The notes below the pieces were generated by a model. The model made no database searches, was not told where the DNA came from, and worked only from the letters and a program-made list of their open reading frames with translations. Below, piece after piece: positions 1 to 64,000 of a stretch of DNA of 64,000 bases. Position numbers and translations under genes: made by a program. Position 1 is the first letter of the stretch. Every line of letters begins with the position of its first letter. The stretch is from Bathymodiolus brooksi (taxonomy: Eukaryota > Mollusca > Bivalvia > Mytilida > Modiolidae). The stretch spans positions 102,143,689 to 102,207,688 of the forward strand of contig OY804578.1 in the NCBI GenBank assembly GCA_963680875.1, given 5' to 3'.

Positions 1-2880
1 CACTCAGCTAATATTATTGTATGTTTTTCTGTTTCAGGCTATTTATTATATTGCACAGTTTCTGTTGTTTTGGGACAGTTACACACATCTAATATTATTG
101 TATGTTTTTTCTGTTTCAGGCTATTTATTATATTGCACATTTCCTGTTGTATTAGAACAGTTACACTCAGCTAATATTATTGTATGTTTTTCTGTTTCAG
201 GCTATTTATTATATTGCACAGTTTCTGTTGTTTTGGGACAGTTACACACAGCTAATATTATTGTATGTTTGTCTGTTTCAGGCTATTTATTATATTGCAC
301 AGTTTCTGTTGTTTTGGGACAGTTACACACAGCTAATATTATTGTATGTTTTTCTGTTTCAGGCTATTTATTATATTGCACAGTTCCTGTTGTATTAGAA
401 CAGTTACACACAGCTAATATTATTGTATGTTTTTCTGTTTCAGGCTATTTATTATATTGCACAGTTTCTGTTGTTTTGGGACAGTTACACACAGCTAATA
501 TTATTGTATGTTTTTCTGTTTCAGGCTATTTATTATATTGCACAGTTTCTGTTGTTTTGGGACAGTTACACACATCTAATATTATTGTATGTTTTTCTGT
601 TTCAGGCTATTTATTATATTGCACAGTTTCTGTTGTTTTGGGACAGTTACACACATCTAATATTATTGTATGTTTTTCTGTTTCAGGCTATTTATTATAT
701 TGCACAGTTTCTGTTGTTTTGGGACAGTTACACTCAGCTAATATTATTGTATGTTTTTCTGTTTCAGGCTATTTATTATATTGCACAGTTTCTGTTGTTT
801 TGGGACAGTTACACACAGCTAATATTATTGTATGTTTTTTCTGTTTCAGGCTATTTATTATATTGCACAGTTTCTGTTGTTTTGGGACAGTTGCACTCAG
901 CTAATATTATTGTATGTTTTTCTGTTTCAGGCTATTTATTATATTGCACAGTTTCTGTTGTTTTGGGACAGTTACACACATCTAATATTATTGTATGTTT
1001 TTTCTGTTTCAGGCTATTTATTATATTGCACATTTCCTGTTGTATTTGAACAGTTACACACAGCTAATATTATTGTATGTTTTTCTGTTTCAGGCTATTT
1101 ATTATATTGCACAGTTTCTGTTGTTTTGGGACAGTTACACACAGCTAATATTATTGTATGTTTGTCTGTTTCAGGCTATTTATTATATTGCACAGTTTCT
1201 GTTGTTTTGGGACAGTTACACACAGCTAATATTATTGTATGTTTTTCTGTTTCAGGCTATTTATTATATTGCACATTTCCTGTTGTATTTGAACAGTTAC
1301 ACACAGCTAATATTATTGTATGTTTTTCTGTTTCAGGCTATTTATTATATTGCACAGTTTCTGTTGTTTTGGGACAGTTACACACAGCTAATATTATTGT
1401 ATGTTTGTCTGTTTCAGGCTATTTATTATATTGCACAGTTTCTGTTGTTTTGGGACAGTTACACACAGCTAATATTATTGTATGTTTTTCTGTTTCAGGC
1501 TATTTATTATATTGCACAGTTCCTGTTGTATTAGAACAGTTACACACAGCTAATATTATTGTATGTTTTTCTGTTTCAGGCTATATATTATATTGCACAG
1601 TTTCTGTTGTTTTGGGACAGTTACACACAGCTAATATTATTGTATGTTTTTCTGTTTCAGGCTATTTATTATATTGCACAGTTTCTGTTGTTTTGGGACA
1701 GTTACACACATCTAATATTATTGTATGTTTTTCTGTTTCAGGCTATTTATTATATTGCACAGTTTCTGTTGTTTTGGGACAGTTACACTCAGCTAATATT
1801 ATTGTATGTTTTTCTGTTTCAGGCTATTTATTATATTGCACAGTTTCTGTTGTTTTGGGACAGTTACACACAGCTAATATTATTGTATGTTTTTTCTGTT
1901 TCAGGCTATTTATTATATTGCACAGTTTCTGTTGTTTTGGGACAGTTGCACTCAGCTAATATTATTGTATGTTTTTCTGTTTCAGGCTATTTATTATATT
2001 GCACAGTTTCTGTTGTTTTGGGACAGTTACACACATCTAATATTATTGTATGTTTTTTCTGTTTCAGGCTATTTATTATATTGCACATTTCCTGTTGTAT
2101 TTGAACAGTTACACTCAGCTAATATTATTGTATGTTTTTCTGTTTCAGGCTATTTATTATATTGCACAGTTTCTGTTGTTTTGGGACAGTTACACACAGC
2201 TAATATTATTGTATGTTTGTCTGTTTCAGGCTATTTATTATATTGCACAGTTTCTGTTGTTTTGGGACAGTTACACACAGCTAATATTATTGTATGTTTT
2301 TCTGTTTCAGGCTATTTATTATATTGCACAGTTCCTGTTGTATTAGAACAGTTACACACAGCTAATATTATTGTATGTTTTTCTGTTTCAGGCTATTTAT
2401 TATATTGCACAGTTTCTGTTGTTTTGGGACAGTTACACACAGCTAATATTATTGTATGTTTTTCTGTTTCAGGCTATTTATTATATTGCACAGTTTCTGT
2501 TGTTTTGGGACAGTTACACACATCTAATATTATTGTATGTTTTTCTGTTTCAGGCTATTTATTATATTGCACAGTTTCTGTTGTTTTGGGACAGTTACAC
2601 TCAGCTAATATTATTGTATGTTTTTCTGTTTCAGACTATTTATTATGTTGCACAGTTTCTGTTGTTTTGGAACAGTTACGCACAACTAATATTATTGTAT
2701 GTTTTTTTCTGTTTCAGGCTATTTATTATATTGCACAGTTTCTGTTGTTTTGGGACAGTTACACACAGCTAATATTATTGTATGTTTTTCTGTTTCAGGC
2801 TATTTATTATATTGCACAGTTTCTGTTGTTTTAGAACAGTTACACACAGCTAGTATATTTTAATCTATGTTTTTCTGTTT
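1..2880 (+). repeat. 81-bp minisatellite derived from a TMEM208 exon and its splice sites
   Basis: About 35 head-to-tail units of 81 bp (82 where a T is added in the T-run). Each unit reads: T-rich tract ending TTTCAG, then 62 bp matching the real TMEM208 exon at 2884-2943, then GTATGT and the next T-rich tract. Because 81 is a multiple of three and the units lack stops in two frames, long repetitive reading frames cross the array; they are not a separate gene. One frame reads AIYYIAQFLLFWDSYT per unit, the same peptide as the true exon. Variant units recur at an offset near 1055 bp (for example 832 and 1887, 995 and 2050), so whole blocks of about 13 units were duplicated. The array copies carry two extra bases (ACACACAGCT versus ACACAGCT), which puts them out of frame with the next exon. 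Confidence 0.93.
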
Positions 2881-2883
2881 CAG

Positions 2884-2943
2884 GTTATTTATTATGCTAC
2901 ACAGTTCCTGTTGTTTTGGGACAGTTACACAGCTGGTATTATT
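2884..2943 (+). CDS. TMEM208: TMEM208 exon, membrane segment
   Basis: A 60-nt phase 0-0 exon between a pyrimidine-rich acceptor ending TTTCAG and donor GTAGGT. It encodes VIYYATQFLLFWDSYT followed by AGII. Joined to the exon at 13812, the stretch from IYY to QFM has exactly the 36 residues that human TMEM208 has from IYC to HSM, which picks this copy out as the functional one among the decoys to its left. The unit immediately upstream has lost the donor sequence. Confidence 0.88.
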
Positions 2944-3289
2944 GTAGGTTAACAGATACAATGTATTGACAACTAATCAGTTTTAACTTGCCTGACCCAG
3001 TTGTATGCTTTTTAATTCTTCTCATGAACCACAAGGCCTATTTAATCCAAAGTTAGGACGAATCATCCTTAAGATGTCTGCTTCCAAAATTTTATTTGAT
3101 GATCCTGCCAATCATTCAACACGGCTGCTATTACTATAAATAGAACATAGGGGGAGGGTAAGACACATCTACAGAGCCATTTAGCAGTAGATAGAGGAGC
3201 TTAATGTGCACTTGATAGACACCGATAAGATGGCAATGTTTTCTTATCTCCCCAGCATGCAGGATGTAAACAACACATCTATTAATTTT
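2944..3289. other. Intron sequence, nothing recognised
   Basis: Start of the 10.9-kb TMEM208 intron. AT-rich, single-copy in appearance, no repeat or coding signal seen. Confidence 0.5.
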
Positions 3290-3836
3290 TTAGCTCACCT
3301 GGCCATAGGTCATGTGAACTTTTGTCATGGGTAAGCGTCCATCGTTCGTCCGTCCGTTAGCTTTTCACATTTAAATCTTCTTCTCTGAAACCGCTGAACA
3401 GATTTCAACCAAACTTGCCAGAAATGTTCATTGGATGGTCCTCTACCAGATTTCAGTTTTTGGTGCTGATTTGAAATCCAACATGGCTGCCAGGGTCCAT
3501 AATGTGTTCTCATTGGCTGAAATTTTAAAAATTTTCTTGTCAGAAACCACCAAGCCAATTGAATTGTGACTGCAGGAATGATCATTGGGTTGTCCTGTAC
3601 TAAACGTGTGAATCGTTTGCCGATCGGAAATTCAAGATGGCCGCCATGACTCGACTTAGTTTTAACAAAGAACCCTATGGAAACAATGTTTAAAAGTCTT
3701 CTCCTCTGAAACCAGTAAGTCAATTTAAAGCAAACATGGCATGAATGGTCCTTAGGTGGTCAACTTTCAAAATTATGTCCTGTGACCCTGACCTCCATCC
3801 AAGATGGCCACCGTCAGCGGACATAGTTTTGACATA
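3290..3836 (+). repeat. Interspersed repeat opening TAGCTCACCTGGCC, left part
   Basis: Opens TAGCTCACCTGGCCATAGG and continues through diverged sub-repeats containing TCTGAAACC, AAACTTG and AAGATGGCC. The same family is seen at 16444 and 20764. It is split by the hAT element and resumes at 5099 with matching text (CCTATGGGAAAAATGTTT). Reading frames on the minus strand here are translations of the repeat, not a gene. Confidence 0.75.
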
Positions 3837-3841
3837 GGACC

Positions 3842-5093
3842 CAGGGGTGTAGCTGAGGCTTACTAGTGTGCACGCCATAATCCTTGAGAGGGGGAGGGGG
3901 TCTGGGATTTTGTTTTGACGAGATGCAAAATGGTGCGATCTGGAGCCATTTTAGGGTTTCATATAACATAGAATCAAGCACAATTTTAATGACTTTGAAT
4001 TTCTTAAAATTGTCCAAAATCTGCCCTTCGTGTCTTAGCAGATACGAACATCTCCATTGCATTGTACAAGTCCACTTCAAAATCTCGATGTATATCCACC
4101 AATCCAAGGGAAGATAGCCTGACATTTTTTATAACCTAATCTTTCAAACACCTCAGTATACTAAATGACCTTTCAGCAGTAGCGCTTGCTACTGACATGG
4201 TTAACAAAACACATAGTTTTATTAATATTGTATCTATAGAAGGATAGAGAACTGGATTTACAGAATCAAGTGTGGTACAAAGTGTTGTTGGCAAATCATT
4301 ACGTTTAGTAATGACCCAGTGGAATCGCCATCTGGCTACTTCTCTCCTGAAATCCTCTAATGACAAATAAATGTCAGCCTGATATGCCTCGTATATTGTA
4401 GCAACATGATCATCAGTTAATTTGTCTACAGCACGGGGCAGTAGATGATGTGCATGGAAGCGGTTTTACGATTTAAGGAGACGTGTTTCAAGTTTGTAAT
4501 CAAATTGTCCAAAAATGGATAGTACAAAGAAATTCGCCAATACTGTTTTGGCGTTTCCGCGGGGTGATTGGCTCTGGTAGTCTGTCTACCACCTCACCTG
4601 GTCATACTATCAGATATATCAAAAGATTTGGCTAAGTTAAGCGCAGACTGATACAACTCATCCTAAACCGATTCGTCCTGTCGTTCAGCTCTTAGCATTT
4701 CAATCACGGTCTTGGATTCTTTGATTGTTTCAAGAATGTCGTAATCGGTATCTTGGAGGAATGTTGACAGATAAACCGTGCTATGTAGAATATGTTCCGC
4801 TATTAATAAACTGAAACCGCATGATGTCATCGCCTTGGCTTTGTAAGCGTTCTAACGCATGGACCACAACTGGATATTGACGTCTTAAAGGTATACAATG
4901 CGTCCGCTCGACTTGTCCATCACATAACTACCATACAAAAGTAACTAGTACGTCTTATTAGCGATATATATTAATTATACTGATTCAATTAGACATAAAA
5001 GTTACAATACATTTAAAAAAATAATTATTTCCTATTTTTAACCTGCCGATGTGCACGCCATGGCGTGACAGCGTATATGCAGCTACGCCTCTG
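3842..5093 (-). mobile_element. hAT-superfamily DNA transposon remnant
   Basis: About 1250 bp with imperfect terminal inverted repeats: left end CAGGGGTGTAGCTG, right end CAGCTACGCCTCTG, with a second shared block TGTGCACGCCA inside each end. It is flanked by a 5-bp duplication GGACC (3837-3841 and 5094-5098) and interrupts an older repeat whose sequence joins cleanly across the gap. The minus strand encodes the C-terminal end of a hAT transposase (see 4136-4465). The length is far below that of an autonomous hAT element (usually over 2.5 kb), so most of the transposase is gone. Confidence 0.85.
4136..4465 (-). pseudogene. hAT transposase C-terminal (dimerisation) domain fragment
   Basis: An open minus-strand frame of about 110 codons without a plausible start. 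It reads through HLLPRAVDKLTDDHVATIYE, then a Trp-containing LEDFRREVARWRFHW block, then LYPSIDTILIKLCVL and SVASATAERSFSILRCLK. The last block, with its A-E-R-S-F-S core, is the hallmark of the hAT-C dimerisation domain; it ends at a stop soon after. The spacing of the Trp block to the AERSFS block is normal for the family. The upstream RNase H-like catalytic parts are not recognisable in the remaining 600 bp, so the enzyme would be inactive. Confidence 0.85.
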
Positions 5094-5098
5094 GGACC

Positions 5099-5190
5099 CT
5101 ATGGGAAAAATGTTTAATTTTGTTTTCCTCTGAAACCAGTAAACCAATTTAAAGCAAACTTGGCATGAATTAACCCGAATAATCCAGTCG
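5099..5190 (+). repeat. Right part of the TAGCTCACCT repeat split by the hAT element
   Basis: Continues the repeat of 3290-3836 (TCTGAAACCAGTAAACC, AAGCAAACTTGGCATGAAT). Confidence 0.65.
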
Positions 5191-5210
5191 TTATATTACG
5201 CGGTAAACAG

Positions 5211-6284
5211 AGAGAAAGTCACAGGACAAAAAGTCACAAAACTCCTAGGACAAAAAGTCACAATCTATATTTTTTACCCTGTCGGACAAAACGTCACAAC
5301 TTCTATTTTTGAATGTAGGTAGGACAGAAAGTCACAATATGTATGCACTGGTACATGTATGCATAATTTTGCTATGCATTGTCCTTAAAACAGACCGAGA
5401 TATAGTATCTGGTTCTTTTTGCTGTTTTAAACTTTATTACAGTTTAAGCTATCAACTTGCTGTGTGATATATGTTATTTCTCAAGTAATCGCTATTCAAA
5501 ATCTCCTCATTACTTCAGGATGAAGAACAATAAAAGTTGTATTCTCATTTCTTTGTGTCAAACTGTAAAGACTGGTTTTTAGTGTTGGACTTACAAGTCG
5601 TTGTGTAAATATTTATACCCTTTAACACTATAAAATAAAGTGTCTTCTAACTATCCATTTGCCTTTCCTTTCAATATGTCATTCATTAATGTGATGAATG
5701 AAGTATTGAAAGTAAAAGCATATGTATAATAAAAAGAACTCTTTGATTACAATGTATGTAAAAAGGTGTAATTATTTACAATAGGACATCGGCAAACGAA
5801 TATGGAAGCAACAAGCCAAAGTGATAATCCAGAAAATCATAGGTAAAAAACATGGTGATACAGAGATTATACAAAAAGAGACAATAGAAGCAACAAGGAC
5901 AAAGCAAATAAACAGAATTGAACACGAACGCCACAAAAAATAAAGCACTAGCAGTGTGAACTACAAGGACTTATGGCAAGTACTAGCCTAAGCTCAATGT
6001 TGAAGGTTTTTAAGATGTGGGAGAAAATGAAAGTATTTCCCATATTATGTTTCAGCAATATTCTGTGTTATCATGGTTATTGTCTGTGTACATTTGTTCA
6101 TTGTGACTTTTTGTCCTAGTGATAAGCTCCTATGCCAAACTTTATGTTGTGACTTTTTGTCCTGTGACTTTTTGTCCTATATGTTTTGTCAAAATGCAAA
6201 ATTGTAACTGTGACTTTTTGTCCTGTGATTTTTCGTCCGTGACTTTTTGTCTGTGACTTTTTGTCCTGTGACTTTCTGTCCTAC
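5211..6284. mobile_element. Element with inverted arrays of GGACAAAAAGTCACA, probably a non-autonomous DNA transposon
   Basis: The left 130 bp carries four or five copies of GGACAAAAAGTCACA-like text, and the right 190 bp carries about six copies of the reverse complement TGTGACTTTTTGTCC. The outermost 30 bp at each end are inverted repeats of each other. The middle (about 700 bp) is AT-rich and has no intact frame. Multiple inverted subterminal copies of one motif are the layout of transposase binding sites. No target duplication could be fixed with confidence and the superfamily is unknown. Confidence 0.7.
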
Positions 6285-7830
6285 ATTCATATTATGCTCC
6301 CGCTGGTCGCTACATTAATGCCTGGATGCATTCATTGAAAAAATCCGTCAAACCGGAAATAGTAAATCGCTATGACTTATGGGTATTACGACATAAAATA
6401 GGAGGAGCTAAAGTGTTTGTAAATAATGTCCAATGGAGCGATCAGATGATGTAATGCTGTTTGCAATACACATATCCGAATAGATACAACCAAACATGAA
6501 ATAAAACTTAAATGAATAATGACTATTTTTTAAATATTAAAACATAATGATTTTTATTTCAAAGTTGGAAAGTAAATAAAAGCTTGAATTAAATTCAATC
6601 TTATAATGATTTTTTTAAATCTATTTAAAATAAAGATTTAAAAAAATGTATTTTATGATACTGATGGCTGATTAAAATTGTTTGTCATGCATTAGCTGTC
6701 AGTTGTAATACACAGGATGTAACCAATATACAGGAAGAGCTCCTATTGTGAAACCATCTATTTTGAGATGCCATTCAATGAAAATAACAACCTGACCATA
6801 TTGTTACAAAATAAGAATAAGAATTAGATAAGAAATTAAAATTGATAGAAGGCAAGGATTTATATAATTAACACATTAAGTCACATTTCATTTATTTAGG
6901 CTAACTTGGGTCAGTTATCAATTAAAGACAAAAATGATTTAAAAAAAAATCAGTCTAATAAGTATCTACCTAAATAACGATATTGTGATGGATATTTCTT
7001 AATAAATTGTATTAAAAATCATTTTAATTTATGAAATAATCAACTTTCTGTTTACACATTTATTTTCAATAAAATTTCTTTATTATTTCATCCCATTTTC
7101 CTTAATTTAACTTGTGCATATCCATATTTATACAATCTTATGTTAACGGCAAGTTACGTGTGTCGACCCTATTATCCACAATAAATTCACAAGATGGCTG
7201 TAGTTGCTGACTTTTTTTTGTGCAGCCAATTTGTACTAATAATGCAAATTATGCTTATTTTGATAATAAAAAAAAGACACATCTAACCCCACCTCATAAA
7301 CCATTGATCCAAATGAGATCAAGTTTAAGTAGGATGGGCTATTAATGGTCTACTTTGTTTCTGAAAGCTCAGTCATCTATTAAAGATCATCATGTGGCCA
7401 CCATTATTACATTATTGAAATTTATTTAATTGACATTACTGCTTTATTTTGAATAAATATGAAATCAGATTTAAACTGCAGCTGCATGACGTGGTGACAA
7501 TGGGTAGATCAACATATTTTCCTTGTCTTTTCCGTGGAAAATTTTGTTCAGCCAATTAATACTGGTTATGTAAAATAGGCTTACCAGTATTTGTTATTGT
7601 AAATCACATTAAAATCTTTGTCGCTAAAGTAAATTATATTGGGCTGAGATGATCCTTGGTTTGTTCACTTTCAAAATTGTGTGTGACAACTAATGTAATG
7701 GGTCAAAGCATCTCTTATGGAAAATGATGCGGTCATGTAAGTGTTTTCAAGAAAGGGTGCAAATAATCTTGTATTTCCAGATTCTCCTTTCCTTTCTTTG
7801 CTATTCTTTCATATTATTCAAAAATGTCAA
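6285..7830. other. AT-rich intron sequence with a degenerate repeat
   Basis: No gene seen. From about 7150 to 7720 there are faint matches to the TAGCTCACCT family (AAGATGGC, GATGATCCTTGG, TCACTTTCAAAATTGTGT), so this is probably an old, decayed copy. Confidence 0.4.
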
Positions 7831-7834
7831 CCAC

Positions 7835-8207
7835 ATCGATGGTCTGATGGTTAGCATACTCACCTCGAGTGTGGTTGATCATGGGTTCGAGCCTCAGTTA
7901 GGTCAATCAAATACTAAGATTTGTATATGTTGCTTCTCTGCTAAGCAAGCAGCACTAATATTTAAGGAGAAAGAGCAAGGACTGATTGGCTCAGAATCAG
8001 GATAATGTTTCCGAGTGAAGCAACATGTCTACCCGTACGCTGTTGTTTCAGTGAGCTATCACTATAAAAATCTAACTACCGGTAAAGCGTGCTGAACTAG
8101 TACAAAGCGAACATCATTATCATTTCATCGAATGTGACTTGTTCTTGCCCTGATTCAGTTGAAAATTTTTTCATTTGGCGTTAAACAACAATCACTCACT
8201 CACTCCA
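7835..8207 (+). mobile_element. SINE family 1 (tRNA-derived), near full length
   Basis: The head has a Pol III A-box-like TGGTTAGCATACTC and a B-box GGGTTCGAGCC. The body contains TTGCTTCTCTGCTAAGCA, AAAGAGCAAGGACTG and GTTTCAGTGAGCTA. The 3' end has CAGTTGAAAATT and GGCGTTAAACAACAA, followed by a CACT microsatellite tail. It is the clearest copy of the family in the window and serves as reference for the others. Confidence 0.85.
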
Positions 8208-8555
8208 CAAATGTTCAAGATACAACGTACAAAATTAATTGTTTCTGAATAGAAGTTGAATACATCCTTATGTCACCAAATAGCAAGTGTATGCTCTTGC
8301 ATACCTCTGATACCAGTAATTCAAACAAACTGTGTTTATCAAGGCTTTGGGATTACCTTAAACTAAACACATTGACAAAGAAAATAATGCACAAAGAATA
8401 ACATTTTCATTGTATTTTACATATTTTTCATTTACTTAGTTTTTTTGCTGTCGTACTATATTATGGGTTTGTCATTGTTGACATCATCTGTCTGTAGACA
8501 CAATAGTTTCAATGCAATACATTTTGTTCTAGTTAACCGATCCTTCTGAATTTTT
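8208..8555. other. Intron sequence, nothing recognised
   Basis: AT-rich; no coding, RNA or repeat signal seen. Confidence 0.4.
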
Positions 8556-11500
8556 AATATATAGTATACATGTTTATTGCTATTCTATGATACTGTCTGT
8601 ATTTTATCATATAGAATAAATGTTTATTGCTATTCTATGATACTGTCTGTATTTTATCGCATAGTATAAATGTTTATTGCTATTCTATGATACTGTCTGT
8701 ATTTTATCACATAGTATAAATGTTTATTGCTATTCTATGATACTGTCTGTATTTTATCATATAGTATACATGTTTATTGCTATTCTATGATACTGTCTAT
8801 TTTATCATATAGTATAAATATCTATTGCTATTCTATGATACTGTGTATTTTATCGTATAGTATAAATGTTTATTGCTATTCTATGATACTGTCTGTATTT
8901 TATCATATAGTATAAATGTTTATTGTTATTCTATGATACTGTCTGTATTTGATCGTATTGTATATATATTTATTGCTATTCTATGATACTGTCTGTATTT
9001 TATCATACAGTATAAATGTTTATTGCTATTCTATGATACTGTCTGTATTTTATCGTATAGTATAAATGTTTATTGCTATTCTATGATACTGTCTGTATTT
9101 TATCATATAGTATAAATGTTTATTGCTATTCTATGATGCTGTCTGTATTTTATCGTATAGTATAAATGTTTATTGCTATTCTATGATACTGTTTGTATTT
9201 TATCGTATAGTATATATGTTTATTGCTATTCTATGATACTGTCTGTATTTTATCGTATAGTATAAATGTTTATTGATATTCTATGATACTGTCTGTAATT
9301 TATGCATAGTATAAATGTTTATTGCTATTCTATGATACTGTCTGTATTTTATCATATAGTATACATGTTTATTGCTATTCTATGATACTGTCTGTATTTT
9401 ATCGTATAGTATAAATGTTTATTGCTATTCTATGATACTGTCTGTATTTTATTGTATAGTGTAAAGGTTTATTGCTATTCTATGATACTGTGTATTTTAT
9501 CATATAGTATAAATGTTTATTGCTATTCTATGATTCTGTCTGTATTTTATCGTATAGTATAAATGTTTATTGCTATTCTATGATACTGTCTGTATTTTAT
9601 CATATAGTATAAATGTTTATTGATATTCTATGATAATGTCCGTATTTTATCATATAGTATAAATGTTTATTGCTATTCTATGATACTGTCTATTTTATCA
9701 TATAGTATAAATATCTATTGCTATTCTATGATACTGTCTGTATTTTATCGCATAGTATAAATGTTTATTGCTATTCTATGATACTGTCTGTATTTTATCA
9801 CATAGTATAAATGTTTATTGCTATTCTATGATACTGTCTGTATTTTATCATATAGTATAAATGTTTATTGCTATTCTATGATACTGTCTATTTTATCATA
9901 TTGTATAAATATCTATTGCTATTCTATGATACTGTGTATTTTATCGTATAGTATAAATGTGTATTGCTATTCTATGATACTGTCTGTATTTTATCATATA
10001 GTATAAATGTTTATTGTTATTCTATGATACTGTCTGTATTTGATCGTATTGTATATATATTTATTGCTATTCTGTGATACTGTCTGTATTTTATCATACA
10101 GTATAAATGTTTATTGCTATTCTATGATACTGTCTGTATTTTATCGTATAGTATAAATGTTTATTGCTATTCTATGATACTGTCTGTATTTTATCATATA
10201 GTATAAATGTTTATTGCTATTCTATGATGCTGTCTGTATTTTATCGTATAGTATAAATGTTTATTGCTATTCTATGATACTGTTTGTATTTTATCGTATA
10301 GTATAAATGTTTATTGCTATTCTATGATACTGTCTGTATTTTATCGTATAGTATAAATGTTTATTGATATTCTATGATACTGTCTGTCATTTATGTATAG
10401 TATAAATGTTTATTGCTATTCTATGATACTGTGTATTTTATCATATAGTATAAATGTTTATTGCTATTCTATGATACTGTCTGTATTTTATCATATAGTA
10501 TACATGTTTATTGCTATTCTATGATACTGTCTGTATTTTATCGTATAGTATAAATGTTTATTGCTATTCTATGATACTGTCTGTATTTTATTGTATAGTG
10601 TAAAGGTTTATTGCTATTCTATGATACTGTGTATTTTATCATATAGTATAAATGTTTATTGCTATTCTATGATTCTGTCTGTATTTTATCGTATAGTATA
10701 AATGTTTATTGCTATTCTATGATACTGTCTGTATTTTATCGTATAGTATAAATTTTTATTGCTATTCTATGATACTGTCTGTATTTTATCATATAGTATA
10801 AATGTTTATTGCTATTCTATGATACTGTGTATTTTATCGTATAGTATAAATATTTATTACTATTCTATGATACCGTCTGTATTTTATCGTATTGTATATA
10901 TATTTATTGCTATTCTAAGATACTGTCTGTATTTTATCATATAGTATAAATGTTTATTGCTATTCTATGATACTGTCTGTATTTTATCGTATAGTATATA
11001 TATTTATTGCTATTCTATGATACTGTCTATTTTATCATATCGTATAAATGTTTATTACTATTCTATGATACCGTCTGTATTTTATCGTATTGTATATATA
11101 TTTATTGCTATTCTGTGATGATATCTGTATTTTATCATATAGTATAAATGTTTATTGCTATTCTATGATACTCTCTGTATTTTATCGCATAGTATACATG
11201 TTTATTGCTATTCTATGATACTGTCTATTTTATCATATAGTATAAATGTGTATTGCTATTCTATGATACTGTCTGTATTTTATCGTATAGTATAAATGTT
11301 TATTGCTATTCTATGATACTGTCTGTATTTTATCGTATAGTATAAATGTTTATTGCTATTCTATGATACTGTCTGTATTTTATCGCATACATGTAGTATA
11401 AATGTTTATTGCTATTCTATGATACTGTGTATTTTATCGTATAGTATAAATGTTTATTGCTATTCTATGATACTGTCTGTATTTTATCGTATAGTATAAA

Positions 11501-12172
11501 TGTTTATTGCTATTCTATGATACTGTCTGTGTTTTATCGTATAGTATAAATGTTTATTACTATTCTATGATACTGTCTGTATTTTATCGTATAGTATAAA
11601 TGTTTATTGCTATTCTATGATACTGTCTGTATTTTATCGTATAGTATAAATGTTTATTGCTATTCTATGATACTGTCTGTATTTTATCGTATAGTATAAA
11701 TGTTTATTGCTATTATATGATAATGTCTGTATTTTATCGTATAGTATAAATGTTTATTGCTATTCTATGATACTGTCTGTATTTTATCATATAGTATAAA
11801 TGTTTATTACTATTCTATGATACTGTCTGTATTTTATCGTATAGTATAAATGTTTATTGCTATTCTATGATACTGTTTGTATTTTACCGTATAGTATAAA
11901 TGTTTATTGCTATTCTATGATACTGTCTGTATTTTATCGTATAGTATAAATGTTTATTACTATTCTATGATACTGTCTGTATTTTATCGCATAGTATAAA
12001 TGTTTATTGCTATTCTATGATACTGTCTGTATTTTATCGTATGGTATAAATGTGTATTGCTATTCTATGTTACTGTCTGTATTTTATCGTATAGTATAAA
12101 TGTTTATTGCTATTCTATGATACTGTGTATATTATCGCATACATGTAGTATAAATGTTTATTACTATTCTAT
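8556..12172 (+). repeat. 50-bp satellite array
   Basis: About 72 tandem units of 50 bp (TGTTTATTGCTATTCTATGA, TACTGTCTGTATTTTATCGT, ATAGTATAAA), with frequent 46-bp variants lacking four bases of the CTGTCTGT block. Variant units recur at about 1.1-kb spacing (the TTGATCGTATTGTATATAT unit at about 8950 and about 10040), showing higher-order duplication. The short frames that translate it are not genes. Confidence 0.95.
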
Positions 12173-13117
12173 GATTGATAAAGCTTATCTCAACGTACTG
12201 GTCGTGATATCAAAATTATTAGGTCAGTCCATATTAGGCATACGTCAACTACCGCGCATGAATATGCTTGTTTTGAAAAAAGATTGGTTGCGTCATCCAA
12301 ATCAATATTTACGGGAAAAGGTCAATGTCGTGGTCTTAAAACCAAAATGATAGAAAACCAAGAAATAACTACTTTGTAAAGATTGAACATCTTGTTAAGC
12401 TTACATTGTACACACTGCAATTGTATATACACTGCAATATCTAATGTTGACTTAAAATTGAAATCAATCCAAGTACCGAAAAGAGCTAAAATTTAATACA
12501 ACATAGCACTGATCAGTAACAGGGCCGGGAAGACTTAGCTAAAACTTCTGTATTCTGGATATGCAAATATATATACATTAATTAACTTTCTAAAATTAAT
12601 AACATAAAATCATAAATGCCTTCCAAGTGGGATTATTATGGATGTTAATTGATTTGACCTACATTCAGAATATTTCAGTGAAACGTATTCGATACGGTTT
12701 TAGCACAAGTTTTTATGACAAAAATTATTTACCGGTATCATATTCGAACATTATAATTTCCAAAACACACTTAAATCCAACAAAACCATCATAATGTATA
12801 ACACACGTCAAATAGTAAAAAAACACATCTTGCCGCCTCGCTAACTAGTTTTTGAATGAACCTCGCGCCAGAACCGAATCACATTTACAAAACCAGATCC
12901 ATCCGCAAAAAAAAAATCCCATCAAAATATCGCTTTAAAGAATTCATTTTATTATTTTTTTTAAAGTTGATTATTGATTACCGATAAGCAGAATATTAGA
13001 CATTTTGTTTTTGGGACTGACTTTATCACGGGGTATATCAGGCTCGTCATTCCGGCTCACCTGATATACCCCATGATAAAGTCAGTTCCATAAACAAAAT
13101 GCCTAATATTCTGTATT
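12173..13117. other. Non-satellite segment inserted in the satellite array
   Basis: The 50-bp array breaks off inside a unit (CTATTCTATGATT) and resumes inside another (TGATTGCTATTCTATGA). The inserted segment of about 945 bp has no recognised coding sequence and ends in the palindrome at 12989-13113. It may be a foldback-type mobile element or the ancestral intron sequence between two arrays. Confidence 0.6.
12989..13113. repeat. Long palindrome with arms of about 54 bp
   Basis: The left arm begins CAGAATATTAGACATTTTG and contains CTGACTTTATCACGGGGTAT; the right arm is its near-perfect reverse complement ending CCTAATATTCTG. The spacer is about 17 bp (CTCGTCATTCCGGCTCA). It would form a strong hairpin. 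Confidence 0.9.
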
Positions 13118-13783
13118 GATTGCTATTCTATGATACTGTCTGTATTTTATCGTATAGTATAAATGTGTATTGCTATTCTATGATACTCTCTGTATTTTAT
13201 CGTATTGTATATATATTTATTGCTATTCTATGATACTGTCTGTATTTTATCGCATAGTATAAATGTTTATTGTTATTCTACGATACTGTTTGTATTTTAT
13301 CGCATAGTATAAATATTTATTGTTATTCTATGATACTGTGTATTTTTTCATATAGTATTGCTATTCTATGATACTGTCTGTATTTTATTGTATAGTATAA
13401 ATGTTTATTGCTATTCTATGATACTGTCTGTATTTTATTGTATAGTATAAATGTTTATTGCTATTCTATGATACTGTGTATTTTATCGTATAGTATAAAT
13501 GTCTATTGCTATTCTATGATACTGTGTATTTTATCGTATAGTATAAATGTTTATTACTATTCTATGATACTGTCTGTATTTTATCGTATTGTATATATAT
13601 TTATTGCTATTCTATGATACTGTCTGTATTTTATCGTATAGTATAAATGTTTATTGCTATTCTATGATACTGTCTGTATTTTATCGTATAGTATAAATGT
13701 TTATTGCTATTCTATGATACTGTCTGTATATTATCATATAGTATGAATGTTTATTGCTATCCTATGATACTCTCTGACTCTGT
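13118..13783 (+). repeat. 50-bp satellite array, second block
   Basis: About 13 more units of the same 50-bp repeat. The array stops about 30 bp before the splice acceptor of the next TMEM208 exon. Confidence 0.93.
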
Positions 13784-13811
13784 TTCATTTATGTTGTAAT
13801 ATATTTTACAG

Positions 13812-13915
13812 TTTTTGTCATTGTTAGCAGCAGCTGTATAGTTTGGTAGTTATCAGTTTATGTCACACATGGCAGGCAGTGAAATAGATCTCAATATGAG
13901 TGAAGGAATGTCAGA
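13812..13915 (+). CDS. TMEM208: TMEM208 exon with an in-frame TAG
   Basis: Acceptor TATTTTACAG and donor GTAAGT; enters in phase 0 and leaves in phase 2. It encodes FLSLLAAAV, then TAG at 13839-13841, then FGSYQFMSHMAGSEIDLNM and SEGMSE. Human TMEM208 has Tyr at the TAG position (LAVYGASY), so TAT or TAC to TAG is one substitution. The change also makes a new AG: splicing after 13841 would drop exactly ten codons and keep the frame. Splice sites and the rest of the exon look intact. Confidence 0.85.
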
Positions 13916-14451
13916 GTAAGTATTTAATGTGTAGATGCTCTTATGTGATGGTCAACAATTTCACCAATATCAGTAAAACTATACACCTCAGACCATTGAA
14001 AACAGAAAAAAACCCAAGACATATGGCCAATTGGAAATCCAGGTCCTCACCATCATTTCACAAAAGGTTGTAATTTTGAGAAATTGCGAATTATGGTAGA
14101 CAGTTTTCTGACAACGTGTACGACTGTTTCACAATGCTCTCAGATTTCTTTCTTGGTTTCAACTTTCGGTGATTATTATTATATTAGTTACATGGGAGAT
14201 AAATGTTGTTGAGTTGTACAAGGACGCTGCACAAACTCAAAGTCTTGAAATAAAATGTATCACACATGGAAAGGGCTGAAATTGTAAAGCTTCTTGATGT
14301 AGGGTTTTCAAACAAGTCCTTCACCAAAGCCTCTAAAATACTCTTTTCTTTGCATCCTATAATATAGTGCTCTACCATTTCAAAATCGTCTCTAGAAATT
14401 CAGTCTCTTCTCTTTTCTATTGCCTCCTTTAAAGAAACTACGTTGGTGGTC
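13916..14451. other. Intron sequence, nothing recognised
   Basis: No repeat or coding signal seen. Confidence 0.4.
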
Positions 14452-14676
14452 TAACTGTTCGTGTGGTAACATCGAGTGGTAATTGTTTGTGTGGTAACAT
14501 TGAGTGGTAATTGTTCGTGTGGTAACATCGAGTGGTAATTGTTCGTGTGGTAACATCGAGTGGTAATTGTTTGTGTGGTAACATCGAGTGGTGATTGTTG
14601 GTGTGGTAACATCGAGTGGTAATTGTTCGTGTGGTAATATCGAGTGGTAATTGTTCGTGTGGTAACATCGAGTGCA
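14452..14676 (+). repeat. 28-bp minisatellite
   Basis: Eight units of 28 bp built from GTGGTAACATCGA and GTGGTAATTGTTCGT. The repetitive minus-strand frames here are artefacts of this array. Confidence 0.92.
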
Positions 14677-14682
14677 AACCAA

Positions 14683-14932
14683 AGACTATAATGTTGGTAT
14701 TTATTGCGTTTCCGCTATCACAATTGGGCTTAATGTGTCCGAGTGAAACAACATGCTTTCCCGCAGACTGATGTTTCAGTGAGTTAGCAATATTAAACAG
14801 TAAACTATACAGTGAAGCATGCTGGTTTAGTACAAAGCGTATCTCATCGAAAAGTTACTTGTTCTCACTATGATATAGCTGAAAATTGCTCACTTGGCAT
14901 ATCATTAAACAGCAATTACTGACTCACCCTAT
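14683..14932 (+). mobile_element. SINE family 1, 5'-truncated
   Basis: Matches the reference SINE from AACCAAAGACTATAA through TGTGTCCGAGTGAAACAACA and GATATAGCTGAAAATTGCTC to the TTAAACAGCAATTACTGACTC tail region. The tRNA-like head is missing. Confidence 0.75.
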
Positions 14933-15815
14933 AGTTAGTTATTTTATAATAAAAACTCTGATTCCATTTATATTTCCATACATTTCAGCTGTTTAACCTT
15001 CCTCAGTTGAATTTTATTGAACGTATGAAAATATTATTGGAATTAGAATTTTGTAGTTTCAAGATTTTCTGGTTGAACAAAAATTATTTTTCAACTATCA
15101 ATCTTCATGTTCAATGACCAAATATGCAATTTTTGAAACTTTTCTACTCAATTTACAGAATATTGTGGGAAAGCTTTAGTTTTATAGTAAATGAAAATGT
15201 TTATGAATTATTTTTCAAAATAATGTATTTTATGTAGGCTAGTTTATTTTGAACATCTTTAGCTTTAGTGATTATTGTTTGATGCCAATTGAGCAATTTT
15301 TTCAGCTTTATTGGGAGAAGAAAATGGAAAACCAAGAGAAAATCACTGTCCTGCTGCAAGAGACAGACTTGTGTATTTATATACATTTTTTATGTTGTGT
15401 GGCCATCTTAAATTGATTTTCCAAACAAGAAGCAAAAGGATCTAGCAGAAATCATATGTAAACAACATTATCGTTTATTTTATTGGATAAAATCTCGTTT
15501 TCCTCAAGACTGTGTTTATTTATTTATTTTCTAACTTCCGGTCTGATAGAAAACCTTGTATTAGTTGCTATACAAATAAATGTACGTAAGAATTTCAACC
15601 TCAGATCATTAGTCGAGTTAGACAGTGAGTCGTTATATTAAGGTCAAATGCACTGGAAAATGTTGGGGAGGAATAAATAAGGTAGGATGACGAAGGAAGT
15701 CATTATACGGAGGAGGTCGCTTAGATAAGTTTGACTGTCTATGAATATTATATTTATACCAGTACATAAAAAAAATTCAATTTAAAGTACGGTAACTATT
15801 ATTTTTCTGTTTCAG
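14933..15815. other. Intron sequence, nothing recognised
   Basis: AT-rich; no feature seen before the acceptor at 15815. Confidence 0.4.
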
Positions 15816-15900
15816 GCATGCTAAAAATATACTTTTGTTTACATCTATTGTGCAAGGCTTGACATTAATATCAAATTATTTCTGGTTATTATGGCTAGTG
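15816..15900 (+). CDS. TMEM208: TMEM208 exon, second membrane segment
   Basis: 85 nt, phase 2 to 0, acceptor TTTTTCTGTTTCAG and donor GTAAGT. It encodes (E)HAKNILLFTSIVQGL followed by TLISNYFWLLWLV. The human counterpart is HLKDVILLTAIVQVL then a hydrophobic run ending in Leu. Length and hydrophobicity agree with the family. Confidence 0.92.
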
Positions 15901-16443
15901 GTAAGTCATTTATAATTTAGTATTTTAGGCTTTAGGATATACCAAATAACTTTTTTCAAGAAAATTTTGGGAAATAGAATTTAACTTGAAGTCAAAATAC
16001 ATGTAAAAAAATATGAATTGAATAGTGTAATAAAAGAGGTCATAAGCTGTATTCTGAGAGTACAACGTTCCTTTGAAAAAAAATTTACAACCTGTTGCGT
16101 AGAATTTCGAAACACTCGGAAAAAGCGTAAAATAAATCAGTAACCAGATGTCACTGTGCCACAAATGTTCATTGGAAACAACATTACCGGAAGTAGACTA
16201 TTTACAAAAGAGGTTATATTTAGTAGTAGTATTTTTTGGGGAAAAATGAATATATAAAGGAACGAAGCAAACATTTTAAAACTTATATAAAGACATGAGA
16301 TCTATCAGGAATGATATTCGTTATTTGTTTAACAATACCCATGTGCAAAGTAAAATATATCTGAGAATTTTATAGCAACATTGTTTACATAGAGTAGTAG
16401 ACAATAAAGGATGTCATATGTTTGTATTCGAATTACTTTTTTA
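15901..16443. other. Intron sequence, nothing recognised
   Basis: AT-rich, no feature seen. Confidence 0.4.
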
Positions 16444-17914
16444 TTAGCTCACCTTGCCAAAGGTAATGTGAGCTTTTGCCATCACTTGGTGTCCGTCATC
16501 CGTTAATTTTTCACATTTTAATCTTCTCCTCTGAAACCCCTCAGCCAAATGAAGTGAAACTTGGTAGGAAGCATCTATGGAAGATCCTCTCTAAAGAATG
16601 CTCATTTTATCCCGATCCATTAACAAACATGGCCACCATAGGCAATTCTTTTTTCTGATTGGCCGATTTAAAAAAATCTTCTCTTCTGAAACCGCTTGGC
16701 CAAATGAACCAAAACTTGGTAGGAAGCATCTATGACAGGTTCTCTATAAAGAGTGCTCATTTCGTCCTGATCAGTGAACAAACATGGCCACCACAGGCAA
16801 TTCTTGTTTCTGATTGGTTAATTTCTAAAAAATCTTCTCCTCTGAAACTGCTTGGCCAAATGAATCGAAACTTGGTAGGAAGCATCTTTGGAAGGTTCTC
16901 TATAAAGATTGCTCATTTAGTTCCGATCTGCTAACAAACATGGCCACCACAGACAATTCTTGTTTCTGATTGGTTGATTTCTTAAAAATCGTCTACTCTA
17001 AAACCGCTTTGCCAAATGAATCGTATCTTGGTAGGAAGCATCCTTGGAAGGTCCTCTATATAAAGATTGCTCATTTTGTTCCGATCCGTTAACAAACATG
17101 GCCGCCATAGGCAATTCTTGTTTTTGATTGGCCGATATTTTTAAGAATTCTTCTCTGAAACTGCTTTTCCAAATGAACCGTAACTTGGTAGGAAGCATCT
17201 ATGGTAGGCCCTCTATAAAGATTGCTCATTTCGTCCCGATCCGTGAACAAACATGGTCACCACAGGCAATTATTGTTTCTGATTGGTTGATTTCTAAAGA
17301 ATCTTATCCTCTGTAACCGCTTGGCCAAATGAATCGAAATTTGGTAGGAAGCATCCTTGGAAGGTCCTCTATAAAGATTGCTCATTTATTTCCGATCCGA
17401 TCTATTAACAAACATGGCCGCCACAGGCAATTCTTGTTTCTGATTGATTGATTTCTAAAAAATCGTCTCCTCTGAAACCACTTGGCCAAATGAATCGCAA
17501 CTTGTAAGGAAGCATCCTTGGAAGGTCCTCTATATAAATTGATAATTTAGTTCCGATCTGTTAACAAACATGGCCGCCACAGGCATTATTTGTTTCTGAT
17601 TGGTTGATTTCTAAAAAGTCTTCTTCTCTGAAACCGCTTTGCCAAATGAATCAAAACTTTGTAGGAAGCATCCTTGGAAGGTCATCTATAAGGATTGTGC
17701 ATTTAGTTCCCATCCGTTAATAAACATGGCCACCACAGGCCATTCTTGTTTCTGATTGGTCGATTTCTAAAAATCTTCTTCTCTGTAACTGCATAGCCAA
17801 ATGAACCGAAACTTGGTGGGAAGCACCTATGGAAGGTTCTGTATTAAGTTTCCTCAAAGCAGAATAAAAGGTGAGTGACATAGGCTCAGCCCACTGGGCT
17901 GAGCCTCTAGTTAT
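16444..17914 (+). repeat. TAGCTCACCT-family element with internal sub-repeats of about 155 bp
   Basis: Starts TAGCTCACCTTGCC and ends near GGGCTGAGCCTCTAG. Inside are about nine tandem units, each carrying TCTGAAACCGCTTGGCC, CTTGGTAGGAAGCATC, GAACAAACATGGCCACC-like text and TCTGATTGGT. The open frames across it come from the repeat. Confidence 0.85.
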
Positions 17915-18027
17915 TGTTCATTATGTAATTAATTAATTTAAGACTTTGCAAATGGATAACATACATTTATATTTCTGTACATGTGCTGATAGGACAGTGA
18001 ATATTTCAATTACACATTTATATATAA

Positions 18028-19155
18028 TTATACCCCCCGCAAACAAAGTTTGGGGGGTATATAGGAATCACCCTGTCCGTCCATCCATCCGACCATGTAC
18101 CTTGTAAGTGCAACTCCTCCTAAACCGCTTATTGGATTTTTATGAAACTTTACACATTTGTAGTACACTACCTGCAGATGTGCATGAAGGAATATGGTTG
18201 CTGTCCAAAATTTAAAAGGGGAGAAAATTCAACTTATACTCTCACGAAAAGGGGGGATGTACCTTGTAAGCGCAACTCTTACTAAACTGTTAATTGAATT
18301 TTTATGAAACTTTACACAGTTGTAGTACACAACCTGTACACAACCTGCAGGTGTGCATGAAGGAATACGGTTGCTGTCTAAAATTTAGAAGGGGAGATAA
18401 TGCAACTTATACTTTCATGAAAAGGGGTGTCGTGTACATTGTAAGCGCAACCCCTCCTAAGCGGCTTATTGGAGTTTTGTGAAACTTTACACAGTTGTAG
18501 TACACTACCTGCAGATGTGCATGAAGGAATATGGTTGCTGTCCAACATTTAAAAGGGGAGATAATTCAACTTATACTTTCACGAAAAAGGGGGGACATGT
18601 ACCTTGTAAGTGCAACTCCTACTAAACTGCTAATTGAATTTTAATGAAACTTTACACAGTTGTAGTACACTACCTGCAGATGTGCATGAAAGAAAACCGT
18701 TGCTGTCTAAAATTTAGAAGGGGAGATAATTCGACTTATACTTTCACGAAAAGGGAGGTCGTGTACCTTGTAAGCGCAACTCCTCCCAAACGGCTTATTG
18801 GAGTGTTGTGAAACTTTACACAGTTGTAGTACACTACCTGCAGATGTGCATGAAGGAATATGGTTGCTCTCCAAAATTTAAAAGGGGAGATAATTCAACT
18901 TATGCTTTCACGAAAAGGGGGGGGGGCATGTACCTTGTAAGCGCAACTCCTACAAAACTGCTTATTGAATTTTTATGAAACTTTACACAGTTGTAGTACA
19001 CAATCTGCAGATGTGCATGAAGGAATACCGTTGTTGTCTAAAATTTAGAAGGGGGGATAATTAACTTGCTAATATACCTGTATTCCAAAGTTTGAACATC
19101 ATAGTATTGCAAGCGGGGTATCTCTCAGTGAGGTCACTCACAGTTCTAGTTTAAT
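18028..19155 (+). repeat. TATACCCCC-family element with internal sub-repeats of about 168 bp
   Basis: Opens with an inverted motif, TATACCCCCCGCAAAC and GTTTGGGGGGTATA, followed by TCCGTCC-rich text. It has six tandem units containing TGTACCTTGTAAGTGCAAC, GAAACTTTACACAGTTG and AGATGTGCATGAAGGAATA. It ends GGGGTATCTCTCAGTGAGG, CTCACAGTTCTAGTTT. The same ends occur at 24611-25353. Confidence 0.85.
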
Positions 19156-19611
<456 letters not shown>

Positions 19612-19696
19612 TATTTTATGTTTTAGGTCATTTTATTAATTTTTGCAAATTCATGTTGAACATTTTTCTTTAATTATCATTCTTGTACAGTAAATC

Positions 19697-19782
19697 CTGT
19701 CTAATCTGAAACTTGTATAAACTTGAACCCTGTATAAATCTGAACCCTATATAAAATTGAACCCTGTATAAATCTAAACCAG
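19697..19782 (+). repeat. 17-bp minisatellite, small block
   Basis: Five units of the TGTATAAATCTGAACCC type, the same repeat as at 20217. Confidence 0.85.
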
Positions 19783-20216
19783 TGTTCCTGTTAAAAGCTG
19801 ATAGCGAGTAGAGCTGACAAAATATCGGTGGCAAAAAAGTGTAAAGTCTGTCCAGAATGTTATTAGACTCGAAAGCACTGTCATGGAGTTTGCAAGATCA
19901 GTAATTTTAGAACTTCCCTTTCCTACATGTATATTTATAAGCTACATGTGTGTACAGAAATTGTCACCACAGCATGGGTGACGCTGGCTTCACTGATGTT
20001 GCCATATTGTGATTTTGTTTCAACTGTGGCAGCATGTTTTTCATGACGTCTTTTTTCCATTGTATGTATCTGAAAACCCCCGGAATCTACTTTGTTGTCA
20101 TTGTTCGATGGCCTACGTGGCCCCTGAACCCCCAGTTAAAATGTGCTTGCTACACTCACTACCAGCCAGCTATTCCAAATTTATAATAAGTTATTCCATA
20201 TCTTAGAGAGAAAACT
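19783..20216. other. Region between two blocks of the 17-bp repeat
   Basis: No gene supported. One short + strand frame is present but has no recognisable features. Confidence 0.35.
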
Positions 20217-20562
20217 GCTGAACCTTGTATAAATCTGAACCCTGTATAAACCTGAACCATATATAAACCTGAACCTTGTATAAAACTGCTCCCTGTATAA
20301 ATCTGAACCATGTATAAACCTGAACCTTATATAAAACGGCTCCCTGTATAAACCTGAACCTTATATAAAACTGCTCCCTGTATAAACCTGAACCTTGTAT
20401 AAAACTGCTCCCTGTATAAACCTGAACCATATATAAACCTGAACCTTGTATAAAACTGCTCCCTGTATAAATCTGAACCCTGTATAAACCTGAACCCTGT
20501 AATAACCTGATCCATGTATAAACCTGATCCCTGTATAAATCTGGACCTTGTAGAAACCTGAA
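20217..20562 (+). repeat. 17-bp minisatellite
   Basis: About 20 units of CCTGTATAAACCTGAAC with variants (CTTGTATAAAACTGCTC). Minus-strand frames here (GSGLYREQFYTRF-like) only translate the repeat. Confidence 0.92.
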
Positions 20563-20763
20563 CCTTTATGAAATATGAATTCCTATGTTTCTAAAGCCTG
20601 CAATCTTTACAAATATGATCTGTCTATTTCAACCAAATAAGATGATCCCAAGAATGTTTGGTTTTCACAGGATTTACTGTATAACTGAATGCTCAGGTAT
20701 AATTTTGAATGCAATCACCTGTAAAATTGAAGTTGTACATTTTTTGTATATTGCATGCCTTTT

Positions 20764-21300
20764 TAGCTCACCTGACCCAAAGGGTCATTTGAGGTATTGT
20801 TATCACTTGTCGTCCATCGTCGTCTGTAAGCTTATATATTTTAATCTTCTTCTCTGAATCCAGTGGCCCAAACTTGGTAGGAATGATCATTAGATGGTCC
20901 TTTGAAAGTTTTTATATTTTGTTGTTGATCGGAAGTACACAAAAGAAACCCAAAGGTGTAAAAAGGGTGTGGTCTGTTTTTGATCTTCTTCTCTGAAACC
21001 ACTTGACTAATTAAGACAAAACTCGGTAGGGATATTTATTGGATGACCCTCTGAAATTTTGTTGTTGATTGTTGAACGGAAGTACACACAAGAAACAAGA
21101 GGCCCGGATGTGTCAAAAAGGGTGTGGTCTGTTTTTTATCCTCTTCTCTGAAACCACTTGGCCAATTGAACCGAACTTGGTAGGAATGTTCATTAGATTG
21201 TTCTATTAAAAGTGTATGGTTTATTTTGAGGATCGGAAGGCCCAAAAGTGTTAAAAACGGTTGTATATGTTTTTGTATGTAGAGCATTTATTTTTTAACC
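20764..21300 (+). repeat. TAGCTCACCT-family element
   Basis: Starts TAGCTCACCTGACCCAAAGG, with at least three diverged units holding TCTTCTCTGAAACCACTTG, AACTTGGTAGGAATG and CGGAAGTACACA. Confidence 0.75.
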
Positions 21301-22345
21301 AATCTTGATGGGTTTTTTTCTTTTATGTTTCTTTAAATTATTTTTATTCAATATGCTTAGTTTTATTTATGGTCTTTTCCGTTTCCAAGATATGAGGGGG
21401 TCACAATGGGGTCAACATCCAAAATTTAGAATTTTTATTTCAAATCTAATTTTGCTAATTTTTTTTTTATTAGATTTTTTCCTTCCTGCATTTGTGTCAA
21501 CCAGATTTAACCTACTGTATCTCTTGTGGTTTTGAGATAAAAGTAGTTGAAGGGAGCCAAATGAGAGCAACACCCAAAATGACAACTTTTTACTTGATAT
21601 GCAGTTTTTTCTATTGAATTCCTTTGAGAATTCCTGTCTGGAGTTGTAACATTTACCGTTTCAGAGATATGAAAGGACCAAAAGTCCTATTTTCATGTAT
21701 TAAATATTAACATAGGACCATATGTGAAATGAATAATATATTTAATCTGAAAATCTATGCTTGTTTTTGTGTTTTTTTATCCTTGATTGACTTTTTCCAC
21801 TTGTTCAATATTCCTTTCAGAATGCAAGTTGAAAAGACTTGGTTGCCAATTTCTCATATTAGCTAGCCAAGGGTAAGGTTGTGCTCCTGTCTTCTTCACC
21901 CTTGGCAACCAAGGATGTAGAAGAGAGGGGCACAACCTAACTGTAACTTTCGTAATTAAAAAGCTGGAAATAAATTCTATATATAACTTCTTCATCACGA
22001 TCTGTCTTCATTTAGTATTTTATGTCTTTATTTCTTGGTTTGAACATCGAGGGGGAAAAGGACTTATGTATATTATGATATTATGTTCTGGGTTTTGATT
22101 GGTTTTTCAACAAAATATTTACCTTGACTTGTTTGTTTTTTCAATAATGATATATTTAGAATTAATGAAAAGCTGAAATTCACCATCATCATGTTACTGT
22201 AACCTCAAGGGTAGACAACCCATGTTATAATGATAATCCTTTTGGCATGATATTACTTCAGTATCATTCTACCTAAAATATTTTAATAAAAACTAATTTG
22301 AAATGTGTTAGCAATGTAGTGTGAATGACAAGGTCAAATGAACAT
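21301..22345. other. Intergenic AT-rich sequence
   Basis: No gene seen. Contains the hairpin described at 21873. Confidence 0.35.
21873..21941. repeat. Short hairpin, arms about 30 bp
   Basis: GTAAGGTTGTGCTCCTGTCT on the left pairs with AGAGAGGGGCACAACCTAAC on the right, and the inner part (CCCTTGG with CCAAGG) also pairs, leaving only a few loop bases. It has the size of a small-RNA precursor but may equally be a tiny foldback element. Confidence 0.75.
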
Positions 22346-22349
22346 ATAA

Positions 22350-22605
22350 CCGCATCCGTAGTGTAATGGTTAGCATGCTCGTCTGGAGTACAGTAGATTG
22401 TGGCTTTGAGTCTCTGTCGGGTTCAAAGACAATACAGTTGGTATGTTCTACTTCCCCACTAAGCACACAGTAACAACAAAGACTTGATCATGCTAATGTG
22501 TCTGAATGGAGAGACATGTTTACTCACAGCAAGTTGTTTCAATGAGCTAGCACTAGAAAGATACACTTAAGTTGTGATGAAGCGATGGTCAACGATGATC
22601 GATTG
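22350..22605 (+). mobile_element. SINE family 1, tRNA-like head present
   Basis: Head TAATGGTTAGCATGCTCG, weak B-box, then CTTCCCCACTAAGCACACAG, TAATGTGTCTGAATGG and CAATGAGCTAGCACTA. The 3' third is degraded. Confidence 0.75.
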
Positions 22606-24129
22606 TTGGTCACTTAAAGAGCAAAGATGCTTATAATGGAATACAAGATTTATAATCGATAATTTCTGACATCGCTGAACAACGAGTTCCGATTCACTTA
22701 TACATATAGCATGTGCTTTCCATCGTGAAATTTGATATATAGGGTTTGATATTTAATATGTTATGCCAACTTGTCGATTGGATCTCTTTTAAAGGTCGTT
22801 AAGCAACATGTTTATTTTGTGAAAGCAGGGGTTGGAGGGGAACAGAAACATGCAGGCTTTAGGATATCTTCCCTTACTTAGCCCTTAAAGACTATTGGCA
22901 AGTAGTCCAGAGTTTTATGTCACTTCATCCACTGAAAGAGAAGGAAAATCACCTTATTTTTACCTAGTGTGTTTTTTTTTTATATCTGTACAGATATCTT
23001 GAATCCAAAATTCTGGATAAACAACAGACTAAATAGTGGATGTTAATTTATTTTTACCCAAGAATTCAAGAAGTTCCTTTATATTATTCATGTAAATATA
23101 TACCCGGATCACTAGTTTCCTCAAACAGTTTTTGTGGACAAATTATTATGTTTTTTTCCCTTATTATTAAACAACATTATTAAGAAAAAACTGGTAGAAC
23201 GTGTTAAAGTGGGTCACGGTCACTGTAATCGGGCGGCTGTATCGAGAAACAGATACGGTGTTGAAAAAACGGTTGATACTCATAAAATATTGATAAATGC
23301 AATAAAATTTTTTGTTTGTCTTCAGGAAATATGATAGACAAAACCATGTGTGAAGTTTTATGACGAAATATCTCCGATTTCTATGTAAATTTACGAGTTG
23401 AAGTGAGGAAACACCCACAGGTAATGTTAGCGATGTATTTTTATCTTGGACAAGAATAATGAGCGTCCTGATTGGATGACCGATTTAAAACACACTGACT
23501 GTATGGTAAAAAGATGCATGTAAAAGAAATCTATGTTTTATTTATTCATTTGTTTGATTCTGGAATATTGTTGATCATTGATTTAAACAAGAAAAAAGGG
23601 AAAAAGGGGGGGAGGGGGGTGAATTTTATTTGTGAATTTTACAGTAAAATAAATGTTATGTTTCGAAAGTTTAAAGAGAAAAATAAAAATTTGTTGCGAC
23701 TAAAGTTTAAATCAGCATTAAAAATTGAACAAATATCAGTGGTTTTGTAAATGAGATTTATTTTAAATAGAAAATCTGAATTTATTATTCATTAATTTAT
23801 TATTAATGATACAATTTTATATCCCTTGGGAGGGGAAGGGGGGCTATGATGAAAATTTGAAATAAAAACACAGGACCGGACTTTAAACAAAAATAATAAT
23901 CCAGGATTAGTTTTTTATTAAAAAAATCCAGGACCCCTGTGTCCATGATTTTTTTTTTTAAAGTTAATATTATGAAATATTGACATCCACACTTGCCTTT
24001 TGGACAGCACATTTCTGTGTCCACACTTGTTTAACTTACAAAAAAAAAAATTCTCCTGATTATAATGGATTAAAAATCTATTATGTCTCTGCTTATTACC
24101 GATTATGATTTTAAGCCCATTGCCCATTA
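22606..24129. other. Intergenic AT-rich sequence
   Basis: No gene supported. Short frames on both strands lack any recognisable domain. Confidence 0.35.
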
Positions 24130-24215
24130 CTACAAGTAAGTGTGTTGGTCAAGTGCAAAGGAGACATCATCATTGAATATAATAACTTGTTCTTACCATG
24201 ATGTAGCTGAAAAAT
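24130..24215 (+). mobile_element. SINE family 1 fragment
   Basis: TGTTGGTCAAGTGCAAAGG through ACTTGTTCTTACCATGATG and TAGCTGAAAAATT; only the 3' third remains. Confidence 0.5.
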
Positions 24216-24610
24216 TACTTTTTGTAGATGTATCACCCATATCATCAATTATTGACATTAATCGATTTGCCCTTCATAATCCTGCCTATTATGGGCGGTC
24301 AAGACTCGAATTTAAATTTCAAACTCCTCTCTTCTCAAATCATACCGAATATTGAAGCGGAGCCGTCATTTTTGTGACAACATAAATATTTTTCAAGGTA
24401 TAGAAGGAGTTTATTGAAAACAGTGCTCCCGATTTGTATTTATTAAGGATTGTTTACCATCATTTGTCAAAATGGCGGCGTTCTGGGCAGAAATGGGTGT
24501 GGCCTATTTAGAAATCAATAAACTTCCTTGTTTCCATGAAATCGACATACCAAAGTGTATAAATGTGTATTCGATATATAGAACAAAACTTGGCGTGATT
24601 GGTTTCTTTG

Positions 24611-25353
24611 TTATACCCCCCACAACTAAGTTGTAGGGGGTATACTGGTTTCACCATGTCTGTCCGTCTGTCCATCCGTCTGTCCGTCTGTCCGTCCGTC
24701 CGTCCGTCCGTCCGTCCGTCTGTAGACAAATCCTATGTCGCACGATAACTTGAGGTAAGTTTCTTAGAATATTTTAAAATTTTATCAGCTGCTTACTGGT
24801 GAAGAGAGGAGGATCCCTTTCTTTTTTGACGATTTTCACTTTTGCCGTTCCAGAGTTATTGGACTTGATATGACGGAAAATAGGATGTTTACCCTATGTC
24901 GTATGATAACTTGAGTAGTGTTTCTCAGAAAGTTTTGAAATTTTATCAGCAGCTTACCGGGGAAGAGAGGAGGATCCATTTCATTTTTGACGATTTTCAC
25001 TTTTGCCGTTCCAGAGTTATTGGACTTGATATGACGGAAAATAGGATTTTTACCATATGTCGTATGATAACATGAGTAGTGTTTCTCAGAATGTTTTGAT
25101 ATTTTATCAGCAGCTTACCGGTGAAGAGAGGAGGATCCCTTTCATTTTTGATGATTTTCACTTTTGCCGTTCCAGAGTTATTGGACTTGATATGATGGAA
25201 AATAGGATTTTTACCCTATGTCGAAGAGAGGAGGGTCCCTTTCATTTTTGGTCGGAACAATCAGTAATGTTTTGGTTATGGAAATAGGTTGGACAGAGAT
25301 GTGGGGAGTGGGGGGTATATCTTAGTGAGCTGTGCTCACAGTAATACTAGTTT
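24611..25353 (+). repeat. TATACCCCC-family element
   Basis: Opens TATACCCCCCACAACTAAG with the inverted GTAGGGGGTATA, then a TCCG microsatellite (24660-24720). Three tandem units of about 165 bp follow (GAAGAGAGGAGGATCC, TTCCAGAGTTATTGGACTTG, ACCCTATGTCGTATGATAAC). It ends GGGGGGTATATCTTAGTGAG, GTGCTCACAG, ACTAGTTTT. Same family as 18028-19155 with unrelated internal units. Confidence 0.85.
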
Positions 25354-26295
25354 TATCATTTTTAATATGCTTTTAGATGTATGAAACTCTACTGTACTTT
25401 TTTTTAATTTTACGTGTATGAGGGGCGATACAGAAAAAAATCAAAAAAACTTTTCCATTGAACCTATATCGGCAAATCCAAGGATTGTTTTGTGTAGTGT
25501 AGTATATAGACGATGTATAACACGAACTTTGGTGTAATTGGTTGATTTTCCTACGAATTTTTGCTCTGTTGTAGCATGAAACCTCGCCACGCGAGATAAA
25601 GCAAGAAAATACGAGATTCGAATCCTTGCTACTATATAAATCCTTGCTCCAATGAACAAATTATTAATCAGTTTACAGTCAGTGGTTTAAGGTCATTATG
25701 ATTCAAGATTAAATGTTCATAGCACACACTTGAGGTTCTGATAAAGAGACTATTCACTGATTGATTTGTGTATTATATGTTGTATAAAATTGAACTACAC
25801 ATGTAGTTATCAATCTTCTATCCATAAACTACTGTATCAACTGAACAAAAACGTGATTGATCTATAAATAGGCCTCAAACAATTTTCTAGTTAATGAATA
25901 ACTTTACAGATACAGCTAGATCTGCTTCACACCTTGACATACACCTAGATATTGACAGTGAGAATAGGTTAAGAACGAAACTTCATGACAAAAGAAATGA
26001 TATAAATTTTCCCATTGTGAACTTTCCATTTATATGATGCAACATTCCAGCAGCACCTGCATATATGTTCCCATCATGATTTCCTTGATAGAGAGTTGCT
26101 GCTTACAAGGAAACTATTGAAAGAATGGTACTTCAAAAAGTTTTACCCTATCATAACTTAGTTACCTGTTACGGAATATCTGTGCAAGGTTAACAGGACG
26201 GGTGGTACTAGTGGAGCAGGAACTGATTACCCTTCCGTAACACCTGCAGTCACACCAGGTTTTTCTTAAGTATGGTTCGTATTGCTCAATCTTTA
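25354..26295. other. Intergenic sequence, nothing recognised
   Basis: No gene, RNA or clear repeat found. Confidence 0.35.
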
Positions 26296-26410
26296 GTTTT
26301 CTGTGTAGTATTTTGTTGACCATTGTTTGCTCTTCGTGTGTTGCCTGTCTTCAAATTACGACTTCTGATTACCCCTTTGATATCTTTATTACAAGAGTTA
26401 AAAATCACAC
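26296..26410 (+). mobile_element. Retroelement 3'-tail fragment
   Basis: TTTAGTTTTCTGTGTAGTA, GACCATTGTTTGCTC, ACTTCTGATTACCCCTTTGA, TATCTTT. The same string of blocks recurs at 49345, 57285, 60120 and 61470, so it is a dispersed family, probably LINE 3' ends. Confidence 0.55.
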
Positions 26411-26686
26411 ATTTTCAAAAATAGAGGACAAAATTGTTGTCCTAGAAGAGAGCCTCGGGATTTCTCATACCCGAAAAACGGTTTCAAGTTCAAGTTGTTT
26501 TGATGTGTTTACTGATTCTGTAAATATACATATAATAATTCAAAACGAGTAAAACTACTGGTTTGTGGAAGTGACAGAGAGAATACAGACCAACAAAATA
26601 AAATAAATACAGGACCATCCACATCTATCATATTTATATAATACATATATACAGGACCATCCACATCTATCATATTTATATAATAC

Positions 26687-26797
26687 ATGAATAATAATAA
26701 TAATCATATTTTCCTATTTAACTAAACCCCATTTTAACCGTTTAGTTAATTATGAAAATATGATGATGATGATTATTATTATTATTATTATTATTCA
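26687..26797. repeat. Foldback sequence with ATT-rich arms
   Basis: ATGAATAATAATAATAATCA and CATATTTTCCTATTTAACTAA on the left pair with TTTAGTTAATTATGAAAATA and ATTATTATTATTATTCAT on the right; loop near CCCCATTTTAACC. Confidence 0.8.
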
Positions 26798-26839
26798 TGA
26801 TTATATAATGTTTGTCATTTTACATGCACGATGGTGTAT

Positions 26840-27115
26840 TTTGGATTAAGGGCTAGGGTTAGTGTTATGGTGTTTAGCTCCACTTTCAACAATATTTCAG
26901 TTACTAGTATAACGTCGTGGTCAGTTTTATTGGTGGAGGGAACCGGAGGAAACCACCGACCTGTCGCAAGTCACTCACAAACTTTATCACATAATATTGT
27001 ATCGAGTACACCTTGTCATTAGCGGGATTCGAACTCACAAATTCAGTTGTGATAGGCACTGGTCGCATAGGTGGTTGTAAAGCCAACTACCATACGATCA
27101 CGACTAACTGCCTCT
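26840..27115 (-). mobile_element. SINE family 2, reverse orientation
   Basis: Reading the + strand: GTTATGGTGTTTAGCTCCAC, CAACAATATTTCAGTTA, ACCGGAGGAAACCACCGACC, CTGTCGCAAGTCACT, GCGGGATTCGAACTCACAA (inverted B-box), CCAACTACCATACGATCACG. GGCTAGGGTTAGTGTTATGG at its 3' end is telomere-like. Confidence 0.85.
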
Positions 27116-27765
27116 ATTTTGGAATAACATATAAAAACACAGACAAGGAACCATTCATGATTTAATCATTCATTTGCTACTGAGAAAAACAATAGACAAT
27201 GTATGCTAATCCAGAGATTACTGTATTGTATATATGATTCTTTTTTATTTTAATTTTAAAGAAAAACAATCTTGGGTTGGGATCATATACAGATCTGTTC
27301 ATGTATCTATCTAAGGGTTATTCGCACAGGCACTTGTTTCATTCAAAAAATATATGCCCCCCTCCTCTTCCTTAGTTTCATATGTCCTATTTAAGCAATC
27401 ATTGAGCAATTATATTTACATTTCTTTATCATTTTAATGTGATTATATTTGATTGACATGCTCATTATGTGTGCTCCATGATTGGTTGAAACAAAGTCGT
27501 CTTGTCTTGTCTTATACAGTAGTAGTAAGATTGTTATGTTCACTGTGTTCAAGAATATGATAATATACATGCACATATTTTGAAATGATGTCTGTGTGAA
27601 TCCCTTTTAATTTGAATAAAGGACCACATTCACTACGGTATCCACGGATAATAGATCCTGTGGTTTCACTGCCATGACCATGTAAACTAAACATTCTATA
27701 AAATATCTCTCAATAGCAAGAAAACAAAACACAGAAGTTAACATGAAGACGTTAATGTTATTCCA
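27116..27765. other. Intergenic sequence, nothing recognised
   Basis: No gene or repeat recognised. Confidence 0.35.
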
Positions 27766-28030
27766 GGGGGTGTTGTGGTCATCATCGTATGGTAGTTGGA
27801 TTTACAACTACATGTGCAATCAGTGCCTATCAACACTAACGTTGTGAGTTCGAAGTCCGCTCAGGCGATGTGTACTCGATACAACATTATATGATAAAGC
27901 TTCCCAGTGACTTGTGACAGGTCAGTGGTTTTTACGAGTACTCCGGTTTCCTCCACCAATAAAACTGACCGCTATACGATATAATTGAAATATTGTTGAA
28001 AGTAGTGTTAAACACCATAACACCCCCACC
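27766..28030 (+). mobile_element. SINE family 2, forward, near full length
   Basis: GTTGTGGTCATCATCGTATG, GTAGTTGGATTTACAACTAC, GCAATCAGTGCCTATCA, a B-box-like GTGAGTTCGAAGTCC, GATACAACATTATATGATAA, GTGACAGGTCAGTGGTT, GGTTTCCTCCACCAATAAAA, GAAATATTGTTGAAAGTAGT, GTTAAACACCATAACACC. It lies head-on to the copy at 26840. Confidence 0.88.
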
Positions 28031-28390
28031 CTTTTAATGTTATTCCCATAATAGAAAAAATCTTCCATGTTTCACTTATCATAACTATATTTTTTTCTTT
28101 GACAGACTTCTTATTTACACCTTATTAGAACTAAAAGGATACAAAAAATCCGCAATATGAAAGTCAAATTAAAAAAAAGAAAAAGAATCATATTTATTTT
28201 TGCTCCTATTGTTGTTAATATTTGTAGACCTCATAAATTATGATATCAAAATGAATCAAAACACATTGTTGATATGCTTTGTTGTTTTTGTATTGTTTTT
28301 GTTTTTGTTTACTTTTGGTCATCTTATTTTTAATATGTGAGTAGTATAGAAGCACCATCCATTTATCATTTGAGGAGGAGCAGTGAGGAG

Positions 28391-28522
28391 CAGTGACGTC
28401 ACCGGAAGTTGCATCACCGGAAGTGATCGCGTGCGTATGCGCGACCGGAAATGACATCACCGGAAGTTTCACCACCGGAAGTGACCGGAAATGACGTCAC
28501 CGGAAGTCGTGAACCGGAAATG
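28391..28522. promoter_or_regulatory. Cluster of ETS and CRE-like binding motifs
   Basis: Eight CCGGAA(G/A)T motifs, the GABP/ETS core, lie within about 120 bp (starting near 28402, 28417, 28445, 28460, 28475, 28485, 28500, 28514). They alternate with TGACGTCA at 28394 and 28492 and TGACATCA at 28452. The composite CCGGAA-TGACGTCA arrangement is typical of CpG-rich housekeeping promoters. No adjacent gene was recognised. The cluster may instead be a small local tandem repeat that happens to contain these motifs. Confidence 0.5.
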
Positions 28523-28839
28523 AAAGGGAGTTAATTTCCTGCGTTTTTCTCCGGTATTTCCCGCGTTTTTCCCTCTGTATTTCCCGCGTTTTTTTTCGGA
28601 ATTCCTCTAGATTCTAGGTACGAACAATGGAATTGTGAATCCAACCTGTATCGGGTCCGAATAGCGCTATTGACCCCTATGTTAAGCCATTTTTCACTCC
28701 TCAATTGTGCAGTCAGCCGTGATTAATTACACCTTTTCATCGTGTTTTACGTTTGTACGAGTTTCTGTCGTATTGTTTACGCGTGTTTCACGTTTCACAT
28801 TCATTTAACTTTTTAATGGCTATTTGTTCGTTTTGTTAA

Positions 28840-28874
<35 letters not shown>

Positions 28875-29396
28875 TACGTTTCTCGTGTTTTGGGCGGCGG
28901 GCGGCGGCTGTGGCTGTGGCGGCGGGCGGCGGCTGCGGCGGCTGCCTGAGAAAGGGGAAATTAGTGGTATTGTGACGTGAAGTAGAAATTAGAAACAGAA
29001 GGAAAACATAAAGCAAACGGAGAGATAACCGAAAAGACAAAACACAAGAAACAAGGAGAATTAGACAGACCGTGTCGAATGTCACAGCACTTCGATGACT
29101 CATCGATCTATTTTTAGCTTTTTGTAACAAACAAAACATAAGTAACACGAAACTGAATAGATTTTCTTCAAATTAATTTAAAAATAAACAAGAAAATTTA
29201 AGAATAGAAAAGAAAATTTAATAATAAACAAGAAAATTGACAATAAAATTTAACAACGAATTGAACTGAATCTACATTGAATATAAAAATAAATAAAAAT
29301 AAGTAATTGACAAATATATATATCACAGCACTGACAGATTATCACAAAGTCATTAATATATCTTGATAAATGTATTGTAATTAATTGTGTACTTAA
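28523..29396. other. GC-shifted region with poly-T and GGC tracts
   Basis: Follows the ETS cluster. It includes CCCGCGTTTTT-type repeats (28558-28600), a run of 32 T (28842-28873), and a GGCGGC-rich tract (28890-28946). No reading frame with recognisable domains; the minus-strand frame with poly-Lys translates the T-run. Confidence 0.45.
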
Positions 29397-29397
29397 T

Positions 29398-29426
29398 TGG
29401 TAATATTGAAAGTGGTGTTAAACACC
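29398..29426 (+). mobile_element. 3' end of a SINE family 2 copy
   Basis: GTAATATTGAAAGTGGTG and GTTAAACA match the last 28 bp of the family, then run directly into CCCTAA repeats. Confidence 0.7.
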
Positions 29427-29952
29427 CTAACCCTAACACTAACTCTAACCCTAACCATAATCCTATCCCTAACTCACCCTAATCCTAACCCTATCCCTAA
29501 CCCTAACACTAACTCTAACCCTAACCCTAACCCTAATCCTAACCCTATCCCTAACTCTAACCCTAACCCTAATCCTAACCTTATCCCTAACACTATCCCT
29601 AACCCTAACCCTAACCATATCCCTAACCCTAATCCTAACCCTATCCCTAACTCACCCTAATCCTAACCCTATCCCTAACCCTAACCCTAACACTAACTCT
29701 AACCCTAACCCTAACCCTAATCCTAACCCTATCCCTAACTCTAACCCTAACCCTAATCCTAACCCTATCCTAACCCTATCCCTAACCCTAACCCTAACTC
29801 TAACCCTAACCCTAACCCTAACACTATCCCTAACCCTATCCCTAACCCTAACTCTAACCCTAACCCTATCCCTAACTCTAACCCTAACCATAATCCTAAC
29901 CCTATCCCTAACCCTATCCCTAACCCTAACCCTAATCCTAACCCTAACCCTG
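29424..29952 (+). repeat. Interstitial telomere-type (CCCTAA) array, degenerate
   Basis: About 530 bp of CCCTAA hexamers with regular variants CCTATC, ACTAAC, TCTAAC and CCTAAT. It is internal in this window, flanked by SINE sequence on the left and unique sequence on the right, so it is not a chromosome end. Frames reading PNPNPN or RVRVRV translate the array. Confidence 0.93.
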
Positions 29953-32842
29953 ACCAATTATAAATAATGTACCATCTCTTGTCCTCATGTGTTATTGATT
30001 TTCTTGGTCAAATGGGATGGAAGTTATAGATGGTCGTGCCCAGACTTGTTTTAGGAACATGACTCAATATGGTGAACACTTTGCTTTGTTCTTGAGGGAA
30101 AACCCCTTAGTTATCGTACAAATTAATTGATAAATATTGATGTTACAAAGTAACCTGGTCGGTCAGTTTGAACTTCAAACAGTTTTTTTTTTCTCTCTTA
30201 ATAATGTTGGTATAATACCTCATCCTCGTAGCTACTTCAACATAAGGTTCTTAACAGAAATGTTCTATAATTAAGTCCCACCAAATAGTTAGAAAGAATA
30301 TGGTTACAGCACACGTGTACAAACATATCTGTTGTTTTCCCCACATAATCTGCATATTTTAACAGTGGAGTCTGGTATGGTTGAAATCCATTTAGCAATA
30401 CTTGGTATCGATTTTTCTCTCGGGGTAACTAGATTTCCCCTGTCTACTGAATAAAACGGATCTTTTATTGTAAAATCAACTTAAAAACATGGGTTAAACG
30501 TATTTTTTATTGCACCAGCTTTGAATTGTATAACTTCCCATTTTCTTTCGGATTTAATTTTCTTCCATGGAGTTGAAACGAGGATAAAATGCCACACTGA
30601 GCATGTCTATTCTATAAACAGCCACCGTTGAACTGTAACATTTTACGATATCATTTCCATTTAAAGGAATACGGATCTGTGCATATGTTTCAGGTGAGGT
30701 TTTAAATTTGTTTCAACTTTTGTTTTATTAGATTTCTATACTTTCTTAACTGCATGCACTATGACTAGGATATTGAAGACTATAATAATATATCAGATTG
30801 GATACTTGTAACACCCCCATGCAAGGGGAATATCGTTCATTCAAGTTGAGTTGAAATGAATAATAGAAACGTTAAGCAGTTTAAGACTAGTACTAGTACA
30901 TCTTAAATATATATATAAATTGTAAGTATTTGTAGATATACTTAAGCTTTATTATTCTACAGACACAATTTAGAAATGTACCGGTGCCGTGGTGGCAGTA
31001 TTAGGTGCCGTGCCACTATTTATTCCCTAAAATAATTTCTGATATTCGTGTATATAATTTTTTTCTCAGGAAGTCTGTTTTTAATATTTTGACTTTGGGC
31101 GTACTTGGTGAAGGTTATTCAAAAACATGTCATGCCAAAGAAATTGAACATTTTCGTCTGTTAGGATCTTATTTCGGAAATGTCATTAAGCAGAAAAAAA
31201 ACCTCTCATGACTACATTTTTTACGACATCAAAACAAGTGGCCGTCGTATTATATTATGGTTGTGTCGTCGTCTGTGAAAAAAGTGGCCGTCGTGCGATA
31301 ACTTTAGTTGTAGTTGACTGATCCTTCTGTATTTTAAGCACAATATAATTATTTTGATATTTACCTCTGACAACGGGAGCAACCACTACCGGTGTAATAG
31401 TGGATACGTCTATTTTATACTAAGTTTTATTTACATACAACACATAGACTAAAAGCAAAAATATGTATAACAAAATGTTCATAGTGTGACATTAGTATTT
31501 CTATATAAGTAGACAATTGATAGTTTCCATACAGTAATCAGACAGTTTCCATACAGTAATACGATAAAAAGAATCATAAGAGTTTGAGGGTTATTGATAT
31601 TGGCATAATATTTTTAAAAGGCGTCTAAATGGAGCCTAAATTCCTCAATTTAACATAAACAGAAAGAAATGGAAATAAATTTAAGACAAAAACGTTGTAA
31701 GTAAAAGCATTAACATCCCTTAAATGGAAGGCACAGGCTACGAATACGACGGAAACGTATGTGTAGCCTGGGTTCTACAAGTACGACGGGTGGAAGTTGT
31801 GACTAAATGGTCAACCGATTTTCGGACATGGACAGCTATTTTACGGAAATCAATCACGTATTGCTAGAATCTAGAGGCTACGAATACGACGGATTTCTCG
31901 ATTTTCTTAATTCTTTTGTTTTTATTTCATTAAATGACAATTTATGAATTTTTTTATATAATTTTCTGTTTGTAGTTTATTTTTATTCCAATAAAATCTG
32001 ATGCATTGGAAAACTAGTCTTACAATACACGATTAAGCCCATATATTGTGCTGTTATGAGTACTTCTCAGAGTACAACTCACACTTCTCAACACTAATTA
32101 TTTTCAAAATGGACGACGATGGTAGTGCGCTCTGTGTTGGAGCAAAGCATCAATCTTTTACAGATTTAGAGTGCGCCCTAAACAAAATTCCAGCAGGATA
32201 ACTACGTCGAACTTTATAATAGTAGCGCATGAAAGCTTGGTACGGGATCTAATCTAAATCCCAGAGCCTTTTGCTTTCAATCTGGGTTCAAAAATGATTA
32301 AATCTTACGACAGTTCAATAAATGTTCTTTTCCAAGTAAATAATACAGGGTCTATGAACCACTAGTTGTTTGGCAGGAACAAAATTGCCAGAAATAATTA
32401 ATTACGACCTCTGAAAAGAGAAGAACAAAACTACGTGGACTAGTAAGTGTGTAAGGTGAACATAAATATATAAAATAAGGATGCAATGTTTGTTTTTTCC
32501 CCTGGGTTTGTTATGCATATAGTTCAACAAAAATCTAAAGAATACAATACTGTATGTGAGGAAATCCCGAATAAAAATAGTCACAGCTATTTAGACAATT
32601 CATGTAAGTGATTCTAAAATCAAATAAAAAAAAATAAATGTGTGAGAAATTTGTGAATATAAATTTTATACTCCTTATTTGTCTTGTCTCTGTGTCTAAA
32701 TTGAATCTGAATTTCTTTGCTGAATACATTAGCCTTTTTTCTTCTTTTAGAATTAAAAAAAAATATTTTTCAGAGAAAGTGATAAAACACCTAACATCAG
32801 GAAAAATTTCATCTCCTTAAAGTGGCACCTTGGTAGTGAAGG
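29953..32842. other. Intergenic sequence upstream of the Ig receptor gene
   Basis: No gene supported. Two copies of AGGCTACGAATACGACGGA (31735 and 31871) and a block CCGTCGTATTATATTATGG (31243) that recurs in diverged form near 8450 are the only local signals. The promoter of the downstream gene should lie near the right end but no TATA box is evident. Confidence 0.35.
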
Positions 32843-32924
32843 ATGGTTAGATCCAGTCTACTACCGTGGGGATTTTCCTTCCATTTCGTTCTTGTTGTGT
32901 TAGTTGTACCAATTATATGCCAAA
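32843..32924 (+). CDS. Ig receptor exon 1, signal peptide
   Basis: ATG, then MVRSSLLPWGFSFHFV and LVVLVVPIICQ, a short basic start, hydrophobic core and small residues before a likely cleavage near Cys-Gln. The donor is GTAAGT and the exon ends in phase 1, which fits the phase 1 Ig exon at 34513. Confidence 0.85.
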
Positions 32925-33374
32925 GTAAGTAGATTTTGAATAGTAAATAAGATAATATGTACTTTGTACATCAATAAAACTGACGGTCTGGGTATAACTG
33001 CAGTATTGTTGAAAGTTGCGAAACACACAATTATATACTTATTCTAACAACTAGAAAACTTTCATGAGAATTCTAAATTTCTAAACGAAACACACACAAA
33101 GAAAAACGACCACAAATATAGGACCTGTGTGCTGAACCCCAATCAAAACACCATTACAGTTTTTTCGCACCAATCAGTTTTATTGGAGGAGAACACAGAT
33201 AATACCAGTTACACTTCGCACTTACAAGCCACAGACAAACTTTATCATATAACATTTTATTTCAGTAGAAGTCACTACAGACCGGAATCGTACTCATAAC
33301 CTGAGTGGTGAAAGACAATTGTACGGTTTATCCAAATCTCATGACATGACGACTACGACGACGCTCTCACTCAG

Positions 33375-33406
<32 letters not shown>

Positions 33407-33648
33407 ACACACACAGAGTGAAGTATGACTAATTTTTCATACGAGGTAGAAGTTTCATTTTTCAATCGACTTTAAAGTTCAGATCTTGTAAAACATTTTT
33501 GAGAAGCACCATATCACATTCTGATTCATTGTTATATTATCAGCAAATATTTTTGCATACAAATATAGAGAAATAGATTCTTCAAGCTATTTTTTGTTAA
33601 ATGTGAACTGGTTTGTTTGTATGCTAATGGGAAATGCAGAGGAGTAAC

Positions 33649-33692
<44 letters not shown>

Positions 33693-34512
33693 AAAGTATG
33701 ACTAATATCACATTCTCATTTTTTGTTATTATCAGCTAGTTTCTTTGCAAACAAATATAGAGAATTAGATTCTTCAAGCTATTTATCGTTGCATATAATG
33801 AAATGAATATAGAATAAGCATTGGGCGATCCTAAATAGAAATTAACCTTTTAGAAATTTGAGGATATAGTTTAATAACATGGAAAATGAGAAACTTCAAA
33901 TTTCATTGAACCCAAACTGTAGGTGCAGATCAATCAATGGTCCATTGGCAAGTCCATATTTCAGTTATATCGTGGAGGAATCAATAATGAGATGGGCTCT
34001 ACCACAGTAGATTGTTTAACATTGGACTCAGGCTATGGTAAAATTAAAAGCTGTCAATCTCGAATGTAGCAACAACAACAACAACAACAACACAAACGTG
34101 TCTGAGGTACTTTCTAAAATGTTTTTGCACTAATTACAAGTAAGCGAGATTTGTAGGAATTATTTTTTCATCCATTAATTAGACAGTTTATACATGTAGC
34201 AACGATAACATAGCTGAGCATTTGGTTTCCAATTAGGTAAACATTAAGAATAAACATAGGTGTAGATATGTATACAATGGTTAAGGAACATGAAATAACA
34301 ATCAAAGTATAATGGTAAGGACATGTACATAGCTAAGTGAAAATGGCCAAGTAACGTGAGGAGGAAAACAATCAAACAAATAAAAAAATCATGTGTTACA
34401 TAATACATCACACCAGTTAAATAATGACCCCATTTCTGTTTTAAGTCTCGATTACATTATTGAAAGGTATTATTATTCTGTTTTATTTTCGTGCTTTCTT
34501 TGTTAATTGTAG
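32925..34512. other. Intron 1 with microsatellites
   Basis: Holds a 40-bp piece of SINE family 2 (about 32970-33030), a degraded reverse copy of that family (33172-33365, with CAATCAGTTTTATTGG and CAGACAAACTTTATCATATA), a run of 32 C (33375-33406), a (CT)n tract (33651-33689) and (CAA)n at 34072-34090. Text around 33420-33600 (GTATGACTAAT, AGATTCTTCAAGCTATTT) recurs at 33692-33785, a local duplication. Confidence 0.6.
33172..33365 (-). mobile_element. SINE family 2, degraded, reverse
   Basis: Weak but colinear matches: CAGTTTTATTGGAGGAGAA, CAAGCCACAGACAAACTTTA, CCGGAATCGTACTCATAACC. Confidence 0.5.
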
Positions 34513-34794
34513 CACCTCCCGGACCACCTGTTATCACAGGACCAGCCGTTATTGAAAATGGAGATTCTGTGACCATAGCATGTTCATCAACAGGTGGTGA
34601 TCCAACACCGACAGTAAAATGGTTAAGAGATGATGTTGTTTTTGATGCCACTTCAACAACTAGTGGTGGCGTTACAAGAAACTCATATACATTCACTGCA
34701 AGTCCTGCTGAACATCTACAGGTCTTTGAATGCCAAACTGAGAATGGTGTTCTCCAGATTCCACTGACTAGCACTTTATTTGTTATTGTAAATA
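34513..34794 (+). CDS. Ig receptor exon 2, Ig domain 1
   Basis: 94 codons, phase 1-1, acceptor TTAATTGTAG, donor GTAGGT. Starts (T)PPGPPVITGPAVIENGDSV, then TIACSSTGG with the first Cys, VKWLRDD with the core Trp, and FECQTENG with the second Cys. This is a regular I-set/C2-like Ig fold with a Pro-rich lead-in, as in nephrin or hemicentin-type Ig repeats. Confidence 0.9.
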
Positions 34795-34839
34795 GTAGGT
34801 AGTATTGGTTTATTTGCAGTATATAACACTACATAAAGC

Positions 34840-35615
34840 ATGATTTCAATATCTGTATATTATTAGTAATTTTAAATTATGCTTACCAAAACCAAGAGGC
34901 ACATAGACAATTTATGTTTTTAACAATTTGTTTTTAATGTTTTTGTATGTGTCTGACTAAGGTTATGTAAGTACACATAATGAATGAATCTCTTGTAAAT
35001 AACCTAATATGCAAACACCATACATGTATAAAAGCTACAACTGTGATAAGACTATTGAAAACAAATTGCTAGGACCTGGTTGTATGAAGAGGGAATATTA
35101 ATTTTACTTGAGGGGTGTTGCTTTTACACTCGTTTGGTTAGTAGTCTTATGGTCACATATGTTCATGTACGTATAACGGTATAGACAATTAAATCTCTTT
35201 ACTTTAACATACACATTCTAAAATGATTTCAGTATCTGTATGTTATTAGTAATTTTAAATTTTGCTTACCAAAACAAAGAGGCAAATAGACAATTTGTGC
35301 TTTTAACAATTTGTTTTTCATGTTTTAGTATGTGTCTGACTAAGGTTATGTAAGTACACATAATGAATGAATCCTTTTGAATAACCTAATCTGCAAACAC
35401 CATACATGTATAAAAACCACAACTGTGATAAGACTATTGAAGAAAAATTGTTAGAACCTGGTTGTATGAAGAGGGAATATTAATTTTACTTGAGGCGTGT
35501 TGCTTTTACCCTCGTTTTGGTTAGTAGTCTTTCAGATGGTCACACATGTTCATGTAAGTATAACAGTATTGACAATTAAATCTCTTTACTTCAACATACA
35601 CATTCTAAAAGAGGA
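34840..35615 (+). repeat. Tandem duplication, period about 383 bp
   Basis: Two copies, beginning ATGATTTCAATATCTGTATA (34840) and ATGATTTCAGTATCTGTATG (35223), both carrying GTCTGACTAAGGTTATG, ACCATACATGTATAAAA and GGTTGTATGAAGAGGG, and both ending CATACACATTCTAAAA. Intronic. Confidence 0.88.
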
Positions 35616-36051
35616 CTTGTCTAATTGTTTTTATACTTGGTAACAACAGGTATATAATATTTGAAATGGTACATTTTTTTCTTATCTTTTTTCTTGATTT
35701 CTTTCTCTTTTTTTTTGCTTTTTGTTGTAATTGTGATCTTTAACTTATTTAGTTTTCTTAGCAATGAAGTACAAGAATATAAAATTAAAAATATTGTAGA
35801 TGAAAATATAAGAGAAAGTATTCCAACTTGTAGATCATTGAAAAGAATTACGTCAACCTTTAAGGCAGGGTCTGAATATTACTTTTTAAGACTCTATAGT
35901 TGGAGTGTATTATCTATATACTTGAAATAATATAGTTTATTTTATTAAATAGCTTTTAATTTTCAATTAAAATGTTTAAAATAGCTTAGTTTTTCAGAAC
36001 ATTTTTTTTTTTATTATTTATATTTCAATAAAACTATTGTTTTTCTTGTAG

Positions 36052-36363
36052 TATCTCCACAAACACCAACACTAACAGGTACTACTAACCCGGCACCTAA
36101 CCAACAAAGTACATGGACTTGTACATCTACTGGTTGATATCCAGCCCCAACAATGACAATGAGGATAGGAAATAATCAGTTCTCAACAAACGAATTTACA
36201 ACGACCTCAATGTCACCAGATGGTGCTAAATCATACACAGTGACTGGCATCTTAAACTGGAGTCCAACAGTTGGAAACAATGGACAAACACTTTTCTGTG
36301 ATGTTGCTCATCCTATTACACTTAATACTCCACAAACAGTTAGCTTGCCATTGACTGTGATTT
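36052..36363 (+). CDS. Ig receptor exon 3, Ig domain 2, with in-frame TGA
   Basis: 104 codons, phase 1-1 (donor GTAATT). Reads (I)SPQTPTLTGTTNPAPNQQ, STWTCTSTG, then TGA at 36135-36137, then YPAPTMTMRIGNNQF and on to LFCDVAHP with the second Cys. Domain 1 has CSSTGGDPTP at the same place, so the TGA replaces a Gly codon (GGA to TGA). The core Trp is Met in this domain. Because the exon is 312 nt and symmetric, skipping it would restore a full reading frame. Confidence 0.85.
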
Positions 36364-37084
36364 GTAATTATTATTATTTATTACTACCTTTTCTGTTAAG
36401 ATGTTTTAGCTACAAATTTCATCTTCAAATATAACAAATATATAACCATGTCAGAGGTTCTTTGTAATAGAACTACAAAGTTCAAATAATTCACATGGTA
36501 CTATATTAAAATATTGCATGGTCACTTTAATAGGAAAGGACAGATGACTACAAGACCTGTTTTCCTCCACAGCTGCAAAATAGAGACACTAAATGATCGT
36601 GTGGAACATTATGTCCTTCTATGTAATTTGTTTTTGTCGTAATGTGTCTTGTAGTAACTAAAATATTTCAGGAAATCATAAAGCTTTAAGCTGGTCAGAC
36701 CATACCTAATACAATATATATTTAATATTTGTGACACAGAAGGTATGATATTCGTTCTGTAAAGTAGATAGCATATCCTTAACCATCATTTCAATATTAG
36801 ATAGTACACAACGTCATCAGAGGACATTATAAGGAAACAATATTCAACTTTGAACATTATTTTAGATCTAACTGAACATTTTTGGTAACATTCTGAAGAA
36901 AAAACGATTGTATTGATGCGATTCATCCGACACTTTGATACAATGCATTTAAGATTATACAATGAGTTGTGATTATTTAGATTTTTCGCTATTAATTATA
37001 CTGATAGAGTACAGTTCATTTGATCAACCATGAATTACAACAAAAGTAAATATACTTTTTCAGATCAAAGATTTGTATATCTTA

Positions 37085-37262
37085 TATTATTTGTTTCTTA
37101 CATATCTCACCATTTCTGTAGAAATGCCTGTACCAAGTCAGGGTCATTACGGTTTTCACAGTTTTCCGGTTGTCGACTGATTTTGTCTGTTTATATAATT
37201 ACGAGTTTTGACTTTCCCTTTGTAAGATTGTTCGGAGTTCGGTAATTTTTGTATTACCCTTA
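37085..37262 (+). mobile_element. Retroelement 3'-tail fragment (family A)
   Basis: CACCATTTCTGTAGAAATGC, CCAAGTCAGGGTCATTACGG, GTTGTCGACTGATTTTGTC, TTTGACTTTCCCTTTGTAAG, TTCGGAGTTCGGTAATTTTT, ending TATTACCCTTATC. The same tail follows coding fragments at 52196 and is inverted at 48786. Confidence 0.8.
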
Positions 37263-37342
37263 TCAAGATGCATAATACCTACATTGTGTATCCATATATA
37301 AGGAATTTATACACTATAACATTATGTTTACATCTCCATTAG

Positions 37343-37621
37343 CAATATCTGCCTCGCCAACATTCTATAATCCAACAATGGGAACTTTTGTTACCCTGAA
37401 TTGTGTAGTTACATCAGGAACTGCAACTTCAATAACATGGATAAGAAACAACGTCATTCTTAATATTAATGCTAATACAAGACTTACAAATGGAGATGTG
37501 TCTACCCCATCGTTTTCAATCAATAATGTACAACAGTCTGATAGAGGCAGTTATGTTTGTCAGGCGGCTGATGCAACGGGAACTATTGTTAACTCGAATA
37601 CCATAACTGTTACCCCTCAAG
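37343..37621 (+). CDS. Ig receptor exon 4, Ig domain 3
   Basis: 93 codons, phase 1-1, acceptor CTCCATTAG, donor GTATGT. LNCVVTSG has the first Cys, ITWIRNNVI the Trp, and QSDRGSYVCQAADATG the D-x-G-x-Y-x-C signature. No defect seen. Confidence 0.92.
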
Positions 37622-39775
37622 GTATGTAGCCATAGATATTGTGATATTTAACTAATTGTCAGATTATTCTTACCTTGCATACAATATAGAACATGTCGGT
37701 CTAAATTAAGGAATGCATATGTAAGGGCATATTTGTGTATGATCGTCTATTGATAATATTCAGAAAATTAAGGATATATATTAGAAGACTTTTTTTATTG
37801 GAAACGACAACAAACAAATACGCTCTCAGTTAATTTTTTCTGACGATGTAGTATTTTTTTTTTGGGGGGGGGGGGGGGAGATGGTGGTTTTATGTATTTT
37901 CTTGACTTACAATTAATTCAAATGAATGGTTGGCATATCCAACAATTTTTCTACCTAGGTAGTGATGGAGTAACATTCTTGTTTCCTTTTGCTATATGCA
38001 GTTATGTTTGAACAAGGACAGAAATTGCTTTCTTGCTTTCCACTTTTAATTAAATATTGTTGTGAACTGTGTCTGTCCACACTAAGAGACAATATGTTTC
38101 AATGATAAACTTTTGATACCAGTAATACAAACCAGTAAACAAAATTTTTACAAAGTAATAATCAATAGACAATCATCAATTTATAAATCCAACTGTGCCA
38201 ATTCAGATATTTAGTATATTTGTGAATTTTAACATATTTTATTTTTCATTTCTGCATGTTTCTTGTTATTAATCTTGTTATTGAATTAAATTAATTTGGT
38301 TTTAAACAGTATTCTTAAATAATTAGCTATGTAGCATATTTTATACATCATATCCTGATTCCCGATGTAAGCAGATATGCTACATTTCATATTTTCCGAC
38401 AAACTATCAAAAAACCTAAAGCAACCCCTGATTTGTATTAGATATATCCCAAATATTTCTTTTGATCAACAATAGAATTTTCCTAAACCTTGATAGGAGT
38501 TTGGGCACTATACATCGATCAAATTATAATAAAAATGTAGATATCAAAGGAGAAGAGCCAGGAACTCAGTATACGACCCTGTAAATCAGTCATTTTTAAA
38601 GTAGATTTATACATGAAAATGTTTGGTTTGTGCACCATTTCAAGACTAAATACGATAGTAAATGAAAAAATGAGGCTCTTTAATTCCACCTATATTAAAG
38701 CATAGCGCGCCCAAAGAAGGTTCCATTTCAGGTTTGACCAAAAATTCCTCGAAATAGTTACCTTTGAAAGAGTTTTACCCATGGGCGCCAGGACTCGCCC
38801 GTCATTATTTTTGTTTTAAAATAAAAAGCTCTTTAAATAAAGACATTTTCAGGCGAAAAATCCATGGGCGAGGTTTGGCGCCGCATTAAACGACAGAAAA
38901 AACGGTTGATTTTCGATTTGTTTATCTTTCCGGATTACGTAATTTTGGAACCGAATACGGAACGACACTAGACAAACGATTCGGAATGCAAGTTGGATGG
39001 AAGAGAACGGAATCAGTCGGACCTATGAAAGAGAGTTTTTACAACATTTATCACATCAGAATTTACTTTGAATGCTCTAAATATAACTTAAATAGGATGA
39101 GGTAGGTAAAAACAATGTACATTTCCGTGATTAATGTATTGCATGATATGCCTAATCCCCGAGATACATTCCTTACAAATGAGTGTTTATCTCTGAAGAA
39201 ATAAGTTAATTAAGATGAGTGATGTATGAAAGCCATGGAGAAATTGTTGGACTGTAGTACTCTCCTTTAATGTTTTAAAGAATTCTTTTGAAATATATAA
39301 CAGTTTTACACAAGACGTTTCTGGAATAACTTTCATCAGGGACGTTCAAAATCGAAAGATTGGAAAGCAAAATAATTTGTAAGAATATTGTTAGAAATAA
39401 ACACAGACCTTATAGTCATATTGTTTTAAATATATATCAGGTACATAAACTACTATCACAGAGCAATACAGGAATATCATATTCCTTCCATGGACAGAAG
39501 AAAAAAAATAATTCTTTTGCAGGCTAAATATATATCACATTTTTGCAGGCTACTTGTTTTAGGATATGAGTTATTCTCATTATTGAAGTCGCTATTGTGA
39601 CTGAAATAAAGGTGCAGTTCATTTACTTTAATTTGTAAAATTGGATATAGTCTCGTATGTCGTTATATATATAGATCACTTACTTAGAATAATATTATAA
39701 ATATGGAAATTCATTTTCGAATCATTAAATATCGATGTTTTTTATGAGTTGACTCTTCTTTTTCAATTCATCTAG
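37622..39775. other. Intron 4, nothing firmly recognised
   Basis: 2.15 kb, AT-rich. Contains a run of 15 G (about 37864) and a GC-rich patch near 38760-38890 (GGCGCCAGGACTCGCCC and GGGCGAGGTTTGGCGCCGC, which are partly inverted). No exon-like signal in the expected phase was found. Confidence 0.4.
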
Positions 39776-40087
39776 GAACACCACCTGTTGTCACTATTGC
39801 TCAGCCATCATACTCACAATTAACTGGACGACAGATAACTCTTGGGTGTACAGTGTCATCCAATAATAGTCCATTGCAATCGGTCAAGTGGACATTTACA
39901 AACCTAGGAGGATCTGTAACAGACCCAATTGTCATTTCAACTTTGAAATACTCAGGTTCTACAACCAGCAACCCGTCATTAACCATATCTTCTTTGGCAT
40001 CTACTGATGAAGGAACATACAGATGTAGAGCCAGTAATTTGATTGGAACAACAACCAGTCAACCAACAGTGTTATCAGTAACAGGAA
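39776..40087 (+). CDS. Ig receptor exon 5, Ig domain 4
   Basis: 104 codons, phase 1-1, acceptor AATTCATCTAG, donor GTATGG. TPPVVTIAQPSYSQLTG, LGCTVSSN (Cys), VKWTFTNLGG (Trp), LASTDEGTYRCRASN (second Cys), ending SQPTVLSVTG. Confidence 0.92.
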
Positions 40088-40599
40088 GTATGGAATTAAT
40101 ATAAACATCTATCATTTGACATCACTGACATATTTAACTGATATACCATATTTTGTTTACCTCTATGTCAAAACATTTTTACTTCAATGCATATTTTTGC
40201 CATCTTTTACCTAGGAGAATATAGAAAACGTTATAAAATATCAAATATATGGGAACTTCATTGTGGTTCAGAGATTCAACATTACATAGTCATCTGTTAT
40301 CAACATATCTAACCACATTTGGCAGTTATTTGTTCACCCTGATACGTGAGTGACTATCAGTTTGAATCAGTAATCAAAAAATGTTCTACTTAAATTTGAG
40401 TATACAGTGCGATCCGACACCTGAGTTTTCCGACATGCTGTGATTTCCGACAAGAATTTCAGGTCCCAAAATATTTCTTTTACATTCTTTGTTAAAAAAG
40501 CCTTGAGTATTCCGCATCCTGTCACTTCCGACATCCGACACTGTTTTACGGTCCCAGTGTTATTAATTACACTTGATTAATCCTGTCTTATCTGACCCT

Positions 40600-40990
40600 T
40601 TGATCTACTCATTAATAAATCACCATCCTTCCATGTGTATCATTAAATAAATTGACAGGCTTAGCTCACAAATAAATTGTGATTTTAGCTAATTGATTGG
40701 CAGGTAATTAGAGGCTCGTTAGTAAGGGTTAAAAGTAAGTTTACAAAGAATATATGTAATAATTAAAATTTTACAGTTAACTGTTTGCACTTCCTTTGTA
40801 AAGGACATGTCCACAACCATTATCTGATATATTATGAAATTATTCTAGGCTTGTGTACACAAATAAATTATGATTTGAATTGATTAACTGGCAGGTAATT
40901 AGAGACTCATTAATAAGGGTTAAAGTAAGTCTACCAAGAATATAATAAAGTTTTACAGATAACTGTTTTCACTTTCTTTGTAATTTGTAA
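40600..40990 (+). repeat. Intronic tandem duplication, period about 190 bp
   Basis: Two diverged copies of ACAAATAAATTGTGATTT, GGCAGGTAATTAGAGGCTC, AAGGGTTAAAAGTAAGT and TTACAGTTAACTGTTTGCAC. Confidence 0.75.
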
Positions 40991-41261
40991 ATGTATATGG
41001 TAGATCTAAAATCCAGGTAGATTTTTATTCAGTCCAGTCTGGTATTATTATATTTAATTTCATAATGCGTTTCAAAACAAGTATGCAAAAGTTTAGATTA
41101 GACCCTTTGATCACCCATAGAAGTAACTTCACATATATCCTAGACCTCCTTAGGAATAACCGGTATTAAAAAAATCACCAGTTAATAATGCTGTTGTAGA
41201 TATAAGGTGTATTGTTATACTAAAGTAATTAAATATATTTTGTGTTGTATTTTTTTTGTAG

Positions 41262-41564
41262 GTATACCTACCCTCCAAATTCCGCAAAAGTCCTATTCTG
41301 ACACCTATGGAAATCAAATTACCATTCCATGTTCCATTACTTCTGCTACACCATCTGCAACAAATGTTTACTGGACAAGAAATCAAAACAATAATATCAT
41401 CAACATCAATAATGGTGATAGTGGATATCAAGGTAGCACAGTTGGTTCTCCTTCGCTGACCATCAATTTTGCCACAACAGGTAGCAATGGTGTCTATAAA
41501 TGTCTCGCTACAAATGCACTAGGAACAGGTACAAGTAACCCCACAACTTTAACAATAAGTGAAG
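41262..41564 (+). CDS. Ig receptor exon 6, Ig domain 5
   Basis: 101 codons, phase 1-1, acceptor TTTTTTTGTAG, donor GTTAGT. IPTLQIPQKSYSDTYGNQ, ITIPCSITSA (Cys), VYWTRNQNNN (Trp), TGSNGVYKCLATNALGTG (second Cys), ending SNPTTLTISE. Confidence 0.92.
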
Positions 41565-41639
41565 GTTAGTCATGTTAGCTCTTAAGTAACATCACAACTT
41601 TAACAATTACTGGAGATTAGTCATGATTTGTATAGAACA

Positions 41640-41945
41640 CAGCCGCATCGGTGGCATAATAGTTAACATGCTCGCCTCGAGTGTGGTAGATTGTGGGCTC
41701 GGACCCCGGTCTGTTCAAACCAAAGACTATAAAATTGGTATGTGTTGCTTCTCTGCTTAGCATGCAGCATTAAGGAGAAAGAGCAATGACTGGTTGGCTC
41801 GGAATCAGAATAATGTGTCAGAGTGGAGCTATATGTCTACTCAAGGACAGTTGTTTCTGTGAGCTAGCATTATAAAAATCCAACAAAAGTCATGCAAAGA
41901 CTCCAATAATGTAAGAATCATTTAAGATCGCTCACTTAGAGGGGA
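41640..41945 (+). mobile_element. SINE family 1, forward
   Basis: CGCATCGGTGGCATAATAG, TTAACATGCTCGCCTCGAGT (A-box region), AAACCAAAGACTATAAAATT, GTTGCTTCTCTGCTTAGCAT, GAGCAATGACTGGTTGGCTC, TTTCTGTGAGCTAGCATTA, ending near TCGCTCACTT. The B-box is mutated. Confidence 0.85.
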
Positions 41946-41954
41946 GATTTGGGC

Positions 41955-42062
41955 CCATAAAACTAGCTTAACCACTCCACTTTTTATTGAAGTATCTATT
42001 CCAAGCCAGGAAAGTGAACGGTCATGTATATGTGTGTTATCGATTTTACCTCTTTCTGTGAT
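41955..42062 (+). mobile_element. Retroelement tail-like block
   Basis: CTTAACCACTCCACTTTTTA, TTGAAGTATCTATTCCAAG, GTCATGTATATGTGTG, ATCGATTTTACCTC. It resembles the two copies at 50925-51240 and, as there, leads into GGATTT(T)AGGACTGTTCTGACAGTG. The minisatellite that follows looks like an expansion of this end. Confidence 0.55.
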
Positions 42063-42063
42063 T

Positions 42064-42484
42064 GTGGTATTGGATTTTAGGACTGTTCTGACAGTGTGGT
42101 ATTTTAGAACTGTTCTGACAGTGTGGTATTTTAGAACTGTTCTGACAGTTTGATATTTTAGAACTGTTCTGACAGTGTGGTATTTTAGAACTGTTCAGAC
42201 AGTGTGGTATTTTAGAACTGTTCTGACTGTGTGGTATTTTAGAACTGTTCAGACAGTGTGGTATTCTAGAACTGTTCAGACAGTGTGGTATTTTAGAACT
42301 GTTCTGACTGTGTGGTATTTTAGAACTGTTCAGACAGTGTGGTATTTTAGAACTGTTCAGACAGTGTGGTATTTTAGAACTGTTCTGACTGTGTGGTATT
42401 TTAGAACTGTTCAGACAGTGTGGTATTTTAGAACTGTTCAGACAGTGTGGTATTTTAGAACTGTTCAGACAGTGTGGTATTTTT
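42064..42484 (+). repeat. 27-bp minisatellite
   Basis: About 15 units of GTGTGGTATTTTAGAACTG and TTCTGACA or TTCAGACA. The frame reading VWYFRTVQT per unit is an artefact of the 27-bp period. Confidence 0.92.
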
Positions 42485-42571
42485 TGTGTTTCATTTTATT
42501 ATTGCTATCTGTTAAATGAGATTAATCTGTATACATTTTGATGGTAAGTCAAATAACTCAATAACAATTGC

Positions 42572-42815
42572 CCAGAGGCCGTAATGGTCATGATATAAGT
42601 TGATCTATGATTACCTCTTCCATCAGTGAATATCACCACTAACGTAGTGAGTTCGAATCTCGCTCAGACGAGGTGTACTTGAAGCAACATTATGTGATAG
42701 GTTTGCATGTGACTTACCACAGGTCGGTGGTACTGCTGTTTCCACCACTAATAAAACCGACCGCCACGATAAATAGCTGAAATATTGTTGAAAGTGGCAT
42801 TAAACAACAATGTTC
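42572..42815 (+). mobile_element. SINE family 2, forward
   Basis: GGCCGTAATGGTCATGAT, GTGAGTTCGAATCTCGCTC (B-box), ACGAGGTGTACTTGAAGC, CACAGGTCGGTGGTACTG, AATAAAACCGACCGCCACG, CTGAAATATTGTTGAAAGTG, GCATTAAACAACAATG. Confidence 0.88.
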
Positions 42816-43357
42816 GTGGATTGAACGATAGTGAGATATTCGTTGACATTTTAATTCGTGGTTTTGATTCTTGTAAATAACTTCTCTTGTTACATATACC
42901 TTTCATTGTACTGTTAATTTTATGGCTTTCTGATACCAACGGAAATCAAGAAAATTAAATAATAATGAATTCACAGTATGATAAATTTATTTTTCACATC
43001 TTCTAATCTAGACTGTGTGCATGTTATATATTTTTCATTACTAATATTTGTCTTTTAGACCATGCTGGTAGTTGTCTTGTTATTCATTTACAGATTTTGT
43101 AAAATAATATTTTTATTATCCCACGATACTGCAAAATACATTATGATGTAACGATACTCTTATCATGGTAATTTGCTTAGGAATTTAGTTATAGATGAAT
43201 AGTAAATTTCTAAGAAATTTATTTATATATTAATGGGTATTTTATAAGTGTATTGATATATAGTTTAATAGTAGTACCAATTTATTTGTAAGTCTTGTTA
43301 GTGTCGTGTTCACCTCTAACCGCAAATTGTAATTTGAACTATGACGTTTTTTTCCAG
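42816..43357. other. Intron sequence, nothing recognised
   Basis: AT-rich, up to the acceptor TTTTTTTCCAG. Confidence 0.4.
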
Positions 43358-43660
43358 TTGCATTGACAGTCAGTATTTCTCCTTCTTCTGCCAATGTACT
43401 TCAATCCACAAACCAACTTGTTCGGTGCTTGATAAATGGACAACCATCAGCAAATAATATTCAATGGCTAAAGACAATTAATAGCGTTCAAACACCAATT
43501 GATATAGTCAACAGTGGTGGGAAGTATTCAGGTGGCACTACAGGGAACCCACATATTACAATAAACAACTTCCAATCATCTGATACTGGTATTTATGTAT
43601 GCATAGTCACAAATGCCTTTGGAACAACAACAAGTCCTATTTCCACTCTAACATATACAC
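43358..43660 (+). CDS. Ig receptor exon 7, Ig domain 6
   Basis: 101 codons, phase 1-1, acceptor TTTTTTTCCAG, donor GTAAGT. (V)ALTVSISPSSANVLQST, LVRCLING (Cys), IQWLKTINS (Trp), PHITINNFQSSDTG, IYVCIVTNAFGTT (second Cys), STLTYT at the end. Confidence 0.93.
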
Positions 43661-44985
43661 GTAAGTTAAACATTAACAATTGGAAAATAGTAGAGACATA
43701 CAGTTATTATTATCACTAGGTAGCTTCCTGTGCTGCTGGACCATTAGTCCCCGAGAGTATCATCCGGATAGTAGTCAATGATTAAGAACTGACATGCTTT
43801 ATAAGATATTTTTGTTATTGAAATTTAGAGTTCCCAAATAATATAATTATTATTAAAAGTGAGGTTCTTCTTCTTCGATCAGGCATAGGTAGCGAATAGA
43901 GCCGGAGCGTACCTCATTGTACACAATAAATTAGATATCTACGTTTATATCAAGAGTCCACCGACCTGAATGATAGCTGGATATAATACATCCAATGCAA
44001 ATCAGTAAAGAAAATCTCCACTTGTAACTTTATGTGCTATTATTAGACAGTGATTTCCAGCAGTTCCAATCTGTGATGAAGGTTATTCCAGAAACGTGTC
44101 ATGTGCACTAAATTTGATATGTACATTGTTATTACTTTTTTTTAATTGCTACTCATTTAATTAAACAGTTCTTTGGCAAAAGTTTGAATGATCTAGAAGA
44201 AAGATGGTATTTGTTGATATATGAACTGTCTATTATCTGAAGTCAGATTGGAAAATGGATGATTTGTTGACCATATACATATGCCTTTCAGTTATTGGAT
44301 AGATATTGTGGAAATATAAGCTTCTTCCAATTTTCATGAATTCTGTATTTCTCACCTTTTGTTTTCGTTGTTGTTTTTGCACATATTTCATATCTGTCGT
44401 AGTCTCGTTATTTTTGGTCATTTTGTATAGATTTAAGATTATTTTGCTCTGTCTTGCTATCTTTTTAACACCTAAATTCAAAATCAAATCATTTTTATAA
44501 TTGTCATTGTCATGGTATCTTATTTGTGCTATGGTATTTTTAGCAAGGTTATCTAAATAACAAACCTTAGGATAAAATCCAAGGATAAACCCAGAATGGA
44601 GAATCAAGAGGCATAGGTAAAATTTGGCACAAGACACTGAACGAAAACTAAAAAACACAACACAGATAACTTAAATGACGTGCTACATGAAACCTTCCAA
44701 AAAACGAGGGGGTGAACCCAGGTACTCTCGAAGGGTAAGCAGATCCCTTTTCTTATAAGAGATCCGCCATGCTACTCATAGTCAACTCTGGTAAAAATAT
44801 TGTTTGTGATAGAGAAAGACAAAATCTATTGGCATTTGAAAAATGTAATAGCTTATAATCACATTCATGAATATACACTGCATTAGCTTTCTCTTGCTTT
44901 AATTTTGAAGAATCCCTCTCACTACATCAACCATAGAAGGAAAACAAATACACGTGTGAAAATCTCCTTGCTTACTATTTTACAG
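43661..44985. other. Intron 7, nothing recognised
   Basis: No exon-like or clear repeat signal. The minus-strand frame at 44233-44658 has no recognisable domain. Confidence 0.4.
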
Positions 44986-45294
44986 AATTTCTGTCAATTA
45001 CTATCAGCCCACCTTCCGGTACTGCCATCGTTGGAGATAGTTCATACCAAATCCAGTGTCAGATATCAGGAACAACTGCTTCGTCGTGGTCGTGGACAAA
45101 AACACCTATAAATGGTGTCTCAGCACAACAAATTAATACCCACGGCAGCAAATATTCTATCCAGAATTCACTAACTAATCCATTGTTAACTATTAACAAT
45201 ATTGTTGAGGCTGATGAGGCTGACTATGCTTGCCAAGCCACACATTTAGCGGGATCTGCTAGTAGATCAAATTCAAGACTTATTGTCAATGGAG
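44986..45294 (+). CDS. Ig receptor exon 8, Ig domain 7
   Basis: 103 codons, phase 1-1, acceptor CTATTTTACAG, donor GTACGT. FLSITISPPSGTAIVG, YQIQCQISG (Cys), SWSWTKTPING (Trp), NPLLTINNIVEADEADYAC (second Cys), HLAGSASRSNSRLIVNG. The usual D-x-G is D-E-A here, a mild deviation. Confidence 0.92.
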
Positions 45295-45899
45295 GTACGT
45301 TAATGTAAGAGAGTTTATTAACAGGAGACTCACATTTCAGTCAGCTCAAGATACAATGACAACAATGGCATATTGTGTAGTCTATTTATTATTAATTTCT
45401 GTCATGGACTGTTTACAAACTTGTTTGAATGTGGATACACAATAAAGGATTTGGTTGTTGTGTGATTATGGCCACTTTCAGCAGTTTATTAACTATATCA
45501 TGAGAACTATAAGTAAATGGTTGGAGAAGAACCAGAACTGACCGGGGTAAGCTTCTGTGATGTGTAGGTGAATTAATAAATTGTGATTAAATCTTTCATG
45601 TAAAGCAAAATAACATAAAATAGAACAGAAACACTGCGGAAAATACAATGGGAGATGATAAACTAGATCATGGTATATCCTATATATTTCATATTACTGA
45701 TACAATTCTATCACATATATGACTTGAGACCTTGAAGTGATAAAACTAATTTTTAGTTAGAATATTTGTATATAACATTTCAGTGACACAGATGCCGTTT
45801 TAAAGAAGATTAATTTATTGATTGATTAACGTGAGCAGTATTTCAACTATATTCAGAACGAGAACAAGTTTAATAATATATAAATAAAACTATACAGAA
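45295..45899. other. Intron sequence, nothing recognised
   Basis: AT-rich. Confidence 0.4.
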
Positions 45900-46163
45900 A
45901 TGACGGAAATGGTGGCTGCAATGCGCCTACTGTTTTCCGAAATCAACAAAAGAGGGGGTAAGCGTTCAGTGGACTTGACAGTCTCCAAACATGTTACCCT
46001 CTGTGGTCCATGGTCAGTCTTTCAGTATTATAATCTAACATCAAGGCCCACTCCATACAGAGGGCTTCTCCCAGATGCCACCCAGGGATGCTCTGAGCAG
46101 TTATGTGGGTGTGAGCGCAGTACAGAGCTTTCAAGAAGATATGATGATGGTTTTACAGAATAA
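45900..46163 (+). other. Unidentified open frame of 87 codons
   Basis: Begins MTEMVAAMRLLFSEINKRGG and ends RRYDDGFTE. GC content is visibly higher than its surroundings and it contains four Cys. I do not recognise it. It lies inside the intron before the broken Ig domain. It could be a piece of a transposable element, a fragment of a retrocopy, or chance; no splice signals of the right phase were found for joining it to the receptor. Confidence 0.25.
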
Positions 46164-46194
46164 CATATTATTCCGTCTTGCATGGTCATTTAAT

Positions 46195-46464
46195 TATCGT
46201 TGAACTCCAAGTGAGCAATTTGTCAGCTATATCATGGTGAAAACAAATTATATTTTGATGAGAATTTAAATATGTTCGTTTTGTACTAGACAAAGACGCT
46301 GAGCTTTAATAGTGCTGGTTCTTTGAAACAAGAGTTCAAGGGTAGACATGTTGCTACACTTGGAAACATTATCCTGCTTCTGAGCAAACCAAGCTTTGAT
46401 TGTAATCCGTAATGCTGTGTGGTTAGCGCAGATGCAACACATACCTATTACTAAGTCCTTCTTT
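46195..46464 (-). mobile_element. SINE family 1, reverse, adjoining an Ig half-exon
   Basis: Reading the + strand: CCAAGTGAGCAATTTGTCAG, CTATATCATGGTGAAAACAA, GTAGACATGTTGCTACACTT, GGAAACATTATCCTGCTTCT, AATGCTGTGTGGTTAGCGCA, GATGCAACACATACC. These are reverse complements of the family 1 blocks. It ends at or within a few bases of the AG before 46467. Confidence 0.78.
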
Positions 46465-46466
46465 AG

Positions 46467-46568
46467 CCATAAACAACTTTCAGTCAAGCGATGCCGGTAA
46501 CTATGTCTGTAGTGCCACCAATGCCGCCGGTACATCAACAAGTGGGGTGTCTAATCTTACATACGGTG
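46467..46568 (+). pseudogene. C-terminal half of an Ig domain (domain 8 remnant)
   Basis: 102 nt, phase 1-1. After CTTCTTTAG it reads (A)INNFQSSDAGNYVCSATN and AAGTSTSGVSNLTYG, then donor GTAAAA. It aligns with INNFQSSDTGIYVC of domain 6, so the second Cys and final strands are present, but the first half with the first Cys and Trp is missing. The reverse SINE lies where that half should be. As it stands the AG would allow in-frame splicing of half a domain, which should not fold. Confidence 0.75.
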
Positions 46569-47454
46569 GTAAAAATGATCTAGTATTATGCAAACAAAGA
46601 TTTAATTGAAGGAAGGTCTTGTTTTGCTACTCCTGTAAAGGTTTTTGAAAATAATGATGGTAAGAAAAAAGACAAAAGCATTATTAAATTACATTGTTTA
46701 CTGAATTGTTGTCTGTCAATAAGAATTACTGGCGTTAATTCCATATTGACCGTATCATATTCATCCAATCACAAAATATTACAATCGCGACATTATATGA
46801 AACCAATGAAATACTTGTTTTCTTTGTTTGAAAATTGGGACATTTTGATATAATTGATACGTGATGCAATGAGTTGAACCACCATTGCGGTGGAGGGAAA
46901 TTTGTATATTATATCCTGTTCATTTTAAGTAATGTTATTTCATATCAGTTATAAATTCGACTTTTTCGTTCATTGGTGTAGATATTATCATGTGTTAAGC
47001 ATTAATCTGCGTTAAAAAAATCCACCAGTCATTAATGTCCGCCAAAGGTCTTAGAGTTGCGTCCGGTTTTTAAAGCCCAACGGAGATCGCGCAGTTTTCA
47101 ATGTAAACCAACATGGAGGTACGTCTTATTTTCTTCAATGAAATAAAAAATAATTACTTATGGATATGGTATTATCATGAGAGATATTCTGCCCTTGAGA
47201 CAGTAGTATTTTCCATTGCGCAGTCAATAGTCCGTAAAGGACTATATTATATAATTATGGACAAAGCCGTTATCTTTTAAATTGGCAAAATTGGCTATAC
47301 AAAATTAAAACGAAGCAACAATGAGATAGGCTTGCCTTGACTTGTTGTACCATTTTCACACCTTTTATTAACAAAATGCCTTGTAACAAAAATCGTCAAG
47401 GAATATACCATTCCTGCCCCTTATTAGACTCCCACTATGTAACTCATATAGTCA
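46569..47454. other. Intron sequence, nothing firmly recognised
   Basis: No exon-like signal in phase. Confidence 0.35.
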
Positions 47455-47745
47455 AGACGTGTTGGAAACCACGAAAACAAACACAAATAACATAAATAAG
47501 ACAAAAGCCTTCATACTAATAACTGGGAGAAAAGACGAATATACATTGTTTTATGAGGAAATCGTAGCGTACATCACTCCACGGAACGTAAAGACAGACA
47601 ATAGGATAACATATTTGCCACCACTCGACGCGAACAAACACATTTAACATAAATAAGACATGATCTATTCTACAAACAACTGATGGTAAAGGCGAATCGA
47701 ACATCGTTTTATGCAGAAATCGTAACAGAAATATATATAAATAGA
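47455..47745 (+). repeat. Dispersed repeat with two diverged sub-units
   Basis: Blocks ACAAACACAAATAACATAAA, GGGAGAAAAGACGAAT, TTGTTTTATGAGGAAATCGT recur within the region (GATGGTAAAGGCGAATCGAA, TCGTTTTATGCAGAAATCGT) and again at 58650-58990. Confidence 0.7.
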
Positions 47746-48785
47746 CTGTGATTCAATTAAATTACTGATATTTTCGAATTTGATGGCATTTTGAATTTAG
47801 TAACTTAAACAAGTAAAGTGGTCACAAAATCATCAAGTGAATCAGTAACCAGATTGTTTTAGCATCATCAGCGTACCTTGTAAACTACGTCACCGGAAGA
47901 CGTTAACTTACAAATGTCAATGTCAATAGATGGTTGTTTTAAGTATTTATTCCGAAAAAATATAGGTAAAAACATTACGGACATTTTTATGTTTGTATGC
48001 ACCACGGTCCTGTATGAATACATGAATTCAGTAAGGAATGATGTTTGTAACATGTTCGTCTATACGCTTGTGTGAATTAAAATATATCGTGAGTTTAATC
48101 ATGTATCATTTATATAACCAATGAAAGACGTCCTGTTAGAATTCTTCTGATATCGTTGCTTTAGGACGATTGACGAATACATACAAGTCAATAGCATAGC
48201 AAGTCCAATTTTGAAATAATTTGTCCATCTTCATTGTGATATCTTTAATAACCAGATACGATGTAATGATATAATACAATCAAAAACAAGATATCACTCT
48301 GTTGGAACAGTTCCAAACTACAATAGAAAAATCGTAGTAGAAAGAGGCAAAATCGATACCCACAACACACAAATATATGACCGATAACTTTCCTGTCTTG
48401 GTACATCTACATGTACATCGTACGACCATCCATCAAATTACTGATACAGACACTTCAATTAAGAAAAGGCGGGTTTAAACTAGTTTTAAGTTTCAAACTT
48501 GATTTCATGAATTTATATTTCTAGAAACTTCAACCATGAAAGGCGTATATTTGTCAATAAGATTAATAAGAACAATATCTATGGTGTCCAAAATATGCAA
48601 ATTAATTGCTAAAATTACTAAAACGTGTACGAATTTGTATTCTTATTTGTGAATGAATGAATATTATTCTTATAAACCAAATGCATATAATTACAGAGAA
48701 GTAAATAATAACATACAGCATATATTAAGTTATGTACATGTGTGGAAAAATTACAATTACACTAACCAGGAGGTGGGACTTTGAT
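47746..48785. other. Intron sequence, nothing recognised
   Basis: AT-rich. Confidence 0.35.
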
Positions 48786-49320
48786 ATTAATAAATTACGG
48801 AACTCCGAACAATCTTACAAAGGGAAAGTCAAAATTCATAAGTATATAAACAGACAAAATCAGTCAACAACCGGAAAACTGTGAAAACCGTAATGACCCT
48901 GACTTGGTACAGGTATTTCTAAAGAAATGGTGGGTTGAATCAGATTTTACGGCTCAAAGGTTCCGGCTGTCACTATAACAGTATTTATAACAATACTGGA
49001 ACAAAATAGGTAAAATAGTTGTCAAAGCAGTACCAAATTCAGTGAAGTAAATGTCAAAAACAATTTTACGTCACACATTGATAAAAAAATATTTTTGACA
49101 TTTTTGTTGACTTCCTTATCTTTATACATTTTCACTATGTGAACATGCATCGTTTATTATCGTCTCTGCAGAGACGGAATATATTTCGACAAGATCTTGG
49201 TATCGGAATATAAACTTTTTAAGAGATCGTATAAGGCGAATGTTCGTGTCACTCAGTAAAGTGACGATGACAATCATGGAACGGCAACTGTTTAGAATGT
49301 CCATGCACTTGTGTTCACAC
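48786..49320 (-). mobile_element. Retroelement fragment (family A), reverse
   Basis: The minus strand encodes NIRLIRSLKKFIFRYQDL followed by VEIYSVSAETIINDAC (49135-49260), then the family A tail (inverted GTAATTTATTAA, GACTTTCCCTTTGTAAG). The coding piece looks like the C-terminal end of a retroelement polyprotein. The same tail follows the copy at 52196. The type of element is not certain. Confidence 0.7.
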
Positions 49321-49344
49321 CTGGTCTTATTGGGTTTCGTGTTG

Positions 49345-49500
49345 CTCAATGTGTATGTGTATGTGTTTTATGTATAGTAATGCATCTATCATTGTTTGTC
49401 TCTTTGTTCTTTTGCTTTGGCCATTGTTTTTCCGTCTTAGGTTAACAGCTTCTGATAACCACTTTAGTATCTTCAAACTTTTGGTGTTAATATCTAGGAC
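49345..49500 (+). mobile_element. Retroelement 3'-tail fragment
   Basis: TTTGTCTCTTTGTTCTTTTG, CTTTGGCCATTGTTTTTCC, AGCTTCTGATAACCACTTTA, GTATCTTCAAAC; same family as 57285. Confidence 0.55.
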
Positions 49501-49582
49501 TAATTTGGTTGACATTACGTCATTAGTCCCAATATATCAAGCGAATCTATTTTGAATTGCCTAATAATTTAAGAAGTAACTG

Positions 49583-49805
49583 GGCCGTCGTGGTCGTGAT
49601 CGCATGGTAGTTGGATTGATAACTACCTATGCAATCAGTGCCTATCACCACTAGCGTTGTGAGTTCAAATCCCACCCGATACAACATTATGTGATAAAGT
49701 TTGTCAGTGACTTGCGACATGTCGGTGATATTCTCCGGGTGCGCCTATTTCCCCAGCAATAGAGCTCATCACCACGATATAGGTGAAATGTTGTGTACAA
49801 TGTAG
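49583..49805 (+). mobile_element. SINE family 2, forward
   Basis: GGGCCGTCGTGGTCGTGATC, GCATGGTAGTTGGATTGATA, GTGAGTTCAAATCCCACCC (B-box), GTCAGTGACTTGCGACATG, CACGATATAGGTGAAATG. A deletion removed part of the middle, and the 3' end diverges. Confidence 0.85.
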
Positions 49806-50924
49806 CATCTTCCTCATTAAACGGACAATGTCTACGATTTTGTCCGATTTTTCAAATCTGAATTTTTCTCCCACAATTGAATAAATGTGAGTAAAAAATT
49901 ATCTAAAACTGCCAAAACACCGAAAAGTGGTTTTCACGAAATATTTCGTGGAAAACATGTTCGCAAGCAATTTGAGTCTGGGCAACTCTAATTCAAATCA
50001 ATCAAGATAACTCCCCCTCTGTATTATGAACTGCTGAACTGCGCACGCACGGAATCGGTTTGTTGATGAAAATATCTTCTGTAGGAAAATCTAACCGTGG
50101 AAGAAATCTGACTAATAATTTGAGTTTAGATTGATAAATTGTGTTCTTATAGGTAAATACGTGTAATTTATCTTTAAACATGTATGAATTATACATTTTA
50201 CTCTAAAGATGGGTTAAATAAACTGCTTACCTCACCATTCATGTGATAAATATGAGTCAATGAGTTCTGTGTTTTCAAACTGGTTCATGAATAATTAATG
50301 AGCTTGGCCATTGGACGATCATCATTTATTTGCTTAATTGCATCTTATTAAACAAATTTCCGTTTATCTGAGATGGTTATTTGGTCATATTATTGATTTA
50401 TCTATCTTATTTTCAAGTATACATACTTAATTCATAAATAGATGGGTGGGATTCAGGAACTAACGCTGAGTATATAAATAAGAGACATTTAGTATGCAAT
50501 CAAGAAGCATTGATTATAAATACAAGCAACATACACTTTGATTAAAAAGCTTTTAGCAGTGCAACATTTATGATATTGTCATTATTGTAGATGCATTAGT
50601 ACATTTAATCATACAAAGCCACAATCATTATTTTACTTCAATTTCATGACAATTTCTTATGGAGATGAGTCTTAATTTAATTTCAACATAATTTCAAATC
50701 AGCGGAATGCATATACATTGCTCTTAAGCTTCAATAGAACTAATATTATACATATGACAACTTCTGTGCCACGACGATTACATATAATATGTATAATGTT
50801 CAAGATTAGGGCGTTCTTTATAACACCAATGTTCGCCCGGTCATGATTGATGATTGGCATTTTATTCACATATGGAAAGAAAAAACTTGCATGACCACAT
50901 CATTTCCTTTCAAGTGGAGGTTAA
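49806..50924. other. Intron sequence, nothing recognised
   Basis: AT-rich. Confidence 0.35.
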
Positions 50925-51245
50925 GGCGCATGGACGTTGTTTAACCCCGCCATGTTTTTTTCATTGAAGTGTCTGTGCAAAGACAGGGCAACGAGCAGTC
51001 ATGTATATGTGCTAGGTGTATCGATGGTTCCTCTTTTCACGAATTTACTATTGGATTTAGGAAATGTTCATTTGCTTAATGTGGAGGATAAGGCACATAA
51101 AAGTAGTTTAACCCCGCCATATGTTTTCATTGCAGTGTCTGTGCAAAGACAGGACAATGATCGGTGATGTACATGTGTATCGATTGTACTTCTTTTTACG
51201 AATTTACTGTTGGATTTAGGAAATGTTCTGACAGTGTGCTATGTT
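50925..51245 (+). repeat. Tandem pair of retroelement-tail-like units, about 180 bp each
   Basis: Each unit has TTTAACCCCGCCAT, GTGTCTGTGCAAAGACAGG, ATCGAT and TTGGATTTAGGAAATGTTC. The arrangement AACCCCGCCA then TGTCTGTGCAAAGACAGG resembles LINE 3' tails that I recall from bivalve genomes. The pair ends about 20 bp before the membrane-exon acceptor. Confidence 0.65.
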
Positions 51246-51265
51246 TTATTTCCATTCTATTTCAG

Positions 51266-51397
51266 CAATTACAGAGTCATCATCATGTGATTTGTATGTA
51301 GGTGTTATTGGAGGATTAGTCGGCGGAGTTATTGGAGGATTAGTTGGCGTTATAATTATTTTGATGGTTAATGTAGGAATTTAACTTTTTAAACAAG
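51266..51397 (+). CDS. Ig receptor transmembrane exon, with in-frame TAA
   Basis: 44 codons, phase 1-1, acceptor CATTCTATTTCAG, donor GTAATA. Encodes (A)ITESSSCDLYV, then GVIGGLVGGVIGGLVG, VIIILMVNVGI, TAA (51382-51384), LFKQ. The hydrophobic stretch of about 27 residues has two exact copies of GVIGGLVG, a Gly zipper typical of helix packing. The TAA comes straight after the helix, so reading stops before the cytoplasmic exons; the phase of the downstream exon fits perfectly if the TAA was once a sense codon. An alternative donor GTAGGA at 51373 would be phase 0 and does not fit the next exon. Confidence 0.82.
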
Positions 51398-51884
51398 GTA
51401 ATAATTACGTTTAATTCTCTGTTGTGAAAGTTGTTTTAATCTTTATAAAACTCGTGATAATTTCCCAGCACAAATTGTCCATTGATATTGTGTATTGTTG
51501 CATGTATCCCAACTGAAACGGTGTTAAATGGCATGCTTAAGATATCATATTTTTATTTGTAAAACAAGGAAAATCGAGCGATACTAGCTACCATGTAGTA
51601 ATTTAAGGCTCTGTGTGCGAAACGAAGCTTATTAAAACAAGCTTATGTATGTTTAGTTATACCCCAATTCGCTGAGCTAACTATATGTGTATGCTACTTG
51701 ACTGTACAGCAGTCTTAAGGTAGATGTGTGCCTCAATGTGACTTATATTCTGGTAAGATAAACTATTTTCAACATATCTACTAAATGTCACAGAGATGTA
51801 ACTGCTAATCATAAGCAACTCACACAAAATCATAGTAGCTGAACTATATAAAAAAAAAAAAATTCTCATTTAATTTTTCAGCTT
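51398..51884. other. Intron sequence, nothing recognised
   Basis: AT-rich. Confidence 0.35.
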
Positions 51885-52195
51885 TGGCAGTGCGGTAGAT
51901 CGTGAATTTGAACCCATATCGGGTCAAACCAAAGACTATTAAATTGGTATTTGTTGTTTCTCTGCTAAGCACGCAGCACTAAAGGGAAAGAGTAAAGAAT
52001 GGTTTGATCGGAATCAGGATAATGTGTCCGAGTGGGGCGACTTGTCTATTATCGGACTGTTGTTATAAAAATCCAACTACGCGTGTTGTTCTAGCACACA
52101 GCAAACATCATCATCATCTCATTGAACATTAACTTGTTATCGCCGTAATATAGCTGATAAATTGGTGCTAAGCAACAATTACTCACTCACTCAAC
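51885..52195 (+). mobile_element. SINE family 1, forward
   Basis: GCGGTAGATCGTGAATTTGA, AAACCAAAGACTATTAAATT, TTTCTCTGCTAAGCACGCAG, GGAATCAGGATAATGTGTCC, GCCGTAATATAGCTGATAAA, then CAACAATTACTCACTCACTC. The 5' tRNA-like head is truncated. Confidence 0.85.
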
Positions 52196-52880
52196 TCAGT
52201 ACTAAAATTTATGATAAACGGGACGACTTCAATTATAAAATCATAAATTTTCCAAACATGTGCAGCAATATACCAGCTTGTCCTGCATATGGTGTTTACA
52301 TCTCGCAATTGATTCGCTATGCAAGGGCCAGTAGCAATTATCATGATTTCCTGAAACGTCATCTTCATCTGAGAAACAGGCTACTGGACCAGGGCTATTA
52401 AAAGATTCGCCTTATTCGATCTCTTAAATGTTTATATTCCGATACCAAGATCTTGTCGAAATATATTCCGTCTCTGCAGAAACGATTATAAACGATGCAT
52501 TTTCACATAGTGAAAATGCATAAAGATAAAGAAGTCAAGAACAATGTCAAGGATATTTTTTTATCAATGTGTGACGTAAAAATATTTTTGACATTTACGT
52601 CACCGAATGTGGTACTGCTTTGACAACTATTTTACCTATTTTGTTCCTGTATTTAAATACTGTAATAGTGACAGCCGGAACCTTTGAACCGTAATGAGAG
52701 CGGGAGGTTTGGCGCCTTAAAATCTGATTCAACCCACCATTTCTGTAGAAATGCCTGTACCAAGTCAGGGTCATTACGGTTTTCACAGTTTGCTGGTTGT
52801 TGACTGATTTTGTCTGTTTGTATGATTATGAGTTTTGACTTTCCCTTTGTAAGATTGTTCGGAGTTCGGTAATTTTGTTA
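52193..52880 (+). mobile_element. Retroelement fragment (family A), forward
   Basis: Coding remnant TKIYDKRDDFNYKIINFPN, SNIPACPAYGVYISQLIRYA and RASSNYHDFLKRHLHL (52196-52401), then after a stop KIRLIRSLKCLYSDTKIL. I recall this YGVYISQLIRYAR block as the conserved C-terminal part of a widespread metazoan reverse transcriptase polyprotein; the exact class is uncertain. A 3' UTR of about 450 bp follows, ending TTCGGAGTTCGGTAATTTTG and TTATTACCCTTA. It directly abuts the SINE tail on the left. Confidence 0.78.
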
Positions 52881-53187
52881 TTACCCTTATTTGAAGAAAG
52901 CTTTCAATATAAGAATCGTTGAATATTTAACTGGTAAATATATACATGGGTTATACGTTACCATGGTAGTTATATAACAAATATGGCGGTGAAAATTGAT
53001 TGAAATAGTTACCATTAACCACATTACAGCAACATTACGTCGAACAATGCAAAGCAGAGTAGAAAGCACCAAACCATATTTAAATAATACATAATATATC
53101 ACTTGTATTGAATCGGAACATATTTTACAGATGCAGAATGGTTTATTTTAAATTTTCTGACATTTATTTTCTTTTCTGATAGGACAG

Positions 53188-53271
53188 AGACAACATCTTC
53201 TTCTGCAAATCCAATAACCAGTGAGGTGTACGATTACATCAGAGAGGAAACACATGATGAAAGAAATAGAG
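53188..53271 (+). CDS. Ig receptor cytoplasmic exon with YDYI
   Basis: Reads (E)TTSSSANPITSEVYDYI and REETHDERNR in phase 1-1, donor GTAATA. The start at 53188 (after GGACAG) is chosen because it matches the phase of the membrane exon; the stronger-looking AG five bases earlier (53182) would need a phase 2 partner and cannot be excluded. VYDYI is a YxxI-type tyrosine motif. Confidence 0.75.
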
Positions 53272-53387
53272 GTAATAATTATAGGATACTTCTACATCTA
53301 CATTCTATATTCTATATATGCATTTTATTCAAAAATCACAAAATGTAGGTGAAAATATATTAATCTTTGATACTGAACATTATTGTT

Positions 53388-53575
53388 AGGGTTATGGTGT
53401 TCGACGCCACTTTCAACAATATTTCAGTTATATCGTGGCAGTAAGTTTTATTGATGGAAGAAACCGGAGTACCCATAGAAAACCACCGATCTGTCGCAAG
53501 TCACTGACAAACATTATCACATATGGTTGTATCGAGTACACCTAGTCGGAGCGGGATTCGAACCCACCACATTGA
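53388..53575 (-). mobile_element. SINE family 2, reverse, truncated
   Basis: TTAGGGTTATGGTGTTCGAC, CAACAATATTTCAGTTATAT, GATCTGTCGCAAGTCACTG, GAGCGGGATTCGAACCCAC (inverted B-box). Confidence 0.85.
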
Positions 53576-53796
53576 ACATTATGAACATTTCTCTATGTCT
53601 TTCAAAACCGTCGTATTACTAAATTCATCGAGATTACATAGATGCGTCGATGATGATCGGTTCCACAATATCGCCCCATACAGGATGGGGATCGATGTTG
53701 GCAGAGAAACGATGACAAATCGATTGCAGGCTTCTAATAAAAAGGGAATGTAAGATTGTAATGTAAGTAAAAGAGAAGATATATATACTTTTTCTA

Positions 53797-54045
53797 AACG
53801 GGGATTATGGTTTTAAACGCCATTTTCAACAATATTTCAGTTATATCGTGGCGGTCAGTTTTATGGGTGGAAGAACACCGGTGTACACGAAGAAAACCAC
53901 CGACTTTCCACTAGCAAACTATATCACATACTATTGTGTCGTGTGCATCTCGCCATTAGCGAGATTGAGGTTCACAACGTTAGTGGTGATACGGATTGAT
54001 TGCATAAATAATTGTAAATCCTACTACCATACGATCACGAAGACC
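53797..54045 (-). mobile_element. SINE family 2, reverse
   Basis: GATTATGGTTTTAAACGCC, TTCAACAATATTTCAGTTAT, GAAAACCACCGACTTTCC, CTACTACCATACGATCACGA. The B-box is mutated. Confidence 0.85.
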
Positions 54046-54462
54046 CCCTTTCCGAGCAAATTAAGGTTGCTAGGTGGTTGGTGTATGTTAGAATTACAGA
54101 CCAAAATATTGTAAAGCACATTGTTTACCTCAAAGAGCAGTATGCTACATTTAAGCCGATATAACGATTTGCCCACACCATAATGGATGTCTGTGACAAG
54201 GCATATACCAAATATCTAGTAACACATTTTCTTTTCATTTTTTCGTATTTTGAGGTTGGGATGATATATCGGAGAGTTACAGTTTGTTCTGGTTAATAAT
54301 AATGAAGATCATGGCTGATTGACTTTCTCTATCTAAGGATAGTTAACTGCTGGGTAATGGACGTCATGAATTTTCCCCCCTCAGATTTTCGCACATAAAT
54401 TTTGTTTTCATTCATTACAATCATCACAATCACCCTTACTCTCATTTCTCGCTATTTTTCAG

Positions 54463-54490
54463 ATCCAGGAACCAGGAGAGTAGAACATGT
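54463..54490 (+). CDS. Ig receptor cytoplasmic micro-exon A
   Basis: 28 nt, phase 1 to 2, acceptor CGCTATTTTTCAG, donor GTGAGT. Encodes (D)PGTRRVEH(V). Assigned because both phases fit its neighbours and the same phase pair occurs in exon C at 58291. Confidence 0.7.
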
Positions 54491-54947
54491 GTGAGTATCT
54501 ATTGCCATGTATATCATTTCATTCACAACTACTCCAATTTCAAAGCAATTTACGGTTTGTCAGATAATGCAAATATAACTTGTATGTCAGAAACAAATAT
54601 ATCAGAACATGTACTACCATTCTTGTAAAAATACAATCGATCTGTTCAACCAGGAAGTTAATTTATTTTACATACATTAACTCCATTCATTCCAAATAAT
54701 GTGTTGAGTGTTTTATGGTAAGAATATTAGTAATAAATTAGATTGGAACAAACTTAAATGAATTTAGAGTTGATAATTAAATCCTTTATAAACTTTTACT
54801 GGGTGTTTGAAATATTTGTGAAACAATCCTTTATTATAATCGAATAGAGTTGACAATACACCAATGAAGCTTGAACTATTTGATATATATATGTTTTTAC
54901 TTGATGTGTGTTTGTTTTGTTTGTTTGATGGTGTTTAACACCACTTT

Positions 54948-55335
54948 CAGATAGTGAAAATGTATAAAGATAAAGAAGTCAAGAAAAATGTCAAAAATAT
55001 TTTTTATCAATGTGTGACGTAAAACAGTTTTTGACATTTACATTCACTGAATATGGTACTGTTTTGAAAACTATTTTACCTATTTTGTTCCTGTATTTAA
55101 ATACCGTTATAGTGACAGCCGGAGCCTTTGAACCGTAATGAGAGCGGGAGGTTTGGCGCTTTAAAATCTGATTCAACCCACCATTTCTTTAGAAATGTCT
55201 GTACCAAGTCAGGGTCATTGTGGTTTTCACAGTTTTCCGTATGTTGACTGATTTTGTCTGTTTATATAATTATGAGTTTTGACTTTCCCTTTATAAGATT
55301 GTTCGGAGTTCGGTAATTTTGTTATTACCCTTATT
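54948..55335 (+). mobile_element. Retroelement 3'-tail (family A), forward
   Basis: Matches the last 390 bp of 52193-52880: GATAAAGAAGTCAAGAA, TCAATGTGTGACGTAAAA, GTAATGAGAGCGGGAGG, TTCGGAGTTCGGTAATTTTG, TTATTACCCTTA. It has no coding part and abuts a reverse SINE on the right. Confidence 0.85.
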
Positions 55336-55562
55336 TTCAACACAATATCAGTTATATCGTGGCGACCAGTTTTAGTGGTGAAAGAAGCTGGATAACCTGG
55401 AAAGAACCACCGACGATGGGCAAGCACTGGTAAACGTTATCACTTGCTGCTGTGAGTCGAGTAATTTACAAAGCCAGGCACGAATCCACGCCGTATTGGT
55501 GATATGCTTGTATGAGTTGTTAAGTAATCCAACTACCTAACTCATTGAACTACCCATCCCTT
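55336..55562 (-). mobile_element. SINE family 2, reverse, diverged
   Basis: TCAACACAATATCAGTTATA, CGTGGCGACCAGTTTTAG, GAACCACCGACGATGGG, CCAACTACCTAACTCATTGA. Confidence 0.72.
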
Positions 55563-56162
55563 GTGTTTTATCTTGATATCTATGTTTTATTAAAATAAAT
55601 CATCAATCATCAATACTAAAATTGACCACTAGAAATTAGGCCATAGTTGAAACAATACTATTTTTTGGTTTAAATATCAGTAATCAAATGACATGTATGT
55701 ATATCAGTAATCACAATCGTTTTCTCATAACTGTTTTTCTCTCGGTGGACCTGAAAGGGTATATTTAAGCATTCATCTCTATTTGTTTTTCTTTCATTGT
55801 AATTTAAGTAGCATGACTATATCCACACCCAGGAAAAATGTACATCGTAAAGTAGCGATTGTCATACGCAGGGTAGGGATTCCAAGTCAAGTAAGCAAGA
55901 TACTAGGTTATATAGTAATGGAGAAATTGACCTTATGACGAAACCTCTCATAAAATATTTCTTAACCACCTTCTTTGAGATGAACCTGTCATATATATCA
56001 CATTTATATAAGTGTCAGGTTCATTTAAATAGATTGATATGAAAATTGTTCATCTCACTGTTTATCTTACCTTGAATCGCTACCTTGTGTATACAAATCG
56101 GTACCCTTCACTGTACGAAGCACAGTTTCCCTGGGTGTGATATATCTTGATGTGTATTATAG

Positions 56163-56236
56163 TTCTTCAACGCCTTACGAAATGCTAGGTATGAAAGACC
56201 CTACACATACCTATAGTGATTTATCAAGTCGGCAAG
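56163..56236 (+). CDS. Ig receptor cytoplasmic exon B, ITAM-like
   Basis: 74 nt, phase 2 to 1, acceptor GTGTATTATAG, donor GTATGG. Encodes SSTPYEMLGMKDPTHTYSDL and SSRQ. The two tyrosines (codons 56176 and 56212) form YEML, eight residues, YSDL, which fits the ITAM consensus YxxL/I-x(6-8)-YxxL/I. Known ITAMs are phosphorylated by Src-family kinases and bind Syk-type tandem SH2 domains; that this one does so is inference. Confidence 0.85.
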
Positions 56237-56444
56237 GTATGGTATATTTGTAATCTTACTTCTATCTGAACATATTTTGTTTATTCATGAGTGCACAGTT
56301 GAATAGTGGAGGATGTAGTCTTCCTTACACAATGACACAATCAACACTAACAACACAGGTTCTAACAGGTCACACAAAGCTTCATTAGCAGCCTTCACTA
56401 TCATATCTATCCAAAGTTACGAACATTTCATATTACACAAGGGG

Positions 56445-56650
56445 CCGTCGTGGACGTGATCGTATGGTAGTTGGATGTACAACTACCTGTGCAATCAGTG
56501 CCTATCACAACTATAGTAATGAGTTCGAACCTCATTCTTGATGAGGTGTACTCGATACAACATTATGTGATATAGTATCAGTGACTTGCGACAGGTCGGT
56601 GGTTTTCTCCGGGTTCTGCAGTTTGCACCACCAATAAACTGTATAATATA
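56445..56650 (+). mobile_element. SINE family 2, forward, 3'-truncated
   Basis: GGGGCCGTCGTGGACGTGAT, GTATGGTAGTTGGATGTACA, GAGTTCGAACCTCATTC (B-box), TGCGACAGGTCGGTGGTT, GCACCACCAATAAA. Confidence 0.87.
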
Positions 56651-56774
56651 TTGTAGCATCTTCCTTGTTAATATATTCGTTCATTTTCTTAGTATTGGAT
56701 ACATGTGCCTATTTATCATATAATTATATTAACTGTCCGTGTGTTCGTATGCATACTTAATTCATAAATAGATA

Positions 56775-56848
56775 GGTTTGTTCCACCAAAAAAAATTACC
56801 GCCACGATATAGCTGGACAATTGTTGAAAGTGGCATAAAACACTATAA
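56775..56848 (+). mobile_element. SINE family 2, 3'-end fragment
   Basis: TACCGCCACGATATAGCTGG, ACAATTGTTGAAAGTGGCAT, AAAACACTA. Confidence 0.75.
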
Positions 56849-57284
56849 GACAAACCAAAACCAAACCATATTACATTACATTTAGCTATCTTGTTTACGT
56901 CCTTTGGCTTACTTGCTCTCAAAGACTTGTACATTATTTGGCTATCCAATCTTTTGATCATGAGCCTTATTCCAGGAATGTGTCCTGGACACTAAGTTCG
57001 ATATATACGTTCTTATTACATAAAATATATTTATGGCCCGGAGTAGAATTAAATAACGTGTTTGATAAACACTTGTTTAACGGAACACGATTTAATTTTG
57101 CTAAACGCATGCGTTATTAAAACATACACAACGTATATGTTTTTCGCTTTACGTGCCTGGAAAATATTGTCTTTAAGGCTATGCCAACAATCTCAATTTT
57201 ATATGATTAACAGACATATCTGCATATATATGTAACGCGTATTATAGCACCTGAGTTCACCGCCGTTGCTTAGTGGGATTTCTG
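56849..57284. other. Intron sequence, nothing recognised
   Basis: No exon-like signal in phase. Confidence 0.35.
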
Positions 57285-57425
57285 TTACTCGATCTTTAGT
57301 TTTATGTGTATGTTTTGTAGATTGTTGTTTGTCGTTTTCTCTTTTTTCGTTCGACCCTTGTGTTGTCTGTTCTTCTTCGATTTATGGATTCTGGTTACCC
57401 CTTTGGTATCTTCAAATTCTTCTTA
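57285..57425 (+). mobile_element. Retroelement 3'-tail fragment
   Basis: TCGATCTTTAGTTTTATGTG, TTGTTTGTCGTTTTCTC, TCGTTCGACCCTTGTG, GATTCTGGTTACCCCTTTGG, TATCTTCAAATTC; also at 26296, 49345, 60120 and 61470. Confidence 0.6.
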
Positions 57426-57894
57426 TAGACTATTATTTATTCAAACTACTTTTGAATGACGTCATTGTATTGGAATGTGGGAAAAGTATCAAAACAAACA
57501 ACGTAGACGAAGCTACTTTTTAATGTTCGTTCAGTTTGTTTTAAGCGTTATAATAAATTTCATAATTTGAATTTTAGGATGTGTTTTTAAATGTTATTAT
57601 TATTATTATTATTAAACTTAGTACATATATAGTGTGTTGGTATCATACTTTGTATCATATCTCACCTGTGGCACGAACTAACCACATCACTACTAGTAGC
57701 TATCGTGATTCGTAGCTTGCACAACAGGCTTGACCTTATACAAAGTTGTGTACCAACACAATATGTAGATTATGTTATTTTATCAATATATTCATAGCAA
57801 TATACGAAAATCGATCCTAAATGACATTACTTATAATTTAGTTTTACGACTGACTAGTGAAATGTTTGGATAGCTGGAAATAGTGTAAACGGTC

Positions 57895-58062
57895 TCGATT
57901 CAATGTAGCTGTTTTCGCATTGAATGTGGTAGATTGTGAATTCGAGCCCTTGTGGGGTCAAGGCAAATTATATAACATTTTTTTTATATATTTGCTTCTT
58001 CGCTAAGCATGCATATATTAGGAGTAAGAACAAAAACTGATCGGTACCAGAAGCCATACATC
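57895..58062 (+). mobile_element. SINE family 1 fragment, forward
   Basis: GAATGTGGTAGATTGTGAAT, TCGAGCCCTTGTGGGGTCAA, TTTGCTTCTTCGCTAAGCAT, AGGAGTAAGAACAAAAACTG. Confidence 0.72.
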
Positions 58063-58290
58063 AAATGACAGACAATACAGAACAAGGACAAAAAGATAAA
58101 CAATGATCTACAAACACCTTACACTGGTCATGCATGTATAATGACATGTCTTACTTCTAGCTGTTGCCATAAAGAAAAATAAACAATATTTCAAGTGATG
58201 AGTTATCCAAAAATGGAATTGAAAAAAGGCAACCTTGTTCATATTATTTAACAATATTACTATTGAGTATAACTTTGCATGTTTTTTCAG

Positions 58291-58327
58291 GTTTGCCAGA
58301 TGGAAGAAACTACACAACCTCTAATAG
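58291..58327 (+). CDS. Ig receptor cytoplasmic micro-exon C
   Basis: 37 nt, phase 1 to 2, acceptor GCATGTTTTTTCAG, donor GTAAAT. Encodes (G)LPDGRNYTTSN(S). It occupies the same place in the second cassette as exon A in the first. Confidence 0.75.
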
Positions 58328-58649
58328 GTAAATAATTGGACTCTTATGATTCAATAAAATATATAAGAAACAACTATGATTCCTACCCAGGGTTATTTTA
58401 TAAAGCAAACTTAGAAGGTTCATGCGAGTGATTCATCTGGGTTCATCTTAGTACAAGCAGTTCTTGATATCCCGTGAACACAATATTCATTACTTGTGAT
58501 TGCATTGACGAACTGAACGCAATAGTAATTTAACTTTCGACCTCTTTTTTTGTTCCCACAGATTTAAATCGTGTGGTTTTGATCATACATGATGAGGGTT
58601 ACTACAGCAAAGCGTCGTGCCACTAAGTAAAATATTAAATTTTTCTTCA

Positions 58650-58990
58650 TGCAAGTGCAACAATGAGCATAGAAGACAAATTTAAAAAACACACAACACA
58701 GAAAGCTAATAACGATATGGAGGTAAAGACGAATCGAAATTCGTTTTTATGAGGAAATCTTACCGGACATCACAACACCTAGCACAGAACGAAAAGACAT
58801 TTGATAGAATAGAATGTTGAACACCGCTATTTGCAAACATATACAAAACAACACAATAAGGCATGTGCCCTCCTACAAACAACTGGAGGTAAAGACGAAC
58901 CGACCATCGTTTTTATGCAGAAATCGGAACAGATATCACAACACAGAACTAAGAACGTTAATAAACATAATAGGACAACACAAAAAACTA
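58650..58990 (+). repeat. Dispersed repeat, second copy of the 47455 family
   Basis: GGAGGTAAAGACGAATCGAA, TCGTTTTTATGAGGAAATC and GGAGGTAAAGACGAACCGAC, TCGTTTTTATGCAGAAATC: two sub-units about 180 bp apart. Confidence 0.75.
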
Positions 58991-59456
58991 AAACAATGAG
59001 TAACACGTTTGGTGTTTATGCATATATCTTACTTCTTACTAGGAATATTATTGGTATACAGTGATCATGTGGAAACTGTGTATATTCAATACACGGTCAG
59101 TAGATTTTTAATACATGGTTAGTAGTATAGTTATCTCCCCTTTTTCTTTCAAAACAAATATGACGTTGAACAACGAGACCCTGACGCGTTTCGCCCTGAC
59201 AACAGTCGTTGAAATTATAAACATACGTATTAATTTTGTTATTGAATATTACAATAAAAAATTAATTGACCCAAGTTAGTTTGTCCCCCAAATGTTAGTT
59301 CAATGACTTGACCAATGTAACATTCCACAAGTCACCTAATATTGCTATAGCGACACATATGAATCACTTACACACAACACAAAAATATCACATTTATTAG
59401 ATTTGATGCAGTTACATTTAAATCCCTCAATCAAAGGTAATCAGTAATATATATTC

Positions 59457-59595
59457 GTTACACAGCGTGGTAGTGACATAATACGATATATATGGGGTGG
59501 GTAAATTCCATATGGGACTCGTGCTTCGCTCTCGCCCCATATGAAATTAACTGACCCCGTATATATCGTATTAGGTCACTAGCACACTGTGTAAC
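59457..59595. repeat. Long palindrome with arms of about 55 bp
   Basis: Left arm GTTACACAGCGTGGTAGTGA, CATAATACGATATATATGGG, CCATATGGG; the right arm is the near-perfect complement ending CACTAGCACACTGTGTAAC. Spacer of about 20 bp (ACTCGTGCTTCGCTCTCG). Confidence 0.88.
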
Positions 59596-59973
59596 TTATA
59601 ATACATATTGAAGATATTAGTTGGTTTCCAACGATTTCTGTGAAAATTATCGTGTCATCAATACTCGGAGATAATAACGTTGAGAAATATAGGATGCCAT
59701 TTCTGGAGAGAAAAAACATGGCCTTATTTTATTTGTTTGATAGTCCGCGTTGACATACCCCTTATAATCCTTTTTAGTTTCTTGTTTTCTTGTTGACGGT
59801 ATTGTTCTTGATTTTGTATCTTAATCCATTTACCCGAGAAAAAAAACGTTTTAATGTTATTTCTTGCTTCTTATTGTGCATTCATTATACTAAAAATCAC
59901 AATTCATACTAATACATTGTATAACATAGAAGAGTACAACGATCTCTGACTATGCTTTATGCTTCTATTATAG

Positions 59974-60050
59974 CTCTACGAAGTCTTACGAAACTCTGGG
60001 AAATAGAGGAGAAATTGCACATACGTATACTGACTTGTCAAAGTATCAAG
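59974..60050 (+). CDS. Ig receptor cytoplasmic exon D, second ITAM-like motif
   Basis: 77 nt, phase 2 to 1, acceptor TTCTATTATAG, donor GTATGA. Encodes (S)STKSYETLGNRGEIAHTY and TDLSKYQ. It aligns with exon B over its full length (SST-YE-LG, HTY-DLS, Q). Tyrosines at 59987 and 60026 give YETL, nine residues, YTDL, one residue longer than the strict ITAM spacing. Confidence 0.87.
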
Positions 60051-60119
60051 GTATGAATTTACACATTTGAATATAATATTAACAAGTCAAACGTTAAACT
60101 GTAATCCTTATTTTACGGT

Positions 60120-60260
60120 TAAAATTTAATCGCTATTTTTGTGTTGTTTTTTGTGTGTGGCCCATTGTTGGTCTTTTCCTCATGCTTCCTTTGCCATCAT
60201 GTGGTCTGTCCTTCTTCGATTTGCAATGTCTGATACCCCTTTGGTATCTTCAAACTTTTC
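60120..60260 (+). mobile_element. Retroelement 3'-tail fragment
   Basis: GGCCCATTGTTGGTC, TGTGGTCTGTCCTTCTTCGA, TGTCTGATACCCCTTTGG, TATCTTCAAAC. Confidence 0.55.
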
Positions 60261-60394
60261 AATTTTCCATGTAAGCATTTGACTAATAATGCACATTAAT
60301 TGTATTCAATTGTTAGTTATTATGAATGGCGGGTGCCTGGTAAGAAGCTGAAAATGCTTATTCTTCGCGATCACCTTTTCTCATCCAGGTTTTT

Positions 60395-60535
60395 GGAAGG
60401 TGTCGCTGTTACTAATATTTTTAGTTTTCTGTCTTGTGTTTTTGCTTTGTGTGTCTTTGTTTACTCATTATTTCCTATGTCTCCGGAATTTCCATTCTTG
60501 ATTTCCCCTTCGGATTTATCTAACGGATAACGGTG
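60395..60535 (+). mobile_element. Possible retroelement 3'-tail fragment
   Basis: TTTAGTTTTCTGTCTTGTG, TTTGCTTTGTGTGTCTTTG, TTGATTTCCCCTTCGGA: the same block order as 57285 but more diverged. Confidence 0.4.
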
Positions 60536-61734
60536 ATGCACTATTCATATAATTTCCATGAACATATATGTTGATGCATATTTCATATTACAATAAGAAA
60601 AGGAGTACCAATTATCAATATAATACCCTTCATATGTGGAAATAAATTATGATCAATGATTTGTACATTTTCCATTTGATCATTATAAGCTATGTCTATT
60701 ATCAATCAACTAGCATAATACAAGGTATCTGATACATACCTGATGGTGCATCACTACACTGTGGTGAAATAGGAATAGCGCGACTTTGCGTGAGACGTTC
60801 TCTGCTGGATTCATTGTTCATGACGTCATAATATTGGAATGCAGGGGAAAAGACTGTTCAATATTTATTCATTTATATTTGTTAGTTCATTCGACAAATT
60901 ACGGTATTACGAATTAACATCATAATCACATTTCCAATGACATATTTTCAATATTTCCTGCTACTGGCCGGTCATGTACTGGCACTACTGCACATTTCTT
61001 CAAAAGAAGCGTTGTCAAACGTATATTGCGGCATAAAAAGTGTAAAGCGAATGAACGGCAACAAAATAACGTGACGTCATGCGCATAATGTAGTCACTAT
61101 TGTAATATATTTGCTAATTTAATTCAATCTTTGTTATTTGTTTTACACAAATTGTTAATGTTAGATAAACTTATTGCATACATAGTATATTGGTACATTG
61201 GTACGGGCACGTGAAAAAACTGCATCACAACTCGTCTCTCTCGTCTTGTACCAACATAATATGTATGTAATGGATATTTGTGGCTGTTTTTCTTAAATGT
61301 GACGCCATAGTGTGGTTATTTTAAGTTGATCTATTTTGTGTTTATGTGATGACTACATTGAACATTGATACTTATACTATATTCGAAATGTAAAAATGAT
61401 AATTGTGTTCTTTGATTGCATATTAGAGGATTAAATCGGTATGCATTTGATGGTGGGGTCCGTGTTGCACATCGTTATATATTTGTTGTTTGTGTTTTTT
61501 TTTTGTTTTATTTTGTGTTTGCCCTCGTTCCGTTTCTTATGCCCAATGTTGCCTGTGTCACTGGATTTCACATTCTTTATTGCCTCTCAGTTCTTTCTAA
61601 CGTTTACATTTTAACATTTCTTTGATGCTTAATGTTAATTCGAGCTTTTTTCTAAGCATTACACTGTACAATGTGAATTTGTAGTATGATGGTGAAATGG
61701 GGAGGGGTTGGATAAAAAGGTATATTGAGTAGGG
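60536..61734. other. Sequence downstream of the last recognised receptor exon
   Basis: Contains a further tail-like block at 61470-61625 (TTTGTTGTTTGTGTTTTT, CCAATGTTGCCTGTGTC). No exon with the expected phase 1 start was confirmed. Confidence 0.35.
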
Positions 61735-61930
61735 TGGATTTATGGTGTTCAACGCCATTTTCAACATTATTTCAGCTATGTCGTGGCGGTCTGGTTTCTT
61801 TTTGGTTGCAGAAGGCGGAGTATCCGGAGAAAACCCCCGACCTGTCACAAGTCATTGACAAATTTATCGCATAATGTTGTATCGAGTACACCTCGCCATG
61901 AGCGGGATTCGAACTCACTGCGTTAGGTAT
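61735..61930 (-). mobile_element. SINE family 2, reverse
   Basis: TTTATGGTGTTCAACGCCAT, TTCAACATTATTTCAGCTAT, AACCCCCGACCTGTCACAAG, GAGCGGGATTCGAACTCAC (inverted B-box). Confidence 0.87.
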
Positions 61931-62047
61931 ATTGCTTCGGTATTCCCGTCGGATATCTTATTATAGAGTTATTCTTATTTCCAACCCAGAATCATAAATG
62001 TCCTATGTGCTAAGATTTTAGAATAAATAAATAAGATAAAAAGTTGT

Positions 62048-63493
62048 ATGGAGGTTTGGAAATCAAGAGATCTTACGTATTTTGGAAAAATTTTAATTAT
62101 CAAATCATTTGTCTTATCGGTAATAGGCTATGAAATAGAAATGAGGGGTATTCCAGTAAAATTTGAAAAGGAAATAAATTCCATCATATGGGATTTTATA
62201 TGGGATGGTAAAACAAATCAAATATCTAGAAACGTATGCAGTTTACCACAGAATAAAGGGGGGGTGGGAATGGTGAACTTGAATCACTTTATTAAGGCAA
62301 AGCAAGTTAAATGTATGCATAATATAATACACTCAGAATTAGATAAATGGAATGTTATTGGTAAATATTGGCTGACATCAATGGATTCAACATTTGAGAC
62401 CGATTTTTTTCTCTGTAAATCTTCAGATATCAAAGATATTGGACTAATGAAAATTTCAAAATATTATCTGAATCTCTTAAATTGCTGGTCTGAATCTCTG
62501 AGTTTAAATAAAATTAACACAAAAGAAAATATATTAGAGCAACATATATTTGGCAATTCGAAAATAAGATATAAACGAAAAGCTCTATTTTTGTCCAATT
62601 TCTCCAAAAGTGGGCTTAAAACGGTGAAAGATATCTGGGATCAAAATAGTAAAATATTAGTAAATTACACTGAAATATTGAATAGACTGCGTGATAAAAG
62701 AAACTGGATTGCCGAATACAGCCGTATAAAAGCATCATTTTCTCATGAACTACTTCTCATGCTCAAATCAGACAACATTAATCAAGAAAATACTAAAAGC
62801 TATCCATTTACAGTGAAAAATACATGGGAATTTATAAAAAATGATAATATTCTAGAAAATTAAAAACTTCTCCTCAAAGATATACAGTACTTTTTTGCAA
62901 TAGAAAATATTCCAATATGTCAACAAAAATGGGAAAGTTATTTCGGAGTAGAATTACCATGGGAAGAAATATGGGGTAGATATTTTAAAAATCTCGCAAA
63001 TATAAAATCCAAATAATTACAATGGAAAGTGATACATAGAATAATATATACAAAAGAAAGGTTACAAAAGATGAATAAATCTCCAAATGGTAGTTGTCAT
63101 TTCTGTAAAGACCCCGAAAATTTAATGCATCTTTTCGTTAACTGTAAATTGGTGGATAGTGTGTGGACAGAAATTTTCCAAAAAATATATGAATTTTATG
63201 AAAAAAATGAAATTAAAACTAAAACTATATCAAAATCAGAAAATTCGATAATCTTAGGAATAAGCCACAGAGACGACCAAATTAACGCAGTAGTCAACAC
63301 GATTTTGACAACCACAAAGTGGATGATTTGGAAAGAACGAAATGTTGCTAAATACCAAAAGAAAAAAATTACTAAATTGAAAATTATCAACTTAATTAAA
63401 AGCGAAATTTCATTGATATTTTCTCTTGCCAGAAGTAACACTACGATTATTGAAGCTCCTTTTTTAGGGAGTGGATGTGGTCGAGTGGTCTAG
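62048..63493 (+). pseudogene. L1/Tx1-like non-LTR retrotransposon, C-terminal part of ORF2, broken
   Basis: One frame with two in-frame stops (62861-62863 and 63014-63016). It begins WKSRDLTYFGKILIIKS and runs through IIWDFIWDG, LPQNKGGVGMVNLNHFIKA: the region after the reverse transcriptase catalytic core in L1/Tx1-clade ORF2. Between the stops it reads ENIPICQQKWESYFGVELPW. After the second stop come WKVIHRIIYTKERL and a zinc-knuckle-like CHFCKDPENLMHLFVNC, the usual Cys/His block near the ORF2 C-terminus. The endonuclease domain and the RT core (FADD motif) are absent, so this is a 5'-truncated dead copy, as is normal for LINEs. It ends with SNTTIIEAPFLGSGCG, running into the tRNA-like sequence. 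Confidence 0.88.
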
Positions 63494-63568
63494 GGCGCTG
63501 GACGTAAGGCTAAGCGAATGGTGCTGCAGTGTATCAATGGTGTGGGTTCAAATCCCGTCGAGGGAAGA
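63472..63568 (+). ncRNA. tRNA-like sequence (SINE head or target tRNA relic)
   Basis: GATGTGGTCGAGTGGTCTAG resembles the D-arm and A-box of class II tRNAs (Leu or Ser), and GTGGGTTCAAATCCCGT is a complete T-arm and B-box. The length fits a long-variable-arm tRNA, but the segment 3' of the T-arm (CGAGGGA) does not pair with the 5' end (GTGGATG), so it is not an intact tRNA gene. The first half recurs at 63944 with the same upstream flank. Confidence 0.6.
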
Positions 63569-63895
63569 ACAAAAATTTGACAGCTCTAAAATCTAATTCT
63601 AACACTGTTTGGTTTAATTTTCAGACGTATATAATATTTAGTATTAACCTAGTATCCTTTAAAGTAACTTTGAGATCCAGTGGGACAGATATATTGTATG
63701 GTTGTCACTTGCTTCTAGACGTTTGTATAATATACTTTATTTCCTGTGACTGTATAATGAATTCTTCATTATCCTATCCAATATATTAAAAATTGCTGAG
63801 TTAGATTGCTGTCAAATTATAATATTAAGTATATATGTACCATCTACACACGCTTATACACATGTCTTGCGTCTATCCCTAGATTTTCCTTACGA
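63569..63895. other. AT-rich sequence, nothing recognised
   Basis: Lies between the two tRNA-like copies. Short frame without features. Confidence 0.35.
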
Positions 63896-63899
63896 GACA

Positions 63900-64000
63900 A
63901 GGTAACACTATGACTATTGAAGCCCCTTTTTAAGGGAGTGGATGTAGTCGAGTGGTCTAGGGCGCTGGACGTAAGGCTAAGCGAATGGTGCTGCAGTGTA
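63900..64000 (+). mobile_element. Second LINE-end and tRNA-like junction, cut by the window edge
   Basis: GGTAACACTATGACTATTGA, AGCCCCTTTTTAAGGGAGTG, GATGTAGTCGAGTGGTCTAG, GGCGCTGGACGTAAGGCTAA match 63433-63535 base for base apart from a few changes. Only about 45 bp of LINE 3' end precedes the tRNA-like part. Confidence 0.78.

Follow-up and report, generated by a model that had tools for sequence, protein, structure and literature searches.

The 64,000-nucleotide window analyzed here (C4:102143689-102207688 of a 2.0-Gb Bathymodiolus brooksi assembly) opens inside a minisatellite whose 81-bp units are copies of exon 3 of the membrane-protein gene TMEM208, each with a splice acceptor and, with one exception, a donor; it also contains exons 3 to 6 of that gene. 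We call these exon-like units decoys, the window gene copy A, and a second locus on the same contig copy B. The features of the window are as follows.

1..2883, + strand: right-hand portion of the 81-bp minisatellite, made up of 35 complete decoy units (by repeat finding and unit splitting)
2799..2883, + strand: edge unit 35, 85 bp, with the acceptor retained and the donor changed from GTATGT to CTATGT
2884..2943, + strand: TMEM208 exon 3 of copy A, 60 nt, VIYYATQFLLFWDSYTAGII, donor GTAGGT; its borders match the unbroken homolog P0002
2934..2946, + strand: TGGTATTATTGTA, which straddles the end of exon 3 and the start of intron 3; one member of a 13-bp direct repeat (as determined in copy B)
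8560..12175, no strand assigned: minisatellite with 72.6 copies of a 50-bp unit, in intron 3 of copy A
13119..13776, no strand assigned: another 13.5 copies of the 50-bp unit as a separate block, which stops 35 bp short of exon 4
13812..13915, + strand: TMEM208 exon 4 of copy A
13839..13841, + strand: in-frame TAG in exon 4 of copy A; TAT (Tyr) in copy B, and Tyr in 76 of the 99 homologs with a residue there
15816..15900, + strand: TMEM208 exon 5 of copy A
15826..15828, + strand: AAT (Asn) in exon 5 of copy A; GAT (Asp) in copy B, and Asp in all 104 aligned homologs
19489..19611, + strand: TMEM208 exon 6 of copy A, including the stop codon

Exons near 13812, 15816, and 19489 emerged from a tblastn search of the window with human TMEM208. 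Joined to 2884-2943, they match Pfam family PF05620 with an E value of 3.8e-24. Of 118 candidates in a protein search, 108 reached E <= 1e-5. The top homolog, P0002, is a 157-aa protein on a contig of 1014 nt, which suggests a spliced transcript with all exons within that length; the best homolog from a named species is a Mytilus californianus protein, in keeping with DNA of a bivalve close to the mussels. P0002 reads GVN/VIYYIVQFLLFWDSYTAGII/FLSLL, and the borders of exon 3 are thereby confirmed. Exon 1, with the start codon, was not located in copy A or copy B, and solved structures searched with human TMEM208 gave none at E <= 0.001. Elsewhere in the window, a degenerate array of the telomere-type hexamer ACCCTA (29424-29955; 89.5 copies, 81% matches) is possibly an interstitial telomeric stretch, and several + strand open reading frames (ORFs) downstream of TMEM208 (34464-45308) look by eye like immunoglobulin-type domains.

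Tandem Repeats Finder reports a period of 81, 36.3 copies, and 94% matches for window positions 1-2950. When the window sequence is split at TTTCAG, 36 acceptors delimit the 35 complete decoy units and the terminal exon at 2884. All but one of these decoys (34/35) are 62 nt long and end in ATT/GTATGT, and of their distances to the next acceptor, 28 measure 19 nt, five 20 nt, and one 21 nt. The 35th decoy, at the array edge, has no donor at the expected place, and its exon frame is interrupted by TAG. In the unit consensus, a branch-like CTAAT precedes the decoy acceptors by 27 nt. When the terminal exon is aligned with the decoy consensus, 53 of 60 columns agree, and the consensus carries two inserted nucleotides, AC; individual window units differ from the exon at 7 to 11 of 60 positions. 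Local alignment gives a score of 79; the highest among 500 dinucleotide shuffles is 32, and the best for the rest of the window is 25. The resemblance is far beyond chance. The order of unit types in the window is nonrandom as well (13 repeated pairs versus a shuffle mean of 2.9; 0/2000 shuffles). Two of the three forward frames of window 1-2860 are open across many 81-bp units, stop-free for up to 378 aa, and such array ORFs are recorded in protein databases as hypothetical proteins. No Rfam match was found within the window at gathering thresholds, nor did an exact search of viral contigs with a unit segment give one.

A preliminary description of this DNA had recognized each unit as a conserved TMEM208 exon copied together with its splice sites, had treated the animal as a bivalve, and had placed the true 60-nt exon at the right end of the array, all of which stands. 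Its figures hold only in part. About 35 units is correct for complete units in the window, but the array extends beyond it to the left; a GTATGT donor in every unit overlooks the edge unit; and the uniform 19-bp gap is the commonest of three spacings. The statement that all decoys miss the frame of the next exon by two bases applies to 83 of the 84 decoys of copy A, the other being without a donor.

A genome search with the unit gave at least 97 matches, all at two loci on C4, and both loci lie directly upstream of a TMEM208 exon 3. At copy A, the array starts at C4:102139748, 3.9 kb left of the window, and comprises 84 decoys and the terminal exon. The array of copy B (C4:86156779-86157743), 16 Mb from copy A, has 11 decoys and exon 3. 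A genome search with P0002 gave 69 matches, and all ten with E < 0.1 fall at these two loci; an early suspicion of a single pseudogene was replaced once the genome gave two TMEM208 copies. When same-strand matches of >= 150 bp near the diagonal only are considered, C4:102117492 to 102171304 (53.8 kb) is colinear with 86130226 to 86189948, and, arrays aside, blocks longer than 1 kb show about 90-94% identity between the copies. Copy B sits inside a duplication of at least 53 kb, which may extend further, because matches reach both ends of the compared B stretch.

The array is also represented in other public contigs, to which it can be assigned, at the protein level only, by database array proteins. 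A protein search with an array ORF gave one protein among the 7994 candidates sharing most words, and a shorter array ORF gave four proteins. P0113 (ENA, 916-bp contig) shares 90 of 97 residues with the left edge of copy A, which it joins to the right edge via about three units; it represents either a short allele or a collapsed assembly. The ORFs of P0113 and P0111 (ENA, 4385-bp contig) both end in the copy A edge sequence (unit 35). P0110, from a JGI contig of 1288 bp, agrees with copy B in 77 of 78 array residues and in 87 of 91 residues of reversed intron 3. It consists of reversed intron 3 and forward units, then one reverse unit, a chimera or a real inversion, and is probably a chimeric contig of locus B. 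Both loci thus seem to exist in other public assemblies, and the unit number seems to differ among these, with collapsed assembly as an alternative. In another contig protein, P0109 (ENA, 394,944-bp contig), an exon-4 ORF has the Tyr intact and shows four exon differences from copy B; it belongs either to another species or to a third copy absent from this assembly.

These searches bear on the idea that the array is the internal repeat of a Helitron-like mobile element that captured exon 3. Element-borne arrays are reported in an oyster (PMC7492417, excerpt), and the joining of reversed intron-3 sequence to the array in P0110 could be read in the same sense, but the >=97 unit matches occur at two places only, both before TMEM208 exon 3 and within a colinear duplication, which makes a mobile origin very unlikely.

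The two genes differ in their coding condition. In copy B, the 468 nt of exons 2-6 keep one reading frame as far as the normal stop; exons 2-5 have GTAAGT donors, the acceptors are AG, and the product differs from P0002 at 5 of 155 residues; as far as its sequence can tell, copy B appears intact in the five exons found. Exon 2 of copy A lies outside the window, at C4:102139192-102139287 of the whole genome, and its donor reads GTAAAT/GAAAGT (GA) versus GTAAAT/GTAAGT in copy B. With the TAG in exon 4 and the Asp-to-Asn change in exon 5, copy A has three separate defects, and it differs from P0002 at 11 of 155 residues, stop included. The homolog counts in the feature list are based on 104 of 110 proteins; six were left out as fragments or odd records (a 20-residue exon peptide, P0099, P0106, P0108, P0109, and P0110). 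Between the copies, 14 of 468 exon sites differ, whereas the longer flanking blocks differ by 6-10%. Ten changes are nonsynonymous (one of them the stop) and four are synonymous, giving a pN/pS of 0.61 from only 14 changes. Copy A therefore appears, on these small numbers, to have been constrained for at least part of its history.

Copy A looks dead. The defects are single bases and could reflect a null allele, perhaps a rare one, or errors of sequencing or assembly, in which case copy A might conceivably be a working gene that lives with 84 decoys. It has no frameshift in exons 2-6, its splice sites are canonical apart from the exon-2 donor, and its exons have diverged less than its flanks. 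We nevertheless judge this unlikely, considering that the defects are three and that copy A has undergone more amino-acid change than copy B. The preliminary description had treated 2884-2943 as the exon of a working gene, chosen over the decoys before it, and this part of it is not sustained. The question of splicing choice belongs to the intact-looking copy B with its 11 decoys.

Both arrays have a period of 81 and 94-95% matches, with 85.2 tandem repeat copies at A and 12.2 at B, and they have the AC insertion and the left edge in common. In copy A, 83 of 84 decoys are 62 nt long with GTATGT, one is without a donor, and all 85 acceptors, that of the terminal exon included, read TTTCAG. Only 14 unit types occur among the 84, and a comparison at lag 24 finds identity in 47 of 60 units, indicating that the copy A array grew by block copying. 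In copy B, nine decoys are 62 nt long, one is 66 nt, and one is 65 nt; there are 10 unit types among the 11, the GTATGT donor is found in every decoy, and the acceptors read TTTCAG in 11 of 12 cases and TCGCAG in one. When joined to the later exons, nine of the 11 decoys give a stop at residue 60 and one gives a stop at residue 52. The 66-nt decoy (C4:86157265-86157330) is in frame and open through the normal gene end and is possibly a usable alternative exon, judging by its reading frame. The 50-bp minisatellite is another array situated just upstream of a TMEM208 acceptor, that of exon 4; copy B has 18.6 copies of its unit and copy A more than four times as many (72.6 + 13.5). Larger arrays are not a general feature of copy A, since it has the smaller 156-bp array (8.5 versus 9.4 copies) and the smaller 17-bp array (20.4 versus 44.4).

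A probable founding structure of the 81-bp unit can still be seen. TGGTATTATTGTA spans the exon 3/intron 3 border in both copies, and a second TGGTATTATTGTA is present in intron 2, directly left of the array and outside the window. When the array is removed from copy B in silico, the two lie 81 bp apart, which is the exact period. The longest direct repeat of the array-free join is these 13 bp, a length reached by none of 500 dinucleotide shuffles (mean, 6.7; maximum, 12). The left flanks of copies A and B are alike up to the first unit, bar a few bases further out, and the unit borders are exon-like before the 13-bp repeat and intron-2-like after it, as expected from slippage or unequal exchange within the repeat. 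The gap at the left edge measures 21 nt, and the exon has 60 nt; the AC insertion and the loss of two T in the gap leave the period at 81. Whereas the direct repeat is seen in the present-day sequence, its role in slippage or unequal exchange is likely. The left flank (AHFKIVSDISTHGII in P0113) was also considered as an old exon-3 copy and rejected; its identity just outside the direct repeat is 13/30 in the genome DNA.

The events may be ordered as follows. (i) The ancestor would have carried the 13-bp direct repeat at the 3' end of intron 2 and at the exon 3/intron 3 border, 81 bp apart, and replication slippage or unequal exchange would have copied exon 3 together with its polypyrimidine tract and acceptor. 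The decoy donor GTATGT would be intron-2 sequence that reads as a donor by chance. (ii) An early unit presumably gained AC (exon, 62 nt; gap, 19 nt) and fell out of frame, and it was this version that was amplified. (iii) A duplication of at least 53 kb gave the two TMEM208 loci now found on one contig, probably at this point in the order, and in copy A the 84 decoys would then have spread largely by block copying, as a 24-unit higher-order repeat. (iv) In copy B, the spliceosome would pick the last exon, the sole one with a consensus donor.

Step iv is suggested by the splice signals of copy B. The acceptors of the decoys and of exon 3 are alike, and the donors are GTAAGT at exon 3 and GTATGT at the decoys, where they lie within the next polypyrimidine tract. 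GTAAGT matches U1 RNA better than GTATGT. Exon 3 thus probably wins through its consensus donor, and exon definition is expected to favor it as well. The decoy donors would be weaker and stand 19 nt from the next acceptor, a gap too short for intron removal; human cells are reported to splice an intron of 43 nt (PMC4463651, excerpt), and the far shorter gap implies that neighboring decoys should not be spliced together. Use of a decoy would mostly lead to an early stop and transcript decay.

Might the decoys be functional, the array being a splicing attenuator that lowers TMEM208 output via intron detention or nonsense-mediated decay? All 11 copy B decoys retain the AG acceptor and GTATGT, 10 of them would shift the frame, and decoy exons of human OGT promote intron retention (PMC12017769, excerpt). 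Damaged copy A also retains the signals (84/84 acceptors, 83/84 donors), so that recent copying explains their retention, and we find a regulatory role improbable. Still less credible, and in our estimate barely so, is a cluster of mutually exclusive exons with the decoys as alternative versions of exon 3; the 66-nt decoy of copy B would suit it, but the other 10 break the frame, and 83 of the copy A decoys are 62 nt long. A further proposal, that the decoys act as a tunable splicing sink and that array growth in copy A helped kill that gene, is speculative and, on balance, doubtful. As a whole, the sequences are best explained, with good though not full confidence, by an exon-derived minisatellite that is most likely a by-product and not a regulatory organ.

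On this explanation, a coding exon and its splice signals can become the unit of a satellite, with the likely founding direct repeat still visible. The two loci are well matched for comparison: one gene looks intact and has 11 decoys, and its paralog is damaged and has 84. They offer a natural setting for testing how the spliceosome picks one exon among near-identical neighbors and how much array growth a gene tolerates.

In comparison with known systems, we found no equivalent of a satellite whose unit is an exon complete with splice sites among the titles and opening abstract lines listed from the open-access literature. The anatomy is that of a minisatellite or VNTR, with 81-bp units arranged head to tail at 94-95% matches, and it is also that of a tandem exon duplication, with acceptor and donor present in 83/84 decoys at A and 11/11 at B. 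The frame-keeping of mutually exclusive exons is seen in 0/84 decoys at A and 1/11 at B. Helitron-borne satellites differ in distribution, the unit being found here at two colinear TMEM208 loci only (search counts are lower bounds). In tandem exon duplications, as described in the excerpt of PMC9013439, an exon is duplicated beside the original within one gene. The copies here likewise lie beside the parent exon in the same gene, but they number 11 and 84, keep an 81-bp register with gaps of 19-21 nt, are out of frame bar one, and in copy A form a higher-order minisatellite. The monomers of the polyubiquitin UBC array are delimited by dual-specific AGGT splice sites (PMC10809524, excerpt). In both cases splice sites recur with each tandem unit, but the acceptor and donor are separate here, the donor standing 19-21 nt before the next acceptor. 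The window decoys begin CAG/GCT (one CAG/ACT among 35), and only the terminal exon of copy A begins CAG/GTT. In OGT, a regulatory decoy exon lies in a retained intron and its function has been shown (excerpt of PMC12017769). The present units are similarly intronic exons of splice-competent appearance whose inclusion would give no useful product, but they are many and near identical, and their decoy role is putative. The earthworm metallothionein gene has exon-4 duplications and also an intronic minisatellite (PMC12783039, excerpt); there, according to the same excerpt, repeat and exon copies are separate features, whereas in TMEM208 of this genome the exon is itself the repeat unit.
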